Of a DNA stretch of 64,000 bases, positions 1-64,000 are shown piece after piece. The notes under the pieces are model-generated. The model did no database searches and was not told the DNA's origin. It saw nothing but the letters and a program-made list of their open reading frames with translations. The position numbers and the translations under genes were made by a program. This DNA comes from Malassezia japonica. Lineage: Eukaryota > Basidiomycota > Malasseziomycetes > Malasseziales > Malasseziaceae. Positions within the stretch are counted from its first letter, which is position 1, and the number at the start of each line of letters is the position of its first letter. The DNA is taken from NCBI RefSeq assembly GCF_029542785.1, contig NC_083372.1, positions 620,001 to 684,000 on the forward strand, given 5' to 3'.

Positions 1-1381
1 GACCAGCGAGCGTCACGGTGATACTTGAAGACTGACCGGCGGTCAGCAGGGCGATCGCAAAGAGGATCGCGGGCACCTTGCCGACCGTATCGCGGAGCAG
101 GTCAAACGCCTGGAAGAGGTCGCCGACCACCTCCATGTCGCCGTCCTGATTATGCCCGTAGTAAAAGGCGGCCGACGCGACGATTAGAATAGCACTGTTG
201 ATCGTGATCGCAAAGAGGACAAGGCAGATGGCAATGTCCCACGACGCGTGGTTCAGGTGCAGCTGGATGTGCCGAAGCGACGAGGCGGGCTGCGGCGGGA
301 GCGAGTCGTCCTGCACCACCTCGGGCACCTGGATATGCTTGGAAATCAGGCGGCGATAGAGGTTGCGTGCCGTGCGCCACAAGTTCGACGAGCGCACGCG
401 ATTCGCGCTCGGGATCGAGTTGGCCGAGGCCGTACGCGTGACGGTGCGTCTTTCGGGCTCATCTTCCTCGTTCTCATCGTCCGAGCCGACCGAGGAAGTG
501 ACCTCTTCGTAGCCGTGTAGGCGGTCGATCGTCGCAAAGTGCGAGCCGAGCACGAGCGAGTGCGGCATGATTGTCGCGCCAAGAATCGAGATCGAGACGT
601 ACAAGCTGTCGGCCTGGACGACCTTGGGCGAAGGCACGTAGCCGTAAAACACGTCGCCCCAGTCTGGGTCCACACGCACGATGAGCACGATGAAGCACGC
701 GAGCACAATCATGACAAGTACGCCAATTAGCATCTCAAAGATGCGCACACTCATGCTGGGACGGTACAGGACCAAGACAAGGAAGACATCTGCCGACGTC
801 ACCAGCACGCCGCCCCAGAGCGGCAGCTTGGGGAAAAGAAGATTCAACGCGATCGCACTTCCGATAAGCTCGGCCAGCTCGGTAGCGATAATGGCGCCTT
901 CATTAATAAGGTACAGAGGAATAAGCAGGCCCCAGTAGCGCGCACGCACTCCCGGTACATTCCAGTCCGGCGCCGGCGCCGAGTTGGGCGGCAGGCCAAG
1001 CACCAGACGGCGCGTCTGTACAGCGAGGTCCATGCCCGTCACCGTACCGAGACGGCAGCAAAGCACCTGCAGCAACACGGCAAAAAGACCTGACAGGAGC
1101 ACGGTAAAAAGCAGACTGTATCCGAATCGCGATCCAGCTTCCATATCCGTTGCCCAGTTGCCTGGGTCGCAGTACGCCACCGATGCGATTAGGCCAGGGC
1201 CAACGAACGACATATGGCGCATCAACGTCGTACTAATAGCCTCCCACCATGTTGGCTTTGCCTTGCCTTGGCCTACGAGCGGCATATCTTCGCCCCCGCC
1301 ACCGCTTTGTTCGGATCGTACGTGTTCGCCACTCGACTTAGCACCCTTTCGGTTGTGGGAAAGCGCCCCACCTTGTGCCAT
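1..1381 (-). CDS. NRAMP-family divalent metal transporter, 3' end cut by window edge
   Basis: Membrane transporter that imports manganese, iron or related divalent metals with protons. Reading the minus strand from the ATG at 1379-1381 gives about 460 residues before the window ends. A hydrophilic N-terminus of about 50 residues is followed by FVGPGLIASVAYCDPGNWATD; the DPGN (residues about 72-75) is the NRAMP TM1 metal-site motif. Several hydrophobic segments follow, then GATIMPHSLVLGS, matching the second signature (MPH) of TM6. An acidic loop and further membrane segments come after that. The open frame extends upstream of the ATG to about 1500 without another ATG, so a longer N-terminus using an upstream exon is possible. 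It diverges from the uL29m gene; the shared gap holds two CACGTG sites. The fungal homologues are SMF1/2/3; which one this matches cannot be decided here. Confidence 0.9.
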   Translation of the reverse strand, partial: MAQGGALSHNRKGAKSSGEHVRSEQSGGGGEDMPLVGQGKAKPTWWEAISTTLMRHMSFVGPGLIASVAYCDPGNWATDMEAGSRFGYSLLFTVLLSGLFAVLLQVLCCRLGTVTGMDLAVQTRRLVLGLPPNSAPAPDWNVPGVRARYWGLLIPLYLINEGAIIATELAELIGSAIALNLLFPKLPLWGGVLVTSADVFLVLVLYRPSMSVRIFEMLIGVLVMIVLACFIVLIVRVDPDWGDVFYGYVPSPKVVQADSLYVSISILGATIMPHSLVLGSHFATIDRLHGYEEVTSSVGSDDENEEDEPERRTVTRTASANSIPSANRVRSSNLWRTARNLYRRLISKHIQVPEVVQDDSLPPQPASSLRHIQLHLNHASWDIAICLVLFAITINSAILIVASAAFYYGHNQDGDMEVVGDLFQAFDLLRDTVGKVPAILFAIALLTAGQSSSITVTLAG

Positions 1382-1505
1382 AATCCAATAGGCTAGACCC
1401 TCGGTATTCAGCACGATGAATCGCAGGGGGCTTGCAGCGCCGCGGCGCCAGATCGGGGTCTTGTCGCCCGAGAGCTTCCGACTCGCTTGTTCGACCCTCT
1501 AAACC

Positions 1506-1521
1506 CACGTGGCCCCACGTG
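1506..1521. promoter_or_regulatory. Two CACGTG palindromes in a divergent promoter
   Basis: CACGTG occurs at 1506-1511 and 1516-1521 between the divergent starts of the NRAMP gene (1381) and the uL29m gene (1553). It fits an E-box of the kind bound by Cbf1-type bHLH factors. The binding factor is an inference. Confidence 0.45.
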
Positions 1522-1552
1522 TCTTCACGAGCGAAGAAGACCGTCGTCCACG

Positions 1553-2219
1553 ATGCTCGTCGGAGCGGCCTTCTCTATGCGCACGTCAAGCGGCACGCTG
1601 CGCACAATGTGCACAAGTGCGATGCGCGCACAGGCGCCACGCCCTCCCACGCTGATCCCCAGCGCCCACGTGCTGGCTGGTACCCCGACGCCGAAGGATC
1701 CCATTGAAGTCGCGCGTATATACCCTGACCACCCTCTGATGCGCTTCTTCCAGCGTGTGCCTCTGGAAGTTCCGCGTGCAGGCACGCAAGGCAAGCACGC
1801 TGACGAGCGCGATACGCTGCATGTACCCCAGGCAGTGACCGAGGCAGACCTCTCGAAGGAGTTCTCCTCGCGCTCGTGGCTCGCGCCGGAGCTACGCCGG
1901 AAAAGCAGCGCGGACCTGCACAACCTCTGGTACGTGCTCTCGATTGAGCGCAACCGCCTCGCGACGAGCTGGGAGGAAATCAAGCGCCACAATGCCGAGG
2001 GCGCTGCGCGCATGCTCGGCGAAAGCCTGTCACACCGCCACCACAGGGTACGTATCACGGCTAACAGCGCAGGTTCGCAAGTCTATGGCTCGCATCAAGT
2101 TTGTGTTGAACGAGCGGCGCCTCGCGCTTATCGAGGCGCAGCAGCAGGCGCGCCTCGACGGCGAGACTCAGCCGGAAGAGGACGACGGCGAACTCTTTGA
2201 GACACGGCCCACCGCCTAA
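1553..2219 (+). CDS. MRPL4: Mitochondrial large ribosomal subunit protein uL29m (MRP-L47 family)
   Basis: Structural protein of the mitochondrial 54S ribosomal subunit. Two exons, 1553-2047 and 2073-2219, give 213 residues. The intron (2048-2072) is 25 nt with CTAAC just before the acceptor; removing it joins R to VRKSMARIKFVLNERR and keeps the frame. The N-terminus is rich in Arg/Ser/Thr and lacks acidic residues, as in a mitochondrial presequence. The core RSWLAPELRRKSSADLHNLW followed by YVLSIERNRLATSWEE is the MRP-L47/uL29m signature. The C-terminus is acidic. A second in-frame ATG at 1577 is an alternative start. Confidence 0.88.
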
Positions 2220-2488
2220 AAAGCTTCCATAGCCATCATCACAGAGGCAGCAGCCTCCTACCGTTCCTCGCTCCTGCCCTGATCAGGGTTGGCTCGGTTT
2301 GCGCGGCTTCCCTGACCCACGTCACCTGACCTACCAAAATCGGCCCCGCACGCGCCAGGGTTCAGGTGCGTGCGAGCGCAACGACGAACGCCACCCCTCT
2401 ACCCGCGGGACATTGTATCGACTTTGGGTGTAGAGTGCTAGTCTACTGCGACATACAAGGCACGTAACGTACGTCACCTCTAGCCACC

Positions 2489-5400
2489 ATGTTGGAGGGC
2501 GTGCTGGCTACGGTCTTGAATACCTTTTTGTCCGCCTATGTGGACAATCTGAATACCAGCCAACTCAATGTCGGGATCTGGAGCGGTGATGTAAAGCTCA
2601 AGAATCTTCGACTGAAGCGCACAGCGCTGGACAAATTCCGCCTCCCGGTCGACGTGAAGGAGGGCTACTTGGGCCAGCTCACGCTGTATATCCCATGGTC
2701 CAATCTCAAAGGAAAGCCGGTACGCGTCCTTGTCGAGAACGTGTCGCTGCTCGCTGCGCCGCGCGTGACGAGTGTTGAGGTCGATGAGGAGGAGGAAGAG
2801 GAGCGCGCGCAAGCCCTGAAGCAGGCCAAGCTTCAGGAGGCCGAGTTACTCGCCCAGGGCCTGCCCAACAAAGGCGACGACAAGCAGGCCGAGTCGTTCA
2901 TTTCTTCGCTCGTTACCAAGATCGTGGACAACGTGCAGATTACAGTGCGCAATATCCATGTGCGCTACGAGGACTCGATCTCGAATCCCCAGTTCCCTTT
3001 CTCGATCGGTCTCACGCTTGCCGAACTCTCGGCGGTGTCCACCGACGAGAACTGGGAGCCGACCTTTGTGACGAACAGCGCTTTTGGGATTCATAAGCTC
3101 GCACGGCTCGACTCGCTGTCGATGTACTGGAACACGGATACGCAGTTCCTCTCGACGAGCAATCCAGAGGAGCTGCAGGAGAAGCTCAATGCTCTGATTC
3201 CGACCAAGGACCAGGTGCCGGAGCACCAGTACATCCTCGAGCCAGTGTCGGGTGCAGGCAAGCTCATCATGCGCCGCAATGCGACCAAGGATCAGCCTGC
3301 GATGGACGCCCAGCTCGCGTTCGACCAGATCGGTTTCACGCTCGACGACGAACAGTACAGGGATGGCCTATGCGTCGTGGACCTCTTTCATTTCTACACG
3401 CGCCAGGCGCAGTACCGCAGTTTCCGCCCAACGGCTGCCGAGATTGAGAAGAACAAGCCCCAGGCGCTATTCAAGTTTGCCGCGCGCGCGATTGCCAACG
3501 AGGTGCATCAGAAGCGCCGCGTATGGACATGGGACTACTTCAAGGAGCGTCGCGACGCTCGCCAAGAGTATATCAAGCTGTTCAAGGAAGTCGAGGAGCG
3601 AAAGGCGGCTGCCAAGTCCAACCAAGCGCCGTCCGAGGCATCAAATGCGCTCAAGCTCCTCGAGAACAAACTCGAGTACCGCGACATCCGCCTTTACCGC
3701 TCCATTGCGCGCCGCGAGATGCGCAAGGAACGCGCGCAGAAGGAGGCGGAAAAAGCGCCCGCCAAGGACCAGCTCGCCGAATCAGGCGAGGCACAGGCGC
3801 AGCCGGCGCCGTCGCGCGGCTGGTTCGGCTGGATTTGGGGCTCCAGCGGCGAAAATACAAACAAGGAAGCGGACCAAGGCACGACGCTCAACACCGAGCA
3901 GCGGAAAGAGCTGTACGATGCTATTGAATGGGACGAGACGACGGGTACCTCGCTCTTGATGCAGCTCGACGATCTGCCGCCGGAAGCTGTGAAAATGCAC
4001 GTCACTGCGAAGCTGAATCGCGGCTTTCTCCAGCTGCGTGACCACACGACAAAGCACAACATCTTGTCGCTCATCTTTGACACGCTCCAGGGCGAGGTAA
4101 ACCAGCGGGCGAACAACTTTGACGTCTCGGCCTCGCTCGGAGCACTCTGCGTCATGGACGGCACTTCGGCGCACTCCAAGTACCCCCAGATCGTGCATGT
4201 CAAGGGCGAGGACGAAGGCGAGCTCAGCTCGACGGAGCTCACAGACCAGATGCAAAAGGAGAGCGATCCCTCGAATCCCTTCTTTTTCATTCAGTTTGAG
4301 CACAACCCGCTCGACGGCCGTGCGGACAATGCACTGAAACTCACGATGCGCTCGATGGAGATCATCTATCACCGCTCGTACGTTGAGTCAGTGATGCGCT
4401 TCTTCAAGCCGCCCGACAGCGAGCTCGAGCTGATTGGCGCGCTGCTCGACGTGGCGAGCGAGACGCTCGAAGGGATTCGGAAGGAGACGCGTATCGGTCT
4501 GGAGAATGCCCTCGAGAACCACAAGACGGTCGACGTCTCGCTGGATGTCCAGGCGCCGATCATTGTCTTGCCGGAAGACGTCACGACGCGCGACTCGCAG
4601 CATGTCGTCTTGGATGCCGGCCACGTTGCTGTCCGTTCGCTCCTGGCCGATCCGCAGGCTCTGAATGCGATCCGTGCCAAGCACAGCCGGCAGTACACCG
4701 ACGAGGACTATCGTCAGCTCGAGGATATGATGTACGACCGGTACTTTATCAAGCTTGAGTCGGCGCAGCTCGTCCTGGGCGGCGACTACGACGCGAGTAT
4801 GAAGAGCATCCAGGGCGAAAAGCACACCGATCTGCACCTTTTGGAGCGCATCAACCTCTCCTTTACGCTGCACAGCTCTATTCTGCCCCGCGCGCCGAAC
4901 CTGACCAAGTGCAAGCTCACAGGTAACCTCCCGAACCTCAACATCCACTTCTCGGACCGCAAGTATCAGACGCTCATGCGGGTGATCGATGTCAGCATTC
5001 CGCACTTCGACGATGCAGGCACGAAGACAACCGCCGCACCGGCACCCCACAGTGATAACACGCCGTTTGACCTTGTGCAAGCGCGCCGTGAGCGCTTTGC
5101 CAAGCAGCTGCGTGGCGAAGAAGATGCGGCAGTCCTTGACGAGTACGGCAGCAGCGAGAGTGATACAAGCTCAGTGAGCGGAGACGTCGGCGATCAGTTC
5201 CACGAGTCGGAGGTGCGGTCGCCCGACAAGCTCGGCGCGCAGCAAAAGACATTCGAGTTCGCGCTGATTGTCGACAAGGTGCAAGGCACGATCAGCAAAT
5301 CGTCGCTCGATCCCGCGCAGCCCGACCAGCTCTTGGTAGAGGCCGTCTTCCAGCACTTCCGCCTCGGCGTGTCGGTGCTGCCGTACCAGCTTCAGGTGGA

Positions 5401-8400
5401 TGTCAACCTCGGGTCGCTAGATCTTGTCGACAAGATCGTGAAGCAGGCGCCCATGTTCCAACACATGATCACGTCGCGCTCTCTTGAGTCGATTACCGGC
5501 AAAGGGCCCGCGACCGAGGGTGTCGATGCACACGATCTCGTCTCGGTACGCTACGTGCAGGTTTCGAAAGAGTCGCCCGACTACCTCGAGGAGTACGACG
5601 GTATTGACCAGTCGATCCTCGTCGATCTCTCGACCATCAACCTCATGCTCACGCGCGTCACAGTGCTTGCCGTGTACGACTGGATCATGCTTACCTTTGT
5701 GCCGAAAAACAAGGAAGAGTCGCCCGAGAGCAAGGCGGTCGTCACGCACGAGCCCGAGGCTAAGACCGAGGATGCACAGCACAAGCTGCGCATCAAAGTC
5801 AAGCTGTCATCTATTCAGCTGCGCCTGAACGACGACGGCTCGCTGCTCAGCACGCTGACACTGTCGACGGCGGATATTGCGATCCTCCTCCGCCAAAACT
5901 CGATGCGTGTCGCGACGCGCCTCGGCTCCCTCTCGCTCAAGGACGAGCAGGAGCGTGTGCGTGCGAGCCCCGAGTTTGCGAATCTGTTATCGATCGAGGG
6001 CGAGGAGCTCGCCGACTTTGCGCTCGAAACGTTTGACGAGAATGACCCCAAGTACCCCGGCTACGACACCTCGCTCTGGCTGCGCTGTGGCGCGGTCAAG
6101 GTCGTGTTTGTGAGCGAAGCGGTGCGTGATCTGCTGTCCTTCTTTAGCCGGTTTGCACAGATGAAGGCCGTCTACGATGCCGCATCGTCTGCCGCATCGG
6201 CACAGGCGTCGCAGCTGCAGGCGTCGCAGAGCAAGGTCAAGTACGACATGCTCGTCAAGAGTCCGATCGTCCTGCTGCCGATGGACGTCGGCAAGCTTGA
6301 TATGCTAACGGCGCATCTCGGTGAGCTGTACGTGCACAACGCATTTTCGAAGGTCGACCGTCGCCTGCAGATGTCGCTCGAGGCAGGCCTGCGCGAAATC
6401 CGCCTCGACTCACGCATCGTCACCGAAGGGAAGAGCAACGACTTGCGCATGCTTGACGATGTCCACATCGATGTGAACGTCACGCAGTCCGACCCGCTCC
6501 CCGCGGGCAAGAGCGAGGAGAAAGCAGACACGGCCAAGTCTAGTGCACACAAGGACGTGCCCAAGTCCAGTTCGCCCAAGGCCAAGTCGAGTGATGCGAA
6601 GGACTCTTCCGAGCCACCTGCACTGCACAAGGACTCGGACGCAGACTCCTCGTCCGACGAAGAAGAGCTGCCGGAGCCGACGTCGGAGACGGACCGCTCG
6701 CTGCGCCACCTGCAGTTCGCCGCGTCAATGTCCGACATCAACTTGACGCTGACGCAGCCGCAGTACGCGCTGGCGTTTGGTCTGCTGCGCGCGGCGCCGG
6801 GTGCCTTTAACCTCCCCAGCGACGAGCAGGAGCTGCCGGAAGGCGCTGCGCCGCTCATGCTGACTGGCCCCGAGGAGAAGGCCACTGCCGCCCAGGTCCA
6901 AGCGGCGGCGCAGCCTACGCCTGCGCCCGGCGTGCCGACGCTGGTACACGGCCACTTTTCCGTGCACAATGTCAACTTGGACCTCTTTGACGAGACGGCG
7001 ACGACCACCGAGTCGCTCGAGAAGAGCAAGCTTTTCCGCTTCACGCTGAGCGAGACGTTGCTCAAGATGCACCAGCACCCCACGACCGGCCTGGAGGCCG
7101 AACTGAGTCTACAGACGTTCTCTGCGACCGATACGCGCCCCAGCCGTGAGACGCACTTCCGCGAGGTCATCCCTGCGATCTCGCACGACGGCAAGCAGTT
7201 CATCCTGAACTACACCGTGTCGCCGAACAACGATGCCCTGGCGATCGTGACGCTCGACAGCCCCAAGTTCATCTTTTCGCTGAGCCCTCTCTTTGCCTTG
7301 ATCCAGTTTGTGACGAGTGGCATGGAGAGCGAGTCGAGCGGCGACGGCGACAGCGGCAAGAGTGCCACGGTTGCGCCGTCTGGAATGACACGTCGCAGCT
7401 CGCGCGCACCGTCGCCGCCTGCGGCTGAAGAGGCGCCGAGCAGCTCGTTGGCATTCCGTGTGAACATTGTCGAGCCTCGCATCATCCTGCTCTCGTCGCC
7501 AGAGCGTGCTGACTCGGAGGCGATTGTGCTGCTGGTGCGCCAGGTTGTCATCTCGAAGCAGACCGTGCTCGTCCTTTCCGTGACGCAGCTTGGCATCTTT
7601 GTCTGGCGCATGAATGCGCCGAAAGACCGTCAGCGTCTGCTGAACAATGTCGACGTGTCGCTCTCGATGGACTCGCGCATCACTGCTTCGGGCCCCATTA
7701 CGAGCATCGAGGTCGAGGTCGAGCCGCTGCTTGTGCGCCTCACGCGCTCGGATATTATGCTGATCTCGAGCGTGGCCTCGAACGCGATTGCACTCTCGGC
7801 ACAGTCGAACGATGAGTCGGCGCCCAAGACGGTGCAAACCGCGGGCGCTACGCACGCCTCGACAATCACGCAAGACGTATCGACGGAGCCTGCCTCGGAC
7901 GAGCCGGAAGCGGAGGTTGAGACGGATGCGAATGCGCAGCTGCTTGCGACGCGTGAAGAACTCGTCGTGCACATTGCCGGCGTGCAAGTCATGCTGATCA
8001 GCGAAGCGCACATGCTCCCGATCCTTGACCTGCGTCTGAACGCGTGTGACGTCAACATTATCGATTGGTCGGCCGATCTGCGCGTTCACTCGACGTGGAA
8101 CCTGTGGCTGAACAACTTCAATCTTTCGTCGTCGTACTGGGAGCCACTGCTCGAGCCATGGGTGCTGGATATCCGCTACGAGAAGCACACGGCGCCCCCC
8201 AGCTCGACCTTTACGCTCTCGTCGGAGCGCCGCCTAGAGGTGAATGTTGCTGCAACGATGGTCGAAACGACCAACAACATGCTGCAGCTCCTCGACAAGG
8301 ACAACAACCTCCGCGAGGACGTGCGGCACATGGCGCCTTTCCGCATCCGCAACCGCACCGGCTACAAGCTGAGCGTCTGGTCGGAGCAGGACGCCTCTGC

Positions 8401-11400
8401 GCCGGCCACCCGTGCCGGTGCGCATCGCATCGACGACGGCCGCGAAATTCCGTGGGTCTTCGGCGACTGGAAGTCGCTGCGTGAAAACCCGCTGGAAGTG
8501 TCGTACAACCGCCTCGGCGTGCACATTGATGACATGCCCTGGGAGCGCGTGCGCCATGTAAACGTCGACCGTGAAGGCGAGTTTATCATGACGCTGCGTC
8601 CCAAGCTGAACAAGGTGAGCCACCGCCTGCTGTGCGACGTGACGCTGGAGAACAACGTCAAGATCATCACCTTCCGCTCGACCTTCCGCGTGGACAATCG
8701 CGCGCTGATCCCCATCGAAATCGGTGTCGTGAACGAGGATGGCGAGGTGGGCGAGACGATTCTCCGCATTGCGCCCGGCACGGACAATGCGCTGCCGATC
8801 TGCGAGGCGTACTACTCCAAGGTGCGCATCCGCCCAGACCCCGGCTTTGGCTACAACTGGTCGACGCACGCGATCGGTTGGCAGGAGCTCATGTACTCCT
8901 CGACGCACAAGTTCGAGTGCCCGGCGATGACCAAGGGCGAGGCGCCCTTCCTCTTCCAAGGCTTTGCGATTCGCGACTTGAAGAGTGCGTCGCAGCGCAA
9001 CTACCCCAAGTTGACGCTCGCGCTGCGTGCCCCGGTCGAAGTCGAGAATCTGCTGCCGTTCGACGTGCAGTACCGCCTCTTTGACAAGAACCTCAACCAC
9101 AACTGGTCGAGCTTCTTGCGCAAGGGTGGCGTGTCGCCCGTGCATGTCGTCCAGCTCGAGCATCTCTTGTTGCTGAGCATCGAGCTTGAAAACTCGCCGT
9201 ACTCCCCCAGCGAGTTTGCAATCATTGCGTCGGACAACCCCGACGACTTCCAGGTGGAGCATGTCTTGTCGCTGGCGGACAAGTCGAACCTCAAACTCGA
9301 CTTGCGGCTGCACTACCACACCTTCCCCGAGTCGGGTGGTGCATTCAAGGTGCAGATCTACGCGCCGTACATCTTCCTCAACCAGAGTCAGCTGCCGGTG
9401 GCGATCAAGGCACGCCCTTGGGCGGGCCACACCCGTCAGATCGCCGGTCAGGAGGTCGGCAAAGGCGACGAGCCGACGGGCCCTGCCGTCTGCAAGCCCT
9501 TCCTCCTGTCGCGCTTCCAAGAGCGCCGCAACCGCTTCGTGGTGCGCGTTGGCGACTCGGTGTGGTCGAAGCCGCTGTCGTTTGACGTGATCGGTTCGGA
9601 AGTCGAAGTGACCATCCAGTCGTCCAACGGCGACCGCGAAGCGCACTTTGGTCTCAATGTCGAGGACGGTCTGGGCAAGTTCAAGCTGTCCAAGGTGATC
9701 AAGCTCACGCCGCGTTACATGGTGCACAACTATCTCTCTGAGCCCATCCAGCTCGCCGAGTCGGTCGGTGGCGAGCACTTTGAGGTCGCGCCCGGCAAGC
9801 TGCTGCCCCTTCACTGGCTGCATGTGAACTCGACCAAGCATGCCAAGTTCAAGTACGCCGACAAGGAGGCCGCGTGGACCGCGCCGTTCAGCATCGACAA
9901 CATTGGCAATGTCTTTTTGCGTGCTGCGCGTCCCGGTTCGCCACAGCACCTGATCCTTGTGGAAGTGCAGATGAACGGACCGGTGATCTTTATCCAGGTG
10001 CGTCTCGCTACCGGCCCGTGGCCATTCCTGCTGCGCAACGAAACCGAACACACGGTGACGTTTATGCAGAGCTCGGTGGCCGGCGACAATGCGCGCTCGC
10101 GCCGCGCGGTCGAGCGCGACGAAGGCCCCGATGCCTCGCTGAAGCGCTACGTGCTCAAGCCGCGCAGCAAGATGAAGTACGCCTGGGACTACCCTGCGGA
10201 CCCCGACAAGTACATACGCCTTGTGATCAACGGCCGCGAGCGTGTGATCAACATCCTCGAGATCGGTTCGCTGCTTCCCTTCCGCTTCCCCAGTGCCGAA
10301 GGCAGCAGCACGAGCGTTGTCTCGCTCGATGTGCGTGCGGATGGCGAGGCGCAAACGCTCGTCATCTCCGACTATTCCGAGTCGCAGAGCAACTTTAAGC
10401 TCACGCAGAATGCCGCGCGCAACGACAACCGTGACGCTGGCTTTGAGGCGGTGGATGTTGACACGACCATTGTCTTTGCATTCAAGATCCAGCTTGCTGG
10501 TGTTGGTGTGTCGCTCATCTCGAGCAAGGTGGTGGAGATTGCGTACTGTACCTTCCGTGGCCTTGAGCTGACCTACTCTGAGTCGCAAGTGACCACAGCA
10601 GTGAATGTGATCTGCAAGTGGATCCAGATCGACAACCAGATGTACGGCAGCATCTTCCCGATTGTGCTCTACCCCACGGTCGTGCCCAAGGATGGCAAAG
10701 AGCTCGACGTGCACCCCACGCTGCAAGCCAGTGTGATCCGTCTGAAAGACGAGACGCACGGTGTGCAGCACATCAAGTACGCCTCGGTCCTCCTTCAGGA
10801 GCTTACGACGGAGCTCGACGAAAACTTCCTGTTTGCCGTGTACGACTTTGTGCGTTTCAGCAGCTCTATTTCTGCGCGCAGCTCGGACGAGACCGAGTAC
10901 ATCGAGCACGCCGACGACATCCCCGAGCCGACAGACGCGGTGGTGCGCCAGGACGAGATCTACATTGAGATTTTGCATTTGCAGCCCATCGCGTTGAACT
11001 TGTCGTTTATGGCCACGGACCGTGTGGACGTGGACGACACGGAGAGTTCGCGTACGCTCTTCCTCTTCATCTTCAATGCGTTGACGATGGCGCTTGGCAA
11101 TGTGAACGAGGCGCCTGTGCGCCTCAATGCGCTCGTCATTGAAAACGTGCGTGTTTCCATGTCGGTGCTGCAGCAGCGCGTTGCGTACCACTACGGCCAA
11201 GAGTTCCTCTTCCAAGTGCACCGTATCCTTGGCTCTGCCGACTTCCTCGGCAACCCTGTCGGTCTCTTTAACAATGTGAGCTCCGGCGTGGCGGACATCT
11301 TCTACGAGCCCTACTATGGTCTTGTGATGCACGGCAACCGCGAGTTGGGCTTCGGCATTGCGCGTGGTGCGAGTAATTTTGTGAAGAAGACCGTCTTTGG

Positions 11401-12190
11401 TGTGAGCGACAGTGTGTCGAAGCTCACTGGCTCCATCTCCAAAGGTCTCGCCGCCGTGACGATGGACCGCGAGTTCCAGAACCGCTGGCGCGTGACGCAC
11501 ATGCGCAACAAGCCGCGCCATGCTCTGTACGGCATCACGACCGGTGCGAACTCGCTCTTTACGAGTGTCACGAGCGGTATCGAGGGCCTTGCGCTGCGTC
11601 CCCTCGAAGGCGCAGAACAGAATGGCGCATCCGGCTTTGTGCAGGGCATTGGCCGTGGCTTGGTCGGTGCGATCACCAAGCCCGCTGCCGGTTTCTTTGA
11701 CATGGCGAGCAATGTGACCGAGGGTCTGCGAAACACGACGCTGGTCTTTGAGCAGAACGACATTGACCGCGTGCGTCTCCCCCGCTACATTGCCGGCGAC
11801 CGCATTATCCGGCCCTATTCCGAGCGCGAGGCGCTCGGCCAGATGTGGCTGTACAATCTGGACCAGGGCCGCGTGATGCAGGACCATTATATTGCACACG
11901 TTGATACCCCCGGCCCCGCCGGTGGATCGACGATCATGCTCACCGAGCACCGTATTCTCTACATTCGCACGGCCAAGCTGAAAGTGCTGTGGGAGGTCGT
12001 TTGGCCCGACCTTTCTACGATTTCGTACGTCTACCATGCTAACCCCAGACTCGAAAGCAGTGGCATTTCGCTCGTGCTCCGTGGCGGTGTCATGGGCCCT
12101 TTCCTTCCTATTTCGGAAGCGAGTACGCGCCTGTGGCTCTTTAAGCAAATCTCGGGCGTGGTCCAAAAGTACAATACCGCCCACGCGTAG
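2489..12190 (+). CDS. VPS13: VPS13 bridge-type lipid transfer protein
   Basis: A single uninterrupted frame of 3,233 residues, close to the usual length of fungal Vps13 (about 3,100). These rod-shaped proteins carry phospholipids between organelles at membrane contact sites. The first 120 residues (MLEGVLATVLNTFLSAYVDN, later LYIPWSNLKGKPVRVLVENV) are the chorein N-terminal domain. Repeated beta-rich stretches form the lipid groove. A VPS13 adaptor-binding region with repeated Asn-containing motifs lies in roughly residues 2,000-2,600. The last 500 residues have the amphipathic ATG2-C-like helices (GNPVGLFNNVSSGVADIFYE) and a C-terminal PH-like domain. The 269 bp before the ATG hold no recognised element. 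The gene has no introns, unlike the small genes around it. Confidence 0.97.
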   Translation: MLEGVLATVLNTFLSAYVDNLNTSQLNVGIWSGDVKLKNLRLKRTALDKFRLPVDVKEGYLGQLTLYIPWSNLKGKPVRVLVENVSLLAAPRVTSVEVDEEEEEERAQALKQAKLQEAELLAQGLPNKGDDKQAESFISSLVTKIVDNVQITVRNIHVRYEDSISNPQFPFSIGLTLAELSAVSTDENWEPTFVTNSAFGIHKLARLDSLSMYWNTDTQFLSTSNPEELQEKLNALIPTKDQVPEHQYILEPVSGAGKLIMRRNATKDQPAMDAQLAFDQIGFTLDDEQYRDGLCVVDLFHFYTRQAQYRSFRPTAAEIEKNKPQALFKFAARAIANEVHQKRRVWTWDYFKERRDARQEYIKLFKEVEERKAAAKSNQAPSEASNALKLLENKLEYRDIRLYRSIARREMRKERAQKEAEKAPAKDQLAESGEAQAQPAPSRGWFGWIWGSSGENTNKEADQGTTLNTEQRKELYDAIEWDETTGTSLLMQLDDLPPEAVKMHVTAKLNRGFLQLRDHTTKHNILSLIFDTLQGEVNQRANNFDVSASLGALCVMDGTSAHSKYPQIVHVKGEDEGELSSTELTDQMQKESDPSNPFFFIQFEHNPLDGRADNALKLTMRSMEIIYHRSYVESVMRFFKPPDSELELIGALLDVASETLEGIRKETRIGLENALENHKTVDVSLDVQAPIIVLPEDVTTRDSQHVVLDAGHVAVRSLLADPQALNAIRAKHSRQYTDEDYRQLEDMMYDRYFIKLESAQLVLGGDYDASMKSIQGEKHTDLHLLERINLSFTLHSSILPRAPNLTKCKLTGNLPNLNIHFSDRKYQTLMRVIDVSIPHFDDAGTKTTAAPAPHSDNTPFDLVQARRERFAKQLRGEEDAAVLDEYGSSESDTSSVSGDVGDQFHESEVRSPDKLGAQQKTFEFALIVDKVQGTISKSSLDPAQPDQLLVEAVFQHFRLGVSVLPYQLQVDVNLGSLDLVDKIVKQAPMFQHMITSRSLESITGKGPATEGVDAHDLVSVRYVQVSKESPDYLEEYDGIDQSILVDLSTINLMLTRVTVLAVYDWIMLTFVPKNKEESPESKAVVTHEPEAKTEDAQHKLRIKVKLSSIQLRLNDDGSLLSTLTLSTADIAILLRQNSMRVATRLGSLSLKDEQERVRASPEFANLLSIEGEELADFALETFDENDPKYPGYDTSLWLRCGAVKVVFVSEAVRDLLSFFSRFAQMKAVYDAASSAASAQASQLQASQSKVKYDMLVKSPIVLLPMDVGKLDMLTAHLGELYVHNAFSKVDRRLQMSLEAGLREIRLDSRIVTEGKSNDLRMLDDVHIDVNVTQSDPLPAGKSEEKADTAKSSAHKDVPKSSSPKAKSSDAKDSSEPPALHKDSDADSSSDEEELPEPTSETDRSLRHLQFAASMSDINLTLTQPQYALAFGLLRAAPGAFNLPSDEQELPEGAAPLMLTGPEEKATAAQVQAAAQPTPAPGVPTLVHGHFSVHNVNLDLFDETATTTESLEKSKLFRFTLSETLLKMHQHPTTGLEAELSLQTFSATDTRPSRETHFREVIPAISHDGKQFILNYTVSPNNDALAIVTLDSPKFIFSLSPLFALIQFVTSGMESESSGDGDSGKSATVAPSGMTRRSSRAPSPPAAEEAPSSSLAFRVNIVEPRIILLSSPERADSEAIVLLVRQVVISKQTVLVLSVTQLGIFVWRMNAPKDRQRLLNNVDVSLSMDSRITASGPITSIEVEVEPLLVRLTRSDIMLISSVASNAIALSAQSNDESAPKTVQTAGATHASTITQDVSTEPASDEPEAEVETDANAQLLATREELVVHIAGVQVMLISEAHMLPILDLRLNACDVNIIDWSADLRVHSTWNLWLNNFNLSSSYWEPLLEPWVLDIRYEKHTAPPSSTFTLSSERRLEVNVAATMVETTNNMLQLLDKDNNLREDVRHMAPFRIRNRTGYKLSVWSEQDASAPATRAGAHRIDDGREIPWVFGDWKSLRENPLEVSYNRLGVHIDDMPWERVRHVNVDREGEFIMTLRPKLNKVSHRLLCDVTLENNVKIITFRSTFRVDNRALIPIEIGVVNEDGEVGETILRIAPGTDNALPICEAYYSKVRIRPDPGFGYNWSTHAIGWQELMYSSTHKFECPAMTKGEAPFLFQGFAIRDLKSASQRNYPKLTLALRAPVEVENLLPFDVQYRLFDKNLNHNWSSFLRKGGVSPVHVVQLEHLLLLSIELENSPYSPSEFAIIASDNPDDFQVEHVLSLADKSNLKLDLRLHYHTFPESGGAFKVQIYAPYIFLNQSQLPVAIKARPWAGHTRQIAGQEVGKGDEPTGPAVCKPFLLSRFQERRNRFVVRVGDSVWSKPLSFDVIGSEVEVTIQSSNGDREAHFGLNVEDGLGKFKLSKVIKLTPRYMVHNYLSEPIQLAESVGGEHFEVAPGKLLPLHWLHVNSTKHAKFKYADKEAAWTAPFSIDNIGNVFLRAARPGSPQHLILVEVQMNGPVIFIQVRLATGPWPFLLRNETEHTVTFMQSSVAGDNARSRRAVERDEGPDASLKRYVLKPRSKMKYAWDYPADPDKYIRLVINGRERVINILEIGSLLPFRFPSAEGSSTSVVSLDVRADGEAQTLVISDYSESQSNFKLTQNAARNDNRDAGFEAVDVDTTIVFAFKIQLAGVGVSLISSKVVEIAYCTFRGLELTYSESQVTTAVNVICKWIQIDNQMYGSIFPIVLYPTVVPKDGKELDVHPTLQASVIRLKDETHGVQHIKYASVLLQELTTELDENFLFAVYDFVRFSSSISARSSDETEYIEHADDIPEPTDAVVRQDEIYIEILHLQPIALNLSFMATDRVDVDDTESSRTLFLFIFNALTMALGNVNEAPVRLNALVIENVRVSMSVLQQRVAYHYGQEFLFQVHRILGSADFLGNPVGLFNNVSSGVADIFYEPYYGLVMHGNRELGFGIARGASNFVKKTVFGVSDSVSKLTGSISKGLAAVTMDREFQNRWRVTHMRNKPRHALYGITTGANSLFTSVTSGIEGLALRPLEGAEQNGASGFVQGIGRGLVGAITKPAAGFFDMASNVTEGLRNTTLVFEQNDIDRVRLPRYIAGDRIIRPYSEREALGQMWLYNLDQGRVMQDHYIAHVDTPGPAGGSTIMLTEHRILYIRTAKLKVLWEVVWPDLSTISYVYHANPRLESSGISLVLRGGVMGPFLPISEASTRLWLFKQISGVVQKYNTAHA

Positions 12191-12193
12191 TAT

Positions 12194-12199
12194 CACGTG
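12194..12199. promoter_or_regulatory. CACGTG upstream of HAP2
   Basis: CACGTG lies 4 bp after the VPS13 stop codon and about 100 bp before the HAP2 ATG at 12300. It sits where the HAP2 promoter must be. Confidence 0.4.
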
Positions 12200-12299
12200 A
12201 ATAGTGTAGGTGCGTTTCTTGCCACCAGCGCGTCGCGGGAAGACCAATAGGGCTTTGCGCCACGCCGTCGTACAGCCACGCGTGCGCGATCGAGAGAAG

Positions 12300-13765
12300 A
12301 TGTCTGACGCGCAAGGCGGTAATGCACTTGGGTCCGCCTCAGCGTTGGGATCCGGGTTTCCATTGGGGTCTATCCTTGGTGGCCCTGGCCTGCGCCAAGG
12401 CGACTCAAACGCTATGTACTATCCCCAGGTATGTTTTTTGCCCTGACCCAGAACGCACACACCTTCTACCCAGGTCACCATCCGCAGCCTGGGTCGCCTC
12501 CGGCTCGCGGTCCACAGGGGGGAGAGGGTGGCCCCTACCCTAATGGTAACCTTGTACCCTATCTTAACCAGCACTCGGGCGACGCAGGCGATATGGGCGC
12601 CAGTGCCCCGCAGCTGGATGCGTTCTATATTCAGCAGCCGCCAGGCTCCTTTGCCGTGCCGCTCGACGTGCCTGACGTGAACGCATACGGGCATCCGCCG
12701 GGCGCATTGCCACCTGGCATTCCTATGCGTGGTCCGCCCAACATGGCGAATTGGGGCGCACCGTCACGCCAGTCGCCCGCCTCGGCCGGTCCGCACGACG
12801 GCCCGCACGACGAGGCCGAGATGCTGCACGGTGCCCATGGCTATCCCCCCGCTCTGGGCGATGCACAGGCCCGCAATATGGCGCAGCCCATGTACGGCCG
12901 CGGAAACGAGGCGCACCGTCAAATGCTGATGGAGCAAGAGGCCGCTGCGCGGGGCGCGCGGGGCGCGCCGCTTCCGAAGCGGCGACGCACGAGCCCGATG
13001 CCGTTTGGCGAGTCCAACGCAGACCTCTTGTCACGTTTCCGCGGCGCGCCCCAAGGCGTGCGTGGTGGGCCCGGTGCGCCGCCAAACGCACGGATGGGCC
13101 GCCGCGATGTCGACGGTGCGCACGACCCTTCCGGCCTGTCGGAGCTGCTGCCCGGTGCGGAGGAGGGCGGTGCGCCGTCGGGTGACCTGGCCTCGTGGAT
13201 TTTGGGGCCGGACGAGCAGCAGCGCAACGCGCACTTTGCGATGCCTGATGCTGCGGCGTACTACCGCCAGAACAGCATGGGCCAGCCACAAGGGATCCGC
13301 CTGGATATGCCCGGCCTCGCGCAGGGCAACCAGGCGATGGATCCGAGCAAGGGCTTGACGCCGTTGCGTTCGCATGCGCCCAACTCTGACGACGAACCGC
13401 TCTATGTGAACGCGAAGCAGTACCAGCGCATCTTGAAACGCCGCGTTGCGCGTGCGCGTATGGAAGAAAAGCGCCGCCAGATGTGGCTCATTGCGCTCAA
13501 GCAGCGCGAAGGCCAAAAGAACGGCGGCAATGCGGACTTGTCGGAGGAGTGGGTCTCGGGCTTGCTGGCACTCGACGAGGAGGCCAAGAAGCCTTACTTG
13601 CACGAATCGCGTCATAAACACGCGATGCGACGTCCGCGCGGACCGGGTGGACGCTTCCTCACCACCGAGGAGATCCGCAAGCGCGACGACGAAGAGGCCG
13701 CGCGCAAGGCCCAGGAGGAGGCCGCCGCCCCGAGCGCCGACGCGCCCGCGGACGAAACGTCGTAG
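12300..13765 (+). CDS. HAP2: CCAAT-binding factor subunit HAP2 / NF-YA
   Basis: DNA-contacting subunit of the heterotrimeric CCAAT-binding complex, which in fungi controls respiration and iron genes. Exons 12300-12428 and 12452-13765 give 480 residues; the intron (12429-12451) is 23 nt with CTGAC before CAG. The first about 350 residues are Pro/Gly/Ala-rich low complexity. The conserved core lies at about 360-445: [20 protein letters not shown] is the subunit-association helix, and [20 protein letters not shown] with GGRF is the DNA-binding part. Between them are about 40 residues, including [15 protein letters not shown], where most family members have about 10. I see no intron that would remove them. 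A short Ala/Glu-rich tail ends the protein. Confidence 0.93.
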
Positions 13766-13766
13766 C

Positions 13767-13772
13767 CACGTG
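13767..13772. promoter_or_regulatory. CACGTG upstream of the F-box-like gene
   Basis: CACGTG immediately after the HAP2 stop and 34 bp before the next ATG (13806), in a 40-bp gap. It is flanked as CCACGTGGC, like several other sites in the window. Confidence 0.4.
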
Positions 13773-13805
13773 GCATGTACTTTTGTATCTTAGTGTCTGT
13801 GCGCC

Positions 13806-14537
13806 ATGCTCCCTACCGCCCTCGCTGCGTGTGCGGGGGCGCTGTACGGGGCCCATAGAAGGCGGAAGACGATCGACTATCGCGCATTCCCAAAAGAGAT
13901 CCAGTGTGAGATCCTCGCGTGGCTCGTCGCGCCGGATGCCGAGGCACAGGCTCACTATGGCCTCGGCTCCCTCACCTTATCGCGCACGCACTACCGCGCG
14001 CTGGCGCCGGCCGCGTACCATACTCTGTATATCCGATCGCTCTCGGCGCTCCACCGATTGCGCCATACGCTGGTGCTGCGGCGGCCCGAGCTCGCGGGCT
14101 ACGTGCGGTGCGTGCACCTCGTCCGGCTGCCCGAGGCTGCGGCCCTCGGCGTGGAGCACCTGTTGCTCGCCCTCCCCAACCTCGACGAGCTTGCGCTCGA
14201 CGTGCCCTCGTGCGCGGCCGTGTGCCGCAGCACCGCCGACCGCCTCCAAGGGGGGGCCAAGCCCCGGCGCCTGCGCATCGCCGTGCCGAGCACCGAGGCG
14301 GCGATGGACGTGTCCGGCACCTTGCTCACTTTTGCGATGCTGGGGCGGATGCACACGCTGCACGTCGCGGCCGCGCCGCAGGCAGCCGTCACGCTCGTGC
14401 AGCGCCTCGGTGCGTGCGGCGCGGCGCTGAAGCACCTGCACCTCGCCCTCGATGCACCGCCCGAAGACGCGTTGCACGATGCGCTCGCGCATCTGCAGGC
14501 GCAGCGCACGCTGCACATCTCGATCGAGGCAGCATAG
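13806..14537 (+). CDS. F-box-like protein of unknown target
   Basis: 243 residues, no intron. Residues about 27-75 (FPKEIQCEILAWLV, then LTLSRTHYRALAPAAYHTLY) have the leading proline, spaced hydrophobics and late aromatic of fungal F-box-like domains, which recruit substrates to SCF ubiquitin ligases. The rest is a run of Leu-rich segments with beta/alpha periodicity (RCVHLVRLPEAAALGVEHLL, LHLALDAP), suggestive of degenerate leucine-rich repeats. No substrate can be named. It is convergent with dyn2, with only 15 bp between their stop codons. A general LRR protein is the alternative. Confidence 0.6.
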   Translation: MLPTALAACAGALYGAHRRRKTIDYRAFPKEIQCEILAWLVAPDAEAQAHYGLGSLTLSRTHYRALAPAAYHTLYIRSLSALHRLRHTLVLRRPELAGYVRCVHLVRLPEAAALGVEHLLLALPNLDELALDVPSCAAVCRSTADRLQGGAKPRRLRIAVPSTEAAMDVSGTLLTFAMLGRMHTLHVAAAPQAAVTLVQRLGACGAALKHLHLALDAPPEDALHDALAHLQAQRTLHISIEAA

Positions 14538-14552
14538 ATACCCTATTCTACA

Positions 14553-17500
14553 TTACGCTGCACGCAGTGCGACGGCACGCAGCGTCGCTAGCGATACATC
14601 AAATGACGGCGAGATGGGCACGGGCGTGTGCAGCAGCAGTGCGGCGCGGTCCGCGTAGAGGTACACGGGCAGGAGCACGCCGCCCTCTTCCGCAGGCGCC
14701 CAGCGCAGGGCACAGCGCGACACGACGCTCGTCTCGCCGCTATTCAGGTCAAAGCCCACAGGCTCGTACACGGCTCCGTCCAGCAAGAGGTCTGGGTCAG
14801 GAAGGACACGCACCTTGGATCGGATAGACGCCAGGTGCGCTGCGCGGCCCGAGCTGCACCACGAGCTGCAGCTGCTCGAGACTCGTCTGCATCGCACGCG
14901 CCGCCGCCTGGCGCGTCGCCGTGAGGTACGCCGACGCGGAAAAGAGATGGTGCAGCGCGACACGGGGAGGGGGTGTGCCAGCCTGTGCCAGGCGCGCAGC
15001 TAGGTCCACGATCCACGCACCGAGGCCCATGCCGCGCGGCGTCGCGTACGTCTGCCACGCCGCCGGGATGCGGTCCTGGGCAATGCACTGGACGCATGCT
15101 GCGGCCTCGTTCGTGCGCTTTCCACCGTCGACCGCGTCGCAGACGGCTTGGAGCTGCGTGCGGACAGTGTGCAAGAGAGCCGCACCGAGCGACTGCTCGC
15201 GGTGCCAAAAGCTGGGTAAGTAGAGCGACGTACAAGCCCAGTCCTTCGTCCTCGGGGCGCCCGTGGCCGACATCCACAGGGAGCACGCCGAGCCACTCGG
15301 CCGCCCGCGCGGCCGCCGCGGAAAACTCGGCGAGCGGCGCCTCGGCCGTCTCGCGCTGGTCCTGGTGCAGCGCGGCGAGGCGGCCGAGGGCCGACTGCGC
15401 ACGCGCCGCCGCGACGCTGCGCTCGGCCGCAGGCGCGAGCAGCAGCCACTCGACGGGCTGCGGCTCCATCAGCGCCTGGGCCCACGCGACAAACTGCTCG
15501 ACACGCGTCCCGTCCGGCGCGGCCAACGGCACGCTGTCGTCCGGCGCAAGCACGAATCCGTCGTCAAACGCCGCAGGGACAAACAGGCGGTCGACGAGCG
15601 CGTCGAGCATCGCGCGGTCTGGTGCGTGGTCGAGCTTGGCGCCGTACACGTACTCTTTGAGGAGCGTACGCACTGCGTCCCACGGCAGGTGTGCAGGGTC
15701 GAGGTGCGCTTTCGTGCCGGCCGCATGCGCGGTCCACGTATCCACCACGTCGAGCGCCGCCAAAAAGTCGGCGTCGTGGAACTCGTACGTAGACGTCCAT
15801 CCGAGCGGGACGTACCTGCGGCGCTCGACTGCGACCGCATGTAGATAGCTCACGAGGAAGTAGAGACGCGTGCGTTCCTGCGGCCCCGCCGGCTGCGTGC
15901 GCTGCGCTAGCATACGCAGGCACGCGACCAGCGCCGACTTGACCCCGGCAGGCGGCTCGTGGATCAGCACATGGGCATGCCGCAGCGCGGCAGGCGGCAG
16001 GCGCGTACTCAGCTCGCACGTCACAAACACACGCGTCGACGCATGAGGGTGCAGCGCAGTGAGGCGCGGCACGAGCTGCGCAAGCCACGCGAGCGCGAGG
16101 TGCGCGTTCTTTACGAGCACCCACTGCCCGGTGCGCGCCGCGGTCGCCAGGGCCCGGTCCGCAGCCGCGGTGGCTTCGGGCGCACCGAGCGCCACTTCGG
16201 CGCACGACACACGCTCGGCCGCGGCCAGCGCCTCGACACGCCCGCTCGCGTCGTGGCCGGGCATGCTGCAAAGGAGAAGCGGGGTGTGTGCGTGCGTGCC
16301 TGTTGCAAGACTCGCGAGGCTCGGCGCGTCTTCCTCCAGCAGAGGCGCGCCGAGGATCTCTTGGAGTCCGCGCGAAATAGCCGGCACCGCGCGGTCGGGC
16401 CGCACGATGCGCACGGCAATCGCGCGGCGCACCGCGCCTTCGTCGAGCGGCGCGGCGTCGGCTTCCGGTGCGGGCAGCGCGCTGTATGCGTCCCATGCTT
16501 CTTTGTGCTGCGTGCGGTCGAGGTCGATGCGGCGCACGCACGGCGCATCGCCGAGCGCCGGCTGCAGGAGCACCTCGAGCTCCGTGTCGTCGCTCTTGAC
16601 CTGGCACAGGCGCGCGGCGAGCACGAGGTGGTCTTCATGGAGCAGCGACGGTGCTGTTGCGCGGTACACGTCCTGGAAGAGCGTCTCGTGGAGCTGGGCG
16701 AGGCGCGCATCGGGCGCGTCACCGTGCGCTTTCGCAAGCACCTGGTCAAAGAGCGCCCAGAAGAAGCCGAGGTCCCACTGGTAGTAGGGCTGCAGCACCT
16801 GCATGTCCTGCAGCACAAAGTACACGGCACTCGCCGCCTCGGCAAGCGGCTCGTAGACTTGCGTGACGTGCTGCACATGGCTCGCGACCTGCTCGATACC
16901 CGCAGCCTTGGCCTGCACTTCCTCCGCCTCGCCTTTGAGCGTCTCGAGCGTGGCGACGATGGTGTCGCTCTCGAGCAAGTTGCCTTGGGCATCGTTGAGT
17001 GCCGCAAGGAGCGCACGTTCGAGGTGCTGCAGACGCCGCTGGAACTCGCCTTGGGCGCGTGCGACGTCCGTCCGCTGCGCCTCGACGTCGGGGCGTTCCG
17101 CGTGGAGAATACGCTGGAGCGCCTGGCTCTGTAGGCTCTTGCGTGTCGTGGTAAAGTTGACCATCTGCACGCGGCAAAAGAGGTGCGGCGGCAGCGCAAT
17201 ATTTGCATCGCGCGTCGTGAGAAACAGGCGAAAGGTCGGCGCACAGTCGACGTCCTGCTGCGCGACACGCACGAGCACACGGCCGCCCGTCCGCCGACGC
17301 TCCTGCTTGAGCACCGGCAAGAGGACGGGGTCGAGGTGCTCGGCATCCGTCAAGAGGAGCGGCGTGCCGAAACGCAAGGCGCTCTCGAGCACCTTGACAA
17401 AGCCCGCATCCAGACAACTTGCCGACGCGAGCTTCTCGTCGCGAAAGCGGCGCTCGAGGTAGGTGCCTGCATCGCCCGTCGGGTCGATCAGCAAGGGGTA

Positions 17501-18961
17501 CCGCGTGCAGTGCTCCATAATCACGGCATTGTCCATCGCCAACGCGTCGCTGGGTAGACCGTGTGCGATCCACGCGGCCTGGGTATCTGCCGAGACGAGC
17601 ATGTCGCGCACGCTGAGCGCCGGGCGGTGTGGGATGCCGCCGTCGCGCAGCATACGCTGCCACTCCTCCCAGAGCGTCTCGCGCATCGCCTGGTCAAAGT
17701 AGCCCGCATAGGCAATCAGCGCAGAGCACAGGAGCACGTCGCCGACGAGCGTCTGGACGTGTGCGTCAAACTCGGCACGCCCCGTCTCCCAGCGCGCCTT
17801 TTCCGCCTCGAGGCCGGCAAGGAGGCGCACAGAGCGCTCGACACGTTGGCCGACGCGCTCCATCTCGCTCTTCATCGCCTGAATCTCGCTAATGAGCGTC
17901 GCGTACTCGGCCTTGTACGCCGCAATGCTCTCCTCGAGCTGCGCGACAGCGGCGGCGGCGGCGGCCGCATTCTCTTTCGTCTCGCTCGCGCGCGATTCGA
18001 CCGATGCGACCTGCGCACGCAGCGGTGCGACGCGCTCGAGGATCTCGGCATAGTGCACCTGGGCCATGACCCACAGCGCCAGCGGCCCGCACGCCTTGCT
18101 TGCGTGCTGAATCGTGTCGTAATTGTACTCGTCGCGGCTCAAGTAATCGCGCCGCAAACGTTCGCAGGTGCTGCGCGAGAGCGCCTGCTCGGTGTCGAGG
18201 CGCACGACGCTCGCGATAAAGTCGTCGCGCCGCAAGATGCCTTGCACCGATTTCCAGCCGTCAATGTGGTGGCCGAGCAGAATACACACCGACTCCATCG
18301 TGCTCTTGACTGCCGCAGGGGGATTCGCCATCGAGCGCACTTCGGTCAGGTGCGGCTTCTTGATGTTGCTCACGGCCGCCTGGGCCTCGAGCACCGCAGG
18401 CTCGGCCTCGGCGAGCTGCTGCAGGACCGCGTCGCGCTGGTGTGCGACGTCGGCCTCCTGCTCCTGGAGCGAGGCGCGCAGGGCAAGCGACGCCTCGCGC
18501 TGCGACTCGGCCGCCTGCTGGTTGTGCACCATGCGCTGCAGGCGCTCGTTGGCCTCTGCGTTCATCTGCTCGAGGCGCTGGCGCTTCGAGCCGAGCGACG
18601 CTTGGAGCGCCTCGACTTCGGTCACGGTATCCGCCAGGCGGTCGAGACCCACGAGCCGAAACCGCTGCTGGTCCTCGAGCGCCTCGCGCTGCGCGCTGAG
18701 GATCGCGCCGAAGCTATGGATCTGCGCGAGGAGCTGCTGCGGCGACCGCGAAAACGCACGGCCGTGCAAATGTGCGCACCGCTCGCCTTGTGCGTACGCG
18801 GCGAGGTGCATCGCGACCATCGTCTCGACCACTGCATCGCGGTGCGTTCCGAGGTCGTGCGCCGCGGTGAGCTGCGCCGCGACCGTGCGGCACGCGTCCG
18901 CCGACCAGTCGCCGATCAGCGCGTCGTCCATCGGTCGTCGACGCGTCGTGCCACGTGGCAA
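14553..18961 (-). CDS. DYN2: Dynein heavy chain, C-terminal half (stalk, microtubule-binding domain, AAA5-AAA6)
   Basis: Second polypeptide of a split cytoplasmic dynein heavy chain. Minus-strand exons 18961-15234, 15211-14814 and 14791-14553 give 1,454 residues; both introns are 22 nt. IGDWSADACRTVA (about 16-28) picks up exactly where dyn1 stops. Residues about 75-195 form the first stalk coiled coil, IKKPHLTEVRSMANPPAAVK (about 200-219) opens the microtubule-binding domain, and an Ala/Glu-rich second coiled coil follows to about 400. AAA5, AAA6 and the C-terminal domain follow; splicing restores FFWHREQSLGAALLHTVR, IPAAWQTYATPRG and LLPVYLYADRAALL, typical of the dynein C-terminus. ATG 18961 is the longest start; ATG 18931 (MDDALIGDWS) is equally plausible and leaves a CACGTG just upstream. 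Only 17 bp separate ATG 18961 from the LEA1 stop. In Ustilago maydis the corresponding dyn2 product supplies the microtubule-binding site. Confidence 0.93.
18952..18957. promoter_or_regulatory. CACGTG at the dyn2 start
   Basis: CACGTG inside the second and third codons if dyn2 starts at 18961, or 21 bp upstream if it starts at the in-frame ATG 18931. Its resemblance to sites in other gaps favours the shorter protein. Confidence 0.35.
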
Positions 18962-18978
18962 CTATGGGGTATGGGACA

Positions 18979-19740
18979 CTACGCGTCGGCGTCGGGGACG
19001 TAGCCAAGCTTTAGGCGCTCTTCGAGCTTGCGAATCTCATCGAGCGACTCGCTCTTTTCAATCGCATCGTGGATCGCCTGGCGCTCCTTGGCCGAGAGAA
19101 GGCGGCCGGCGGCGCCGGCGACTGGCGCGCCCGGCTCGAATGAGTGCGACTTGGTGCTTGGTGCGGCCGGTGCATCGGAGCCCGAGAGGCGCACGGCAAG
19201 CTCCGACGGGCGTCCCTCGGGCGTCTCCATAAGCCGGCGGGCATGGTCGCGTTCCTGGGTCAATAAAAAAAAGAAAAAACGCACCTTGTCCGTAACACGT
19301 TTGTAGTCGAGCACGCGCACGCTCGGCACGCGCCAGATCACAAACTCGCGGTAGTGCTTCTCGCGCGTGATAGGGTTCCCCATGAGCGAGAGGTACTCGA
19401 GGTGCCGGAGCTTGCGCAGCGGCACGACCTGGCGGAGGTCCTGGAGCGCGTTGTTCGTCAGCACAAGTGTATGCAGAAACGGCAGAGACCGCGCGACATT
19501 CTCGTCGATGCGCGACACGAGGTTATTCGAGAGGATCAGGTGCTTGAGGCGCACCAGGCGCGGGAGGTTCCCCACGTACTTGATTTCATTATCGGTAAAA
19601 TCGAGCGCGTCGTTTTGGTCGCGCGTCACACCGAGGTTTTCAAGCACGACAATCTTTAGTCCACGCAAGTCCAGCTCGCGCTCTTTGAGCGGGTTCAGCG
19701 CCGAGTCGCTCTGCTTGAGCAGCTCCGCGGTGAGCTTCAT
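18979..19740 (-). CDS. LEA1: U2 small nuclear ribonucleoprotein A' (LEA1)
   Basis: Leucine-rich-repeat protein of the U2 snRNP, needed for branch-site recognition by the spliceosome. Exons 19740-19285 and 19254-18979 give 243 residues. The N-terminus MKLTAELLKQSDSALNPLKE and the LRRs (ELDLRGLKIVVLENLG, LVRLKHLILSNNLVSRID, LRHLEYLSLMGNPIT) with the cap YREFVIWRVPSVRVLDYKRV are the U2A' hallmark. The intron (19255-19284) is 30 nt with a pyrimidine run and ATTGAC before CAG. It is a multiple of three with no stop, so retention would insert VRFFFFLLTQ between DK and ERDHARR. It diverges from CDC3 across 85 bp. Confidence 0.93.
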   Translation of the reverse strand: MKLTAELLKQSDSALNPLKERELDLRGLKIVVLENLGVTRDQNDALDFTDNEIKYVGNLPRLVRLKHLILSNNLVSRIDENVARSLPFLHTLVLTNNALQDLRQVVPLRKLRHLEYLSLMGNPITREKHYREFVIWRVPSVRVLDYKRVTDKVRFFFFLLTQERDHARRLMETPEGRPSELAVRLSGSDAPAAPSTKSHSFEPGAPVAGAAGRLLSAKERQAIHDAIEKSESLDEIRKLEERLKLGYVPDADA

Positions 19741-19756
19741 CGTAGGCGAAGGAAGC

Positions 19757-19774
19757 CACGTGGCAGCTCACGTG
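19757..19774. promoter_or_regulatory. Two CACGTG palindromes between LEA1 and CDC3
   Basis: CACGTG at 19757-19762 and 19769-19774 in the 85-bp divergent gap between LEA1 (start 19740) and CDC3 (start 19826). Confidence 0.45.
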
Positions 19775-19825
19775 ATCGCGGGGCACGCCGTGCCGCGGCG
19801 GGCGCACTGCCTGGCGTGGACTGTG

Positions 19826-21025
19826 ATGATGGCTGCTGCTACGCAACCCGCGGCTGCGACGATCCCGCGCAAGAAACTGACTAGCTATGTCGGCTTTGCG
19901 AACCTGCCGAATCAGGTGCACCGTAGCACTGTCCGCAAGGGCTTCACCTTCACCGTGATGGTGGTCGGCGAGACGGGCCTCGGCAAGTCGACCCTGATCA
20001 ACACGCTCTTTAACACGAATCTCGTGCCGAGTGGTGAGGAGCGTCTCGCCAGCCGCGAGCCTGCGCAGACTGTTGGAATTGACACGATCAGTGCTGACAT
20101 TGAGGAGAACGAAGTTCGCCTGCGCCTCAACATCATCGACACCCCCGGCTTTGGCGACTTTGTCAACAACGAGAATGCTTGGGAGCCGATTGTCCAGACC
20201 ATCGAGGCGCGCTTCGACTCGTACCTCGAGCAGGAGAACAGGGTGAACCGCAGCAAGATTATCGACAACCGCGTGCACGCGCTCCTCTACTTTATCCAGC
20301 CGACCGGCCACGCGCTGCGCGCAATCGACCTCGAGTTCCTCTCGCGCCTGCACCAGCGTGTCAACGTGGTCCCGGTGATCGCCAAGTCGGACACGATGGA
20401 CCCCAGCGAGGTGCAGAGGTTCAAGCAGCGGATACTCCGCGACCTCGAGTTCCACAACATCAAGACGGTGCAGCTTCCGATCGGCCCTTACGACGACGAG
20501 GAGTCCATTGCCGAGATCGAAGAGATTCAGAGCAAGATTCCGTTTGCGATTGTCGGCTCGAACGACCTCGTCAAGACGCCGGACGGTCGCACGGTGCGTG
20601 GCCGCGCCTACCCGTGGGGCGTGATCGAGGTGGACAATGAGCATCACTCGGACTTTGTCAAGCTGCGCCAGATGCTCATCCGCACCAACATGGAAGACCT
20701 GCGCGAGCTCACCGACAAGGTGTACGAGGGCTACCGCACCCAAAAGCTCTTGTCGCTCGGCGTGAGCCAGGACGACTCCGTCTTCCAGCAGGTGAACCCC
20801 GGCGCAGCACAGGCCGAGGCCCGTGCCCTGCACGAGTCCAAGCTCGCCAAGATGGAGAACGAGATGAAGCTCGTCTTCCAGCGCAAGGTCGCCGAGAAGG
20901 AGGCGAAGCTCAAGCAGAGCGAAGAGGAGCTCTACGCGCGGCACCGCGAGATGCGCAACGCCCTCGACCAGCAGCGCCAGGAGCTCGAGGAGCGCAAGCG
21001 GCGAATCCAAAACAGCCTGCGCTAA
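19826..21025 (+). CDS. CDC3: Septin, CDC3-like
   Basis: GTP-binding septin that assembles into the bud-neck filament. 399 residues from ATG 19826 (an adjacent in-frame ATG is at 19829), no intron. The polybasic lead RKKLTSYVGFANLPNQVHR and the P-loop GETGLGKST (about 47-55) start the GTPase; DTPGFGDFVNN is the G3 motif, and AKSD is G4. The septin unique element RGRAYPWGVIEVDNEHHSDF follows. The last about 90 residues are a charged coiled coil. The GYVGFANLPNQVHR-type opening and the C-terminal coiled coil fit the Cdc3 branch better than Cdc10 or Cdc12, from memory of the family. The open frame continues upstream of the ATG to 19367 only by overlapping LEA1. Confidence 0.9.
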   Translation: MMAAATQPAAATIPRKKLTSYVGFANLPNQVHRSTVRKGFTFTVMVVGETGLGKSTLINTLFNTNLVPSGEERLASREPAQTVGIDTISADIEENEVRLRLNIIDTPGFGDFVNNENAWEPIVQTIEARFDSYLEQENRVNRSKIIDNRVHALLYFIQPTGHALRAIDLEFLSRLHQRVNVVPVIAKSDTMDPSEVQRFKQRILRDLEFHNIKTVQLPIGPYDDEESIAEIEEIQSKIPFAIVGSNDLVKTPDGRTVRGRAYPWGVIEVDNEHHSDFVKLRQMLIRTNMEDLRELTDKVYEGYRTQKLLSLGVSQDDSVFQQVNPGAAQAEARALHESKLAKMENEMKLVFQRKVAEKEAKLKQSEEELYARHREMRNALDQQRQELEERKRRIQNSLR

Positions 21026-21074
21026 CCTCCACGTAGATTCGTAGAATTGCTCGATTGCCCTGACGCGTCCACGC

Positions 21075-24000
21075 ATGGCGACGGACCCCGCACTCGGCGC
21101 GTACCTCGCCGCGCTTTTGCCGGCGGTGCTCGGGGGCGAGGCGCACCCATTGGAAAATGAAGAGGGCGAGGAGAGCTTCGCCGAGGTCGCCGACGCGTTC
21201 TGCACCGACGCGGCGCTCCCAGTGGTGTTTGTAGACCAATACTATCGCGAGGGACACATCGCGTATGGCCTCGCGCGGCGGCCGACATACGAGCCGCCGG
21301 GGCAGGTGTCGAGCGTGGCGCTGGTCAAGCGCCATGCGCACATCGACACGCAGGCGCCGCTCGCGCCCCAGCTGCGCGTCGTGACCTTGGTGAGCCCGGC
21401 GGAGGAAGAGGCGCAGCACGCGCTCCTCGAGACGCCGTACGAGGCGCTGGAGACGGTGGTGCACAGCGTCATGACGCCGTGGTTCGATGCGTACGCGTCG
21501 CACGAGCGCGACCAGGAAAAACGCGCAAAGGAGGACGAAATCCCGATGGTCAAGCGCAAGTTTGCCGAGCTCGAGCTCTCGCTGCGGCACCTCCAGCAGA
21601 GCGTCGAGATCCCGCAGGTGGTCCTTGCGATCCACCCTGCGATCCGCGCGGCCGTCGAGACGTGCGCGGCGGAAAAGCGGCCGGTGTCAACCGACGCTGT
21701 CGAGCCCACATCGCTCCTCACCGACGACCAGTTCGTCAATGAGCTGCACGCCGAGATGAACGGGTGGGTACGCGCCGTCCAGAAGGTGACCAAGCTCGAC
21801 CGCGACGCGTCAAGCGGCACGGCGATGCAGGAAATTCACTTTTGGAACGCGATGGAGCACGCCTTGGAGGACCTCGAGGGACAGCTGCACGCCCCGGGCA
21901 TCACGCTCACCCTCGATATCCTCACGACCGCAAAGCGATTCCATGCTACGGTCTCGTTTCACGCAGACACCGGCATCAAGGACGCACTCGAAAAGGTCAA
22001 GAGCTACAATGTGTTGATGCGCGACTTTCCCTTGCCCGAGCTCCTCGCAGCGACGACACTGCCGACGTGCAGCGACGCGCAGCGCGCCATCTTTACGACG
22101 CTCACCAAGAAACTACGCGTGAGCGCGTACCCGGTCGCCCGCGCACTTGCGTTTGTCGAGGCGATCGGGTGCGAGGCGACTGCCGCGCTGCTCCGCATCC
22201 TCGCGTCGCTTGCGCCGATGCACCTCGCATACGACGGCTGCAAGGCGGTCCTGGAAGAGGCGCTGCACGTCCTCCAGGAATGGGACGAGCACGTCAAGGA
22301 ATTCGTCTATCTCGCGCGCGACCTCACGCGAAAGCGCGGCGAGAAGCTCATCCCGATCAAGGTCGCGGCCGCACACGCGCCGCTGCGCGCGCGCCTCGAA
22401 TACCTCCAGCGCTTCCGTGCGGCGCACGAGGAGCTCGCCGAGATGGCCGACGTCGGCCGCGCTTGGTCGTCGAGCACCAACGTGCCGCTCCTCACCGAGC
22501 TGCACGCGGCCCTCGACGGAATACGCGCCGTCGACACGCTCGACGTGTCGGAAAAGGGTACCGAGACACTCGCCGCGGCCGAGGCGCAGTACAATGCACG
22601 TATCGCGCACGTCGAGAGCCAGCTCATCGAGAAGCTGCGCACACTTCTCGCACACGCTCAGTCCGCCCGCGAGCAGCTGCGCGTCCTCGCCCAGTGCAAC
22701 CGGCTGTTTGTGCGTCCCAAGGTCCGTGCAGCGGTCCAAGAGTACCAGCAGGTGCTCCTGCAGAGCGTACAGGCGGATATTAGCGCGCTCCAGGCCAAGT
22801 TCCGCGCAGGCTTCCGCGGCTCGGACGCGCACCTCGCCGCCCAGCTGCGCCACCAGCCCGAGATTGTCGGCGCGATCGTGTGGGCGAACGAGATCGAACG
22901 CCAGCTCCAAGTATACCTCCAGCGCGTCCAGGACGTGCTCGGCACGGGCTGGGAACACTATGCGGACGGCCAGCGGATCTACGCAGAGAGCACGACATTT
23001 GCTCGCAAGCTCGATACACGCCCGCTTCTCGCGGCCTGGTCGCAGGACGCGGCACGGCGCGGCACGCACATCACCGGGCCGCTGCTGCGCGTCGCCGCCG
23101 ATCGCGCGACACGCGAGCTGCGCCTCGTGGCCAACTACGACGCGCAGGCCTTTGTCTTTGCGGACGAGGCACACGCACTTACCATGCTCGGCATGGCGAT
23201 TCCCCAGGCGCTCGTGAGTGCCGCACTCGACGCGCGGCGCATCTACCCGTTTGCGCTGACGGTCGTGCACGCCCTGCGCACGCTCGAAAAGGTGCAGACG
23301 CAGATGGAAAGCCTAAAACCCATGGCGCCGCTCCTCGCACAGGCCATTGCCGAAATGCACGGATTGCTGGCCCAGGCGATGCAGGCGCGCTGGGAGCGTT
23401 TTCTCGACTCGTACAGCAGCGTGTATGCGAGTGCCAGCGCGGATGCCTTGCGCGAAAATACGCAGGTAGCGCTGATCGAGCAGCTCGCGGCCGCTGCCAT
23501 TGTGCTGGAAGGACACGCACAGCGCCTCGCCGCCGCCTCGGCTGACGTCGAGGGCGTGCTCGAGCGCATGCACGCGTGCGCGTACGACCGCGCGGCGTTT
23601 TCGACGCACATGGCTGCATTGCAGGAGCACATCGACGCTCTGAGCCTCGCAGCGTACCCCAACCTCGCCGCGTGGGTCGCCGCGCTGGACGAGCGCGTGG
23701 AAAAGGTCCTGCACCAGCGCCTCGTCGCAGAACTGCACCACTTTTACGCCTCGCTCGCGGCGCGTACAGAGCGCACGCCAGTCACCCTTTCCGTGCGCCT
23801 CGCCAGCGCCAGCCTCACGCTCGAGCCGCCGCTCGCACATGCGCGCAGCCACTGGTACAGCGTATTGAATGAGATCCTAGCGGTGGTGCTCGACGTGCCG
23901 CGGCCGCATGCAGGCCGCTACGACCTGCTGCAGGACGCGTCCAAAGCGACGTACAGCGCCCTCTTGCGCCGTGTGCCGAGCGCCGCACTCACTGCGCCAC

Positions 24001-27000
24001 TCGGGCGCCTCGAGACGCGCCTCACCGAGGCCGACGCGTACGCCGCGACCTGGCTCCAGCTCCAGTTCCTCTGGGACGTGGAGCCTGACACGGTCGCGGC
24101 CGACCTCGGCACGGACCTCGAGGCGTGGCATGCAGTCGCACAGCGCCTCCGGCAGACGCGCGCGCTCGTCGATGGGCGTGCAGTGCGCCGCTCTTTTGCG
24201 CTGGTCGACGTCGATGCAGAGCCGGTGCAAGCACGTGTCGCGGCAAAGCTCGATGCGTGGGAGCGCAGCCTCTTGCAGCACTATGCGGACACACTCGGGG
24301 CGGCGATGCGCGAGGCGCACACGTCGCTCGCAGAGGGCCGCCGGACGCTGGAGCCGATGCACGTCGCCGGCGCATCAACCGCGCAGGTCGTTGGCCTGAT
24401 CACGCTCGTGCAGCGCCTCACGACCGAGGCGCAGCATGTCGCCCCCACCCTCGATCTGTATAACGCAGGGCAGGCGGCACTGCAGCGCCAGCGTATGCAG
24501 CCCTCGGCGTGGCTGCACGCCGAGCAGGTCGCCGGCGAGCACGCTGCGCTGCAGCAGCTGCTTGCTGCGAAGCGTGCATTGATCGATGCGGAGCACGAGT
24601 CGATCCACAGCCAGATTTCCGCCGAAGACCGTGCGGTTGGCACCAAGATCGACGCGCTGACCACCGCGTGGGCAGACGAGCGCCCGGTACACGGCTCGGT
24701 GCCGGTCGCCGAAGCGCTGCAGACGCTAAACACGTTTGCGACGCGCCTTACCGAGCTCCAGGGCGCAATTGCACAGCTTGGCCTTGCCCAGGAAGCGTTT
24801 GGCATCACACCACGCACCGACGCAGGTCTTACTGTCCTCGCCGAGGAGCGCGACGAGCTGCACGGCGTCTGGGGCGCGCTCGCCGACGTCTGGCAGCAGC
24901 TCGACGAGGTGCGTGCGACGCCGTGGGCAGCCGTTAACGGCCGCCAGGTGCGCCAGCGCCTCGAAAGTCTGCTGCGTACCTGCCGCGCGATGCCGAGCCG
25001 CATGCGCCAGTACGCCGCGTACGAGCATGTGCAAGAGGAGCTGTCCTTCCTGCTGAAACATGTCGCCCTCCTCCAGGAGCTGCATGGCGACGCTTTCCAA
25101 GAGCGGCACTGGCGCGCGCTGTACAAGGCGCTCGGCAAACGCTTCCTCCCATCTGCGCAGACGCTGGGGCAGGTATGGGACCTCGACTGGCACGCGAACC
25201 TCGCGACGATCCGCACGATGCTTGCCGATGCGCAAGGCGAGTATGCTTTGGACGTGTACCTGCAACAGGTGCGCGAGGCATGGACTGGCTACGGACTCGA
25301 GCTCATCAATTACCGCAACGAGTGCATGCTGATCCGCGGCTTTGACAGCCTCTTCCAGCTCGCAGCCGAACACGCCAATGGGCTGCGTGCGATGAGCGCC
25401 TCGCCGCATTACCGTGTCTTTGAAGAAGAGGCACGGCGCTGGGAGGAGCGCCTCGCGCGCGTGCAGACGACCTTTGACCTCTGGGCGCGTGTCCAGCGCC
25501 AGTTTGTTTACCTGAATGGCATCTTTTCGGCGAGCCCGGAAATCCGACACATGCTCCCGATGGAGAGTGGGCGCTTCCAGAGCATCAGCACCGAGTTCCT
25601 CGCGCTGCTGCGCCGCGTACACAAGACGCCGTACGTGCTCGAGGTTGTGCAGCAGCCCGGCCTCGAGTCTGCACTCGAGCGCCTCGACGAGCTCCTGCAC
25701 AAGATCCAAACGGCGCTTGGCGAGTACCTCGAGCGCGAGCGCGCACGCTTCCCCCGCTTCTACTTTGTCGGCGACGAGGACCTGCTCGAGATGCTGGGCA
25801 ACAGCAAGGATGCCGCAAGGGCCGCCAAGCACTTTTCCAAGATGTTTGCCGGCCTGCATCGCGTCGAGGAGGCCAACGGTACTATTTCAGCCGTCGCGAC
25901 GCGCTCGGGCGACCGTCTCGCCCTGGAGAGCCCTGTTGTGGTGAACGAGTATAGCGGAGTGCACGAGTGGCTCGGCGCGCTCGAAGCGAGCGTCCAAGCG
26001 ACGCTGCGTACGCGCCTCGTCGATGCCGTCGCGTCGCTGGAGCGCGTCGACGACGAGGCACTGGTCGCCTGGCTCGGTGCGTATCCGCCTCAGCTTGTCG
26101 TACTTGCCTCGCAAATCGTCTATACGCGCCGCGTTGAGGCGGCGCTTGCCACCCGCACGTCGCTCGAAGCGGTGGCACAGCCGCTGGAAGCGCGTATCGC
26201 GTTCCTTGCTGAGAACGTGACCAAGGTGGATGCGGCCGTGCGCCGCGCATGCGAGCAGCTCCTTACGCTGCTCACGCACCAGTCAGAAACCCTTTCTGCG
26301 CCATCGATGCGCAGCTGCGACAGCCCGGACGCGTTTGCGTGGCAGTACCAGCTTCGGCACTATCTCGACGGAGATTGCGCTACAGTGCGAATGGCGCACA
26401 CGTCGTTTGCGTACGGCTTTGAACTGCTGGATACCGGCGAGCGGCTCGTGCACACGCCGCTCACTACCGCGTGCTTCACGACGCTGACGCAGGCGCTGCA
26501 TGCGCGCTGCGGCGGTGCGCCTTTCGGTCCCGCTGGCACAGGCAAGACGGAGACGGTCAAGGCGCTTGCGCACGAGCTCGGGCGTCTCGTGCTTGTCTTC
26601 AACTGTGACAGTCAATTTGACGGGCAAGCGATGGCGCGCATCTTTGCGGGCTTGTGCCGTGTCGGCGCATGGGGCTGCTTTGACGAGTTCAACCGTCTGG
26701 AGGAGCGCGTCTTGTCGAGCGTCTCGCAGCAGATCCAGGCGATCCAGCAGGCGCTTGGCGGTGCGCAGACCGCCGAGCTGAATGGCGTGCCGGTCACGGT
26801 ACATGCGCATACTGGCGTGTTTGTCACGATGAACCCCACGTACGCCGGTCGCTCGCACCTGCCAGATAACCTCACGCAGCTCTTTAGGAGCGTCGCGATG
26901 ACCGCGCCAGATATGCGCCGCATTGTACAGGTACTGCTGCTGGTGCACGGCTTCCAGCACGCCCAGGCGCTTGCGTCTAAGATGGTGCTCCTCTTCCAGC

Positions 27001-29963
27001 TCTGTGGCGAGCAGCTGAGCCGTGCGGCGCACTACGACTTTGGCCTGCGTGCGCTCAAGGCCGTGCTGCGCCGCGCCGCGGCCCTCTGCCGCAGTACGAC
27101 GTTGCCGAACGACACGACGCGCCTCGATGTCGAGCAGCGCATCCTCGTACAGAGTGTGCACGAGATCCTTCCGCCGAAGCTCGCGCAGGACGATGTGCCG
27201 CTGCTTACGGCGCTTGTCCAGGACGTCTTCCCTGGCGTCGCGTACGAGCCTGCGGCGCTCGAGACCTTGCACAAGCATCTCGCCGACGTCTGTGCTGAGC
27301 AGCACCTCATGCCCGGTGCCTGGCTCGACAAGGTCGTGCAGCTGTACCAGATGCAGTTTGTCTCGCACGGTGTGATCCTTGTCGGTCCGGCTGGCTCGGG
27401 CAAAACGCGGGCATGGCAGGTCCTGCGCGAGGCACTCGCGCGCGCCGACGGCGTCGAAAGCGTCGCGTACACGCTCGAGCCCAAGGTGTGGAGCAAGGAG
27501 CACCTGTACGGCACGCTCGACGCGACGACGCGCGAATGGACCGACGGCCTGTTCACCTCGATCCTGCGCCAGATCCGCGAGAATATGCGACGCGAGAGCG
27601 ACAAGCGCCACTGGATTGTGTTCGACGGAGATATCGACCCCGAGTGGGTCGAGAATTTGAACAGTGTCCTCGATGACAACCAGATGCTCACGCTGCCGAC
27701 TGGTGAGCGCCTCGGCCTCCCCGAGAACGTGCGTCTGTTGTTTGAGGTGGACAGCGTGGAGCATGCGACGCTTGCAACCATTACGCGCTGCGGCATGGTC
27801 GCTTTTGGCGCCGAGCTCGTATCCCGCGAGGCGCGCTTGGAACATGCGCTTGCCGGGCTCGCCCGTGTGCCGCTGGGAGGCGACGAGGAGTTTGTCTCGA
27901 TTGCAAGCCCCGAAGCGAGCGCTTCCGTGCCGCAGTGGACTGCCGACGCAATCCGCCCGTACTGCGTGCCGGGCGCGCTGGTGGACAAGGTCCTCGATGC
28001 TGCGTACGCACACGACCACATCATGCCGCTCGACGACAGCCGCGCAATTGCGACGCTCTTTTCGCTGATGCGCCGCGCTGCGCGCCAAGTCCTGTCGTAC
28101 AATGTGCGCCACGCCGACTTTCCCCTGCGCCAGGACCAGGTGACGGCGTATTGCCGGCGCATGCTGTGCGTTGCGCTTGTGTGGGCGTGCGCAGGCGATG
28201 CGCCGCACGCGGTGCGTACGTCGCTGAGCGATGTCGTGCGTATGCACGCAGACGTCGACGTTCCGAATGGCGCGCTACTTGACTACGACCTTGAGCTTGG
28301 CGCCGAGGTGCGCTGGAAAGCGTGGGCGGACGAGGTGGCGCACGTCGAGGTCGAGACGACGGCCGTGGCACGCGCCGATGCCGTTATTCCGACGCTCGAT
28401 ACGGTGCGCCAGGAGGCGCTGCTGTATGCCTTCCTGCTCGACCACCGCCCCGTGCTGCTGTGTGGTCCGCCGGGTTCGGGCAAGACGATGGTGCTCTATG
28501 CGACGTTGCGGCGCCTTGCCGACGTGACGCTCGTCGGGCTGAACCTGAGCAGCCAGACGACGCCGAAAGCGCTGCTCACGCTGCTCGAGGAGCACTGCGA
28601 GTACCAAAAGACGCCGTCAGGCACGCGCCTCGTGCCGAGCCAGCTCGGACGCCGCCTCGTGGTGTTCTGCGACGAGATCAACTTGCCTGCGCCGGACGCG
28701 TACGCGACGCAGCATGTCATTGGCTTCTTGCGCCAGCTCGTCGAGCAGCGTGGCTTCTGGCGCGAGCGCACCTGGGTCGCCCTGGAGCGGATCCAGTTTG
28801 TGGGAGCATGCAATCCCCCGACGGACCCCGGGCGTACGCCGCTGAGCATGCGCTTCCTGCGCCACGCCCCTGTGATCATGGTCGACTACCCCACGAAGCC
28901 GTCGTTGCACCAGATCTACCATACCCTCGTCCGCGCCGCGCTGCGTGCGACGCCAAACTTGCTGGGCTACGCCGAGGCGCTCACGTCTGCCATGGTCGAC
29001 TTTTTCCTCGCATCGCAGCAGCGCTTTACACCTGAGATGCAGGCGCATTATATCTACTCCCCACGCGAGCTCACGCGCTGGGTGCGCGGCATCTACAAAG
29101 CGATGAGCCGTACGGAGCTTGCGGCGCTGCCCGAGCTTGTGCGTCTCTGGGCGTACGAAGGCCTGCGCCTCTTCCAGGACCGCCTCGTGGAAGAGAGCGA
29201 GCGCCAGTGGACCGATGCAGCGCTCGACGACGCGGCCAAGGCCGCGTTCCCCGCGCTGGATGTCGCGACGGTGCTCGCGCGTCCCATTCTCTACTCCGAC
29301 TGGCTCTCGAAAGACTACCGGAGTGTCGAGCGTGCGCCGCTGCGGCAGTACGCCGAGGCGCGTCTGCGTGGCTACTCGGAGGAGGAGCTCGACACGCACC
29401 TCGTCTTGCACAACCCCGTGCTTGACCTGGCGCTCGGCTGCGACCGTGTGCTGCAGCAGCCCGGCGGGCACCTGCTGCTGATCGGCGTGAGCGGCTCGGG
29501 CCGCACGACCGTGGCGCAGTTCTGTGCGTGGCTGCGTGGCCTGTCGCTGTACAGTGTGCCGACCGCGCGGTCGTACCGCGACGAGGACTTTGACGAGGAC
29601 CTGCGCAAGCTCCTCAAGCGTGTCGGCGTGCGTGGCGAGCGTGTGTGCTGGACGATGGACGAAGGACAGGTCGCGCATCCTGCGCGCCTCGAGAAACTCA
29701 ACACGCTGCTGGCGAATGCCGAGGTCGCTGGGCTGTTTGAAGGAGAGGAGCATACCGCGCTCCTTTCCGCGCTGCGCGACGCGGCGCAGCGCGAAGGGCT
29801 CATGCTCACGGCGGAAGACGAGCTGCTGACCTTTTTCCGGACGCAGATCATGGCGAATCTGCACGTGGTGCTAACGATGAACCCCCCCCATGGCGGTGTC
29901 GGCGCCAAGGCGACTGCGTCGCCTGCGCTCTTTAACCGATGCACGTTGGTCTATTGTTGGTAG
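21075..29963 (+). CDS. DYN1: Dynein heavy chain, N-terminal half (tail, linker, AAA1-AAA4)
   Basis: First polypeptide of the split cytoplasmic dynein heavy chain: 2,962 residues, no intron. Residues 1 to about 1,400 are the tail that binds intermediate chains, and the linker follows. AAA1 has a Walker A GPAGTGKT at about 1818-1825 and Walker B CFDEFNRL. AAA2 has GPAGSGKT at about 2104 and FDGDIDPEWVENLNSVLDDN. AAA3 has GPPGSGKT at about 2464 and VVFCDEINLPAPDAY. AAA4 has GVSGSGRT at about 2804, with arginine in place of the Walker A lysine. The chain ends NLHVVLTMNPP...SPALFNRCTL plus four non-dynein residues and a stop, just where an intact heavy chain would continue to FGDWS. With dyn2 it totals 4,416 residues, a full-length heavy chain. 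It starts 49 bp after CDC3 and stops 10 bp before the convergent hydrolase gene. Confidence 0.96.
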   Translation: MATDPALGAYLAALLPAVLGGEAHPLENEEGEESFAEVADAFCTDAALPVVFVDQYYREGHIAYGLARRPTYEPPGQVSSVALVKRHAHIDTQAPLAPQLRVVTLVSPAEEEAQHALLETPYEALETVVHSVMTPWFDAYASHERDQEKRAKEDEIPMVKRKFAELELSLRHLQQSVEIPQVVLAIHPAIRAAVETCAAEKRPVSTDAVEPTSLLTDDQFVNELHAEMNGWVRAVQKVTKLDRDASSGTAMQEIHFWNAMEHALEDLEGQLHAPGITLTLDILTTAKRFHATVSFHADTGIKDALEKVKSYNVLMRDFPLPELLAATTLPTCSDAQRAIFTTLTKKLRVSAYPVARALAFVEAIGCEATAALLRILASLAPMHLAYDGCKAVLEEALHVLQEWDEHVKEFVYLARDLTRKRGEKLIPIKVAAAHAPLRARLEYLQRFRAAHEELAEMADVGRAWSSSTNVPLLTELHAALDGIRAVDTLDVSEKGTETLAAAEAQYNARIAHVESQLIEKLRTLLAHAQSAREQLRVLAQCNRLFVRPKVRAAVQEYQQVLLQSVQADISALQAKFRAGFRGSDAHLAAQLRHQPEIVGAIVWANEIERQLQVYLQRVQDVLGTGWEHYADGQRIYAESTTFARKLDTRPLLAAWSQDAARRGTHITGPLLRVAADRATRELRLVANYDAQAFVFADEAHALTMLGMAIPQALVSAALDARRIYPFALTVVHALRTLEKVQTQMESLKPMAPLLAQAIAEMHGLLAQAMQARWERFLDSYSSVYASASADALRENTQVALIEQLAAAAIVLEGHAQRLAAASADVEGVLERMHACAYDRAAFSTHMAALQEHIDALSLAAYPNLAAWVAALDERVEKVLHQRLVAELHHFYASLAARTERTPVTLSVRLASASLTLEPPLAHARSHWYSVLNEILAVVLDVPRPHAGRYDLLQDASKATYSALLRRVPSAALTAPLGRLETRLTEADAYAATWLQLQFLWDVEPDTVAADLGTDLEAWHAVAQRLRQTRALVDGRAVRRSFALVDVDAEPVQARVAAKLDAWERSLLQHYADTLGAAMREAHTSLAEGRRTLEPMHVAGASTAQVVGLITLVQRLTTEAQHVAPTLDLYNAGQAALQRQRMQPSAWLHAEQVAGEHAALQQLLAAKRALIDAEHESIHSQISAEDRAVGTKIDALTTAWADERPVHGSVPVAEALQTLNTFATRLTELQGAIAQLGLAQEAFGITPRTDAGLTVLAEERDELHGVWGALADVWQQLDEVRATPWAAVNGRQVRQRLESLLRTCRAMPSRMRQYAAYEHVQEELSFLLKHVALLQELHGDAFQERHWRALYKALGKRFLPSAQTLGQVWDLDWHANLATIRTMLADAQGEYALDVYLQQVREAWTGYGLELINYRNECMLIRGFDSLFQLAAEHANGLRAMSASPHYRVFEEEARRWEERLARVQTTFDLWARVQRQFVYLNGIFSASPEIRHMLPMESGRFQSISTEFLALLRRVHKTPYVLEVVQQPGLESALERLDELLHKIQTALGEYLERERARFPRFYFVGDEDLLEMLGNSKDAARAAKHFSKMFAGLHRVEEANGTISAVATRSGDRLALESPVVVNEYSGVHEWLGALEASVQATLRTRLVDAVASLERVDDEALVAWLGAYPPQLVVLASQIVYTRRVEAALATRTSLEAVAQPLEARIAFLAENVTKVDAAVRRACEQLLTLLTHQSETLSAPSMRSCDSPDAFAWQYQLRHYLDGDCATVRMAHTSFAYGFELLDTGERLVHTPLTTACFTTLTQALHARCGGAPFGPAGTGKTETVKALAHELGRLVLVFNCDSQFDGQAMARIFAGLCRVGAWGCFDEFNRLEERVLSSVSQQIQAIQQALGGAQTAELNGVPVTVHAHTGVFVTMNPTYAGRSHLPDNLTQLFRSVAMTAPDMRRIVQVLLLVHGFQHAQALASKMVLLFQLCGEQLSRAAHYDFGLRALKAVLRRAAALCRSTTLPNDTTRLDVEQRILVQSVHEILPPKLAQDDVPLLTALVQDVFPGVAYEPAALETLHKHLADVCAEQHLMPGAWLDKVVQLYQMQFVSHGVILVGPAGSGKTRAWQVLREALARADGVESVAYTLEPKVWSKEHLYGTLDATTREWTDGLFTSILRQIRENMRRESDKRHWIVFDGDIDPEWVENLNSVLDDNQMLTLPTGERLGLPENVRLLFEVDSVEHATLATITRCGMVAFGAELVSREARLEHALAGLARVPLGGDEEFVSIASPEASASVPQWTADAIRPYCVPGALVDKVLDAAYAHDHIMPLDDSRAIATLFSLMRRAARQVLSYNVRHADFPLRQDQVTAYCRRMLCVALVWACAGDAPHAVRTSLSDVVRMHADVDVPNGALLDYDLELGAEVRWKAWADEVAHVEVETTAVARADAVIPTLDTVRQEALLYAFLLDHRPVLLCGPPGSGKTMVLYATLRRLADVTLVGLNLSSQTTPKALLTLLEEHCEYQKTPSGTRLVPSQLGRRLVVFCDEINLPAPDAYATQHVIGFLRQLVEQRGFWRERTWVALERIQFVGACNPPTDPGRTPLSMRFLRHAPVIMVDYPTKPSLHQIYHTLVRAALRATPNLLGYAEALTSAMVDFFLASQQRFTPEMQAHYIYSPRELTRWVRGIYKAMSRTELAALPELVRLWAYEGLRLFQDRLVEESERQWTDAALDDAAKAAFPALDVATVLARPILYSDWLSKDYRSVERAPLRQYAEARLRGYSEEELDTHLVLHNPVLDLALGCDRVLQQPGGHLLLIGVSGSGRTTVAQFCAWLRGLSLYSVPTARSYRDEDFDEDLRKLLKRVGVRGERVCWTMDEGQVAHPARLEKLNTLLANAEVAGLFEGEEHTALLSALRDAAQREGLMLTAEDELLTFFRTQIMANLHVVLTMNPPHGGVGAKATASPALFNRCTLVYCW

Positions 29964-29973
29964 TCTATACATA

Positions 29974-31629
29974 TTATTTCAAAGGAGCATCCAGTTCAGA
30001 TACAATTTGGGGCAGCACGTTGCCCGGCCCCATGACGTACGTGCCGTGGTGCAGCCCCTTGCGGTACTCGAGCACGTCGCGCATGCCGTTGCGCGCAAGG
30101 AAGCGCTCGACGACTGGCGCGTCCACCACCGTATCGGAGCCGGCGAGGTACACGCGTGTCCGATTCGGGTTGTCGTGGTTCGGGATGTCGTCAATAAACA
30201 GCACATTCGACGACCAGTCAAAGTTGCGGGTCAATACGTTCGCGGTACCGAGCTCGCGCGCGACAAAGTAGCGCAGCGCGTACTCGATAAAGGTGTTTGC
30301 CTTTTTGTACAGGAAACGGTAGCACAGATGCGGCGCCCAGAGCTGGAAGCACACCGGGTCCACGAGGATCGAGCGCTGAATCAGGTCCGACATGTGCTTC
30401 AGCAGCCAGGTATGCAGGATCGTGCCCATACTGTGCGACATCACCGACACGCCACACTCGTCAAAGCCATGGCGCTCGATCATGGCGCGGATCAGCGCGG
30501 CACTCTCCGGAGCGCGCCAAGGGCGCAGGAAGCGCGGCGACAAGATGTCCCCCGATGTCCAGGGCTGCAGCGGGATGAGCACCGGGCGCGGCTGGCGCAT
30601 GAGCTCGGGGTTGAGCAGCCCGCGCACGACGTCCACGTACTGCACCATGCCGATACCGAGGCCGTGCAGGAAAAGGACCGGGAGCGGCATCTCGCCCTTC
30701 TTGGCCGCGCTTGCGCTCCATTCCGACGGGATGTAGAGCAGGTAGGACACGTCGCCGATCTTCAGGCGCTGCATGCCGTAGCGCCGGCTCCAGATGAAGC
30801 GTGCGAGCTCGTTGCCGAGGGCCACTGCTGCGTACAGCCCAAACGGACGCGAGCTCACACGCACCGGGTCGAGCGACAGGAGCATGGTGCGCTTCGAGCG
30901 CTTTTCCTCCGGGCTCAGCTCGACGTGCTCCGGGAATTCTTTGCGGCCGCTGCGTGCGGCAAAGAGGCGGGTCGCGTCTTCGAGGAACTCGAGCTGCTTC
31001 TGCGCGTGTTCGCTTTCCTCGCCATGCTCCTTGTCCTCCTCTTGCAGTTGCTTGTAGAACTTGCCAAAGAGCGCCCAGCTAAGCCACTCGTACACGTCCT
31101 GCCTCGTGATATTCTCCGTCTTGATGCCGATGAACCAGCCGCTCATTTCGCGGCGGAACTCGACGGCGCGGGGATCGTCCCAGGCGAGATGGCGGTTCGG
31201 CTCCGGCAGCTGCTCCGCGCCCGTCTTGGCCTTGAACAAGTCCTTGCGGTCGGTGCCCTCTTTGTTCATCCCGTCCGACAGCGCGGTCGTGATAGCCTTG
31301 ACGACATAGTTGCGCGTCGCGGTGTGCGACACGCCCGGCACTTGCACGCGTGCCGCGAGGTGGCGATAGTAGAGCGAGAAGAGCACTTCAATCAGCGCAT
31401 ACAGGAACCAGCCGCGCGAGCTCAGCGCGCGCGAAAAGCGCGGGAAGCGCCGCGCAGCCACCGGAAGCGTACCCCGCACAACATGGCGGAGGCCGTCCGC
31501 GAGGTTCTCAGCGAGGAGCGTACGGTAGAGAATAAACAGAATAAAGTAGGTCCATGAAATTGGTGTAATGCCCCACACAGCGAGCACGAGGACCTTGGCC
31601 ACCGCCTTCGGGGGTTCTTGGGAGAGCAT
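29974..31629 (-). CDS. Alpha/beta-hydrolase-fold protein with N-terminal membrane segment
   Basis: 551 residues from ATG 31629; the frame is open to 31776 but upstream residues look non-coding. Residues about 8-40 (VLVLAVWGITPISWTYFILF) form one or two membrane segments. The hydrolase core starts near PVLFLHGLGIGMVQYVD, an oxyanion-type HG motif. VSVMSHSMGTILHTWLLKH holds the nucleophile serine in S-H-S-M-G. NPNRTRVYLAGSDTVVDAP and the late LHHGTYVMGPG plausibly carry the acid and histidine. This resembles fungal membrane-anchored lipase or esterase-like proteins; the substrate is unknown. It is convergent with dyn1, with a 10-bp gap between stop codons. Confidence 0.8.
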   Translation of the reverse strand: MLSQEPPKAVAKVLVLAVWGITPISWTYFILFILYRTLLAENLADGLRHVVRGTLPVAARRFPRFSRALSSRGWFLYALIEVLFSLYYRHLAARVQVPGVSHTATRNYVVKAITTALSDGMNKEGTDRKDLFKAKTGAEQLPEPNRHLAWDDPRAVEFRREMSGWFIGIKTENITRQDVYEWLSWALFGKFYKQLQEEDKEHGEESEHAQKQLEFLEDATRLFAARSGRKEFPEHVELSPEEKRSKRTMLLSLDPVRVSSRPFGLYAAVALGNELARFIWSRRYGMQRLKIGDVSYLLYIPSEWSASAAKKGEMPLPVLFLHGLGIGMVQYVDVVRGLLNPELMRQPRPVLIPLQPWTSGDILSPRFLRPWRAPESAALIRAMIERHGFDECGVSVMSHSMGTILHTWLLKHMSDLIQRSILVDPVCFQLWAPHLCYRFLYKKANTFIEYALRYFVARELGTANVLTRNFDWSSNVLFIDDIPNHDNPNRTRVYLAGSDTVVDAPVVERFLARNGMRDVLEYRKGLHHGTYVMGPGNVLPQIVSELDAPLK

Positions 31630-31772
31630 GGTGCAAACGAACCCTGATCCCCCTGCGTCGCGAACTTTTTCTTTGTCAGCTCGCTGGCGTTGTGCCTGTA
31701 CTCCTACAGGACGCATCGGGGAAAATGCACTATCGGGGGTTCGTCGGCTTTCACGTGGATCTGCAACACCTA

Positions 31773-33017
31773 TCAAATGCTCGTGCCGAGTGTCGCGGGG
31801 CGGGGCGCAGCGGTCGCGTGAGGGTCAGCGGGCGCCGCCGCGTCGTCTGCATGCACCTCTGGAGCGAGCGGTTTGAGGCGTTTACTTTCAAAGCTCTTCA
31901 TTCCAGTGAGGCCCCACCGGCCGAGCATCGCCTTGTCCTCGTCCCAGGACGCGGTCGGCGTCGTAAGCATGCGGTGGCCGGTAAAGATGGCGTTGGCACC
32001 CGCGAGGAAGGCCATCGCCTGCTCCGACTCGGTAAAGAGATGGCGGCCAGCCGCGAGGCGGATGATCGAGGTAGGCAGCACAATACGCGCCGTAGCGATC
32101 GTACGCAGCATCTCTTGGAAGTTGACCGGCTCTTGGCCCTCCATCGGCGTGCCCTTGATGGCCACGAGCGCATTCACAGGGAAGCTCTCCGGGTGCTCGG
32201 GCAGGCGGCTCATCTCCCAAATCAGGCCGACACGGTCCGACTCGTCCTCGCCTAGACCGAGGATGCCGCCGGAGCACACGGAAATACCGGCATCGCGCAC
32301 GTTGGCAATCGTCTCGAGGCGGTCCTCGTAGGTGCGCGAGGTGATCACCTTGCCGTAGTACTCGCGGCTCGTGTCAAGGTTGTGGTTGTAGGCAGAGAGA
32401 CCCGCGTCCTTGAGCATTTTGGCCTGTTCGGCACTGAGCATGCCGAGCGTCGTGCAGACCTCCATGCCCATCCCCCGGATCTCCTTGACCATATCCAGGA
32501 TGCGCTGGAAGCCGCGCTTCCGGCCGCCAATCTCGCGCCAAGCGGCGCCCATGCAGAAACGCGTGCTTCCGTTCTCTTTTGCGCGGCGAGCTTCGACCAT
32601 GACATTGTCGAGCTTTTCAAGCTGGCTTGCCTTGGAGTGCGTCGTGTATCGGCTGCTCTGCGAGCAGTACGCACAGTCCTCGGAGCAGCCGCCCTCTTTG
32701 ATATTCATCAGCGTGCACAGCTGGATGCGGCGGGGGTCATGGTGCTGACGGTGCACCGTTCCCGCTTGGAACACAAGCTCCAGCAGCGGCTGGTCAAACA
32801 GCTTCTGCACCTCGGCACGCTGCCAGTCGCGACGCGGGGAAGCCTCGGGCGATTGCGGCGCACCCTGCACCCCCTCAGGGCCGCGGTAGTTTGTCGTGGG
32901 AATAGCTCCCACCACCGCAGTACTCTTGAAGCGCTGCAGCATGCGAGAAGCCATCGTCTGCTTCAGGCCCACACGGCCCGCCATGCCCACCGCGTCCATC
33001 GCTTGTCGGTGCATCAT
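31773..33017 (-). CDS. BIO2: Biotin synthase
   Basis: Radical SAM enzyme that inserts sulfur into dethiobiotin in the last step of biotin synthesis, in mitochondria. 414 residues, no intron. The first about 35 residues are basic and Ser/Met-rich, as in a mitochondrial presequence (MASRMLQRFKSTAV). GGCSEDCAYCSQSSRY holds the CxxxCxxC cysteines of the 4Fe-4S cluster. Further family motifs are AYNHNLDTSREYY, ICSGGILGLGE (here VCSGGILGLGEDE) and LPTSIIRLAAGR with the arginine near the 2Fe-2S cluster. ATG 33014 is an alternative start one codon in. It diverges from DCP2. Confidence 0.95.
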   Translation of the reverse strand: MMHRQAMDAVGMAGRVGLKQTMASRMLQRFKSTAVVGAIPTTNYRGPEGVQGAPQSPEASPRRDWQRAEVQKLFDQPLLELVFQAGTVHRQHHDPRRIQLCTLMNIKEGGCSEDCAYCSQSSRYTTHSKASQLEKLDNVMVEARRAKENGSTRFCMGAAWREIGGRKRGFQRILDMVKEIRGMGMEVCTTLGMLSAEQAKMLKDAGLSAYNHNLDTSREYYGKVITSRTYEDRLETIANVRDAGISVCSGGILGLGEDESDRVGLIWEMSRLPEHPESFPVNALVAIKGTPMEGQEPVNFQEMLRTIATARIVLPTSIIRLAAGRHLFTESEQAMAFLAGANAIFTGHRMLTTPTASWDEDKAMLGRWGLTGMKSFESKRLKPLAPEVHADDAAAPADPHATAAPRPATLGTSI

Positions 33018-33052
33018 GGCGACAAGCGACCCAGGCCGGCCTCGGCCGATAC

Positions 33053-33058
33053 CACGTG
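33053..33058. promoter_or_regulatory. CACGTG between BIO2 and DCP2
   Basis: CACGTG in the 72-bp divergent gap between BIO2 (start 33017) and DCP2 (start 33090), flanked as CCACGTGGC. Confidence 0.4.
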
Positions 33059-33089
33059 GCGAGAGGTGCGAAGGCCTTCCGACACCAGC

Positions 33090-35188
33090 ATGGGGAAGTC
33101 GAAAGGCGGCGCGGCCGCAGAGACGCCCTCGAATGCCAAAGCGTTACGCGAAGAGCTAGAGAATTTGAGCTGTCGATTCATTGTGAATCTGCCTGCGAAT
33201 GAGCTTGCGAGCATCGAGCGGATTGGCTTCCAGGTCGAGCAGGCGTACGTGACGAGGCGCTGACCTAGACACTGGTTCTATCTGGACTTTTTGTGCCCGC
33301 TCAACGCCCAGCTGCCCGAGCTGAGTCTGCGTCGCTTCTCGGAGGAGCTTTTGCACGTCTCCTCGCTCGTCGTACCGCTTATCCGGCTCTATATGGAAAA
33401 GGGGCCCAAGAGCTTGGAGCGGGCCTACAGCCAGTTTATGGAGTACAAGACGCGCGTGCCGGTGTGCGGCGCGATTATGCTGAACAAGGACTGGACTAAG
33501 GTACGTGGTGTGGCTCACATAGTGTGTGCTCGTCAAGGGCTGGTCCAAGGGGGCCTCGTGGACGTTTCCCAAGGGAAAGATTAACCAACACGAGCCCGAG
33601 CGCGACTGCGCGCTGCGCGAGGTGCAGGAGGAGACGGGTGTGGATGCCTCGCACCTGCTCCCGGTCGACAGCCGCGACTATCTCGAACTGACGATGCGCG
33701 AGCAAAAGGTGCGCCTGTACATCATCCCGGGCCTGCCGGAAGACACCCCGATGGAGACCCAGACCCGCCGCGAGATTTCGGTACGTCGTAAAGCTAACGC
33801 AGCGCATCGAGTGGTTCCTTCTTTCGGAGCTTCCCACCGCGAAAAAGGCGGCCAAGCCCAGCGCCGAACTCGGCGGCAAGTTTTTCCTCATCTCGCCGTT
33901 CGTCACGCGCCTCCGCCAGTGGATCCAGGCGAACAAGCGGACGCACCCGCACAAGCCCCCGCCCCAGCCCAAGGCTGCGCCCCCGCCCAAGGCGCAAGAG
34001 CAGGGCGAGAGTGTAAGCCTCGACGCGCTCTTTGGTGCGCCGCGGCCGCAGCAAGTTCCCGGCCTGATTTCGCTGCCGCCGAGTGCGCAGAAGCAGATCC
34101 ACGCCTCGCAGCCGACGCAGAGCCCAGGGCCGTCGATGGAAAAAAGCCAGGCATCGTCGCAGGACTCGAGCAAGCTCCTGCTCAACCTCCTGCACGGCTC
34201 CAAGCCCGTGCCGGCGCCTCCGTCGGCTGCCGGCCAGAACCGCGTCGACGGCTCAGACGCGCTTCGGAACTTGTTTGGGCTTGGCTCGCACAATGTGACG
34301 ACGACGCTGCAGCCGCCGGCGGCGCAAAACAACGTCTCGCAGCAGGAGCACCAGGCGCAGCTGTATGCGATTCTAGGCATGCCCAGGGGGCAGCCGCAGC
34401 AGCAGCAGCAGCAGCAGGCCCCGCAACAGCCACAACCGCCTTTGCAGCCTCCGCCGCCGCCTGCCCACGCGCCGTGGGGTATGCCGCCCCAACCTGTGTC
34501 GCAGCCTGATCGGAGCGCCGAGGCATCCCAGGGCGACGAGCAGCGCAACCGCCTCTTGAGCTTGCTGGGCGGCTCCAAGCCCAGTGCGCCACAGCCGCAG
34601 GCAGCGCCACAGCCGCCGCAGCCGTCGTTCCACGCACCGTCGTCCATGGCCATGCCACCGATGCCCCACATGCCGATTGCCCCGCATCAGCCGCCCCACG
34701 CTCCTTCTGCGCACTTCCAGCGCCCGGCCGTACACTACGCGGAGCCTGCGCCCCCAGCGCCGGGCCACGCGGCGTGGCCGAGTGCGCCGGGCCCGCTTAG
34801 CCCTCCGGCACAGCACGCGCCGCAGTCGCATCAGCATGCGCTGCTGTCCACGCTGCTGGGCTCGCCCTCGAATGCGCCTCCGCCGCGGCCGGCGCAGTCT
34901 TCGCCGTGGCCGCAGCCTGCCACGCCGCAGCACACGTCTTCGTCGCCGTGGCCGGGCCACGCGATGCCGCCGCGTGCCGAGGCGCCGCCGACCCCGCAAC
35001 ACCCTGCTCTTTCTCCGCAGCTTAGCGGTGCACCGCCCGGCGGCAACTCGGCCAACCTGCTGACGATTCTCAACGGATCCGGCGGCCAGCCCGCGAACGA
35101 CGCGCCGACGTCGCCGCCTTCCAGCGCCCCACGTCCGGATGCGCAGGCAGCGTCCAACTCGCTGCTGGCGACCCTATTGGGAAAATGA
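33090..35188 (+). CDS. DCP2: mRNA decapping enzyme DCP2
   Basis: Nudix hydrolase that removes the m7G cap in 5'-3' mRNA decay. Exons 33090-33244, 33269-33500, 33523-33780 and 33803-35188 give 676 residues; the introns are 24, 22 and 22 nt. The N-terminal regulatory domain (LSCRFIVNLPANELASIERI, HWFYLDFLCP) binds Dcp1. The Nudix box is GASWTFPKGKINQHEPERDC continuing ALREVQEETG. Box B is IEWFLLSELP with ...GGKFFLISPFVTRLRQWI. The C-terminal about 400 residues are Pro/Gln/Ala-rich and carry seven short leucine motifs, such as KLLLNLLHGS, NRLLSLLGGS, HALLSTLLGS and NSLLATLLGK, which resemble the helical leucine-rich motifs through which yeast Dcp2 binds Edc3-type partners. Confidence 0.95.
34397..34417 (+). 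repeat. (CAG)7 run in DCP2
   Basis: Seven CAG codons in a row inside the low-complexity tail of DCP2, coding for polyglutamine. Confidence 0.9.
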
Positions 35189-35249
35189 ACGTTGGATCTA
35201 CATACCCGACAACCTAGTCGCCATGACGTATCTGTAGAATAGGTTGTTG

Positions 35250-35865
35250 TTACAGCAGTTTGAATTGCCGGGTGAGCTGGTCCATCACCGAGATCGGTGC
35301 AGGGCCGAGACCGATGACGGTGCGGCTGCCGGGGTCCACCTGGGTACGGCCGCTGGGTCAGAAGGGATACGTACGCATCCTGGATCACACGGGCGGACAC
35401 GCCGAGCGCCTTGGCCGCGTCGGCCAGCGCCATGAGCTGCTGCTCGTCGGGAATCTTGACGGCAATCTTGGTTTGGCTTGGTCAGCAAGGCGACGACGTA
35501 CCCAAGCTTCTGCCAAGTCTGTACATAGTGAGGCGTGATGCGCTTGGCCAGTTTGTAGGCAGCTAGCGTCGCGTGGCTGGGTCAGTCGGAGCACCTACCC
35601 GCACTGGGCTGCAATTTTGCCCTTGTCCATCTTTAGGTCCATGCGGACACCCAACACCTGGTCCGTGAGCGGGGCTGCATAGCAAACCTACCAGCTTGCA
35701 CTCTTCCGTTGGGTGGGCATGCTCGTCCGAATCTTCGTCCTGCAGATCCTCATCCTCCTCATCCGACAAAGGCTCCGACTTGGGCCATAGGGATCGGCCC
35801 GCGTGATGCGCGAAATATCCCGCAGCAGTACCTGCGAGGAATATTCCGAGGGCGATGGCGGCCAT
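35250..35865 (-). CDS. PTH2: Peptidyl-tRNA hydrolase 2 (Bit1 family) with N-terminal membrane segment
   Basis: Recycles tRNA from stalled peptidyl-tRNA. Five exons: 35865-35692, 35657-35599, 35576-35502, 35476-35375 and 35352-35250, 170 residues. Introns are 34, 22, 25 and 22 nt. Splicing rebuilds the whole domain: ECKLVLGVRMDLKMDKGKIA, AQCGHATLAAYKLAKR, KLGQTKIAVK, DAGRTQVDPGSRTVIGLGPA and the C-terminal LTRQFKLL. The N-terminus MAAIALGIFLAGTAAGYFAH is a single membrane segment like the one anchoring Bit1 to the mitochondrial outer membrane; an acidic linker follows. The frame is open farther upstream through AT-rich DNA, but homology starts near this ATG. It diverges from polyubiquitin across 278 bp. 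Confidence 0.93.
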
Positions 35866-35981
35866 GGTACTGCGCAGCGCAAAAATCCTATGCAGGGAAA
35901 ATCGTATTTTTTTTGCCAAGGCACCCCAGCCAAGCGATTTTTTGCGGAGCACGGGCGGAGTAACGGGCGAAGGAAAAATGA

Positions 35982-37523
<1,542 letters not shown>

Positions 37524-37616
37524 ACTGTAAAGAGTTGTACTCTTAGCTCATTTTGATAGTCGTTATCAATACATTTACTATGTACTTAAAAGTACGCAAG
37601 CCCTCGTGCGAATGCG

Positions 37617-38095
37617 CTAGTCGCTGAACATCTGCTGTTAGTGCCAGGGCCCTAGCTACCTTTTGGACGCGTTTCAGGACGCCATCCTTGGACGGGTCTG
37701 GATTAGCTCGTTCAAGTGCTGGACGTACCGTACGGGTGGTCCTTGCTCGGGATCTCGAGCAGCGCAGGGAAAGCCTGCACGTACTTGTCGACCAGAGGAC
37801 GGATCTTATCGGCGATGTGTTGGTTGATGAGCACAATGGCAATGTCCTCGCGCTCCTTGGTAAAGTCCAAAAACGCCTCCTCAATGTCCGACACAGAGGT
37901 CTGGGTCAGCGTGCGATACCTACGCGGTTGTCCACAATAAAGAAGTTCTTGTTGCCCTCCTTGTTCACGTCACCGATACCTGACAGGATGAAACCCGTCG
38001 TGGAGTCCTTCATAGTCAGATACAAGCCCCCCACTTACCTCGTCCGCAATCAGCGCAATGAGCGAGCGGCCAGCGGCCTGCTGCGTGCTCGACAT
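37617..38095 (-). CDS. VMA7: V-type ATPase V1 subunit F
   Basis: Subunit of the cytosolic V1 sector of the vacuolar proton pump. Five exons: 38095-38039, 38007-37924, 37900-37729, 37697-37660 and 37631-37617, 121 residues, matching the yeast length of 118. Introns are 31, 23, 31 and 28 nt. Spliced motifs: [51 protein letters not shown] and [20 protein letters not shown], ending KRVQKMFSD. The last exon holds only MFSD and the stop. It diverges from the histone deacetylase gene across 121 bp and converges on polyubiquitin across 93 bp. Confidence 0.94.
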
Positions 38096-38154
38096 GGTGC
38101 ACCTTAATCGGCCCCGCCCACCGGGCGACGGCCGTGACCCGCGCTCGTGGCCGC

Positions 38155-38160
38155 CACGTG
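38155..38160. promoter_or_regulatory. CACGTG between VMA7 and RPD3
   Basis: CACGTG midway in the 121-bp divergent gap between VMA7 (start 38095) and the deacetylase (start 38217), flanked as CCACGTGGC. Confidence 0.4.
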
Positions 38161-38216
38161 GCTTCTACCACGCGGCTTCGCCAGCGACGTCGCGCGACGG
38201 TTCGAAGTGGGGCTCG

Positions 38217-40008
38217 ATGAACGCGACCTATCTGCCGTCGAATGCCGCCGGTGGCTCTGCCGGCACGGTGGTGCAGGGCTCAGGCGATGTGCCTTTGATG
38301 CAGCCTACTGCGAAAGGCGCCAGCAACCCGTCGCGCGTGTGCTACTTTTTTGACTCGGATATTGGCAACTACCACTATGGTCCCGGCCATCCCATGAAGC
38401 CGACGCGTATCCGCATGTGCCATTCGCTTGTGATGAACTATGGCTTGTACAAGAAAATGGAGATCTTTGTAAGTCGCCTTTCTGACCCAGCGCGCGAAAC
38501 CGGCGACGAAGCGGGAAATGTCGCAGTTCCACACGGATGACTATGTCGACTTTTTGCACCGCGTGACGCCCGACAATGTCGATGCGTATGTGCGCGAGCA
38601 GGCCAAGTGTATGTTTTTTTTGGCTAACGCAGACAATGTCGGCGACGACTGCCCCGTCTTTGACGGCCTCTTTGAGTACTGCTCGATTTCGGCCGGCGGC
38701 TCGATGGAAGGCGCCGCGCGACTTTCGCGCGACAAGTGCGACATCGCGGTGAACTGGGCCGGTGGCCTGCACCACGCCAAGAAGGGTGAGGCGAGCGGAT
38801 TCTGCTACATTAACGACATCGTGCTGGGCATTCTCGAGCTGTTGCGCTACCATCCTCGTGTTCTCTATATTGATATCGACGTGCACCACGGCGACGGTGT
38901 CGAGGAGGCCTTCTATACGACCGACCGTGTGATGACCTGTTCCTTCCACAAGTACGGCGAGTTCTTCCCGGGCACGGGTGAGCTGCGCGACACGGGCTAC
39001 GGCAACGGCAAGAACTACGCCTGCAACTTCCCGCTGCGCGACGGCATCACGGACGAGACGTACAAGAGCGTCTTTGAGCCGGTGATTCAGCGCATCATGG
39101 AGCAGTACCAGCCCTCGGCGGTGGTGCTCCAGTGCGGCTCGGACTCGCTCTCCGGCGACAAGCTCGGCTGCTTCAACCTCTCGATGCGCGGCCACGCAAG
39201 CTGTGTTGAATTCGTCAAGAGCTTCGGCCTGCCGCTCCTCCTCCTTGGCGGCGGCGGCTACACGATGCGCAACGTGAGCCGTGCGTGGGCCTACGAAACG
39301 GGTCTCGCCGCGGGCCAGGAACTGAACCCGATCGTGCCGGTGAACGAGTACTACGAGTACTTTGGGCCAGACTACCGCCTGGACGTGCGCCCGAGCAACA
39401 TGGAAAACCTCAACACGCCCGAGTACCTCAACAAGGTCAAGGAGCAAGTGTTTGAAAACCTGCGCCATCTCGCCCCAGCGCCGTCCGTGCAGGGCCACGT
39501 CGAGCCTAGGCTCGCTCACGATATGGCGCTCGACGACGAGGACGATGAGGGAGACGATCCCGATCTGCGTGCAAGCCAGATCCAGCGTCTGCGCGACAAG
39601 CGCATTCAGCGCAACACGGATCTGAGCGACTCGGAAGACGAGGGTGAGGGCGGACGGCGCAACACGCACTCGTACAAGGAGACGCAACCGGTGCAGCCCG
39701 CACAGCCCGCGCAGCCCGCGCAGCCCGCGCAGCATGCGATGGACGTCGACGTGGAGCAAAAGGCGCCGGCACCCGAGGCGCCTGTGCACGAAGCGCCCCA
39801 GGCCTCGGCGCCGGCGCCTGCACCGGTGGCCCCCGCGCCGGCCCCAGAAACGCAGGCGGCGCAGCCTCCCGCGGCTCCGCAGCCCTCGACGGCCGCTCCG
39901 GCCACGGCGCCGGCCGCCACAGAGTCTTTGCCGGCTGCTGTCCCTGCGCCGGCCCCTGCCGCCCAAGAACCTACGCATACCCCCTCGGGCGCGGATCCAT
40001 CGTTGTAG
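38217..40008 (+). CDS. RPD3: Class I histone deacetylase, RPD3 type
   Basis: Zinc-dependent lysine deacetylase of Rpd3/Sin3-type corepressor complexes. Exons 38217-38468, 38491-38608 and 38633-40008 give 581 residues. The introns are 22 and 24 nt; splicing restores [20 protein letters not shown] and [16 protein letters not shown]. The active site is intact: [47 protein letters not shown] and [17 protein letters not shown]. The last about 130 residues are an acidic then Pro/Ala/Gln-rich extension. ATG 38217 is preferred over upstream in-frame ATGs because those overlap the VMA7 start. The stop is 19 bp from that of the convergent GYF gene. Confidence 0.95.
39694..39729 (+). repeat. 9-bp minisatellite in RPD3 tail
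   Basis: Four copies of CAGCCCGCG (the first ending in A) coding for Gln-Pro-Ala in the low-complexity C-terminus of the deacetylase. Confidence 0.85.
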
Positions 40009-40027
40009 ATGGTAGTAATGGAGCTAT

Positions 40028-41980
40028 TCACAGTGCAACTGCACGGAATGCGTCTTGCTTGCGCCGCGCGAGGAAGTCGGCGGCGAAGCGACGGCCGTTG
40101 AGCGTGCTGCTGTTTGCGTAGACGGCCTCGGCAATGATCTCCTCCGTCTCGGGCGAGGGCGTCAGAGGGAAGGAGAGGAGCATGTCGATAAAGTCGTCGA
40201 CGTTGGCACGCAGATCGCCCAGTTGGCTGCGGCAGTACCGCAGGAACTCGGTAGAAGGAGGCAGCGGCGTCGCGGACGGCGCCATGCGTCGCGGCGCAGT
40301 GAGCCCCGCCGGCGCACCGGTCGGACGGGGAATGCTATCGTTCATCTGGCTAAGCGCATCGCGGCGCACTTGGCCCTTGGTCTTTTTGGTGACCCAGCCG
40401 TCGCCCACTTCCTCCCAGCCGTCGGACGCAGGCGCGGACACAGGGGGCGGAGCGGGCGCCACGACGGGGGCGGGCGCAGGCTTGTGGCTCTGCACCTTGG
40501 GCTGCGGCTGTTGCTGTGGCTGCGGCTTGGGCGGCACAGGCATCGCCTTGCCTTGGGGGCCGACCTTGGTCCAGGGCTCGTTGTGGCGCACCGTTTCCAC
40601 GCCACGCACTGCCGAGCTGCTGTAGCCCGTCGGGCGAGGAGGCTGTGCAGCCTTGGCATGCTGCGCCATCACACTTTCCTCCTGCTGGATCTGGGACAGG
40701 GACTTGGCCGCAGGGGTCTTGTTGGGTATACTCCATGCGGCGCCGGATGCAGCGCGCGGCGTGGGGCTTGCAGGTGCAGCGGTAGTCTCCTGTGCAATGC
40801 GCGCGGCAGCCACCGCCTTTTCTTGGGCGACACGCGAGGCACGCTCGCGCTCTTCGCCCTCGAGAATCTCGCGGAGGCTCGGCGCGGTCTGTGAACGCTG
40901 TGTGCTTTGCGGCGCTGGCGACGCCCACGGCGCAGACTTGGCCTCGGGCTTGGCACGCACCGGTGCCGCCGCCTGCTCGGCAGGCGCCTCTTTCGCCACG
41001 TCCTTGGGCTCGCCCTTGGGTTCCCCTTTGGGCTGGCCCTTGGCCTCGGCTTTGGCCGCTTCCTCCTTGGCCGCACGCCGGGCCTTGGCGGTCTTGGGTG
41101 CCTCTTTTGCAGGCTTGGTATCTTGCGGGGGCTGGGTATCCTGTGCAGAGTCTGGCGCAGGCGTGCTGGCAGTCTCTTGTGTCGAGCCCCCATTCTCACG
41201 CTGCTCGCGCATGGCATTCTGCATCTCGTCAATGCCCGCCGCATTCGCATGCGGCATGGCAGCGACGATCGCCTTTTGGAGCAGCTGCGTGATCTGAGCC
41301 TCAGATGTCCCATTGCCTTGCAGCATGGTCTCGAGCTGTTTCATGACGCGCAGTGTCGTTGCCAAATCTTCCGGCGAGAGGTTCGACGGAGTGGCATCCG
41401 GAGGAGCCGTAGCAACAGGCTGCGATGCAGGCTTGGGCTGCGACGCCGGTGCCTCGGGCTCGGGCGTCGCGGCGGTACTCAGCGGCACCGAGATGCGCCC
41501 TGTCGGCAAGGTCGGTGTGTGCGGTGTGCTGCGCACGAGCGGCGGTGGAACCAGGAACGGTGTCACCGAGTCGCTGGTCTCCTGCACAACCGAGTACAGC
41601 GGACGGAACTGGGGATCTTCTTTGCGGCGCACCAGCAGATCCATATAGAGGTACTGCTGTTCGTACCACGACTGCATGGAGGTCGCTGGAAAGGGTCCTT
41701 GGACATTGCCGTTGGGGTCCAAGTACAACCACTGCTGGTTCTCGGGCGACCACGGCATGGTCGAAATCGAGTCGCTGCTGCCTAAGCGCATCGCACCCAG
41801 CATCGCCGGCAAGGGCGACGAAGGCGTAGCCGGGGCGGGCGAGGCGACCGACGACACCGGCGGCCGCTGCACCGAATCAGGTACGAGTGACTCCCAGTAC
41901 GGGCGCCCATTCTTTGTGCCTTGCGGCAAAATAGATTCAGGGCGGTAGTATCCAGTGTGAGAAAACGCAGAGGGGTTCAT
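40028..41980 (-). CDS. GYF-domain protein, SMY2/SYH1-like
   Basis: 650 residues, no intron. The GYF domain at about residues 80-130 (QQWLYLDPNGNVQGPFPATS, then MQSWYEQQYLYMDLLVRR) binds proline-rich ligands. The middle is Pro/Ala/Gln/Lys-rich low complexity with an Ala/Lys/Glu coiled region (TAKARRAAKEEAAKAEAKG). A conserved-looking C-terminus ends in FLRYCRSQLGDLRANVDDFI with LARRKQDAFRAV. Family members Smy2 and Syh1 in yeast, and the GIGYF proteins in animals, act in COPII traffic and mRNA repression; which role applies here is inference. It lies upstream of, and on the same strand as, the JmjC gene, whose stop is 51 bp before this ATG. Confidence 0.85.
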   Translation of the reverse strand: MNPSAFSHTGYYRPESILPQGTKNGRPYWESLVPDSVQRPPVSSVASPAPATPSSPLPAMLGAMRLGSSDSISTMPWSPENQQWLYLDPNGNVQGPFPATSMQSWYEQQYLYMDLLVRRKEDPQFRPLYSVVQETSDSVTPFLVPPPLVRSTPHTPTLPTGRISVPLSTAATPEPEAPASQPKPASQPVATAPPDATPSNLSPEDLATTLRVMKQLETMLQGNGTSEAQITQLLQKAIVAAMPHANAAGIDEMQNAMREQRENGGSTQETASTPAPDSAQDTQPPQDTKPAKEAPKTAKARRAAKEEAAKAEAKGQPKGEPKGEPKDVAKEAPAEQAAAPVRAKPEAKSAPWASPAPQSTQRSQTAPSLREILEGEERERASRVAQEKAVAAARIAQETTAAPASPTPRAASGAAWSIPNKTPAAKSLSQIQQEESVMAQHAKAAQPPRPTGYSSSAVRGVETVRHNEPWTKVGPQGKAMPVPPKPQPQQQPQPKVQSHKPAPAPVVAPAPPPVSAPASDGWEEVGDGWVTKKTKGQVRRDALSQMNDSIPRPTGAPAGLTAPRRMAPSATPLPPSTEFLRYCRSQLGDLRANVDDFIDMLLSFPLTPSPETEEIIAEAVYANSSTLNGRRFAADFLARRKQDAFRAVAL

Positions 41981-42031
41981 AGCAAACGGTCCGAGCTAAG
42001 CGAGAGAGAAGTACAACACACTCCGACCGGG

Positions 42032-43503
42032 TCACTTTCTTCTCTCTTCGCTGACTAATTCATTTTCGGTTCCACAGCGGCCCAGTAAGCCGAGCCGTGC
42101 ATGGACCGCAGCCGGAAGGTGCGGGGATTCCGGTCGCTGCGCAAAGCGTGCAGCAATGGTGCGGACCTGCGCGTAGACCCATTCGTCACTAGGACGGAGA
42201 GACGACTGTGTCAGGAGGACGACGTACCGCGCACGAGGGGTGCTGGACGTTGTGCAGCACCATGTGCCAGAAACCGTCCCAGGCCCACCCCGCATCCTGC
42301 TGGACAATATCTTGGACGAGGCGCACAAACTCGGGCTCCCAGTCGGTAGGATTGGAGGTGCGCAGCATGTCGCGCACGTCGTCGAGGGCGGAAGCGACGT
42401 CGTCGGTCTGTGTCAGAAAACCGACGCACCTCGTCCTCCATAGCGTTGTACATGCTCACGATATTCACCGAGTTGCACCAGTTGTGGTTCAGCTGCGTAA
42501 GAGGAGCGACGTACGCTCAGGCAGTCGGTCAGGTTCTCCACCTCGTGGTACCAGTTGGAAGGGACAAAGATCGTCTGGCCGGGCTGCGTGAGTCGGCGAT
42601 CGTACCTCTTGCTCGACCGTATAGACGCGCACGCGCACGTCGTCCCAGCCGGGCCACCCGTCGCGCCCGTCGCGGTAGTGCCCTAGGCGCCCGGCGGCAC
42701 GCCGCGCCTCCATCTCGGCGAACGACGGGGCGATTTCGGACGTGCGCTGGTCGGGGAAGCCTGCATAAGTCGCGCAACGTACGGCGTAAGAGGGGCGCAT
42801 CTTCGGGTGCAAAGAGGCGCCAGCGCTTGCGTCCGGCAATGTTGGTCGACCACGAGTAGGAGGTATCTGCGTGAGGAACGAGACGTACAAACTGTGTCAG
42901 GCAAGCGACATACCATCGCGATGCAGCGGCGTGCTCGAATGTGCGGTGCCGGCATAGCAGAAGCGGAAATCGTCATTAGTGAGGTCGGTGTGGGGGTCGG
43001 ACACGAGCCACGCGTCGGGGGTATACGCGTACGCATCGCTCGGCGCGGCCGGCGGCGTCACGTTGTTCATCCAGTCATCGGCAAAGACAAACGGGGTGCG
43101 GTATGGCATGCGGCGCGCAAGCGTATCGTCCGCCTGCCGTGCGCGCGCGTCGGTACGTGCCGTGCGTACCAAGTGCCAGTCCTTGATGTAGGCCGTCTGG
43201 GACGAGTGCTGGATACGCTGCACCGCGTCACGCAGCGCCATATCCTCGCGCTTCGCCGCCTCGCCCTCGCCAATGACGACCGGCACGCTGTGGTCGCCGT
43301 AGCGCTCGGAAAGGGCCTCCCAATCCACGGCACCGTCGCGGACCAGGTCCTTATACGCCGGCCAGTCCCGCACGAGCGCCGCCGGAAAAAGTACCGGGCG
43401 ATTCGGCAGCAGGTACTCGTTCTGTATCAGACCTATTACATACGAGAAATACCTCGTAGCTCGGCACGCTGTCCAGGACAGGGATCGTGCGAAGCGCGGC
43501 CAT
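42032..43503 (-). CDS. JmjC-domain oxygenase, JMJD4-like, nine exons with a 3-nt microexon
   Basis: 2-oxoglutarate/Fe(II) oxygenase of the JMJD4 type, which in animals hydroxylates the translation factor eRF1. Exons on the minus strand: 43503-43444, 43421-42914, 42891-42889, 42866-42783, 42760-42606, 42583-42515, 42492-42430, 42407-42228 and 42205-42032, 431 residues. All eight introns are 22 nt. Splicing rebuilds SYEVFLNEYLLPNRPVLF, DDFRFCYAGTAHSSTPLHRD, VYTSYSWSTNIAGRKRW, PGQTIFVPSNWYHEVENLTD and LSLNHNWCN. The iron ligands are H187, D189 and H296, and all are present. The 3-nt exon supplies parts of Val190 and Tyr191. The gene ends 37 bp upstream of where the thioesterase gene's coding ends, both on the minus strand. 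Confidence 0.85.
42889..42891 (-). other. Putative 3-nt microexon (TTT) of the JmjC gene
   Basis: Three bases lie between two complete 22-nt GT...AG introns (42892-42913 and 42867-42888), each with a branch-like motif (CTGAC, CTCAC). Including them gives HRD-VYT-SYSWS, the D-to-SWS spacing of JMJD4 proteins. Skipping them by a single 47-nt intron keeps the frame but loses one residue. Confidence 0.65.
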
Positions 43504-43540
43504 GCTACGATGTGGAGGTGCCGGAAAGGGCACAAGACGA

Positions 43541-44651
43541 CTACAGCTTGGATTCTTTGTACCGGAACACGCCCTCTTGGATCTGGGTGAGTAGGGCGAC
43601 GTACCGCAGTAGCAATAAGCACGCCGTCGCTGCGGTAGATGCGGCCGAGAACAAGAGCACGTCCGTTACTTGCGGACTGGTTTTCGATCTGGGTGAGTAA
43701 GTGCACGTACCACCATCAAGAGCCAGTCGTTCATATGGAACGAGTTGTGGAACCACATGGTGTGGTCGAGGCTCGCCATCATGGTCACTCTTCCCTTGTC
43801 AATATTCGCCTGCATGTTACCCAGAAGGAATTGGCTGTGTGAGCGGGGCGACGTACTCGATGTGGAAGCCCAGCGCAGCCCGCTGGTAGTTGTCCGAGCC
43901 CTCGCACGGTCCCTTGGAACGCATCCAGTACGCGAGGGTCGTGCCGAATTGGATGACACCGGTCTTGGTATACATGGTCGGCACAGCAGGACGGAATTCC
44001 ACTGGGAGCCACATCTGGTCGTTGTGGGCCTTTACCAGCAGCGGATACATGGCGTGGTCCTTGGGCAAATTCTTCAGGCCCCATTCGACACGGCTCGTGC
44101 CCGGAGGGCACATCTCGGGCAGCAGAACGTGTTTCGGGATATTGCTGTGGCCGTCCGGCACGGTGTGCATCAGCTTAAAATCGCCGGAAGCGCTGATGAC
44201 CGGCGGGGGTGCGTAGTACTGCGGCTGATTCGGCTCCGGAATCTGGAAGGACATGGATGCCGTAAAAATGAAACGGTCCCCCTGCCACGCGTCCACGCGG
44301 CGCGTGAGGTACGAGCGGCCGTCACGCAACTTCGCGACGCGGAACTGGATTTTTTCGAGCTTTCCGGGGCTCAAAAACTTGCCGTGCGTTTCCTGCGTCA
44401 GCCCTAAAAGGTACGCACATTCAGCTCAAACTCTGGTGGAACCGTCTTGATCGACGCATTCATCGACTGCGCGATCAAAAGACCGCCAAAGACGGAGCGG
44501 CCGGCAACAGGGCGGTACGAAGTCTGGGTGAGCCACGTCGACCTACGTTGGACATGCTCTCAAAGAGAAGGGGCCCGATCTCCACCACTTCTGTGAGGTC
44601 CCGAAGGCGCTGGTCCCATTGCTGGGGCGCAAGGTCCTCGCTGTCGCTCAT
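43541..44651 (-). CDS. TES1: Peroxisomal acyl-CoA thioesterase (TesB / ACOT8 family)
   Basis: Hydrolyses acyl-CoAs during peroxisomal fatty-acid oxidation. Six exons: 44651-44547, 44523-44419, 44392-43857, 43834-43711, 43688-43605 and 43582-43541, 331 residues. Introns are 23, 26, 22, 22 and 22 nt. Two hotdog domains: SYRPVAGRSVFGGLLIAQSM with LRDGRSYLTRRVDAWQGDRF, then MMASLDHTMWFHNSFHMNDW with GRALVLGRIYRSDGVLIATA. The C-terminal residues are SKL, a textbook PTS1 peroxisome signal that appears only after correct splicing of the last intron, which supports the gene model. It diverges from SLY1 across 134 bp. Confidence 0.92.
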
Positions 44652-44745
44652 GATGGGTCTTGGCACTACGCTAATTCCGCAAGGCACCTTTTCCCCACGC
44701 GGCCGGCCGGCTCAATCACCGGCTGCTGACAAATGGATTCTCCTC

Positions 44746-44751
44746 CACGTG
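44746..44751. promoter_or_regulatory. CACGTG between TES1 and SLY1
   Basis: CACGTG 35 bp upstream of the SLY1 ATG in the 134-bp divergent gap. Confidence 0.4.
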
Positions 44752-44785
44752 GCCGACCCGTCGCGCGGCGTTCCAGAGCGCGAGG

Positions 44786-46916
44786 ATGGCATCGGCTGGC
44801 GCAGCAGGCGCGGCCCCAGGCGCAGTGCCATACAGTGGCGCGGGAGCGAAGGAGACGACGGGTGTGCTGCGTAATGCACAGTTCCGGTCGCTCGTCTCGC
44901 TCCTGAACTTTAACGACCCCAACTTTTCGCACATGGGGCCCAGCAAGAGCACGGGCGAGGAGGAAGGAGCGACGAGTCTCCCCAAGGCCCCGCCCGTGTG
45001 GAAGGTGCTGGTGATGGACCAGACGAGCACGGATATTCTTTCTACTTCGCTGCGTGTGCAGGACCTACGCGAGAACGGCGTGACGCTCCATCTGTACGTC
45101 CCACCGCTGACCCAGGCAATTGCATTCCGAGCGCCCGGCGCTCCCAGACGTGCCGGCCGTTTACTTTGTCTCGCCCACGAGCGAAAACATTGCGCGGGTC
45201 GCCAAGGATGTCGGCGCGCGTCTGTACGAGTCGACCTACGTAAACTTTACCTCGGCACTGCCCAAGCCGCTCCTGGACGAGTTCGCGCAGCAGGTCGCGC
45301 GCAGCGGCAACGGCGCACAGGTGCGCCAAGTATACGACCAGTTCCTCGACTTTATCGTGCTCCAGCCGAGCCTGTTCCAGCTCCTTCCCCGCTCGCGGGC
45401 GCCGGCGGTGCGCGGCGCGGCGCCGGAGCGGGTGCCGACGACCTACGAGCGCCTGCACCACCCTGGTCTGGGCCAGGAGCAGGTCGAGGCAGAGACGGAC
45501 CGCATCGCCGGCGGCCTGCTCTCGATGCTTGCGACGATCGGCACCGTGCCGATCATCCGCGCACCCCGGGGCAGCGCCGCCGAGCTGGTCGCGCGCAAGC
45601 TCGAGGCCAAGCTGCGCGAGCAGACGGCCGGCTCGCGGAGTGCGACCGGCCTCTTTGCGCCCGGAAGTGCGGGTGCTGCGGCCTGGAACCATACCCGTCC
45701 GGTGCTTGTGCTGCTGGACCGCAACGTCGACCTGGTCCCGATGATTGCGCATTCCTGGACCTACCAGGCGCTGGTGCACGACGTACTGGACACCAAGCTG
45801 AACCGTGTCACGGTCCAGGACCCCGAGAAGCCGACGGCGGCCAAGCGCTCCTACGATCTGGACGCCAAAGACTACTTCTGGGCGAAGAACGCGGACCTGC
45901 CCTTCCCCCATGTTGCGGAGGACATCGACGCGGAGCTGAACAGCTACCGCACCGAGGCGAACGAGATCATGCGGTCGACCGGCATCAGCAGCATGGACGA
46001 GGTCGGGCAGCTCGACGCGTCGTCGAACGCGTCGCACCTCAAGGCGGCGGTCACCGCTCTGCCGAAGCTCACCGCACGCAAGCAGACGATCGACGCGCAC
46101 ATGAACATCGCGACGGCGCTTCTCCAGGGCATCAAGACGCGCGGCCTCGACGAGCTCTACCAGCTGGAAGAGGCGATCGCGCGCCAGTCGAAAGGCGCCA
46201 TCATGGACGCGATCAAAAACCCCGAGATGCAGAACCCCGAGGACAAGCTGCGCCTCTTTTTGATCTACTACCTCTCTACGCCGAGCACCGCGCTGACCCC
46301 CAAGGACGTCGAGGAGTTTGAAAGCGTGCTCCGGGAGCAGGGCGCCGACCTCGCGGCGCTCGTCTACGCGAAAAAGGTGCGCGAGCTCACTCGCTTCTCG
46401 CTCGCGGCCACCGCGCCGCAGCCGATGCCGGGCAGCGGCGGCGAGCTGTTCAAGGGCTTCAGCTCGCTGGGCAGCCGCCTCACGGACCGCCTCAAGGACT
46501 CGCGCCTCGAGAATCTCGTCGCGGGCGTCAAGAACTTTTTGCCGGCGCAAAAGGACTTTACCGTGACGCGCCTTGTGGCCTCGATCATGGACCCCGCCGC
46601 AAGCAACGCGCAGGCGCTCCAGGAGACCGACGACTACTTGTACATCGACCCGCGGCAGCCACGTGGACGGGGCACGGCCATGGCGCCGGGCGGCGCCAAG
46701 GCGCGCCAGCCGTTTGCGCATGCGATCGTGTTTGTGGTCGGCGGAGGTGGCCATGTCGAGTACGCCAACCTCCAGGAATACGTCACGCGATCTGCTGCCG
46801 CGAACGGCGGCGTGGCCCCGGGCACCAGCAGCCCGAAGCAGATCACCTACGGCAGCACCGAGATTCTCACCCCGGCGGCCTTCCTCCACTCCTTGGCCGC
46901 CTTGGGCCGTATGTAG
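44786..46916 (+). CDS. SLY1: Sec1/Munc18 protein SLY1
   Basis: SM protein that promotes SNARE assembly in ER-Golgi transport by binding Sed5. Exons 44786-45093 and 45116-46916 give 702 residues; the single intron is 22 nt. Splicing joins GVTLHL to [20 protein letters not shown]. Other family motifs: [54 protein letters not shown] with [12 protein letters not shown], and near the C-terminus [20 protein letters not shown]. Length fits the family (yeast Sly1 is 666 residues). Confidence 0.95.
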
Positions 46917-46991
46917 AAAGCGCGAAATAGGGCCAATTGAGCCATTTACGTCAGCAGGCCTGTGCGAGGCCGTGCGCTTCCTCTGACAACG

Positions 46992-47619
46992 ATGGCCGGT
47001 TCTGACGAGAAGATCAACGTGCTGTTCTGCTGCCTCGGCAACATCTGCCGTAGCCCCATGGCAGAGGCGGTGTTTGCGGAGTACGTCAAGCGCAGCCATG
47101 TCCAGGACAAGTTTGGCGTGATCGACTCGTGCGGCACGGCGGACTACCACGAGGGCGAGGAGCCCGACCTGCGCACGACCAAGATCTGCAAGGAGAACAA
47201 CATCCCGATCAACTCGCTTGCGCGCGGTGTCAAGCCGGCCGACTTTAATAAGTTTGACTACATCTTTGGCATGGAGTAGGTGCACGGCGTGGAGGCTTAC
47301 CCAGCTCGAACAACATCAAGAACCTCAAGTCGATGCAGCCCAAGGGGTCCAAGGCACGGTACGTACTCGGTAGCTCACCCCAGGATCATGCTCTTTTCCG
47401 AATTGTACGTACTTTTAGCGAGGCTCATGGCAGCGATGACAAGCAGACGATCTACGATCCTTATTTTGTACGTTGTAATCACGCTCACACCAGCTCGGCG
47501 ACGGTGCCTTTTTTACTGTATTTGACCAATGCGAGCGGTAGGTCGCGTTGCATTACTGACGCAGCTATTCGCAGGCCTTCCTCGCCGCCCTGAAGCTCGC
47601 GCCGCCGGCCCAATTGTAA
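46992..47619 (+). CDS. LTP1: Low-molecular-weight protein tyrosine phosphatase
   Basis: Acid-phosphatase-type small tyrosine phosphatase. Six exons: 46992-47275, 47305-47358, 47384-47404, 47434-47467, 47494-47537 and 47565-47619, 163 residues. Introns are 29, 25, 29, 26 and 27 nt. The P-loop CCLGNICRSPMAEAVF holds the catalytic Cys and Arg near the N-terminus (CxxxxxR). SNNIKNLKSMQPKGSKARIM and DDKQTIYDPYF restore the DP general-acid loop. The C-terminus is FDQCERYSQAFLAALKL. The 3' half is chopped into exons of 21-55 nt, so an annotation built only from open frames would stop at 47279 and miss the acid loop. Confidence 0.92.
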
Positions 47620-47638
47620 GGGCCGCGAGCCGATCGGC

Positions 47639-47644
47639 CACGTG
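47639..47644. promoter_or_regulatory. CACGTG upstream of MDJ1
   Basis: CACGTG 20 bp after the LTP1 stop and 121 bp before the MDJ1 ATG. Confidence 0.4.
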
Positions 47645-47764
47645 GGAAATCGGAGCGACCCTTGCCAATAGAAAGAATCTTCCAGAGGGTGGTCCGAGGC
47701 GAACCGGAATTTCCATCGCAAAGCCTTAAACGGTGCTGCCCTTGTGCTGTACCCCTCCTTTTTC

Positions 47765-49359
47765 ATGCCCGGATCCCTACTCGGCCAACGTAGCACAGGG
47801 AGTGTTGGGAAGGCGTCGGCGAGCCTCAGGGCTCTTCCCCGTGCGTCTACATCCCAGCACGCGCCCACGCCAGCCAACGCACACGCACTTACCACCCTTG
47901 CGCCACCCGCGCGCACACGCAGCCGGAAGGATGCGCTCGCCGCCCAGCGTGCGTCTGCGCTGCGCAGCAGCATTCGCCTGTTCAGCGCGAGCAACGCCTG
48001 CGCAAACGTGCCCAAGGACCCTTACGGCACGCTCGGCGTCAAGAAGGACGCATCCACCAAGGATATCAAGGCTGCGTACTACCAGGTACGTCGCCACGCC
48101 CACTGACCCAGCTTGCGAAAAAGTTCCACCCGGATACCAATAAAGAGCCAGGTGCCAAGGAAAAGTTTGTCGACATCCAGGCCGCCTACGACCTCCTGAG
48201 CGACGACAAGAAGCGCACCGCTTTTGACCAATTCGGCACCACGGATGGCTCGGATCCCGGCGCGCACGGCTTCAATCCATTCGGTGGCGGCTCGCCGTTC
48301 GGCGCGGGCGGCTTCGGTGGCGCGGGCTTTGGCGGCTTCCACTCGGCAGGCAGCGCCGAGTCCATCTTTGAGTCGCTTTTTGGTGGCGCATTCGGCGGCG
48401 GCGGCGCGCGCTCGACCCGCGGCGGATTCGGCGGCGCCGACATGCGCGGCGAAGACATCGATACCGCGGTCAACATCTCGTTCGAAGAGGCGTGCAAAGG
48501 CACGACGCGCACCGTCACAGTGAACCAGGTCGAGCGCTGCGATCCCTGCACCGGCTCGGGCTTGAAGCCAGAGGCAAAGCGCACGACGTGCGAGGTGTGC
48601 CACGGAACCGGCACGCGCACGTTTGTCATCCAGGGCGGTTTCCAGATGGCCAGTACGTGCCCTGCGTGCAGTGGCACTGGCTCTAAGGTCGCTGCAGGCG
48701 ACGAATGCAACTCGTGTGCCGGCGCGGGCCGCGTCAAGGCCAAGCGCTCGATGACCATCAACATCCCAGCCGGTGTTGATGACGGCTACCGCATCCGCCA
48801 GGAAGGCGCAGGCGATGCGCCGCTGATGGGCGACGGGCCGCCGGGCTCGCTGTACGTTCGCATCAATGTCGCGCCGAGCCGCACCTGGCGCCGCCAGGGC
48901 ACCAACCTCTTTTACCCGGCACAAATTCCCTTCTACACTGCTGTGCTGGGTGGAAAAGTCCGCGTACCTACGCTTAACGGCGAGGTGGATGTCCGCGTTC
49001 CTCCTGGCACGCAGGTCGGCGAGGAGATGGTGCTCCGTGGCCGCGGTGTGCCTCGCCTGAACGGACGCAAGAACTATGAATCGAACGGTGACCTGATGGT
49101 CCAGTTCGATGTAACGATACCGAGGTACGTTTCACGTAATCGATACGCTAACACTAGGTCGCTTACCAAGCGGCAAAAGGAGCTGCTGCAGGCCTTTGCG
49201 GACGACGTGGAAGGCGTCTCGCGTCCTGTGACCGAGGCGCTCAAGTCCAAGACGGACAAGCAGGACAAGTCCGAGAAGAAGCCTGAACCAAGTGCTTCGG
49301 ACAAGAAGAACGAGTCGGATGACAAGACCAAGGAGAGCAAAGACGATGGTGCGTCCTGA
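47765..49359 (+). CDS. MDJ1: Mitochondrial DnaJ chaperone MDJ1
   Basis: Hsp40 co-chaperone of mitochondrial Hsp70. Exons 47765-48085, 48112-49124 and 49158-49359 give 511 residues. The first about 85 residues are Arg/Ser/Ala-rich (presequence). The J domain begins [20 protein letters not shown], and HPD is in [12 protein letters not shown] Gly/Phe-rich segment follows, then four zinc-finger repeats ([32 protein letters not shown]). The C-terminal substrate-binding domain includes [20 protein letters not shown]. Introns are 26 and 33 nt. The 33-nt one has no stop and is a multiple of three, so retention would add 11 residues before [10 protein letters not shown]. Confidence 0.95.
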
Positions 49360-49611
49360 GTTGGGCCGCCCGGTGCGCTGGGCGGTCCCAGGTTGCGAAG
49401 AGCCATTGACATTGATTTCTCTAGGCTCAATCGCACGTATGTTTGGACGTGCCTGGAACTGGTTCACTGGCAAAGAGTGACCCTGTATGTAGCTATCCCA
49501 TATCCCAAACGATGTTTCTATGAACGGCTGGTCAGGGTTGGGTGCACGGCGTGGAGGCCTCGTCATGCAGGGCGGTTAAATATGCAAATTACACATCCCC
49601 ATTTCAACCGC

Positions 49612-49693
49612 GCGCCAATGGTTTAGTGGTAAAATACAGCTTTGCCATCCCAAAGATGTAGCTGTGCCGGGGGTTCGATTCCCCCTTGGCGCA
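49612..49693 (+). tRNA. tRNA-Gly (anticodon GCC) with an 11-nt intron
   Basis: The acceptor stem GCGCCAA pairs fully with TTGGCGC, discriminator A at 49693. Box A is TGGTTTAGTGG; box B is GGTTCGATTCC within the T arm GGGGG/CCCCC. The anticodon stem CAGCT/AGCTG encloses TTGCCA, an 11-base insertion at 49648-49658 and T. This places GCC at 34-36 and the intron one base after the anticodon, the standard nuclear tRNA intron site. The mature tRNA is 71 nt before CCA addition. The 252 bp between MDJ1 and this gene hold nothing else I recognise. Confidence 0.93.
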
Positions 49694-49694
49694 C

Positions 49695-49700
49695 TTTTTT
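49695..49700 (+). terminator. RNA polymerase III T-run terminator
   Basis: Six T residues one base after the tRNA 3' end, the usual Pol III stop. Confidence 0.85.
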
Positions 49701-49852
49701 GCTCTTCGCTCCAGCGTCTCGGCTGTGTTTGGGGCATGTCCAGGGGGTCACTGGGCCTGGTTGGGGGCAAACTCTATTTTGGATGCACACGCTGCCTGAT
49801 CCACTTCCATACCATACAAATAGATATTCATTGGAGCGATACACTATGCGTA

Positions 49853-52435
49853 TTAGGCAGTCTCGGCCTCGGCCGCCTCTTGGACGACGTCCTTCTCGAT
49901 CGTGTCCTCGGTCGCCTCCTCGGTCGCCTCCTCGGTCGCCTCCTCGGTTGCCTCCTCGACCATCTTATCCTTGTTCTTGCGTCCCTGGGGGTTCGACGAG
50001 AACTGGCGCTGGCCCTCGGGGTCGGATAGGTCCGTGTCAAAGAGGCGGAACGACAGCGCACTCTTCTCCTGCTTGTCGAGCATGAGGTTCACCGACGCAA
50101 TCGAGCGCCAAATAGGGTAGCACAGACGCACCGTGAGCTTGTGCCCATCGTGCTCACTGGGGTTAATATCCAAGATGTAGCTGCCCATTGGCGAGTTGCG
50201 GATCCGCTCGCCCACCGAGCCCGGCACCGACTCCAGGATGGGGTAGTACTGCTTGATAAAGAAGGCAAGGTCCGACAGCGTCGCCGGAATCACCACCTTG
50301 TCACTCACGTACGGGCGCATCGAGTGCAGCGAGTCCGACACCACACGCCAGCGGCAGGTCAACGTCGCCGAGACATTGTCACGGCGCGTCGCAGTGCCAT
50401 CCGTCGACTCGGCCGCCTGGCTAGCCTGCGTTGCCTTCGAGACAGACTCTTGACGGCCAAAGACCTTGACACCGCAGTTGAGCAGGCGCAGACGGATCGG
50501 GTTCAGCGTGGGGTGCACGCCCTGACCCGGCCCACCGCCGGCGACGATCGCACGCACCGAGCTCGAAGTGAGGTAGATGCTGCGCAGCGGCACCTGCTCG
50601 GCATTGCGTACGAGCAGGTTGCCGACCGGGAAGTCGTGCAGGCCGAACCACTCGATGCACGACTGGATCTCGACATTGTGGGGATTGACGTACGCAAACG
50701 GATCCTCACGGTACGGCATGCCGCCCGCACCGATCACGACACCCTCGGGCTGCGAACGCTTGCGGTTGGCCGCCTTGCGGTCCGAGACGTGCTTGTCGGC
50801 AGGCGCCTCGGCAGCTTCGCCCTCGGGCGTGGCCTCGGCGGTCGCGGGCTCGGCGGCGACGGCGGCCTCCGCCTCGGGCTCCGCCTCGGAGCGCGCGCGC
50901 TTTGCGGCGGGCTCCGAGGCATCCTCGGCGCTGCGCTTGTTGCTCATTTCCTCCGAGTACGCGGCCTGCATCGCACGCACCATACCCGGCGCCATCGACA
51001 CGGACTCCTCCGGCGTGGACTCCTTCTTGACGAGCGCCGCGACAAAGAAGCCGCCCGTGTTTTGCATGTGGGGATACACACGCACACAGTGCTCAATGTT
51101 CAGCTCCTTCTCGTCGCCATGGGGCCACAGGCTCGGCGCCACACGCGCCGCCAGCTCGGGATCGAGCGTCTGGAGCGCCTCGTGCGACTCGACCCAGGGG
51201 ATAGGCGGCAGCTTTGTCTCGTCCTCGGCGTCGTCCTTGGCCTCGTCGCCCTCGGCCTTGGCGTTCCGAGCCTCGTCCTCGGCGTCCTTGCCAAAGAGGT
51301 GCGCGCCGCGGCCCGGCGCGACCTTCCACGAGGTCATACCCGGGCGGCGCTTGAGCGCCGGGAGCATGTCCGAGCAGTCCACGAGCTCGACTTCGCCCTT
51401 GAAGTGGCGCAGCGCTGCGGCGACCACCGCCTCGTTCTCGATAGGGTTCAGCGAGCAGGTCGAGTACACCAGGCGGCCGCCCGCGCGGAGGAGCGTGAGG
51501 CCGCGAATCAAAATACGCGTCTGGAGCGAGTGCAGGCCGACGCCGTTTCCGGTTGTCCAGTCCTTCCAGATCGCGAGGTTCTTGCGGAGCGTGCCGTCGC
51601 CCGAGCACGGGACGTCGGCGAGAATCCTATCGTACTTGAGCTCGCGCTGGATGACATTGTCGGTCGCGCCCTCGCCCTTCCACGAGACCTGGACGTTTGG
51701 CAAGTTGCTTGCGTCCAGGTTCGTCACGCACAGGTTCGGCGACGGCAGGCGCTGCGCCTGGTGCACGAGCATATGTGCGCGCTTCGTGTCCGAGTCGTTT
51801 GCGACCACCGCGCCGAGCGGCATCGGGTTGAACGCGTCGGGCTGCGACGTCACCGGCGAGTGGATCGCCTCGATGAGCTGCGCGGTCTTGGAGCCCGGCG
51901 CGGCGCACATGTCGAGCACGAGGTGCTCTGGGCGCACGTCCAAGAACAACGGGGGAAGCATCGACACGGCCTCTTGGCGCGAGATCGAGCCGACGTCCGT
52001 CTCGTGCACGAGGAACTGCTGGAAGCGCTTGAATTCCGGCGACTTGCGCAGGACGTTCTTGCGCACGTCGAGGTGCCAGCCGAGGCCTTCGGGGTACCAT
52101 TCGAGCTGGCGGGGCGGCGCGATTTTTTCGCCCTCAAACTCGACGTTGCTCAGGAACGGCAGGTAAATGTTCTGCATCGCATCCAAGAGCTGGCGCGAGG
52201 TCGGCTTGCCGGACGTGATGCGGAACGTGGTAGGGAGCGGCGCGCGCATCGTCTCCAAAAAGGTGTCCCATTCTTCGCGCGGAAGAATCTCTTGGCCCAG
52301 GTAGTACGACTCAAACTTGGGGTTCGTCTGGTCGATAGCGGTGTATGCGCCATGGCGCTCGCCGTCGCCACGGTTCTGGCGTCCGCCGCGGCCGCGGCCG
52401 CGGCCACGGAACTTGCCCCTACCTCCTCGGCCCAT
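49853..52435 (-). CDS. NCL1: tRNA (cytosine-5) methyltransferase NCL1/TRM4 (NSUN2 family)
   Basis: Nuclear m5C methyltransferase acting on tRNA. 860 residues, no intron; yeast Ncl1 has 684, the excess being the low-complexity tail and inserts. The N-terminus is an RGG-rich tract (MGRGGRGKFRGRGRGRGGRQ). LDMCAAPGSKTAQLIEAIHS is the SAM-binding motif I. DVPCSGDGTLRKN (about residue 274) holds the motif IV cysteine, and VYSTCSLNPIENEAVVA (about 325) the motif VI catalytic cysteine. The C-terminus has four EEAT-type repeats encoded by a 12-bp minisatellite. It lies 159 bp from the tRNA-Gly gene, in convergent orientation; this need not be functional. Confidence 0.95.
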   Translation of the reverse strand: MGRGGRGKFRGRGRGRGGRQNRGDGERHGAYTAIDQTNPKFESYYLGQEILPREEWDTFLETMRAPLPTTFRITSGKPTSRQLLDAMQNIYLPFLSNVEFEGEKIAPPRQLEWYPEGLGWHLDVRKNVLRKSPEFKRFQQFLVHETDVGSISRQEAVSMLPPLFLDVRPEHLVLDMCAAPGSKTAQLIEAIHSPVTSQPDAFNPMPLGAVVANDSDTKRAHMLVHQAQRLPSPNLCVTNLDASNLPNVQVSWKGEGATDNVIQRELKYDRILADVPCSGDGTLRKNLAIWKDWTTGNGVGLHSLQTRILIRGLTLLRAGGRLVYSTCSLNPIENEAVVAAALRHFKGEVELVDCSDMLPALKRRPGMTSWKVAPGRGAHLFGKDAEDEARNAKAEGDEAKDDAEDETKLPPIPWVESHEALQTLDPELAARVAPSLWPHGDEKELNIEHCVRVYPHMQNTGGFFVAALVKKESTPEESVSMAPGMVRAMQAAYSEEMSNKRSAEDASEPAAKRARSEAEPEAEAAVAAEPATAEATPEGEAAEAPADKHVSDRKAANRKRSQPEGVVIGAGGMPYREDPFAYVNPHNVEIQSCIEWFGLHDFPVGNLLVRNAEQVPLRSIYLTSSSVRAIVAGGGPGQGVHPTLNPIRLRLLNCGVKVFGRQESVSKATQASQAAESTDGTATRRDNVSATLTCRWRVVSDSLHSMRPYVSDKVVIPATLSDLAFFIKQYYPILESVPGSVGERIRNSPMGSYILDINPSEHDGHKLTVRLCYPIWRSIASVNLMLDKQEKSALSFRLFDTDLSDPEGQRQFSSNPQGRKNKDKMVEEATEEATEEATEEATEDTIEKDVVQEAAEAETA
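49905..49952. repeat. 12-bp minisatellite, four units, in NCL1
   Basis: TCCTCGGTCGCC repeated at 49905-49916, 917-928, 929-940 and 941-952 (last with one change), coding for Glu-Ala-Thr-Glu repeats on the minus strand. Confidence 0.9.
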
Positions 52436-52464
52436 GCTGGTGAGATGCGAACCAAAATTTTCTC

Positions 52465-52470
52465 CACGTG
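52465..52470. promoter_or_regulatory. CACGTG between NCL1 and CDC26
   Basis: CACGTG in the 56-bp divergent gap between NCL1 (start 52435) and the CDC26-like gene (start 52492). Confidence 0.4.
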
Positions 52471-52491
52471 ACTCTCCTCCTGGTCGCGACC

Positions 52492-52680
52492 ATGATCCGT
52501 CGGCCGCCGACCGCGCTCTCGCTCACGAAGCAGGACGTTGAGGAGATGCGCAAGACGATGAACGAGCAAGCGACAAAGCACAGCGATGGCGAGGAGCGTG
52601 GCCGCGAGACCCGCGCGCCGCCGCAGCCCACACACGCGTCCACTCCCCATACCCGCCACGCTTCGGCCAGCCGCGACTAG
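52492..52680 (+). CDS. CDC26: CDC26-like subunit of the anaphase-promoting complex
   Basis: 62 residues. The N-terminus MIRRPPTALSLTKQDVEEM matches the pattern of Cdc26, whose short N-terminal peptide (M-L/I-R-R-x-P-T-x-x-x-L-x-x-x-D-I/V-E-E) threads through the TPR groove of APC6/Cdc16. The rest is polar and low complexity, as usual for this subunit. The ATG follows a CACGTG by 21 bp, supporting this start over an upstream ATG at 52468. Identification rests on the first about 20 residues only. Confidence 0.65.
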   Translation: MIRRPPTALSLTKQDVEEMRKTMNEQATKHSDGEERGRETRAPPQPTHASTPHTRHASASRD

Positions 52681-52860
52681 CGCGCAATGTACTCTAGGAG
52701 CATGCTGCCTGTGCTCACTGTAGCTCCGTCTGCCGCTGCCATGCGCATGCAGCGCGGCGGCCGGGGCATGGTAACATGCCGCCAACATACCCAATACCCT
52801 AGTAGGCCCCTCTCGATAGTCACGCACGCGCCACGCGACGCCGTAGCCGCTCCCTCCTCG

Positions 52861-54435
52861 ATGGATTCCGCGGAGACGCACCGGCTGCGGCCGTATCACC
52901 AGCCGCGCGATGAGCTGTCCTTTGTCGCGACTGCACCTATGCTGAATGCGACGCGCGCGCCGGGCAGCGAGGCGGCATCGGCGTCCGTGCGTGGCGTCGA
53001 CAGTGCGCCGTCGATGGCGCTGCCCCATGCGGCGAAGAACCGCTACCTCTCGAGTGACCCTGATATGGCGTCGTTTGGCGGTTCCGAGCGCCTGTCCGCC
53101 GGTGTTGTGGTCAAAGGCCTCGCTGTGAGTGCCGCGCTGCAGTTTACGAGCACCTGCCTCGCGATGCCGTTCGAGGTCGGGAAACTGCTTCTCCAGGTGC
53201 AATGGGTGCCGAAGGAGCAGGTCTGGGAGAAGATGCACGCCTCAGGCAAAGGCGCCGCCCCCCGCCCCCCCCCAATTGAGATGGAAGAGGACCCCTGGTC
53301 GGACGAGCGGGGATGGGACGAGGCGGATGCTGAGGCGGACGACGACGCGGATCCGGATACCTACTTCCGCGACATGTCTGCCCCCGCGTCGGACAAGAAG
53401 CAGACGAGCTCGCGTCGGACTGACGACCAGGGCTACGTGATGCGCAGCGGCGTCGACGATGGCGACGCCCGCCCTGAATACGTCATGCCGCTCGTCGTGA
53501 AAGGCGGCGTGTGGGAGATGATCAAGACGCTTGCGCGCAGCAGGGAGGGCTGGATGGCGCTGTGGAAAGGCACGCTCACCACCTTTTTGCTCGACGTGTC
53601 GACCAACACGATCCAGCCACTGATCTCGGGCTTCTTTTCGCTGTTTGCGCCGACGGCGATGAACCCGATGCCGATCGCCTTCTCGCCCAAGCCTGTGACG
53701 ACGCTGACGATGCTCATGGTCTCGCACCTGGTGACCGGTGTGCTGCTCTCGCCGCTCGACCTGGTGCGCACGCGCCTCGTCGCGCAGTCGACGCTCCCGA
53801 TGCACCGCAAGTACCCCGGCCCTCTGACCGCCTTGCGCACGATCCTCCGCGAAGAGGGGGGATGGCGCACGACCTACTTCCACCCCACGCTGCTCGTTCC
53901 CACTGTGCTGGACTATCTGCTGCGCCCCCTGTTGACGCTCGGCTCGCCCCTGCTTATTGAGAACGTGCTGCACCTCGACCCCAGCTCTGTGCCGGTGTCG
54001 TACGCGCTCGCCGAGCTCGTCCTGTCGACGCTCTCGCTGTGCATCACGCTCCCGGTCGAGACGGTGCGCCGCCGCCTGCAGCTGCAGTACCACGAGCCAC
54101 TGCGCCCCGCGCGTGTCGGCGGCCTGCCCCCGGTGCGCCACGCGAACACCGCGCGCTGCGGCCTGCGGACGTGCGTCGAGACGCGCCCTGCGCCGTATTC
54201 CGGCGTGTTTGACGCGGTGTACCGCATCATTACCGAAGAGACGTCGATCGTGTCGTACGTGCGGCACCGCAGCGACGTGCCCAAGACGTTGGTCGAGCGC
54301 GTCTACAGCTCGCTCGGCGGCCTGCGCAACCTCTTCCGCGGTTTCGGTATGGGCTTTACGGCGAACCTCTTGGTCTTTGTGCTGACACTCGTCACCGGCG
54401 AGCGCCAGTCGGGGACGGGATGGACCGAGATGTAG
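52861..54435 (+). CDS. UGO1: Mitochondrial outer-membrane fusion protein UGO1-like (carrier fold)
   Basis: Modified mitochondrial-carrier-family protein that in yeast links Fzo1 and Mgm1 during fusion. 524 residues from ATG 52861 (LRPYHQPRDELSF near the start). The frame is open to an ATG at 52687, but the extra sequence looks non-coding. The carrier-like segments include LAMPFEVGKLLLQVQWVPKE, MVSHLVTGVLLSPLDLVRTR and LSTLSLCITLPVETVRRRLQ, each with the PxxxxR/K-type signature partly conserved. An acidic insert of about 60 residues (DPWSDERGWDEADAEADDDA) lies in the first loop. The stop codon abuts the ALG2 stop with no base between. Confidence 0.8.
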   Translation: MDSAETHRLRPYHQPRDELSFVATAPMLNATRAPGSEAASASVRGVDSAPSMALPHAAKNRYLSSDPDMASFGGSERLSAGVVVKGLAVSAALQFTSTCLAMPFEVGKLLLQVQWVPKEQVWEKMHASGKGAAPRPPPIEMEEDPWSDERGWDEADAEADDDADPDTYFRDMSAPASDKKQTSSRRTDDQGYVMRSGVDDGDARPEYVMPLVVKGGVWEMIKTLARSREGWMALWKGTLTTFLLDVSTNTIQPLISGFFSLFAPTAMNPMPIAFSPKPVTTLTMLMVSHLVTGVLLSPLDLVRTRLVAQSTLPMHRKYPGPLTALRTILREEGGWRTTYFHPTLLVPTVLDYLLRPLLTLGSPLLIENVLHLDPSSVPVSYALAELVLSTLSLCITLPVETVRRRLQLQYHEPLRPARVGGLPPVRHANTARCGLRTCVETRPAPYSGVFDAVYRIITEETSIVSYVRHRSDVPKTLVERVYSSLGGLRNLFRGFGMGFTANLLVFVLTLVTGERQSGTGWTEM

Positions 54436-56025
54436 CTACCAATAGCACAGCGCCAGATACAGCACCAGCGCAATGCCCGCTCCCAGCAGCGCGGCTATGA
54501 CGAGCACAAGGACCAGCGCACGCGCACGCTCCGGCAGCGACACGGCTGCCTGTTTGCCGAGCGCATCGACGTCCTTTTCCAGTGCAGCGCCCATCGCACG
54601 CACGGAGAAAACGTCGGCCACGCGGCGCTTGGCGTTGGACGCGATGCGGTTCACCGTCGGCGTGTCCCAGCCGAGGATCGTCGAGCAGCACTCGGCCCAC
54701 TCGCCGGGGTCAGGGCGGCGCAGGAAACCGGTGGCGTCTTGCGCGCGCGGCTCGCCGTCCGCGTCGAGGTCCGCGTCGACGACGGTTTCGAGCGGCCCGC
54801 CGGTATTCGTCGCAATGACCGGCACGCCGCATGCCATCGCCTCGAGCGGCACGATGCCAAAATGCTCGTTCGTCGGCGTGTACAGCAGCCCGTACACGGT
54901 GGGGCTCAGGAGAAGCGCGTGCAGAAGCGGCCCTGGGAACGACGGGAAAAAGACGACGGCCGCATTCAGCACCGCGCTCACCGACGGCGGCGACATCGGC
55001 GGCTCGTACTGCGGCTGGTTGCACCAAACGGTGACGTGCGGCAGGCCGAGGCGCGTCGCCTGCGCCTGGAGCGCGCCGAGCGTCGTGATGTTGTCCTGCA
55101 CGCGGCGGTCGTAGCCTCCCGCACAGATCAGGCGCAGCTGCTTGTCGCCCGAGACGCGGCGCAGGCGCGCAAACGCCTCGACCGCCAGCGCGACGTTCTT
55201 CTTAGCCTCGAAGCGGTTGATCGACACAAAGGTCGGCCGATCGCGCACGCCCAGCACCTTGCTCACCACCGTGTGGTTCTGTGTTTTGAGGCTGCCGGTA
55301 TCCTTGGCCTCGTACTCGACCACGGCACGCGAGACGTGCATCGCATCGTACGCGTTGTCGTCTACACCCGGATACACGACGTGAGGCACGCGGCCCAGTC
55401 GCGGAAAGGTACGCTGAAAGTGCTTCGAGGTAAACTGCGAGTTGGCGACAATTATGTCGGCAAACGCGGTCGTCACCTCCTCGAGCAGGTCGAGCGGCAG
55501 ACGGTACATGCTGCGGACGAGCGCAGCGAGCCCTTGCGTTCCCCGCTGCTGGGCGAGCGACGCGCTGATCTCCTTATCCGGAAAGTGGCAGTAGTACAGT
55601 ACGCGGCGCGCACAGAGCAGCTTTAAAAATGGAATAGCGAGTGGCAGCTGATCAATGATAAAGACATCCGGGAGATCCGACGGGTGGACGCTGCTGAGCG
55701 CCGCGTACAGCGCCGGGGCGTTCTTCGCGAGCGCCGCGCCGTGCGCCGCACAAAACACCTGGAACACGAGCGAGAGTTGCTGCAGCATGGCCATCGGTAG
55801 GTGGAACTTGTGAAAGATGGAACGGGGGACGCACGTCTGGGCGTGCACCACCTGGAGTGTGCCGTCGTACGTCGGCTCAAATGCGTGCTTGGCATCGTAG
55901 TGAGACGTGATAACAGAAACCTTGTGCCCGGACTCCTGAAGACTCACGGCAGCATCCACCACGAGCCGCTCCGCGCCGCCGATACCCAGATCGGGGTGCA
56001 CAAAGGCCACACTCGGCTTCGGCAT
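54436..56025 (-). CDS. ALG2: Alpha-1,3/1,6-mannosyltransferase ALG2
   Basis: GT4 glycosyltransferase adding the second and third mannose to the dolichol-linked oligosaccharide on the cytosolic ER face. 529 residues from ATG 56025, no intron. The N-terminal domain has FVHPDLGIGGAERLVVDAAV. Other family motifs: LYYCHFPDKEIS (here VLYYCHFPD), SINRFEAKKNVALAVEAF, and TPTNEHFGIVPLEAMACGVP followed by VIATNTGGPLETV with the EX7E glutamates. A C-terminal hydrophobic helix (ALVLVLVIAALLGAGIALVL) anchors it in the membrane. It is convergent with UGO1 and divergent from the next gene. Confidence 0.95.
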   Translation of the reverse strand: MPKPSVAFVHPDLGIGGAERLVVDAAVSLQESGHKVSVITSHYDAKHAFEPTYDGTLQVVHAQTCVPRSIFHKFHLPMAMLQQLSLVFQVFCAAHGAALAKNAPALYAALSSVHPSDLPDVFIIDQLPLAIPFLKLLCARRVLYYCHFPDKEISASLAQQRGTQGLAALVRSMYRLPLDLLEEVTTAFADIIVANSQFTSKHFQRTFPRLGRVPHVVYPGVDDNAYDAMHVSRAVVEYEAKDTGSLKTQNHTVVSKVLGVRDRPTFVSINRFEAKKNVALAVEAFARLRRVSGDKQLRLICAGGYDRRVQDNITTLGALQAQATRLGLPHVTVWCNQPQYEPPMSPPSVSAVLNAAVVFFPSFPGPLLHALLLSPTVYGLLYTPTNEHFGIVPLEAMACGVPVIATNTGGPLETVVDADLDADGEPRAQDATGFLRRPDPGEWAECCSTILGWDTPTVNRIASNAKRRVADVFSVRAMGAALEKDVDALGKQAAVSLPERARALVLVLVIAALLGAGIALVLYLALCYW

Positions 56026-56054
56026 GGCGGTCCAGCAGCAACCGTGCGCACGAG

Positions 56055-56060
56055 CACGTG
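56055..56060. promoter_or_regulatory. CACGTG upstream of the coiled-coil gene
   Basis: CACGTG in the 76-bp divergent gap between ALG2 (start 56025) and the gene at 56102. Confidence 0.4.
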
Positions 56061-56101
56061 ACCTACGCGTGCCCGACGCGTCTCGCTTGGCAACACGCAC
56101 G

Positions 56102-57616
56102 ATGGCCGCGATGCGGCTGGGGTCGCTTTCTCTTCCTGCGTCGGAGGAGGAGAGGATGCGTGCGAGTATCCAGAAAGAGCTTGATATGTACCTCCAGCCT
56201 GCGGATCATGTCCCCTCCAGCTCGTTTTTGCAGGAAAACAGTTTAAAGCACAGCACAACACGGGGCGACTACGCCCGCCGCCTCCAGCTGCGGCGCTCGA
56301 TGCCGTACTCGGACGAGTCGGAGGTGTCGGACGACGACCAGGCCGGGCGCATGTTTTCCGAGTCGACCGGAAACCACACCCTGTTCCTCGCGACGCCGCG
56401 CGGCAAGGGCCAGCGCCAGGCGCGGCATCCGCGCCCGCCGCTCAGCCGCTTCACAAAAGAGCACCTGAATATCTCGCGCATCGCTCGCGTCGAGGACGCC
56501 GCCGACGAGGAGGCGCCGCCGAAGCGCGCACCGCCGAAGCGCACGCCGCCGAAGCGCGCGCCGAGCCCGCAGAGCAGCCGGCACTCGAGCGCCGAGACCA
56601 AGGTGAACAGCGACGAGGGCACGCCGCACGTCCCGGAAAACGTGCGCTGGGTCGAGCAGCAGCTGCGTGCGCTCACCTCCTATATCCACGACATGGAGCA
56701 GAAGCTCGCGCAGGTCGGCTCGGGCGCTGCCGCCGACACGCTTGGGGAGCGCGTCGCACGGCTCGAGGGAGCGCTGCGTGCGCAAGAAGACGAGCTCAAG
56801 CAACTCTCGCACACGTTCTACGAGCACGAGGCGCAGTGCATGCCGGGGCGCCTCGAGTCCGCCGTGCACCAGCTCGCTGCGCGTCTTGACCGGATGGAGC
56901 CCCGCAGCCCTCGTGCCGAGCACCAAGCGCCACGCCCTGCTCCCACCGAGACAGTCGACGTGGACGCTAGCATCGCGCGCCTCTACGACGAGCTCGCGCG
57001 CATCTCGCACGCGCTGGGGCAGATGCAGTCTGCGCATGCCCCGCGTGGGACGCGGCCTGCTGCGCCCCTTACGCCGCCGTACGAGAAGGAACACAGCATG
57101 TACGCGCCGCGCGTGCCCTCAAACGACCCTATACCCCGTGCGCCTGCCGACGATCTCGCGCCGGCGCACGAGCGGTACGAGCAAATCTGCCGCATGGTCG
57201 CCGACCTGATGGGCCTCGCGCCGGGCGCCGAGCCGAGCTTCCGGCGCACGCGCAGGGACCGTACGCGCGCCAGCATCAAGCAGCGCGAGGCGGCCGAGGT
57301 GTCTGCCGAAATGCTGCTGCGCCGCCTGAACGAGGTTCCGGCGCCCCGCCTGTCGTCTGTCGAGCTGAGCGTGCTCGAGCAGGTCTTTGATCAGCACTGC
57401 CGCGACTTTGTGCGGCAGCGGCAGATCTACTCCGAGATGGCCGACGACCTGAAGCGCCTCGAGCCGGGGATGGACCGCAAAATGCGCCGCGCCCTCACGC
57501 AGAGCGTCCACAACTCAATCGACGCTCTCGAGGCCGAGGCGACGCGCCTGAACGAGCTCCATGCGCACCTTGCGCGCCACGGCCGTACGGCGCGCTACGA
57601 TGTACATGGTTCGTAA
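56102..57616 (+). CDS. Coiled-coil protein of unknown function
   Basis: 504 residues, no intron; I do not recognise the family. The N-terminal 130 residues are polar, with SEVSDDDQAGRMFSE and a basic PPKRAPPKRTPPKRAP triple repeat. Residues about 175-260 (VRWVEQQLRALTSYIHDMEQ, LGERVARLEGALRAQEDELK) and about 265-320 (LESAVHQLAARLDRME, IARLYDELARISHALGQMQ) form heptad-rich coiled coils. A C-terminal helical domain from about 360 (ERYEQICRMVADLMGL) to the end has conserved-looking charged helices, including VLEQVFDQHCRDFVRQRQIY. The layout recalls spindle-pole or cytoskeletal adaptor proteins, but that is only analogy. Codon use looks like that of its neighbours. Confidence 0.75.
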   Translation: MAAMRLGSLSLPASEEERMRASIQKELDMYLQPADHVPSSSFLQENSLKHSTTRGDYARRLQLRRSMPYSDESEVSDDDQAGRMFSESTGNHTLFLATPRGKGQRQARHPRPPLSRFTKEHLNISRIARVEDAADEEAPPKRAPPKRTPPKRAPSPQSSRHSSAETKVNSDEGTPHVPENVRWVEQQLRALTSYIHDMEQKLAQVGSGAAADTLGERVARLEGALRAQEDELKQLSHTFYEHEAQCMPGRLESAVHQLAARLDRMEPRSPRAEHQAPRPAPTETVDVDASIARLYDELARISHALGQMQSAHAPRGTRPAAPLTPPYEKEHSMYAPRVPSNDPIPRAPADDLAPAHERYEQICRMVADLMGLAPGAEPSFRRTRRDRTRASIKQREAAEVSAEMLLRRLNEVPAPRLSSVELSVLEQVFDQHCRDFVRQRQIYSEMADDLKRLEPGMDRKMRRALTQSVHNSIDALEAEATRLNELHAHLARHGRTARYDVHGS

Positions 57617-57636
57617 CGTAGAATGTATACGGGTAT

Positions 57637-58194
57637 CTATGCGTTGCGCTGGATCTTGTCCAGCATGACTTCCATCCGCGCGCCAAGATCGGGCTGGCCA
57701 CGCGCGCGGCCTTTGGCGCTGGGGCTCTTTTTGTTCCACAGCGCACGGCGCGCCTCGCGCTCCTGCATGGCCTGCTCGGCCGTGCGCTTTGGCCCCTCGG
57801 CCTTGGGCTCCTTTTTCTTAGGGGGGGCGTGGAAATAGGGCAGCTTTTTCTTCGTGGGGCGCTCGGCGGTGGCGCGTGGCCGCTCGTCCTTCTTTTCCAC
57901 CTGCTCCAAGAGGTCGTCAGCAGGGTCCTCTGGGGCAAAGCGGCCGAGGTCCTGCGTCTCTTCCGGCTCGGGCATCTCGGCCGGCGCGCCTTCACGCTCG
58001 AGCAGCTTGTTGTAGGCTTTTTTGACCTTGGCTTTATGAATGAGATCCGCCTTGAGCTTCTTTGCGCGGCCGATGTATGCACCGCTCGGCACATTCGTAG
58101 CGCCGACAGAGAATCCACCGCGGGGACGCTGGCCTTGCGGCGCGCGCGTCCGGTGCTTCACCACACTGCGCTTGTGTCCGTCGAGTCGCGCCAT
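57637..58194 (-). CDS. FYV7: FYV7-like rRNA-processing protein
   Basis: 185 residues, no intron, strongly basic and Lys/Glu-rich, with a basic N-terminus (RLDGHKRSVVKHRTRAPQGQ). KADLIHKAKVKKAYNKLL and the C-terminal GQPDLGARMEVMLDKIQ match the pattern of Fyv7, a small-subunit processome-associated factor for 18S rRNA (yeast ends GQP.MG.KIE.LL.KI). The match is to short motifs from memory, so family assignment is moderate. It converges on the coiled-coil gene with 20 bp between stops and diverges from SUI1. Confidence 0.65.
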   Translation of the reverse strand: MARLDGHKRSVVKHRTRAPQGQRPRGGFSVGATNVPSGAYIGRAKKLKADLIHKAKVKKAYNKLLEREGAPAEMPEPEETQDLGRFAPEDPADDLLEQVEKKDERPRATAERPTKKKLPYFHAPPKKKEPKAEGPKRTAEQAMQEREARRALWNKKSPSAKGRARGQPDLGARMEVMLDKIQRNA

Positions 58195-58210
58195 GGCGGA
58201 GAGCGAATGT

Positions 58211-58216
58211 CACGTG
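58211..58216. promoter_or_regulatory. CACGTG between FYV7 and SUI1
   Basis: GTCACGTGAC palindrome in the 104-bp divergent gap between FYV7 (start 58194) and SUI1 (start 58299). Confidence 0.4.
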
Positions 58217-58298
58217 ACATACCAGTGGACGTCGTCACCGCCTTTTGTAGCGTCTTCGCATCTCCCCGAGTGAAGCAGTAACACACCCCAGACAGCTT

Positions 58299-58785
58299 AT
58301 GAGCATTCAGAACTTGGCCAGCTACGGTATGTATCGTGGCAATGCGAGTTGAGCATGCTGCGATGCGGGAACAGTTGCTGACCAATATGCAGACCCCTTC
58401 GCGGACGTTGGCGAAGACCAACCCATTGCTGAGGAAATTGTGGAAGAGAAGAAGAAGCCTTCCCAGGTTCAGAACTACGTCCACATCCGTATTCAGCAGC
58501 GCAACGGTCGTAAGACGCTGACCACGCTCCAGGGTCTCCCGAAGGGTAAGTGGCGTGATGTTTCTGACGACAGAGTATGACCCCAAGAAGCTGCTGAAGG
58601 CTTTCAAGAAGGAGTTTGCTTGCAACGGCACGCTCGTTGAGGACGAGGAGCTCGGCCAGGTTATCCAGCTTCAGGGTGACCAGCGCCAGAAGATCTCGAT
58701 GTTCCTGTACGTTCTTTTTTTTACGGCTGACCACAGGATTGAGGAGGGCATTCCCAAGCAGGACGTCAAGGTGCACGGTTTCTAA
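58299..58785 (+). CDS. SUI1: Translation initiation factor eIF1 (SUI1)
   Basis: Monitors start-codon selection in the 43S complex. Exons 58299-58326, 58393-58545, 58574-58706 and 58737-58785 give 120 residues. Introns are 66, 28 and 30 nt; the first is among the longest in the window. The spliced protein reads MSIQNLASYDPFADVGEDQP ... NYVHIRIQQRNGRKTLTTLQ, GLPKEYDPKKLL, ACNGTLVEDEELGQVIQLQG and ends KVHGF, matching the SUI1 fold throughout. It is about 10 residues longer than yeast because of an EEKKKPSQ insert. Confidence 0.96.
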
Positions 58786-59248
58786 ATAATGTATGCGCGT
58801 CGACCGCGCTCGCTTGGCCGGCAGTACGAGCGATCTACGCTGCTGCACGGCCTCTGGCAGGACCACAAAACGCCGGGATCCTGTCACTTCCCAAGTCCAG
58901 TCCAGCATGGAAGAACACATGGCCGCTTGTGTGATAGGGATGGACTTATCCCTTGGTGCAGGGGTCCCAGCTTGCATCCATGTACTATTTCGGGACGCTC
59001 TTCTTCGCTTTGTTTTCGGCTGGCAATGTCGCATCGCCTCGCTCAGTATCCGAGGTGGGCGGAGTGGTGCTCCATGTACCTGCGATCTATTTGCTATTGC
59101 CATACATTCCTACGACATAGTTGGATACGACGTCGACGAAGCTGTGCCTTGCTTGGACCTCTCCGCGCCCCCTCTGCAGGGTCCGCGAACAGTCACGTGC
59201 AATGCTTTTTTTGCTCAGTGGCAAGTGGAGTGCAGCGTGGACAGCGCC
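58786..59248. other. 463-bp intergenic region between SUI1 and FCF1
   Basis: Longest gap in the window. It holds one CACGTG (59194-59199) near the FCF1 start. A plus-strand ORF at 58980-59120 (46 residues, starting MYYFGTLFFALFSAGNV) is the only short frame that looks mildly protein-like. On the minus strand the same stretch reads toward ATLPAENKAKKSVPK. I cannot support either as a gene. No tRNA or snoRNA signature was recognised. Confidence 0.4.
59194..59199. promoter_or_regulatory. CACGTG upstream of FCF1
   Basis: CACGTG 50 bp before the FCF1 ATG. Confidence 0.4.
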
Positions 59249-59879
59249 ATGGGCAAGCAGAAGCAAGTGCGCAAGTTTGGCGCGGTGAAGCGCCTGCTGA
59301 ACCCCAACGATACGCGACTGTACGTCTTCTACCTACTCACACCAGGAAATCCAATCAGGAAAAGGCTGTCGCCGACGCCAAAAAGGCCGACGAAAAGAAG
59401 AAGCATGTCGAGCTCGCCGCCTCATCCATGTTCTTCCAGCACAACTCGGCGCTGGGGCCGCCTTACCGTGTTCTCGTGGATACCAACTTTATCAACTTTA
59501 GCTTGCAGAACAAGATCGAGCTGATTCAGGGCATGATGGACTGCCTCTATGCGAAAAGTACGTCGCGCCCACTCACCCAGCGATTCCCTGCATCACCACC
59601 TGTGTCATCTCGGAGCTGGAAAAGCTCGGCCCCAAGTACCGCATCGCACTGCGTGTCGCTCGTGACCCCCGCTTCGAGCGTCTCGAGTGCAGCCACAAAG
59701 GAACGTATGCAGACGACTGCATCATCGAGCGGATAAAGAGCCACAAGTGCTACATCGTCGCGACGTGCGATCGCGAGCTGCGCCGCCGTGTGCGCCAGGT
59801 GCCTGGTATCCCTCTGATGTACATCGCACGTCGGCAGTTCCGCATCGAGCGCCTTCCCGACCAGGGCGCTCCGTCGTAA
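59249..59879 (+). CDS. FCF1: rRNA-processing PIN-domain nuclease FCF1/UTP24
   Basis: Endonuclease of the small-subunit processome that cleaves pre-rRNA at early sites. Exons 59249-59319, 59346-59557 and 59581-59879 give 193 residues (yeast 189). Introns are 26 and 23 nt. The N-terminus MGKQKQVRKFGAVKRLL is typical. The PIN domain has RVLVDTNFINFSLQNKIEL (catalytic Asp), CVISELEKLGPKYRIALRVA, CSHKGTYADDCIIERI and CYIVATCDRELRRRVRQVPG. It converges on ureD with 22 bp between stops. Confidence 0.95.
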
Positions 59880-59901
59880 CGCTTTGTACCCTATTGATAG
59901 A

Positions 59902-61008
59902 TTACCCCAACGCTATTCTGTACATGTCGTCTCCGATAAGGTGGCGCACAGCGCCCAGCCGTTTGTGGAGCCAGTCGCGCACCTCTTCCGTGTCGATGCC
60001 GGCGAGGCGCACCATGAGGCCCGGCAGTGCACTGGGCGCTTTTTTGGGATCGCTACCGGGAATCGGCGCACTGGCGCTTAGCGAGCTTGCGCTCCACAGC
60101 ACGGGGGGGGGCTCGATACGCGATGAGCCTGTGGTACCCCCGGAGCGCAGCAGCGGCTGCGGCTGCTGGATCGCGTCAAACTCTTCTTCCATCGCTTGGC
60201 AGATCGTCGCGACCTCAGGGCCATAGAGCAGCAACGTCGCATAACAGGTATAAGGCGCACAGCGGTGGGACAGATCCGTTGGCACATCGCGTATCAGCTT
60301 TTCCGGAAGGTCCTGTGAAAGCTCCTGGCAGTCGCGTGCAATCACTTGGCCGTCGACACGCACTTCGTTCCGGCTGTGGTAGAGGTAAAAGTGCCAGAAC
60401 TCGGGGATGCGGTGCATATCCGTGCTCTCTTTCGGTCCATCAATCAGCAAACGCCCCGAGGTGAACCAATCCAGGAGGACCAGGGAGGAGGTCTGTGCGC
60501 ACCGCAGGTCAATGCGTTGCGTCTGGACGTAGCGCGAGCGCGCAAAGCACGTCACGGGCTCGGGCAACAGGACAAGCGTTGCATGAGGGCGCACAATGTA
60601 CCGAAAGTACTGCTCCGACACCGGCAGCGACGGCCTGGCATGCTGCAGCTTCTCCAGGAAGTCGCCGCCGCGTCGCTCGCAGTAGACTTTTGTGCTTCCT
60701 TGCGTGAGGAGCAAGAGGCGCGTATGCGACCCTACGTCCACATCCAGATCGATATGATCTCCGCTCACGAGCCCGCCCCCAAAGCTCACCACGAACAGCA
60801 CACCGACGCCCTTGACCGGCAGTGCATTGTACGCCGCCGCGCCAAGCGTCGCGTCTCGGCACGACGCGTGAGGCGTCAGGAGGCGCAGCGGAAATTTCCC
60901 CTCCATATGCGAAAATATTGGCGCTGAAACTCCGCCAGGCTCGGCCGTCCTACGCAGAAAGGCGGATCCGTGCGCATGGCACGGTCCTTGCGCCATGAAT
61001 CCGTGCAC
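59902..61008 (-). CDS. ureD: Urease accessory protein UreD/UreH
   Basis: Chaperone that, with UreF and UreG, loads nickel into urease. 368 residues if started at ATG 61008; ATG 60906 (MEGKFPLRLLTP) is an alternative start. Family features: a glycine-rich stretch VLFVVSFGGGLVSGDHIDLD followed by LLLLTQGSTKVYC, then RYIVRPHATLVLLPEPVTCF and SLVLLDWFTSGRLL. The C-terminus ends RLGAVRHLIGDDMYRIALG. A low-complexity insert of about 30 residues separates two conserved blocks. Its presence implies a functional urease elsewhere in this genome. Confidence 0.88.
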   Translation of the reverse strand: MHGFMAQGPCHAHGSAFLRRTAEPGGVSAPIFSHMEGKFPLRLLTPHASCRDATLGAAAYNALPVKGVGVLFVVSFGGGLVSGDHIDLDVDVGSHTRLLLLTQGSTKVYCERRGGDFLEKLQHARPSLPVSEQYFRYIVRPHATLVLLPEPVTCFARSRYVQTQRIDLRCAQTSSLVLLDWFTSGRLLIDGPKESTDMHRIPEFWHFYLYHSRNEVRVDGQVIARDCQELSQDLPEKLIRDVPTDLSHRCAPYTCYATLLLYGPEVATICQAMEEEFDAIQQPQPLLRSGGTTGSSRIEPPPVLWSASSLSASAPIPGSDPKKAPSALPGLMVRLAGIDTEEVRDWLHKRLGAVRHLIGDDMYRIALG

Positions 61009-61063
61009 GCGGTGGCTCCTGCACGGTGTGCCTGGTCACGCGCCGCCGCCACCGCGCAGCGGC

Positions 61064-61069
61064 CACGTG
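61064..61069. promoter_or_regulatory. CACGTG between ureD and GSK3
   Basis: CACGTG in the 277-bp divergent gap, 56 bp upstream of the longest ureD start. Confidence 0.4.
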
Positions 61070-61285
61070 TCGTGACTCGCCTGACCTTATCGGCCGAGGT
61101 GGCCCCGGTGGACAAACCTGGGGTGACGCACGGGAGGGGAACGATCTACTTTGTAGGAACCTGTGACGGCCTACTCGTGGAGACCAGACGCGCATCCCTA
61201 TTCGCTTCTTTCTTTAGGGACATAACACGACACTTAACGCTTAACCGGTGCTCCTTATACCAAACTAGAGCAGCGCGTCTCCAGC

Positions 61286-62609
61286 ATGAGTGGAGCCAAA
61301 CTTCAAGGTACGTCTCCACGCGGATCCATGGCTAACACGACAGGTATGGAGGACCCAAACAAGGTCGTGAAGGTGCTTGCCTCGGATGGCAAGACTGGTG
61401 AGCAGCGTGAGCTAGCCTATACCAGTTGCCGCATCATCGGCAACGGCAGTTTCGGTGTTGTGTTCCAGGCCCGCCTCGTGCGCAATGCGTCCGAGGAGGG
61501 CGAGCAGGTGGCTGCCTCGGACGACAGCACTGAGGGCAACGATAGCATTGCGATTAAGAAAGTGCTGCAAGACAAGCGCTTCAAGGTGCGTTGACCTTGC
61601 TTACGCAGAACCGTGAGCTCCAGATTATGCGTGTGATCAAACACCCGAATGTGGTCGACTTGCGCGCGTACTTTTACACGAACGGCGACAAGGTATGCAC
61701 GCGCCACCAACTGACCACAGAAAGACGAAGTGTTTCTGAATCTGGTGCTCGAATACGTACCGGAAACCGTGTACCGTGCTACTCGTCACTATACCAAGGT
61801 GAAGCAGACGATGCCGATGCTCTTGGTAAAGCTGTACATGTATCAGATTCTGAGGAGTCTGGCGTATATCCACTCGCTCGGTATCTGCCACCGTGATATT
61901 AAGCCGCAAAACCTGCTGCTCGACCCGCGGACGGGCGTGCTGAAGCTCTGTGACTTTGGTTCGGCCAAGATCTTGGTGCCGGGCGAGCCGAACGTGAGCT
62001 ACATCTGCTCGCGTTACTACCGTGCCCCTGAGCTGATCTTTGGCGCGACGAACTACACTACGAATATCGGTATGTTGCTTTCATCTAACAGTAGATATCT
62101 GGTCCACTGGCTGTGTGATGGCCGAGCTGATGCAGGGTCTGCCCCTCTTCCCTGGCGAGAGCGGCATCGACCAGCTCGTTGAGATTATCAAGGTCCTGGG
62201 TACGCCGTCGCGTGAACAGATCAAGACGATGAACCCGAACTACATGGAGCACAAGTTCCCCCAAATCCGCCCGCATCCCTTCTCCAAGATTTTCCGCCCG
62301 CGCACTCCAGCGGATGCTATCGATCTCATCACCAACCTTTTGCAATACACCCCTCATGCACGGTTAACGGCAGTGGAGGCGCTCTGCCACCCCTTCTTTG
62401 ACGAGCTGCGCGAAGAGGACGTCATCCTCTCTAATGGACGGCCCATGCCCGATCTGTTCAACTTTACCCAGGAGGAACTGTCTGTGCGGCCAGACCTGAT
62501 CAAGCACCTCGTTCCGCCGCGCGCCGAGGCTGCCCTGCTTCAACGCGGGATTGATGTCAACAACTTTGAGCCGACGCCTGCCGAGGCGCTTCGGGTCACG
62601 CTCGAGTAG
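61286..62609 (+). CDS. GSK3: GSK-3 family serine/threonine kinase
   Basis: CMGC kinase of the shaggy/GSK-3 type. Exons 61286-61307, 61344-61585, 61609-61692, 61721-62069 and 62095-62609 give 403 residues. Introns are 36, 23, 28 and 25 nt. Kinase motifs: [12 protein letters not shown] (P-loop), [20 protein letters not shown] (Lys and helix C), [22 protein letters not shown] (DFG), and [20 protein letters not shown] with the activating tyrosine. The last intron ends in CAGTAG; using the second AG gives [16 protein letters not shown], the usual spacing, while the first would add a valine. The first intron is 36 nt without a stop, so it could be read through in frame. Confidence 0.95.
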
Positions 62610-62891
62610 ACATTATCAGACACAGCGTAGGCTGTGCATACCTATATTTTTCGATATTATCATCTCGTACTTGGCCACGATTTCAACAGACGCGCGTCTT
62701 CGATCGTGCGGCGTCACGGCGTCGCTTGCCCGCGCCGCTTGGGCCTTCCCCACCGGATGGTGCACGGGGCACCGTATGTCACTTTCGGCCGAGAGCCCAC
62801 GGACCGACCCCTGGCGCATCGGCCGCCTTCTGGAGACGCATCACCTGTCCATCGCTACCGCCTTTGCTCTTGGTCCTTCAACTCTGCTACC

Positions 62892-63764
62892 ATGTTCATC
62901 ATCAACTGGTTCTGGGTATGTACATTTACGGGGCACCTCGTAGTCTTCCATGGATGGAAATACTAACACCCAACAGGATATCCTTGCGCAGCTGGGTAGG
63001 TCTTGGCCTGTGCCATACGCAACATGATACTAACCGAGTGCAGGTCTGACGCACAAGAATGCCAAGATTCTTTTCCTTGGTCTTGACAATGCCGGAAAGA
63101 CTGTAGGTAGCCTTGATGCGTGCCCACTAACACGTAACAGACGCTGCTGCACATGCTCAAGAACGACCGTCTTGCTACGCTCCAGCCCACGCTCCACCCT
63201 AGTATGTACTATATATACTCACCGTGCAGCCTCGGAGGAGCTTGCTATTGGCCTCGTCAAGTTCACCACGTACGATCTCGGTGGTCACCAGCAGGGTACG
63301 TATCCCCACAATTGCTTACGCCAGCGCGCCGTCTCTGGAAGGACTACTTCCCCGAGGTCGACGGTATTGTGTTCCTGGTCGACACCCAGGACCAGGAGCG
63401 TTTCCCCGAAGCCCGTGCAGAGCTCGACCAGCTCCTGGCCATTGAGGAGCTGAACAAGGTGCCTTTCCTTGTGCTCGGCAACAAGATCGACGCGCCGGGT
63501 GCCGTGTCGGAGGAGGAGCTCCGGCAGGCGCTGGGTCTGTACCAGACCACTGGCAAGGTACGTATTCGCACGCGCACTTTTTCTAACACATCAGGGCAAC
63601 GTCCCTCTGAAGGACATCCGCCCCATCGAGGTGTTCATGTGCTCGGTTGTCATGCGCCAGGGCTACGGTGAGGGCTTCCGGTGGCTCTCTAGCTACGTAC
63701 GTATTGACGCTCCGCGGGGGACACGCGTACTGACCATGCTTCTGCTTCGCCCCGATAGATCTAA
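62892..63764 (+). CDS. SAR1: Small GTPase SAR1
   Basis: GTPase that starts COPII coat assembly at the ER. Eight exons: 62892-62915, 62977-62995, 63044-63102, 63141-63201, 63230-63295, 63325-63557, 63595-63696 and 63759-63764, 189 residues (family about 190). Introns are 61, 48, 38, 28, 29, 37 and 62 nt, the longest set in the window. The spliced N-terminus [20 protein letters not shown] is the membrane-inserting helix. GLDNAGKT is the P-loop, TSEELAIG switch [17 protein letters not shown] switch II, and NKID G4. The last exon is 6 nt, encoding Ile and the stop. The 282 bp after GSK3 hold no recognised feature. Confidence 0.95.
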
Positions 63765-63886
63765 GCCGCGCCTTCTTCCACGCGCCTTTGTCTGTAGTCC
63801 CAACGCTGGTGATCGGGCCTATCGCTGACAAAACACTACGTAACACTTATACGGCCCGTGGCGTCGTATAGTTGCTGGGAAATAAT

Positions 63887-63892
63887 CACGTG
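63887..63892. promoter_or_regulatory. CACGTG downstream of SAR1
   Basis: ATCACGTGAT palindrome 83 bp upstream of the ATG at 63975. Confidence 0.4.
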
Positions 63893-63974
63893 ATATGCTA
63901 GTATTCGGCGAACCCTCCTGGGGCCGCATCTTTGTAGCGTGCTTCACGACCAACGTCTCAAGGCACATATCATC

Positions 63975-64000
63975 ATGGTCAGCTCCTCGCGTCGTGTCAA
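63975..64000 (+). CDS. Possible start of the next gene, cut by window edge
   Basis: ATG followed by GTCAGCTCCTCGCGTCGTGT (Met-Val-Ser-Ser-Ser-Arg-Arg-Val), preceded by CACGTG at the distance seen for other genes here. Only eight codons are visible, so the product cannot be identified. Confidence 0.35.

Follow-up and report, generated by a model that had tools for sequence, protein, structure and literature searches.

The cytoplasmic dynein heavy chain of Malassezia japonica is encoded by two genes on opposite strands, dyn1 and dyn2, both within the 64,000-nt window analyzed here (contig NC_083372.1, positions 620,001 to 684,000). This locus raises the questions of where the protein is cut, what became of the AAA module in which the cut lies, and how the two halves came to their present order. 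A split dynein consisting of Dyn1 and Dyn2 was reportedly described in Ustilago maydis by Straube in 2001. The explanation favored here, and considered probable as a whole, is that the two-chain dynein of Ustilaginomycotina would derive from one ancestral break in AAA4, with remodeling of AAA4 and with a local inversion as the likeliest origin of the gene order.

Two genes for one heavy chain

The source contig (contig 3; 1.02 Mb) belongs to an 8.43-Mb genome of nine contigs. The dynein genes in it are as follows.

21075-29963, plus strand: dyn1, an intronless ORF of 2962 aa encoding the tail, the linker, AAA1 to AAA3, and the first part of AAA4
14553-18931, minus strand: dyn2, 1444 aa after splicing, encoding the remainder of AAA4, the stalk with the microtubule-binding domain, AAA5, AAA6, and the C terminus
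15212-15233, minus strand: dyn2 intron 1, 22 nt (best-scoring splice model)
14792-14813, minus strand: dyn2 intron 2, 22 nt (best-scoring splice model)

The dyn1 ORF ends with SPALFNRCTLVYCW followed by a stop codon, and its product is 87% identical to that of Malassezia obtusa over AAA3-AAA4. It contains the Pfam domains DHC_N1, DHC_N2, AAA_6, AAA_5, AAA_7, and a partial AAA_8 (AAA4), in which positions 3 to 187 of the 259-position profile are covered, presumably representing the large subdomain of AAA4. Its best solved-structure match is the cytoplasmic dynein 1 heavy chain (residues 113 to 3092). The dyn2 gene starts with the ATG at 18931 (MDDALIGDWSADA); the coordinates in the preliminary description were correct except for its dyn2 5' end at 18961, which is merely a TTG that opens the listed frame. 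The splice model was built against the M. obtusa Dyn2, and the 3' end at 14553 requires both 22-nt introns. The Dyn2 protein contains the MT, AAA_9, Dynein_heavy, and AAA_lid_11 domains.

Judging from the Pfam domains and the solved-structure matches, DHC_N1, DHC_N2, the AAA_6 to AAA_9 modules, the stalk, and the D6 region are all present across the two genes, in the order expected of a cytoplasmic dynein heavy chain. Among the best candidates scored in the 8.43-Mb genome, DHC_N2 (PF08393), the MT stalk (PF12777), and Dyn2 had 1 match each, so each half is present in a single copy, and no uncut copy was found. Together, dyn1 and dyn2 encode the two portions of a single cytoplasmic dynein heavy chain that is divided within AAA4.

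A shared cut site inside AAA4

A search with Dyn1 residues 2430 to 2962 produced 2420 matches (clusters at 90% identity), the best 120 of which were analyzed. Sequences that end soon after the SPAL[FL]NR motif were considered cut, and those that continue through WxGDW were considered uncut. By this definition, 119 of the best 120 of 2420 matches could be sorted, 34 as cut and 85 as uncut, and none ended elsewhere near the cut site; the Violaceomyces protein P0030 was left unclassed, as its gene model departs from the conserved sequence before the site. The 34 cut Dyn1 sequences among these best 120 matches end 7 (in 28 cases), 8 (in 3), or 6 (in 3) residues after NR, and 31 of them carry a [YF]C[WF] terminus, with one extra Thr in three. 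The 85 uncut chains in the same set all read CVL[DN]W[FIM]GDW, so that at most one residue (F) is missing at the Dyn1/Dyn2 join. In M. japonica, the two sides of the cut are as follows.

29940-29963, plus strand: CTLVYCW and the stop codon, the conserved new C terminus of Dyn1 (comparison of 34 cut Dyn1 sequences)
18905-18913, minus strand: GDW of Dyn2, residues 7 to 9, the point at which the chain resumes (comparison of P0121 to P0168)

The search with Dyn2 produced 162 matches, and the best 120 were analyzed. Dyn2 sequences P0121 to P0168 in this set have GDW (47 sequences) or GHW (1 sequence) at residues 5 to 74. Later sequences were considered if they lacked the AAA4 end and were at least 1150 aa long; among these, GDW occurs at residue 12 in P0171, and P0169 (the named Dyn2 of Microstroma), P0172, P0173, P0174, and P0180 start further inside and have no GDW. 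The remaining sequences, shorter or uncut, were not counted. The preliminary description had posited a heavy chain split into complementary halves, a cut inside AAA4 between SPALFNR and GDW, and a nearly lossless join, all of which agree with the domain content and the residue-level comparison.

The cut chains span named Malassezia, Ustilaginales, Tilletia, Tilletiaria, and Ceraceosorus, and the split looks like one old event. The sequence comparison places this presumed single ancestral break within AAA4, probably where its large and small subdomains meet; Dyn1 kept the chain as far as the last strand of AAA4, and Dyn2 took the remainder. No space is left for remnants of the lost half past either cut, since only 10 nt separate the dyn1 stop from the next stop and the distance from the end of LEA1 to the dyn2 start is just 47 nt.

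The near residue-for-residue abutment of the two ends could also mean that the dyn1 and dyn2 messages are joined by trans-splicing to yield one protein chain. That is very unlikely, given that the Dyn1 stop and the residues preceding it are conserved, that Dyn2 proteins have their own start codons at a varying distance (5 to 74 residues) from G[DH]W, and that in U. maydis Dyn1 and Dyn2 were reported to be two separate proteins in one complex, both of which are needed (cited in PMC4540427, in the part available). Two separate chains remain the preferred reading, in which Dyn1 and Dyn2 would associate non-covalently to form one ring of six modules. The accessible part of the 2015 survey (PMC4540427) describes the AAA4 split as common to Ustilaginomycotina, naming M. 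globosa; the residue-level sameness of the cut and the conserved Dyn1 end are an addition to that part of it.

Changes in AAA4 that accompany the break

Alignment of the 34 cut and 85 uncut sequences (119 in total, from the best 120 of 2420 matches) allowed the AAA modules to be compared and located the following P loops in Dyn1.

29484-29504, plus strand: AAA4 Walker A motif GVSGSGR, residues 2804 to 2810, with Arg at the Lys position
28464-28484, plus strand: AAA3 Walker A motif GPPGSGK, lysine intact, the internal control

The M. japonica chain has Lys in the P loops of AAA1 and AAA3 and Arg in that of AAA4. Among the best 120 of 2420 matches, the AAA4 position is Arg in 33 of the 34 cut chains and Lys in all 85 uncut chains. 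The sole cut chain with Lys is that of M. vespertilionis (P0006), so the Arg is not obligatory; P0030, outside this count, has the AAA4 Arg as well. In the same set, the corresponding lysines of AAA1, AAA2, and AAA3 are found in 34/34 cut chains each and, respectively, in 82/85 (3 unmatched), 84/85 (one gap), and 84/85 (one gapped sequence with Arg) uncut chains. The Asp-Glu pair of the AAA4 Walker B motif is kept in all 34 cut chains from these best 120 matches, so AAA4 may retain some nucleotide binding. The AAA4 sensor-1 Asn is found in 19/34 cut versus 85/85 uncut chains of this set.

On the Dyn2 side, the GDW-to-PRH spacing is 78 residues in 83 of the 85 uncut chains (best 120 of 2420), versus 57 in 40 of 48 cut Dyn2 sequences and 51 or 52 in 4, with 4 missed by the pattern (best 120 of 162). 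By this measure, ∼21 residues just past the cut are absent from most Dyn2 proteins. In P0171, part of the lost loop is replaced by other residues. Many axonemal dyneins align to Dyn2 from residue 7 to 9 (some start later), whereas cytoplasmic dynein 1 aligns only from residue 23 to 29, which points to the missing residues as an insertion of the cytoplasmic type.

The uncut set includes 26 sequences of 3100 to 3500 aa, by length and names mostly from Agaricomycetes, that keep the AAA4 lysine. Their chains are cut elsewhere, so the loss of the lysine is tied to the AAA4 cut and not to splitting generally. All 34 cut chains lie on one branch, so that the cut, the Lys-to-Arg change, and the loop loss constitute one association, not 34. 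The homology to cytoplasmic dynein is firm; the function of AAA4 is in doubt. The break would have been accompanied by a remodeling of AAA4 that comprised the Walker A Lys-to-Arg change, a weaker sensor 1, the loss of ∼21 residues in most Dyn2 proteins, and a new conserved Dyn1 C terminus. From these substitutions, it appears that AAA4 would no longer be a normal ATP-gated module in the split motors.

An Arg in place of the P-loop Lys sometimes supports nucleotide binding and usually does not support hydrolysis. The AAA4 of split dyneins may hold nucleotide without cycling, which is more likely than the uncoupling considered below. The Arg of SPALFNR, seven residues before the Dyn1 end, is presumably the arginine that AAA4 would donate to the AAA3 site. 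With this residue in Dyn1, the AAA3 site would lie wholly inside Dyn1, and AAA4 would be the sole site of the first four common to both chains.

In single-molecule work, yeast dynein was unable to move when its AAA4 could not bind ATP: according to the accessible part of PMC7683685, the Lys-to-Ala change in the AAA4 Walker A motif of yeast dynein abolished motility; a block of AAA4 hydrolysis had little effect. Dictyostelium dynein carrying the K/A change was still able to move microtubules, at ∼40% speed (PMC7683685, same part), so the requirement for AAA4 may differ among species. Dynein is essential in U. maydis (cited in PMC4540427, in the part available). The alternatives are that Arg still allows binding or that the gate is no longer needed once the chain is broken. 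In the latter case, a break at the junction of the large and small subdomains of AAA4 would have uncoupled its nucleotide state from the linker and the stalk, freeing the gate and letting the P loop decay; this is a speculative and rather unlikely proposal. If it is true, split dyneins would be natural motors without an AAA4 gate. Either way, they offer a direct test of AAA4 gating, an open question that could be addressed in yeast dynein.

Genes between the halves and a probable dyn2 promoter

The following genes lie between dyn1 and dyn2.

18979-19740, minus strand: LEA1/U2 A' homologue (Pfam LRR_9), named a U2 snRNP complex subunit in relatives
19255-19284, minus strand: in-frame 30-nt intron of LEA1, read from the sequence
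19826-21025, plus strand: CDC3-type septin, subtype putative (Pfam Septin, 2.9e-110; start ATG 19826)

No other gene is found between the halves. From a divergent 85-nt promoter region, LEA1 and dyn2 run leftward and CDC3 and dyn1 run rightward, with a gap of 47 nt between the LEA1 stop and the dyn2 ATG and 49 nt between the CDC3 stop and the dyn1 ATG. The gene to the right of dyn1, earlier called a hydrolase, had no Pfam match at 1e-3. The LEA1-dyn2 gap contains TGCCACGTGGCA, and an E-box-containing element occurs twice in this region.

18951-18958, in the 47-nt LEA1/dyn2 gap: CCACGTGG, candidate dyn2 promoter element
19756-19763, in the 85-nt divergent LEA1/CDC3 promoter: a further copy

This element is found 9 times in the window versus 1.37 expected, and none of 100 shuffles had at least 9 copies. 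In 264 kb of the contig, 8 of its 19 copies lie in the 150-nt zones that precede ORF starts; these zones make up ∼5.5% of the bases when gene starts are taken from ORFs, and 7 of the 19 copies are inside ORFs. It is probably a promoter element, in which case the 3' half of the heavy chain is probably driven by its own promoter. Dyn2 has acquired its own start codon and, in M. japonica, an E-box just upstream of it with a presumed promoter function. Cotranscription of LEA1 with dyn2 and of CDC3 with dyn1, for instance as operons, was dismissed as unnecessary because short gaps are common here and dyn2 has its own copy of the element; gaps of at most 50 nt separate 17 of 67 same-strand adjacent ORF pairs in 264 kb (ORF-based count, overlaps included).

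Origin of the gene order

The preliminary description had reported two intervening genes and a head-apart arrangement of the halves, both of which are evident from the gene map, and had argued that one inversion would recreate a single gene. Flipping the LEA1-CDC3-dyn1 segment does rejoin the gene and is the only single inversion that does so, but some inversion would rejoin any two oppositely oriented halves on one chromosome, so the informative fact is how close the halves are. Halves within three genes of each other would be expected by chance in about 6 of 4,400 cases (∼0.1%), as estimated from 139 ORFs of at least 150 aa in 264 kb. The same cut is found in Malassezia, Ustilaginales, Tilletia, Tilletiaria, and Ceraceosorus, so this layout, if original, must be very old.

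Gene order in the relatives was read solely from locus-tag numbers and from equal size of the longest contig; same-contig assignments below are inferred from that size, and some contigs are short. The dyn1 and dyn2 tags are 3 apart in M. obtusa (MOBT1_000756/753) and M. vespertilionis (MVES1_003142/3145) and 4 apart in M. yamatoensis (MYAM1_000690/686). Of the 9 named Malassezia, 8 have LEA1 on the contig of dyn1, dyn2, or both by equal longest-contig size; the exception is M. pachydermatis, with an LEA1 cluster spread over 5 contigs. LEA1 and dyn2 are found together on four further contigs of 8 to 73 kb. The tight linkage of dyn1 and dyn2 is kept across Malassezia. The M. japonica arrangement rests on a single assembly and might be an assembly error, but the three tag pairs, the four contigs with dyn2 and LEA1, and the shared stop position of 34 cut Dyn1 sequences (best 120 of 2420) make this exceedingly improbable.

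Outside Malassezia, the halves share a contig in 1 of the 5 species with both named: they are together in Ceraceosorus and apart in Kalmanozyma, P. hubeiensis, S. scitamineum, and Violaceomyces. LEA1 shares a contig with a listed dynein half in none of 12 other Ustilaginomycotina. Both halves were compared with LEA1 in Kalmanozyma, S. scitamineum, Violaceomyces, and Ceraceosorus, and only one half was comparable in the other 8 (Testicularia, U. trichophora, Melanopsichium, P. flocculosa, Thecaphora, U. tritici, Exobasidium, and Tilletia horrida).

These distributions bear on another possible history, in which the gene was divided by some other route, such as translocation or duplication with complementary loss, and the close Malassezia pair formed later, leaving the locus silent on the split. 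The absence of LEA1 from the dynein contigs of those 12 species and the separate contigs in 4 of 5 fit such a course, the split common to Malassezia and the others leaves ample time for reshuffling, and two halves would have opposite orientations with a probability of 50% in any case. The small chance of such closeness, the shared contig (equal size) in Ceraceosorus, and a loose linkage of CDC3 and LEA1 to dynein in outgroups speak against it. This later origin of the arrangement is a serious possibility, though not the one preferred.

The outgroup linkage comes from two sources. In the available parts of the respective papers, the Cryptococcus neoformans dynein is CNAG_05894 (PMC6392335) and CDC3 is CNAG_05925 (PMC11651612). 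By these designations, the two genes are 31 locus tags apart. If locus tags follow chromosomal order, this places them near each other. LEA1 and dhc2 share a contig in 4 of the 5 Agaricomycetes present among the listed matches of both searches, namely, Jaapia, Mycena floridula, Hohenbuehelia (HGRIS_007406 and 007535), and Ephemerocybe; they are apart in Vararia, whose contigs are short. Ephemerocybe has a second LEA1 entry, on a different contig. In Glomus cerebriforme, LEA1 and dynein are not on one contig. In none of the outgroups was CDC3 seen directly upstream of, or adjoining, an uncut dynein gene, as judged by tags and contig identity. The protein search with LEA1 and a septin piece yielded 120 listed sequences, all LEA1 or similar LRR proteins except for one septin (P0350). 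In U. maydis, the tags of dyn2 (UMAG_04372) and cdc3 (UMAG_10503) say nothing on adjacency. A dyn1 tag was looked for in that species and not found, no paper was found that gives a Cryptococcus LEA1 tag, and no viral contigs with related loci were found. Positions 18800 to 30100 contain 220 inverted pairs, and none of the 25 listed links both breakpoints.

An ancestral neighborhood with dynein, CDC3, and LEA1, cut by a local inversion, fits these data, and the single-inversion reading is plausible. The LEA1-CDC3-dyn1 segment would have been inverted, with the halves staying near each other in Malassezia and dispersing elsewhere. As the origin of the gene order, this inversion is the most economical one, and its probability is about even. 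The earlier claim of a scar from one inversion, still legible in the genome, is tentative: the arrangement is kept in Malassezia and the outgroups show loose linkage, but tight linkage has mostly been lost in other Ustilaginomycotina. With its gene order, the locus provides a specific model, open to checking, for the division of a giant essential gene that leaves its function intact.

Comparison with known split and uncut dyneins

In the available portion of its main text, the 2015 survey (PMC4540427) makes no mention of the conserved Dyn1 tail, the AAA4 Lys-to-Arg change, or the loop loss, and the terms inversion, arginine, and lysine do not appear in it. Among open-licence titles and abstract beginnings, no report was found of the order of the dynein halves in Ustilaginomycotina or of the AAA4 lysine change; prior notice is possible. 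The split described there for U. maydis and other Ustilaginomycotina resembles the one in M. japonica in being a cut within AAA4, with two genes that together encode a full cytoplasmic heavy chain (PMC4540427, accessible part). In M. japonica, unlike in that description, the halves are apart by only two genes.

The dhc1/dhc2 pair of Agaricomycetes is likewise a two-gene heavy chain with halves linked on one scaffold, but its cut is in the tail, at residue ∼1180, and its AAA4 is uncut and has the lysine, as in the GVSGSGKT motif of S. commune (PMC4540427, accessible part). No such cut at ∼1180 aa is found in M. japonica, where the 2962-aa Dyn1 reaches AAA4. According to the same part of that survey (PMC4540427), the Agaricomycete halves have no conserved intervening genes or orientation. 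The split dynein of Wallemia is also encoded by two genes, but its cut, by description, is between AAA1 and AAA2 (PMC4540427, accessible part). Uncut cytoplasmic dynein 1, as in human and yeast, matches both M. japonica halves in domain order and sequence; unlike them, it is one chain that has the AAA4 Walker A lysine and ∼21 more residues past the cut site.

Nucleotide-binding motifs of the cut Dyn1 chains

Among the best 120 of 2420 matches, Lys in the AAA4 Walker A motif was found in only 1 of the 34 cut Dyn1 chains, that of Malassezia vespertilionis (P0006 in the dyn1 match list; GVAGSGKTT), where it could represent a reversion. The AAA2 P-loop lysine is retained in all 34 of these chains in the alignment. 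AAA2 itself seems to be relaxed in the genus Malassezia. The aligned Malassezia Dyn1 proteins display varied AAA2 P-loops, including GPAGSGKT, GPAASGKT, GAAGTGKT, GDAGVGKT, and others.

Gene convergent with dyn1

29974-31776, minus strand: gene facing dyn1 (convergent), the two stops being 10 nt apart

Its product, which had no match in a Pfam search at 1e-3, contains an SHSMG motif that resembles that of alpha/beta hydrolases.

Palindromic E-box

The palindromic E-box CCACGTGG is more common in the window than predicted by chance.

1505, 13766, 18951, 19756, 33052, 38154, 44745, 46659, 47638: copies of CCACGTGG

Within 264 kb of the contig, 8 of 19 copies are located 2 to 74 nt upstream of an (ORF-based) start, and this element is possibly a core promoter element of the M. 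japonica genome.

22-nt introns

A pattern scan (GTACGT...CTNAC..AG) revealed numerous candidate introns of exactly 22 nt in the window.

14792-15233, minus strand: candidate introns, two of them, in dyn2, backed by protein alignment
33501-33802, plus strand: candidate introns
38469-38490, plus strand: candidate intron
42206-44546, minus strand: candidate introns
45094-45115, plus strand: candidate intron

Very short introns are on record for Malassezia (PMC7426719).
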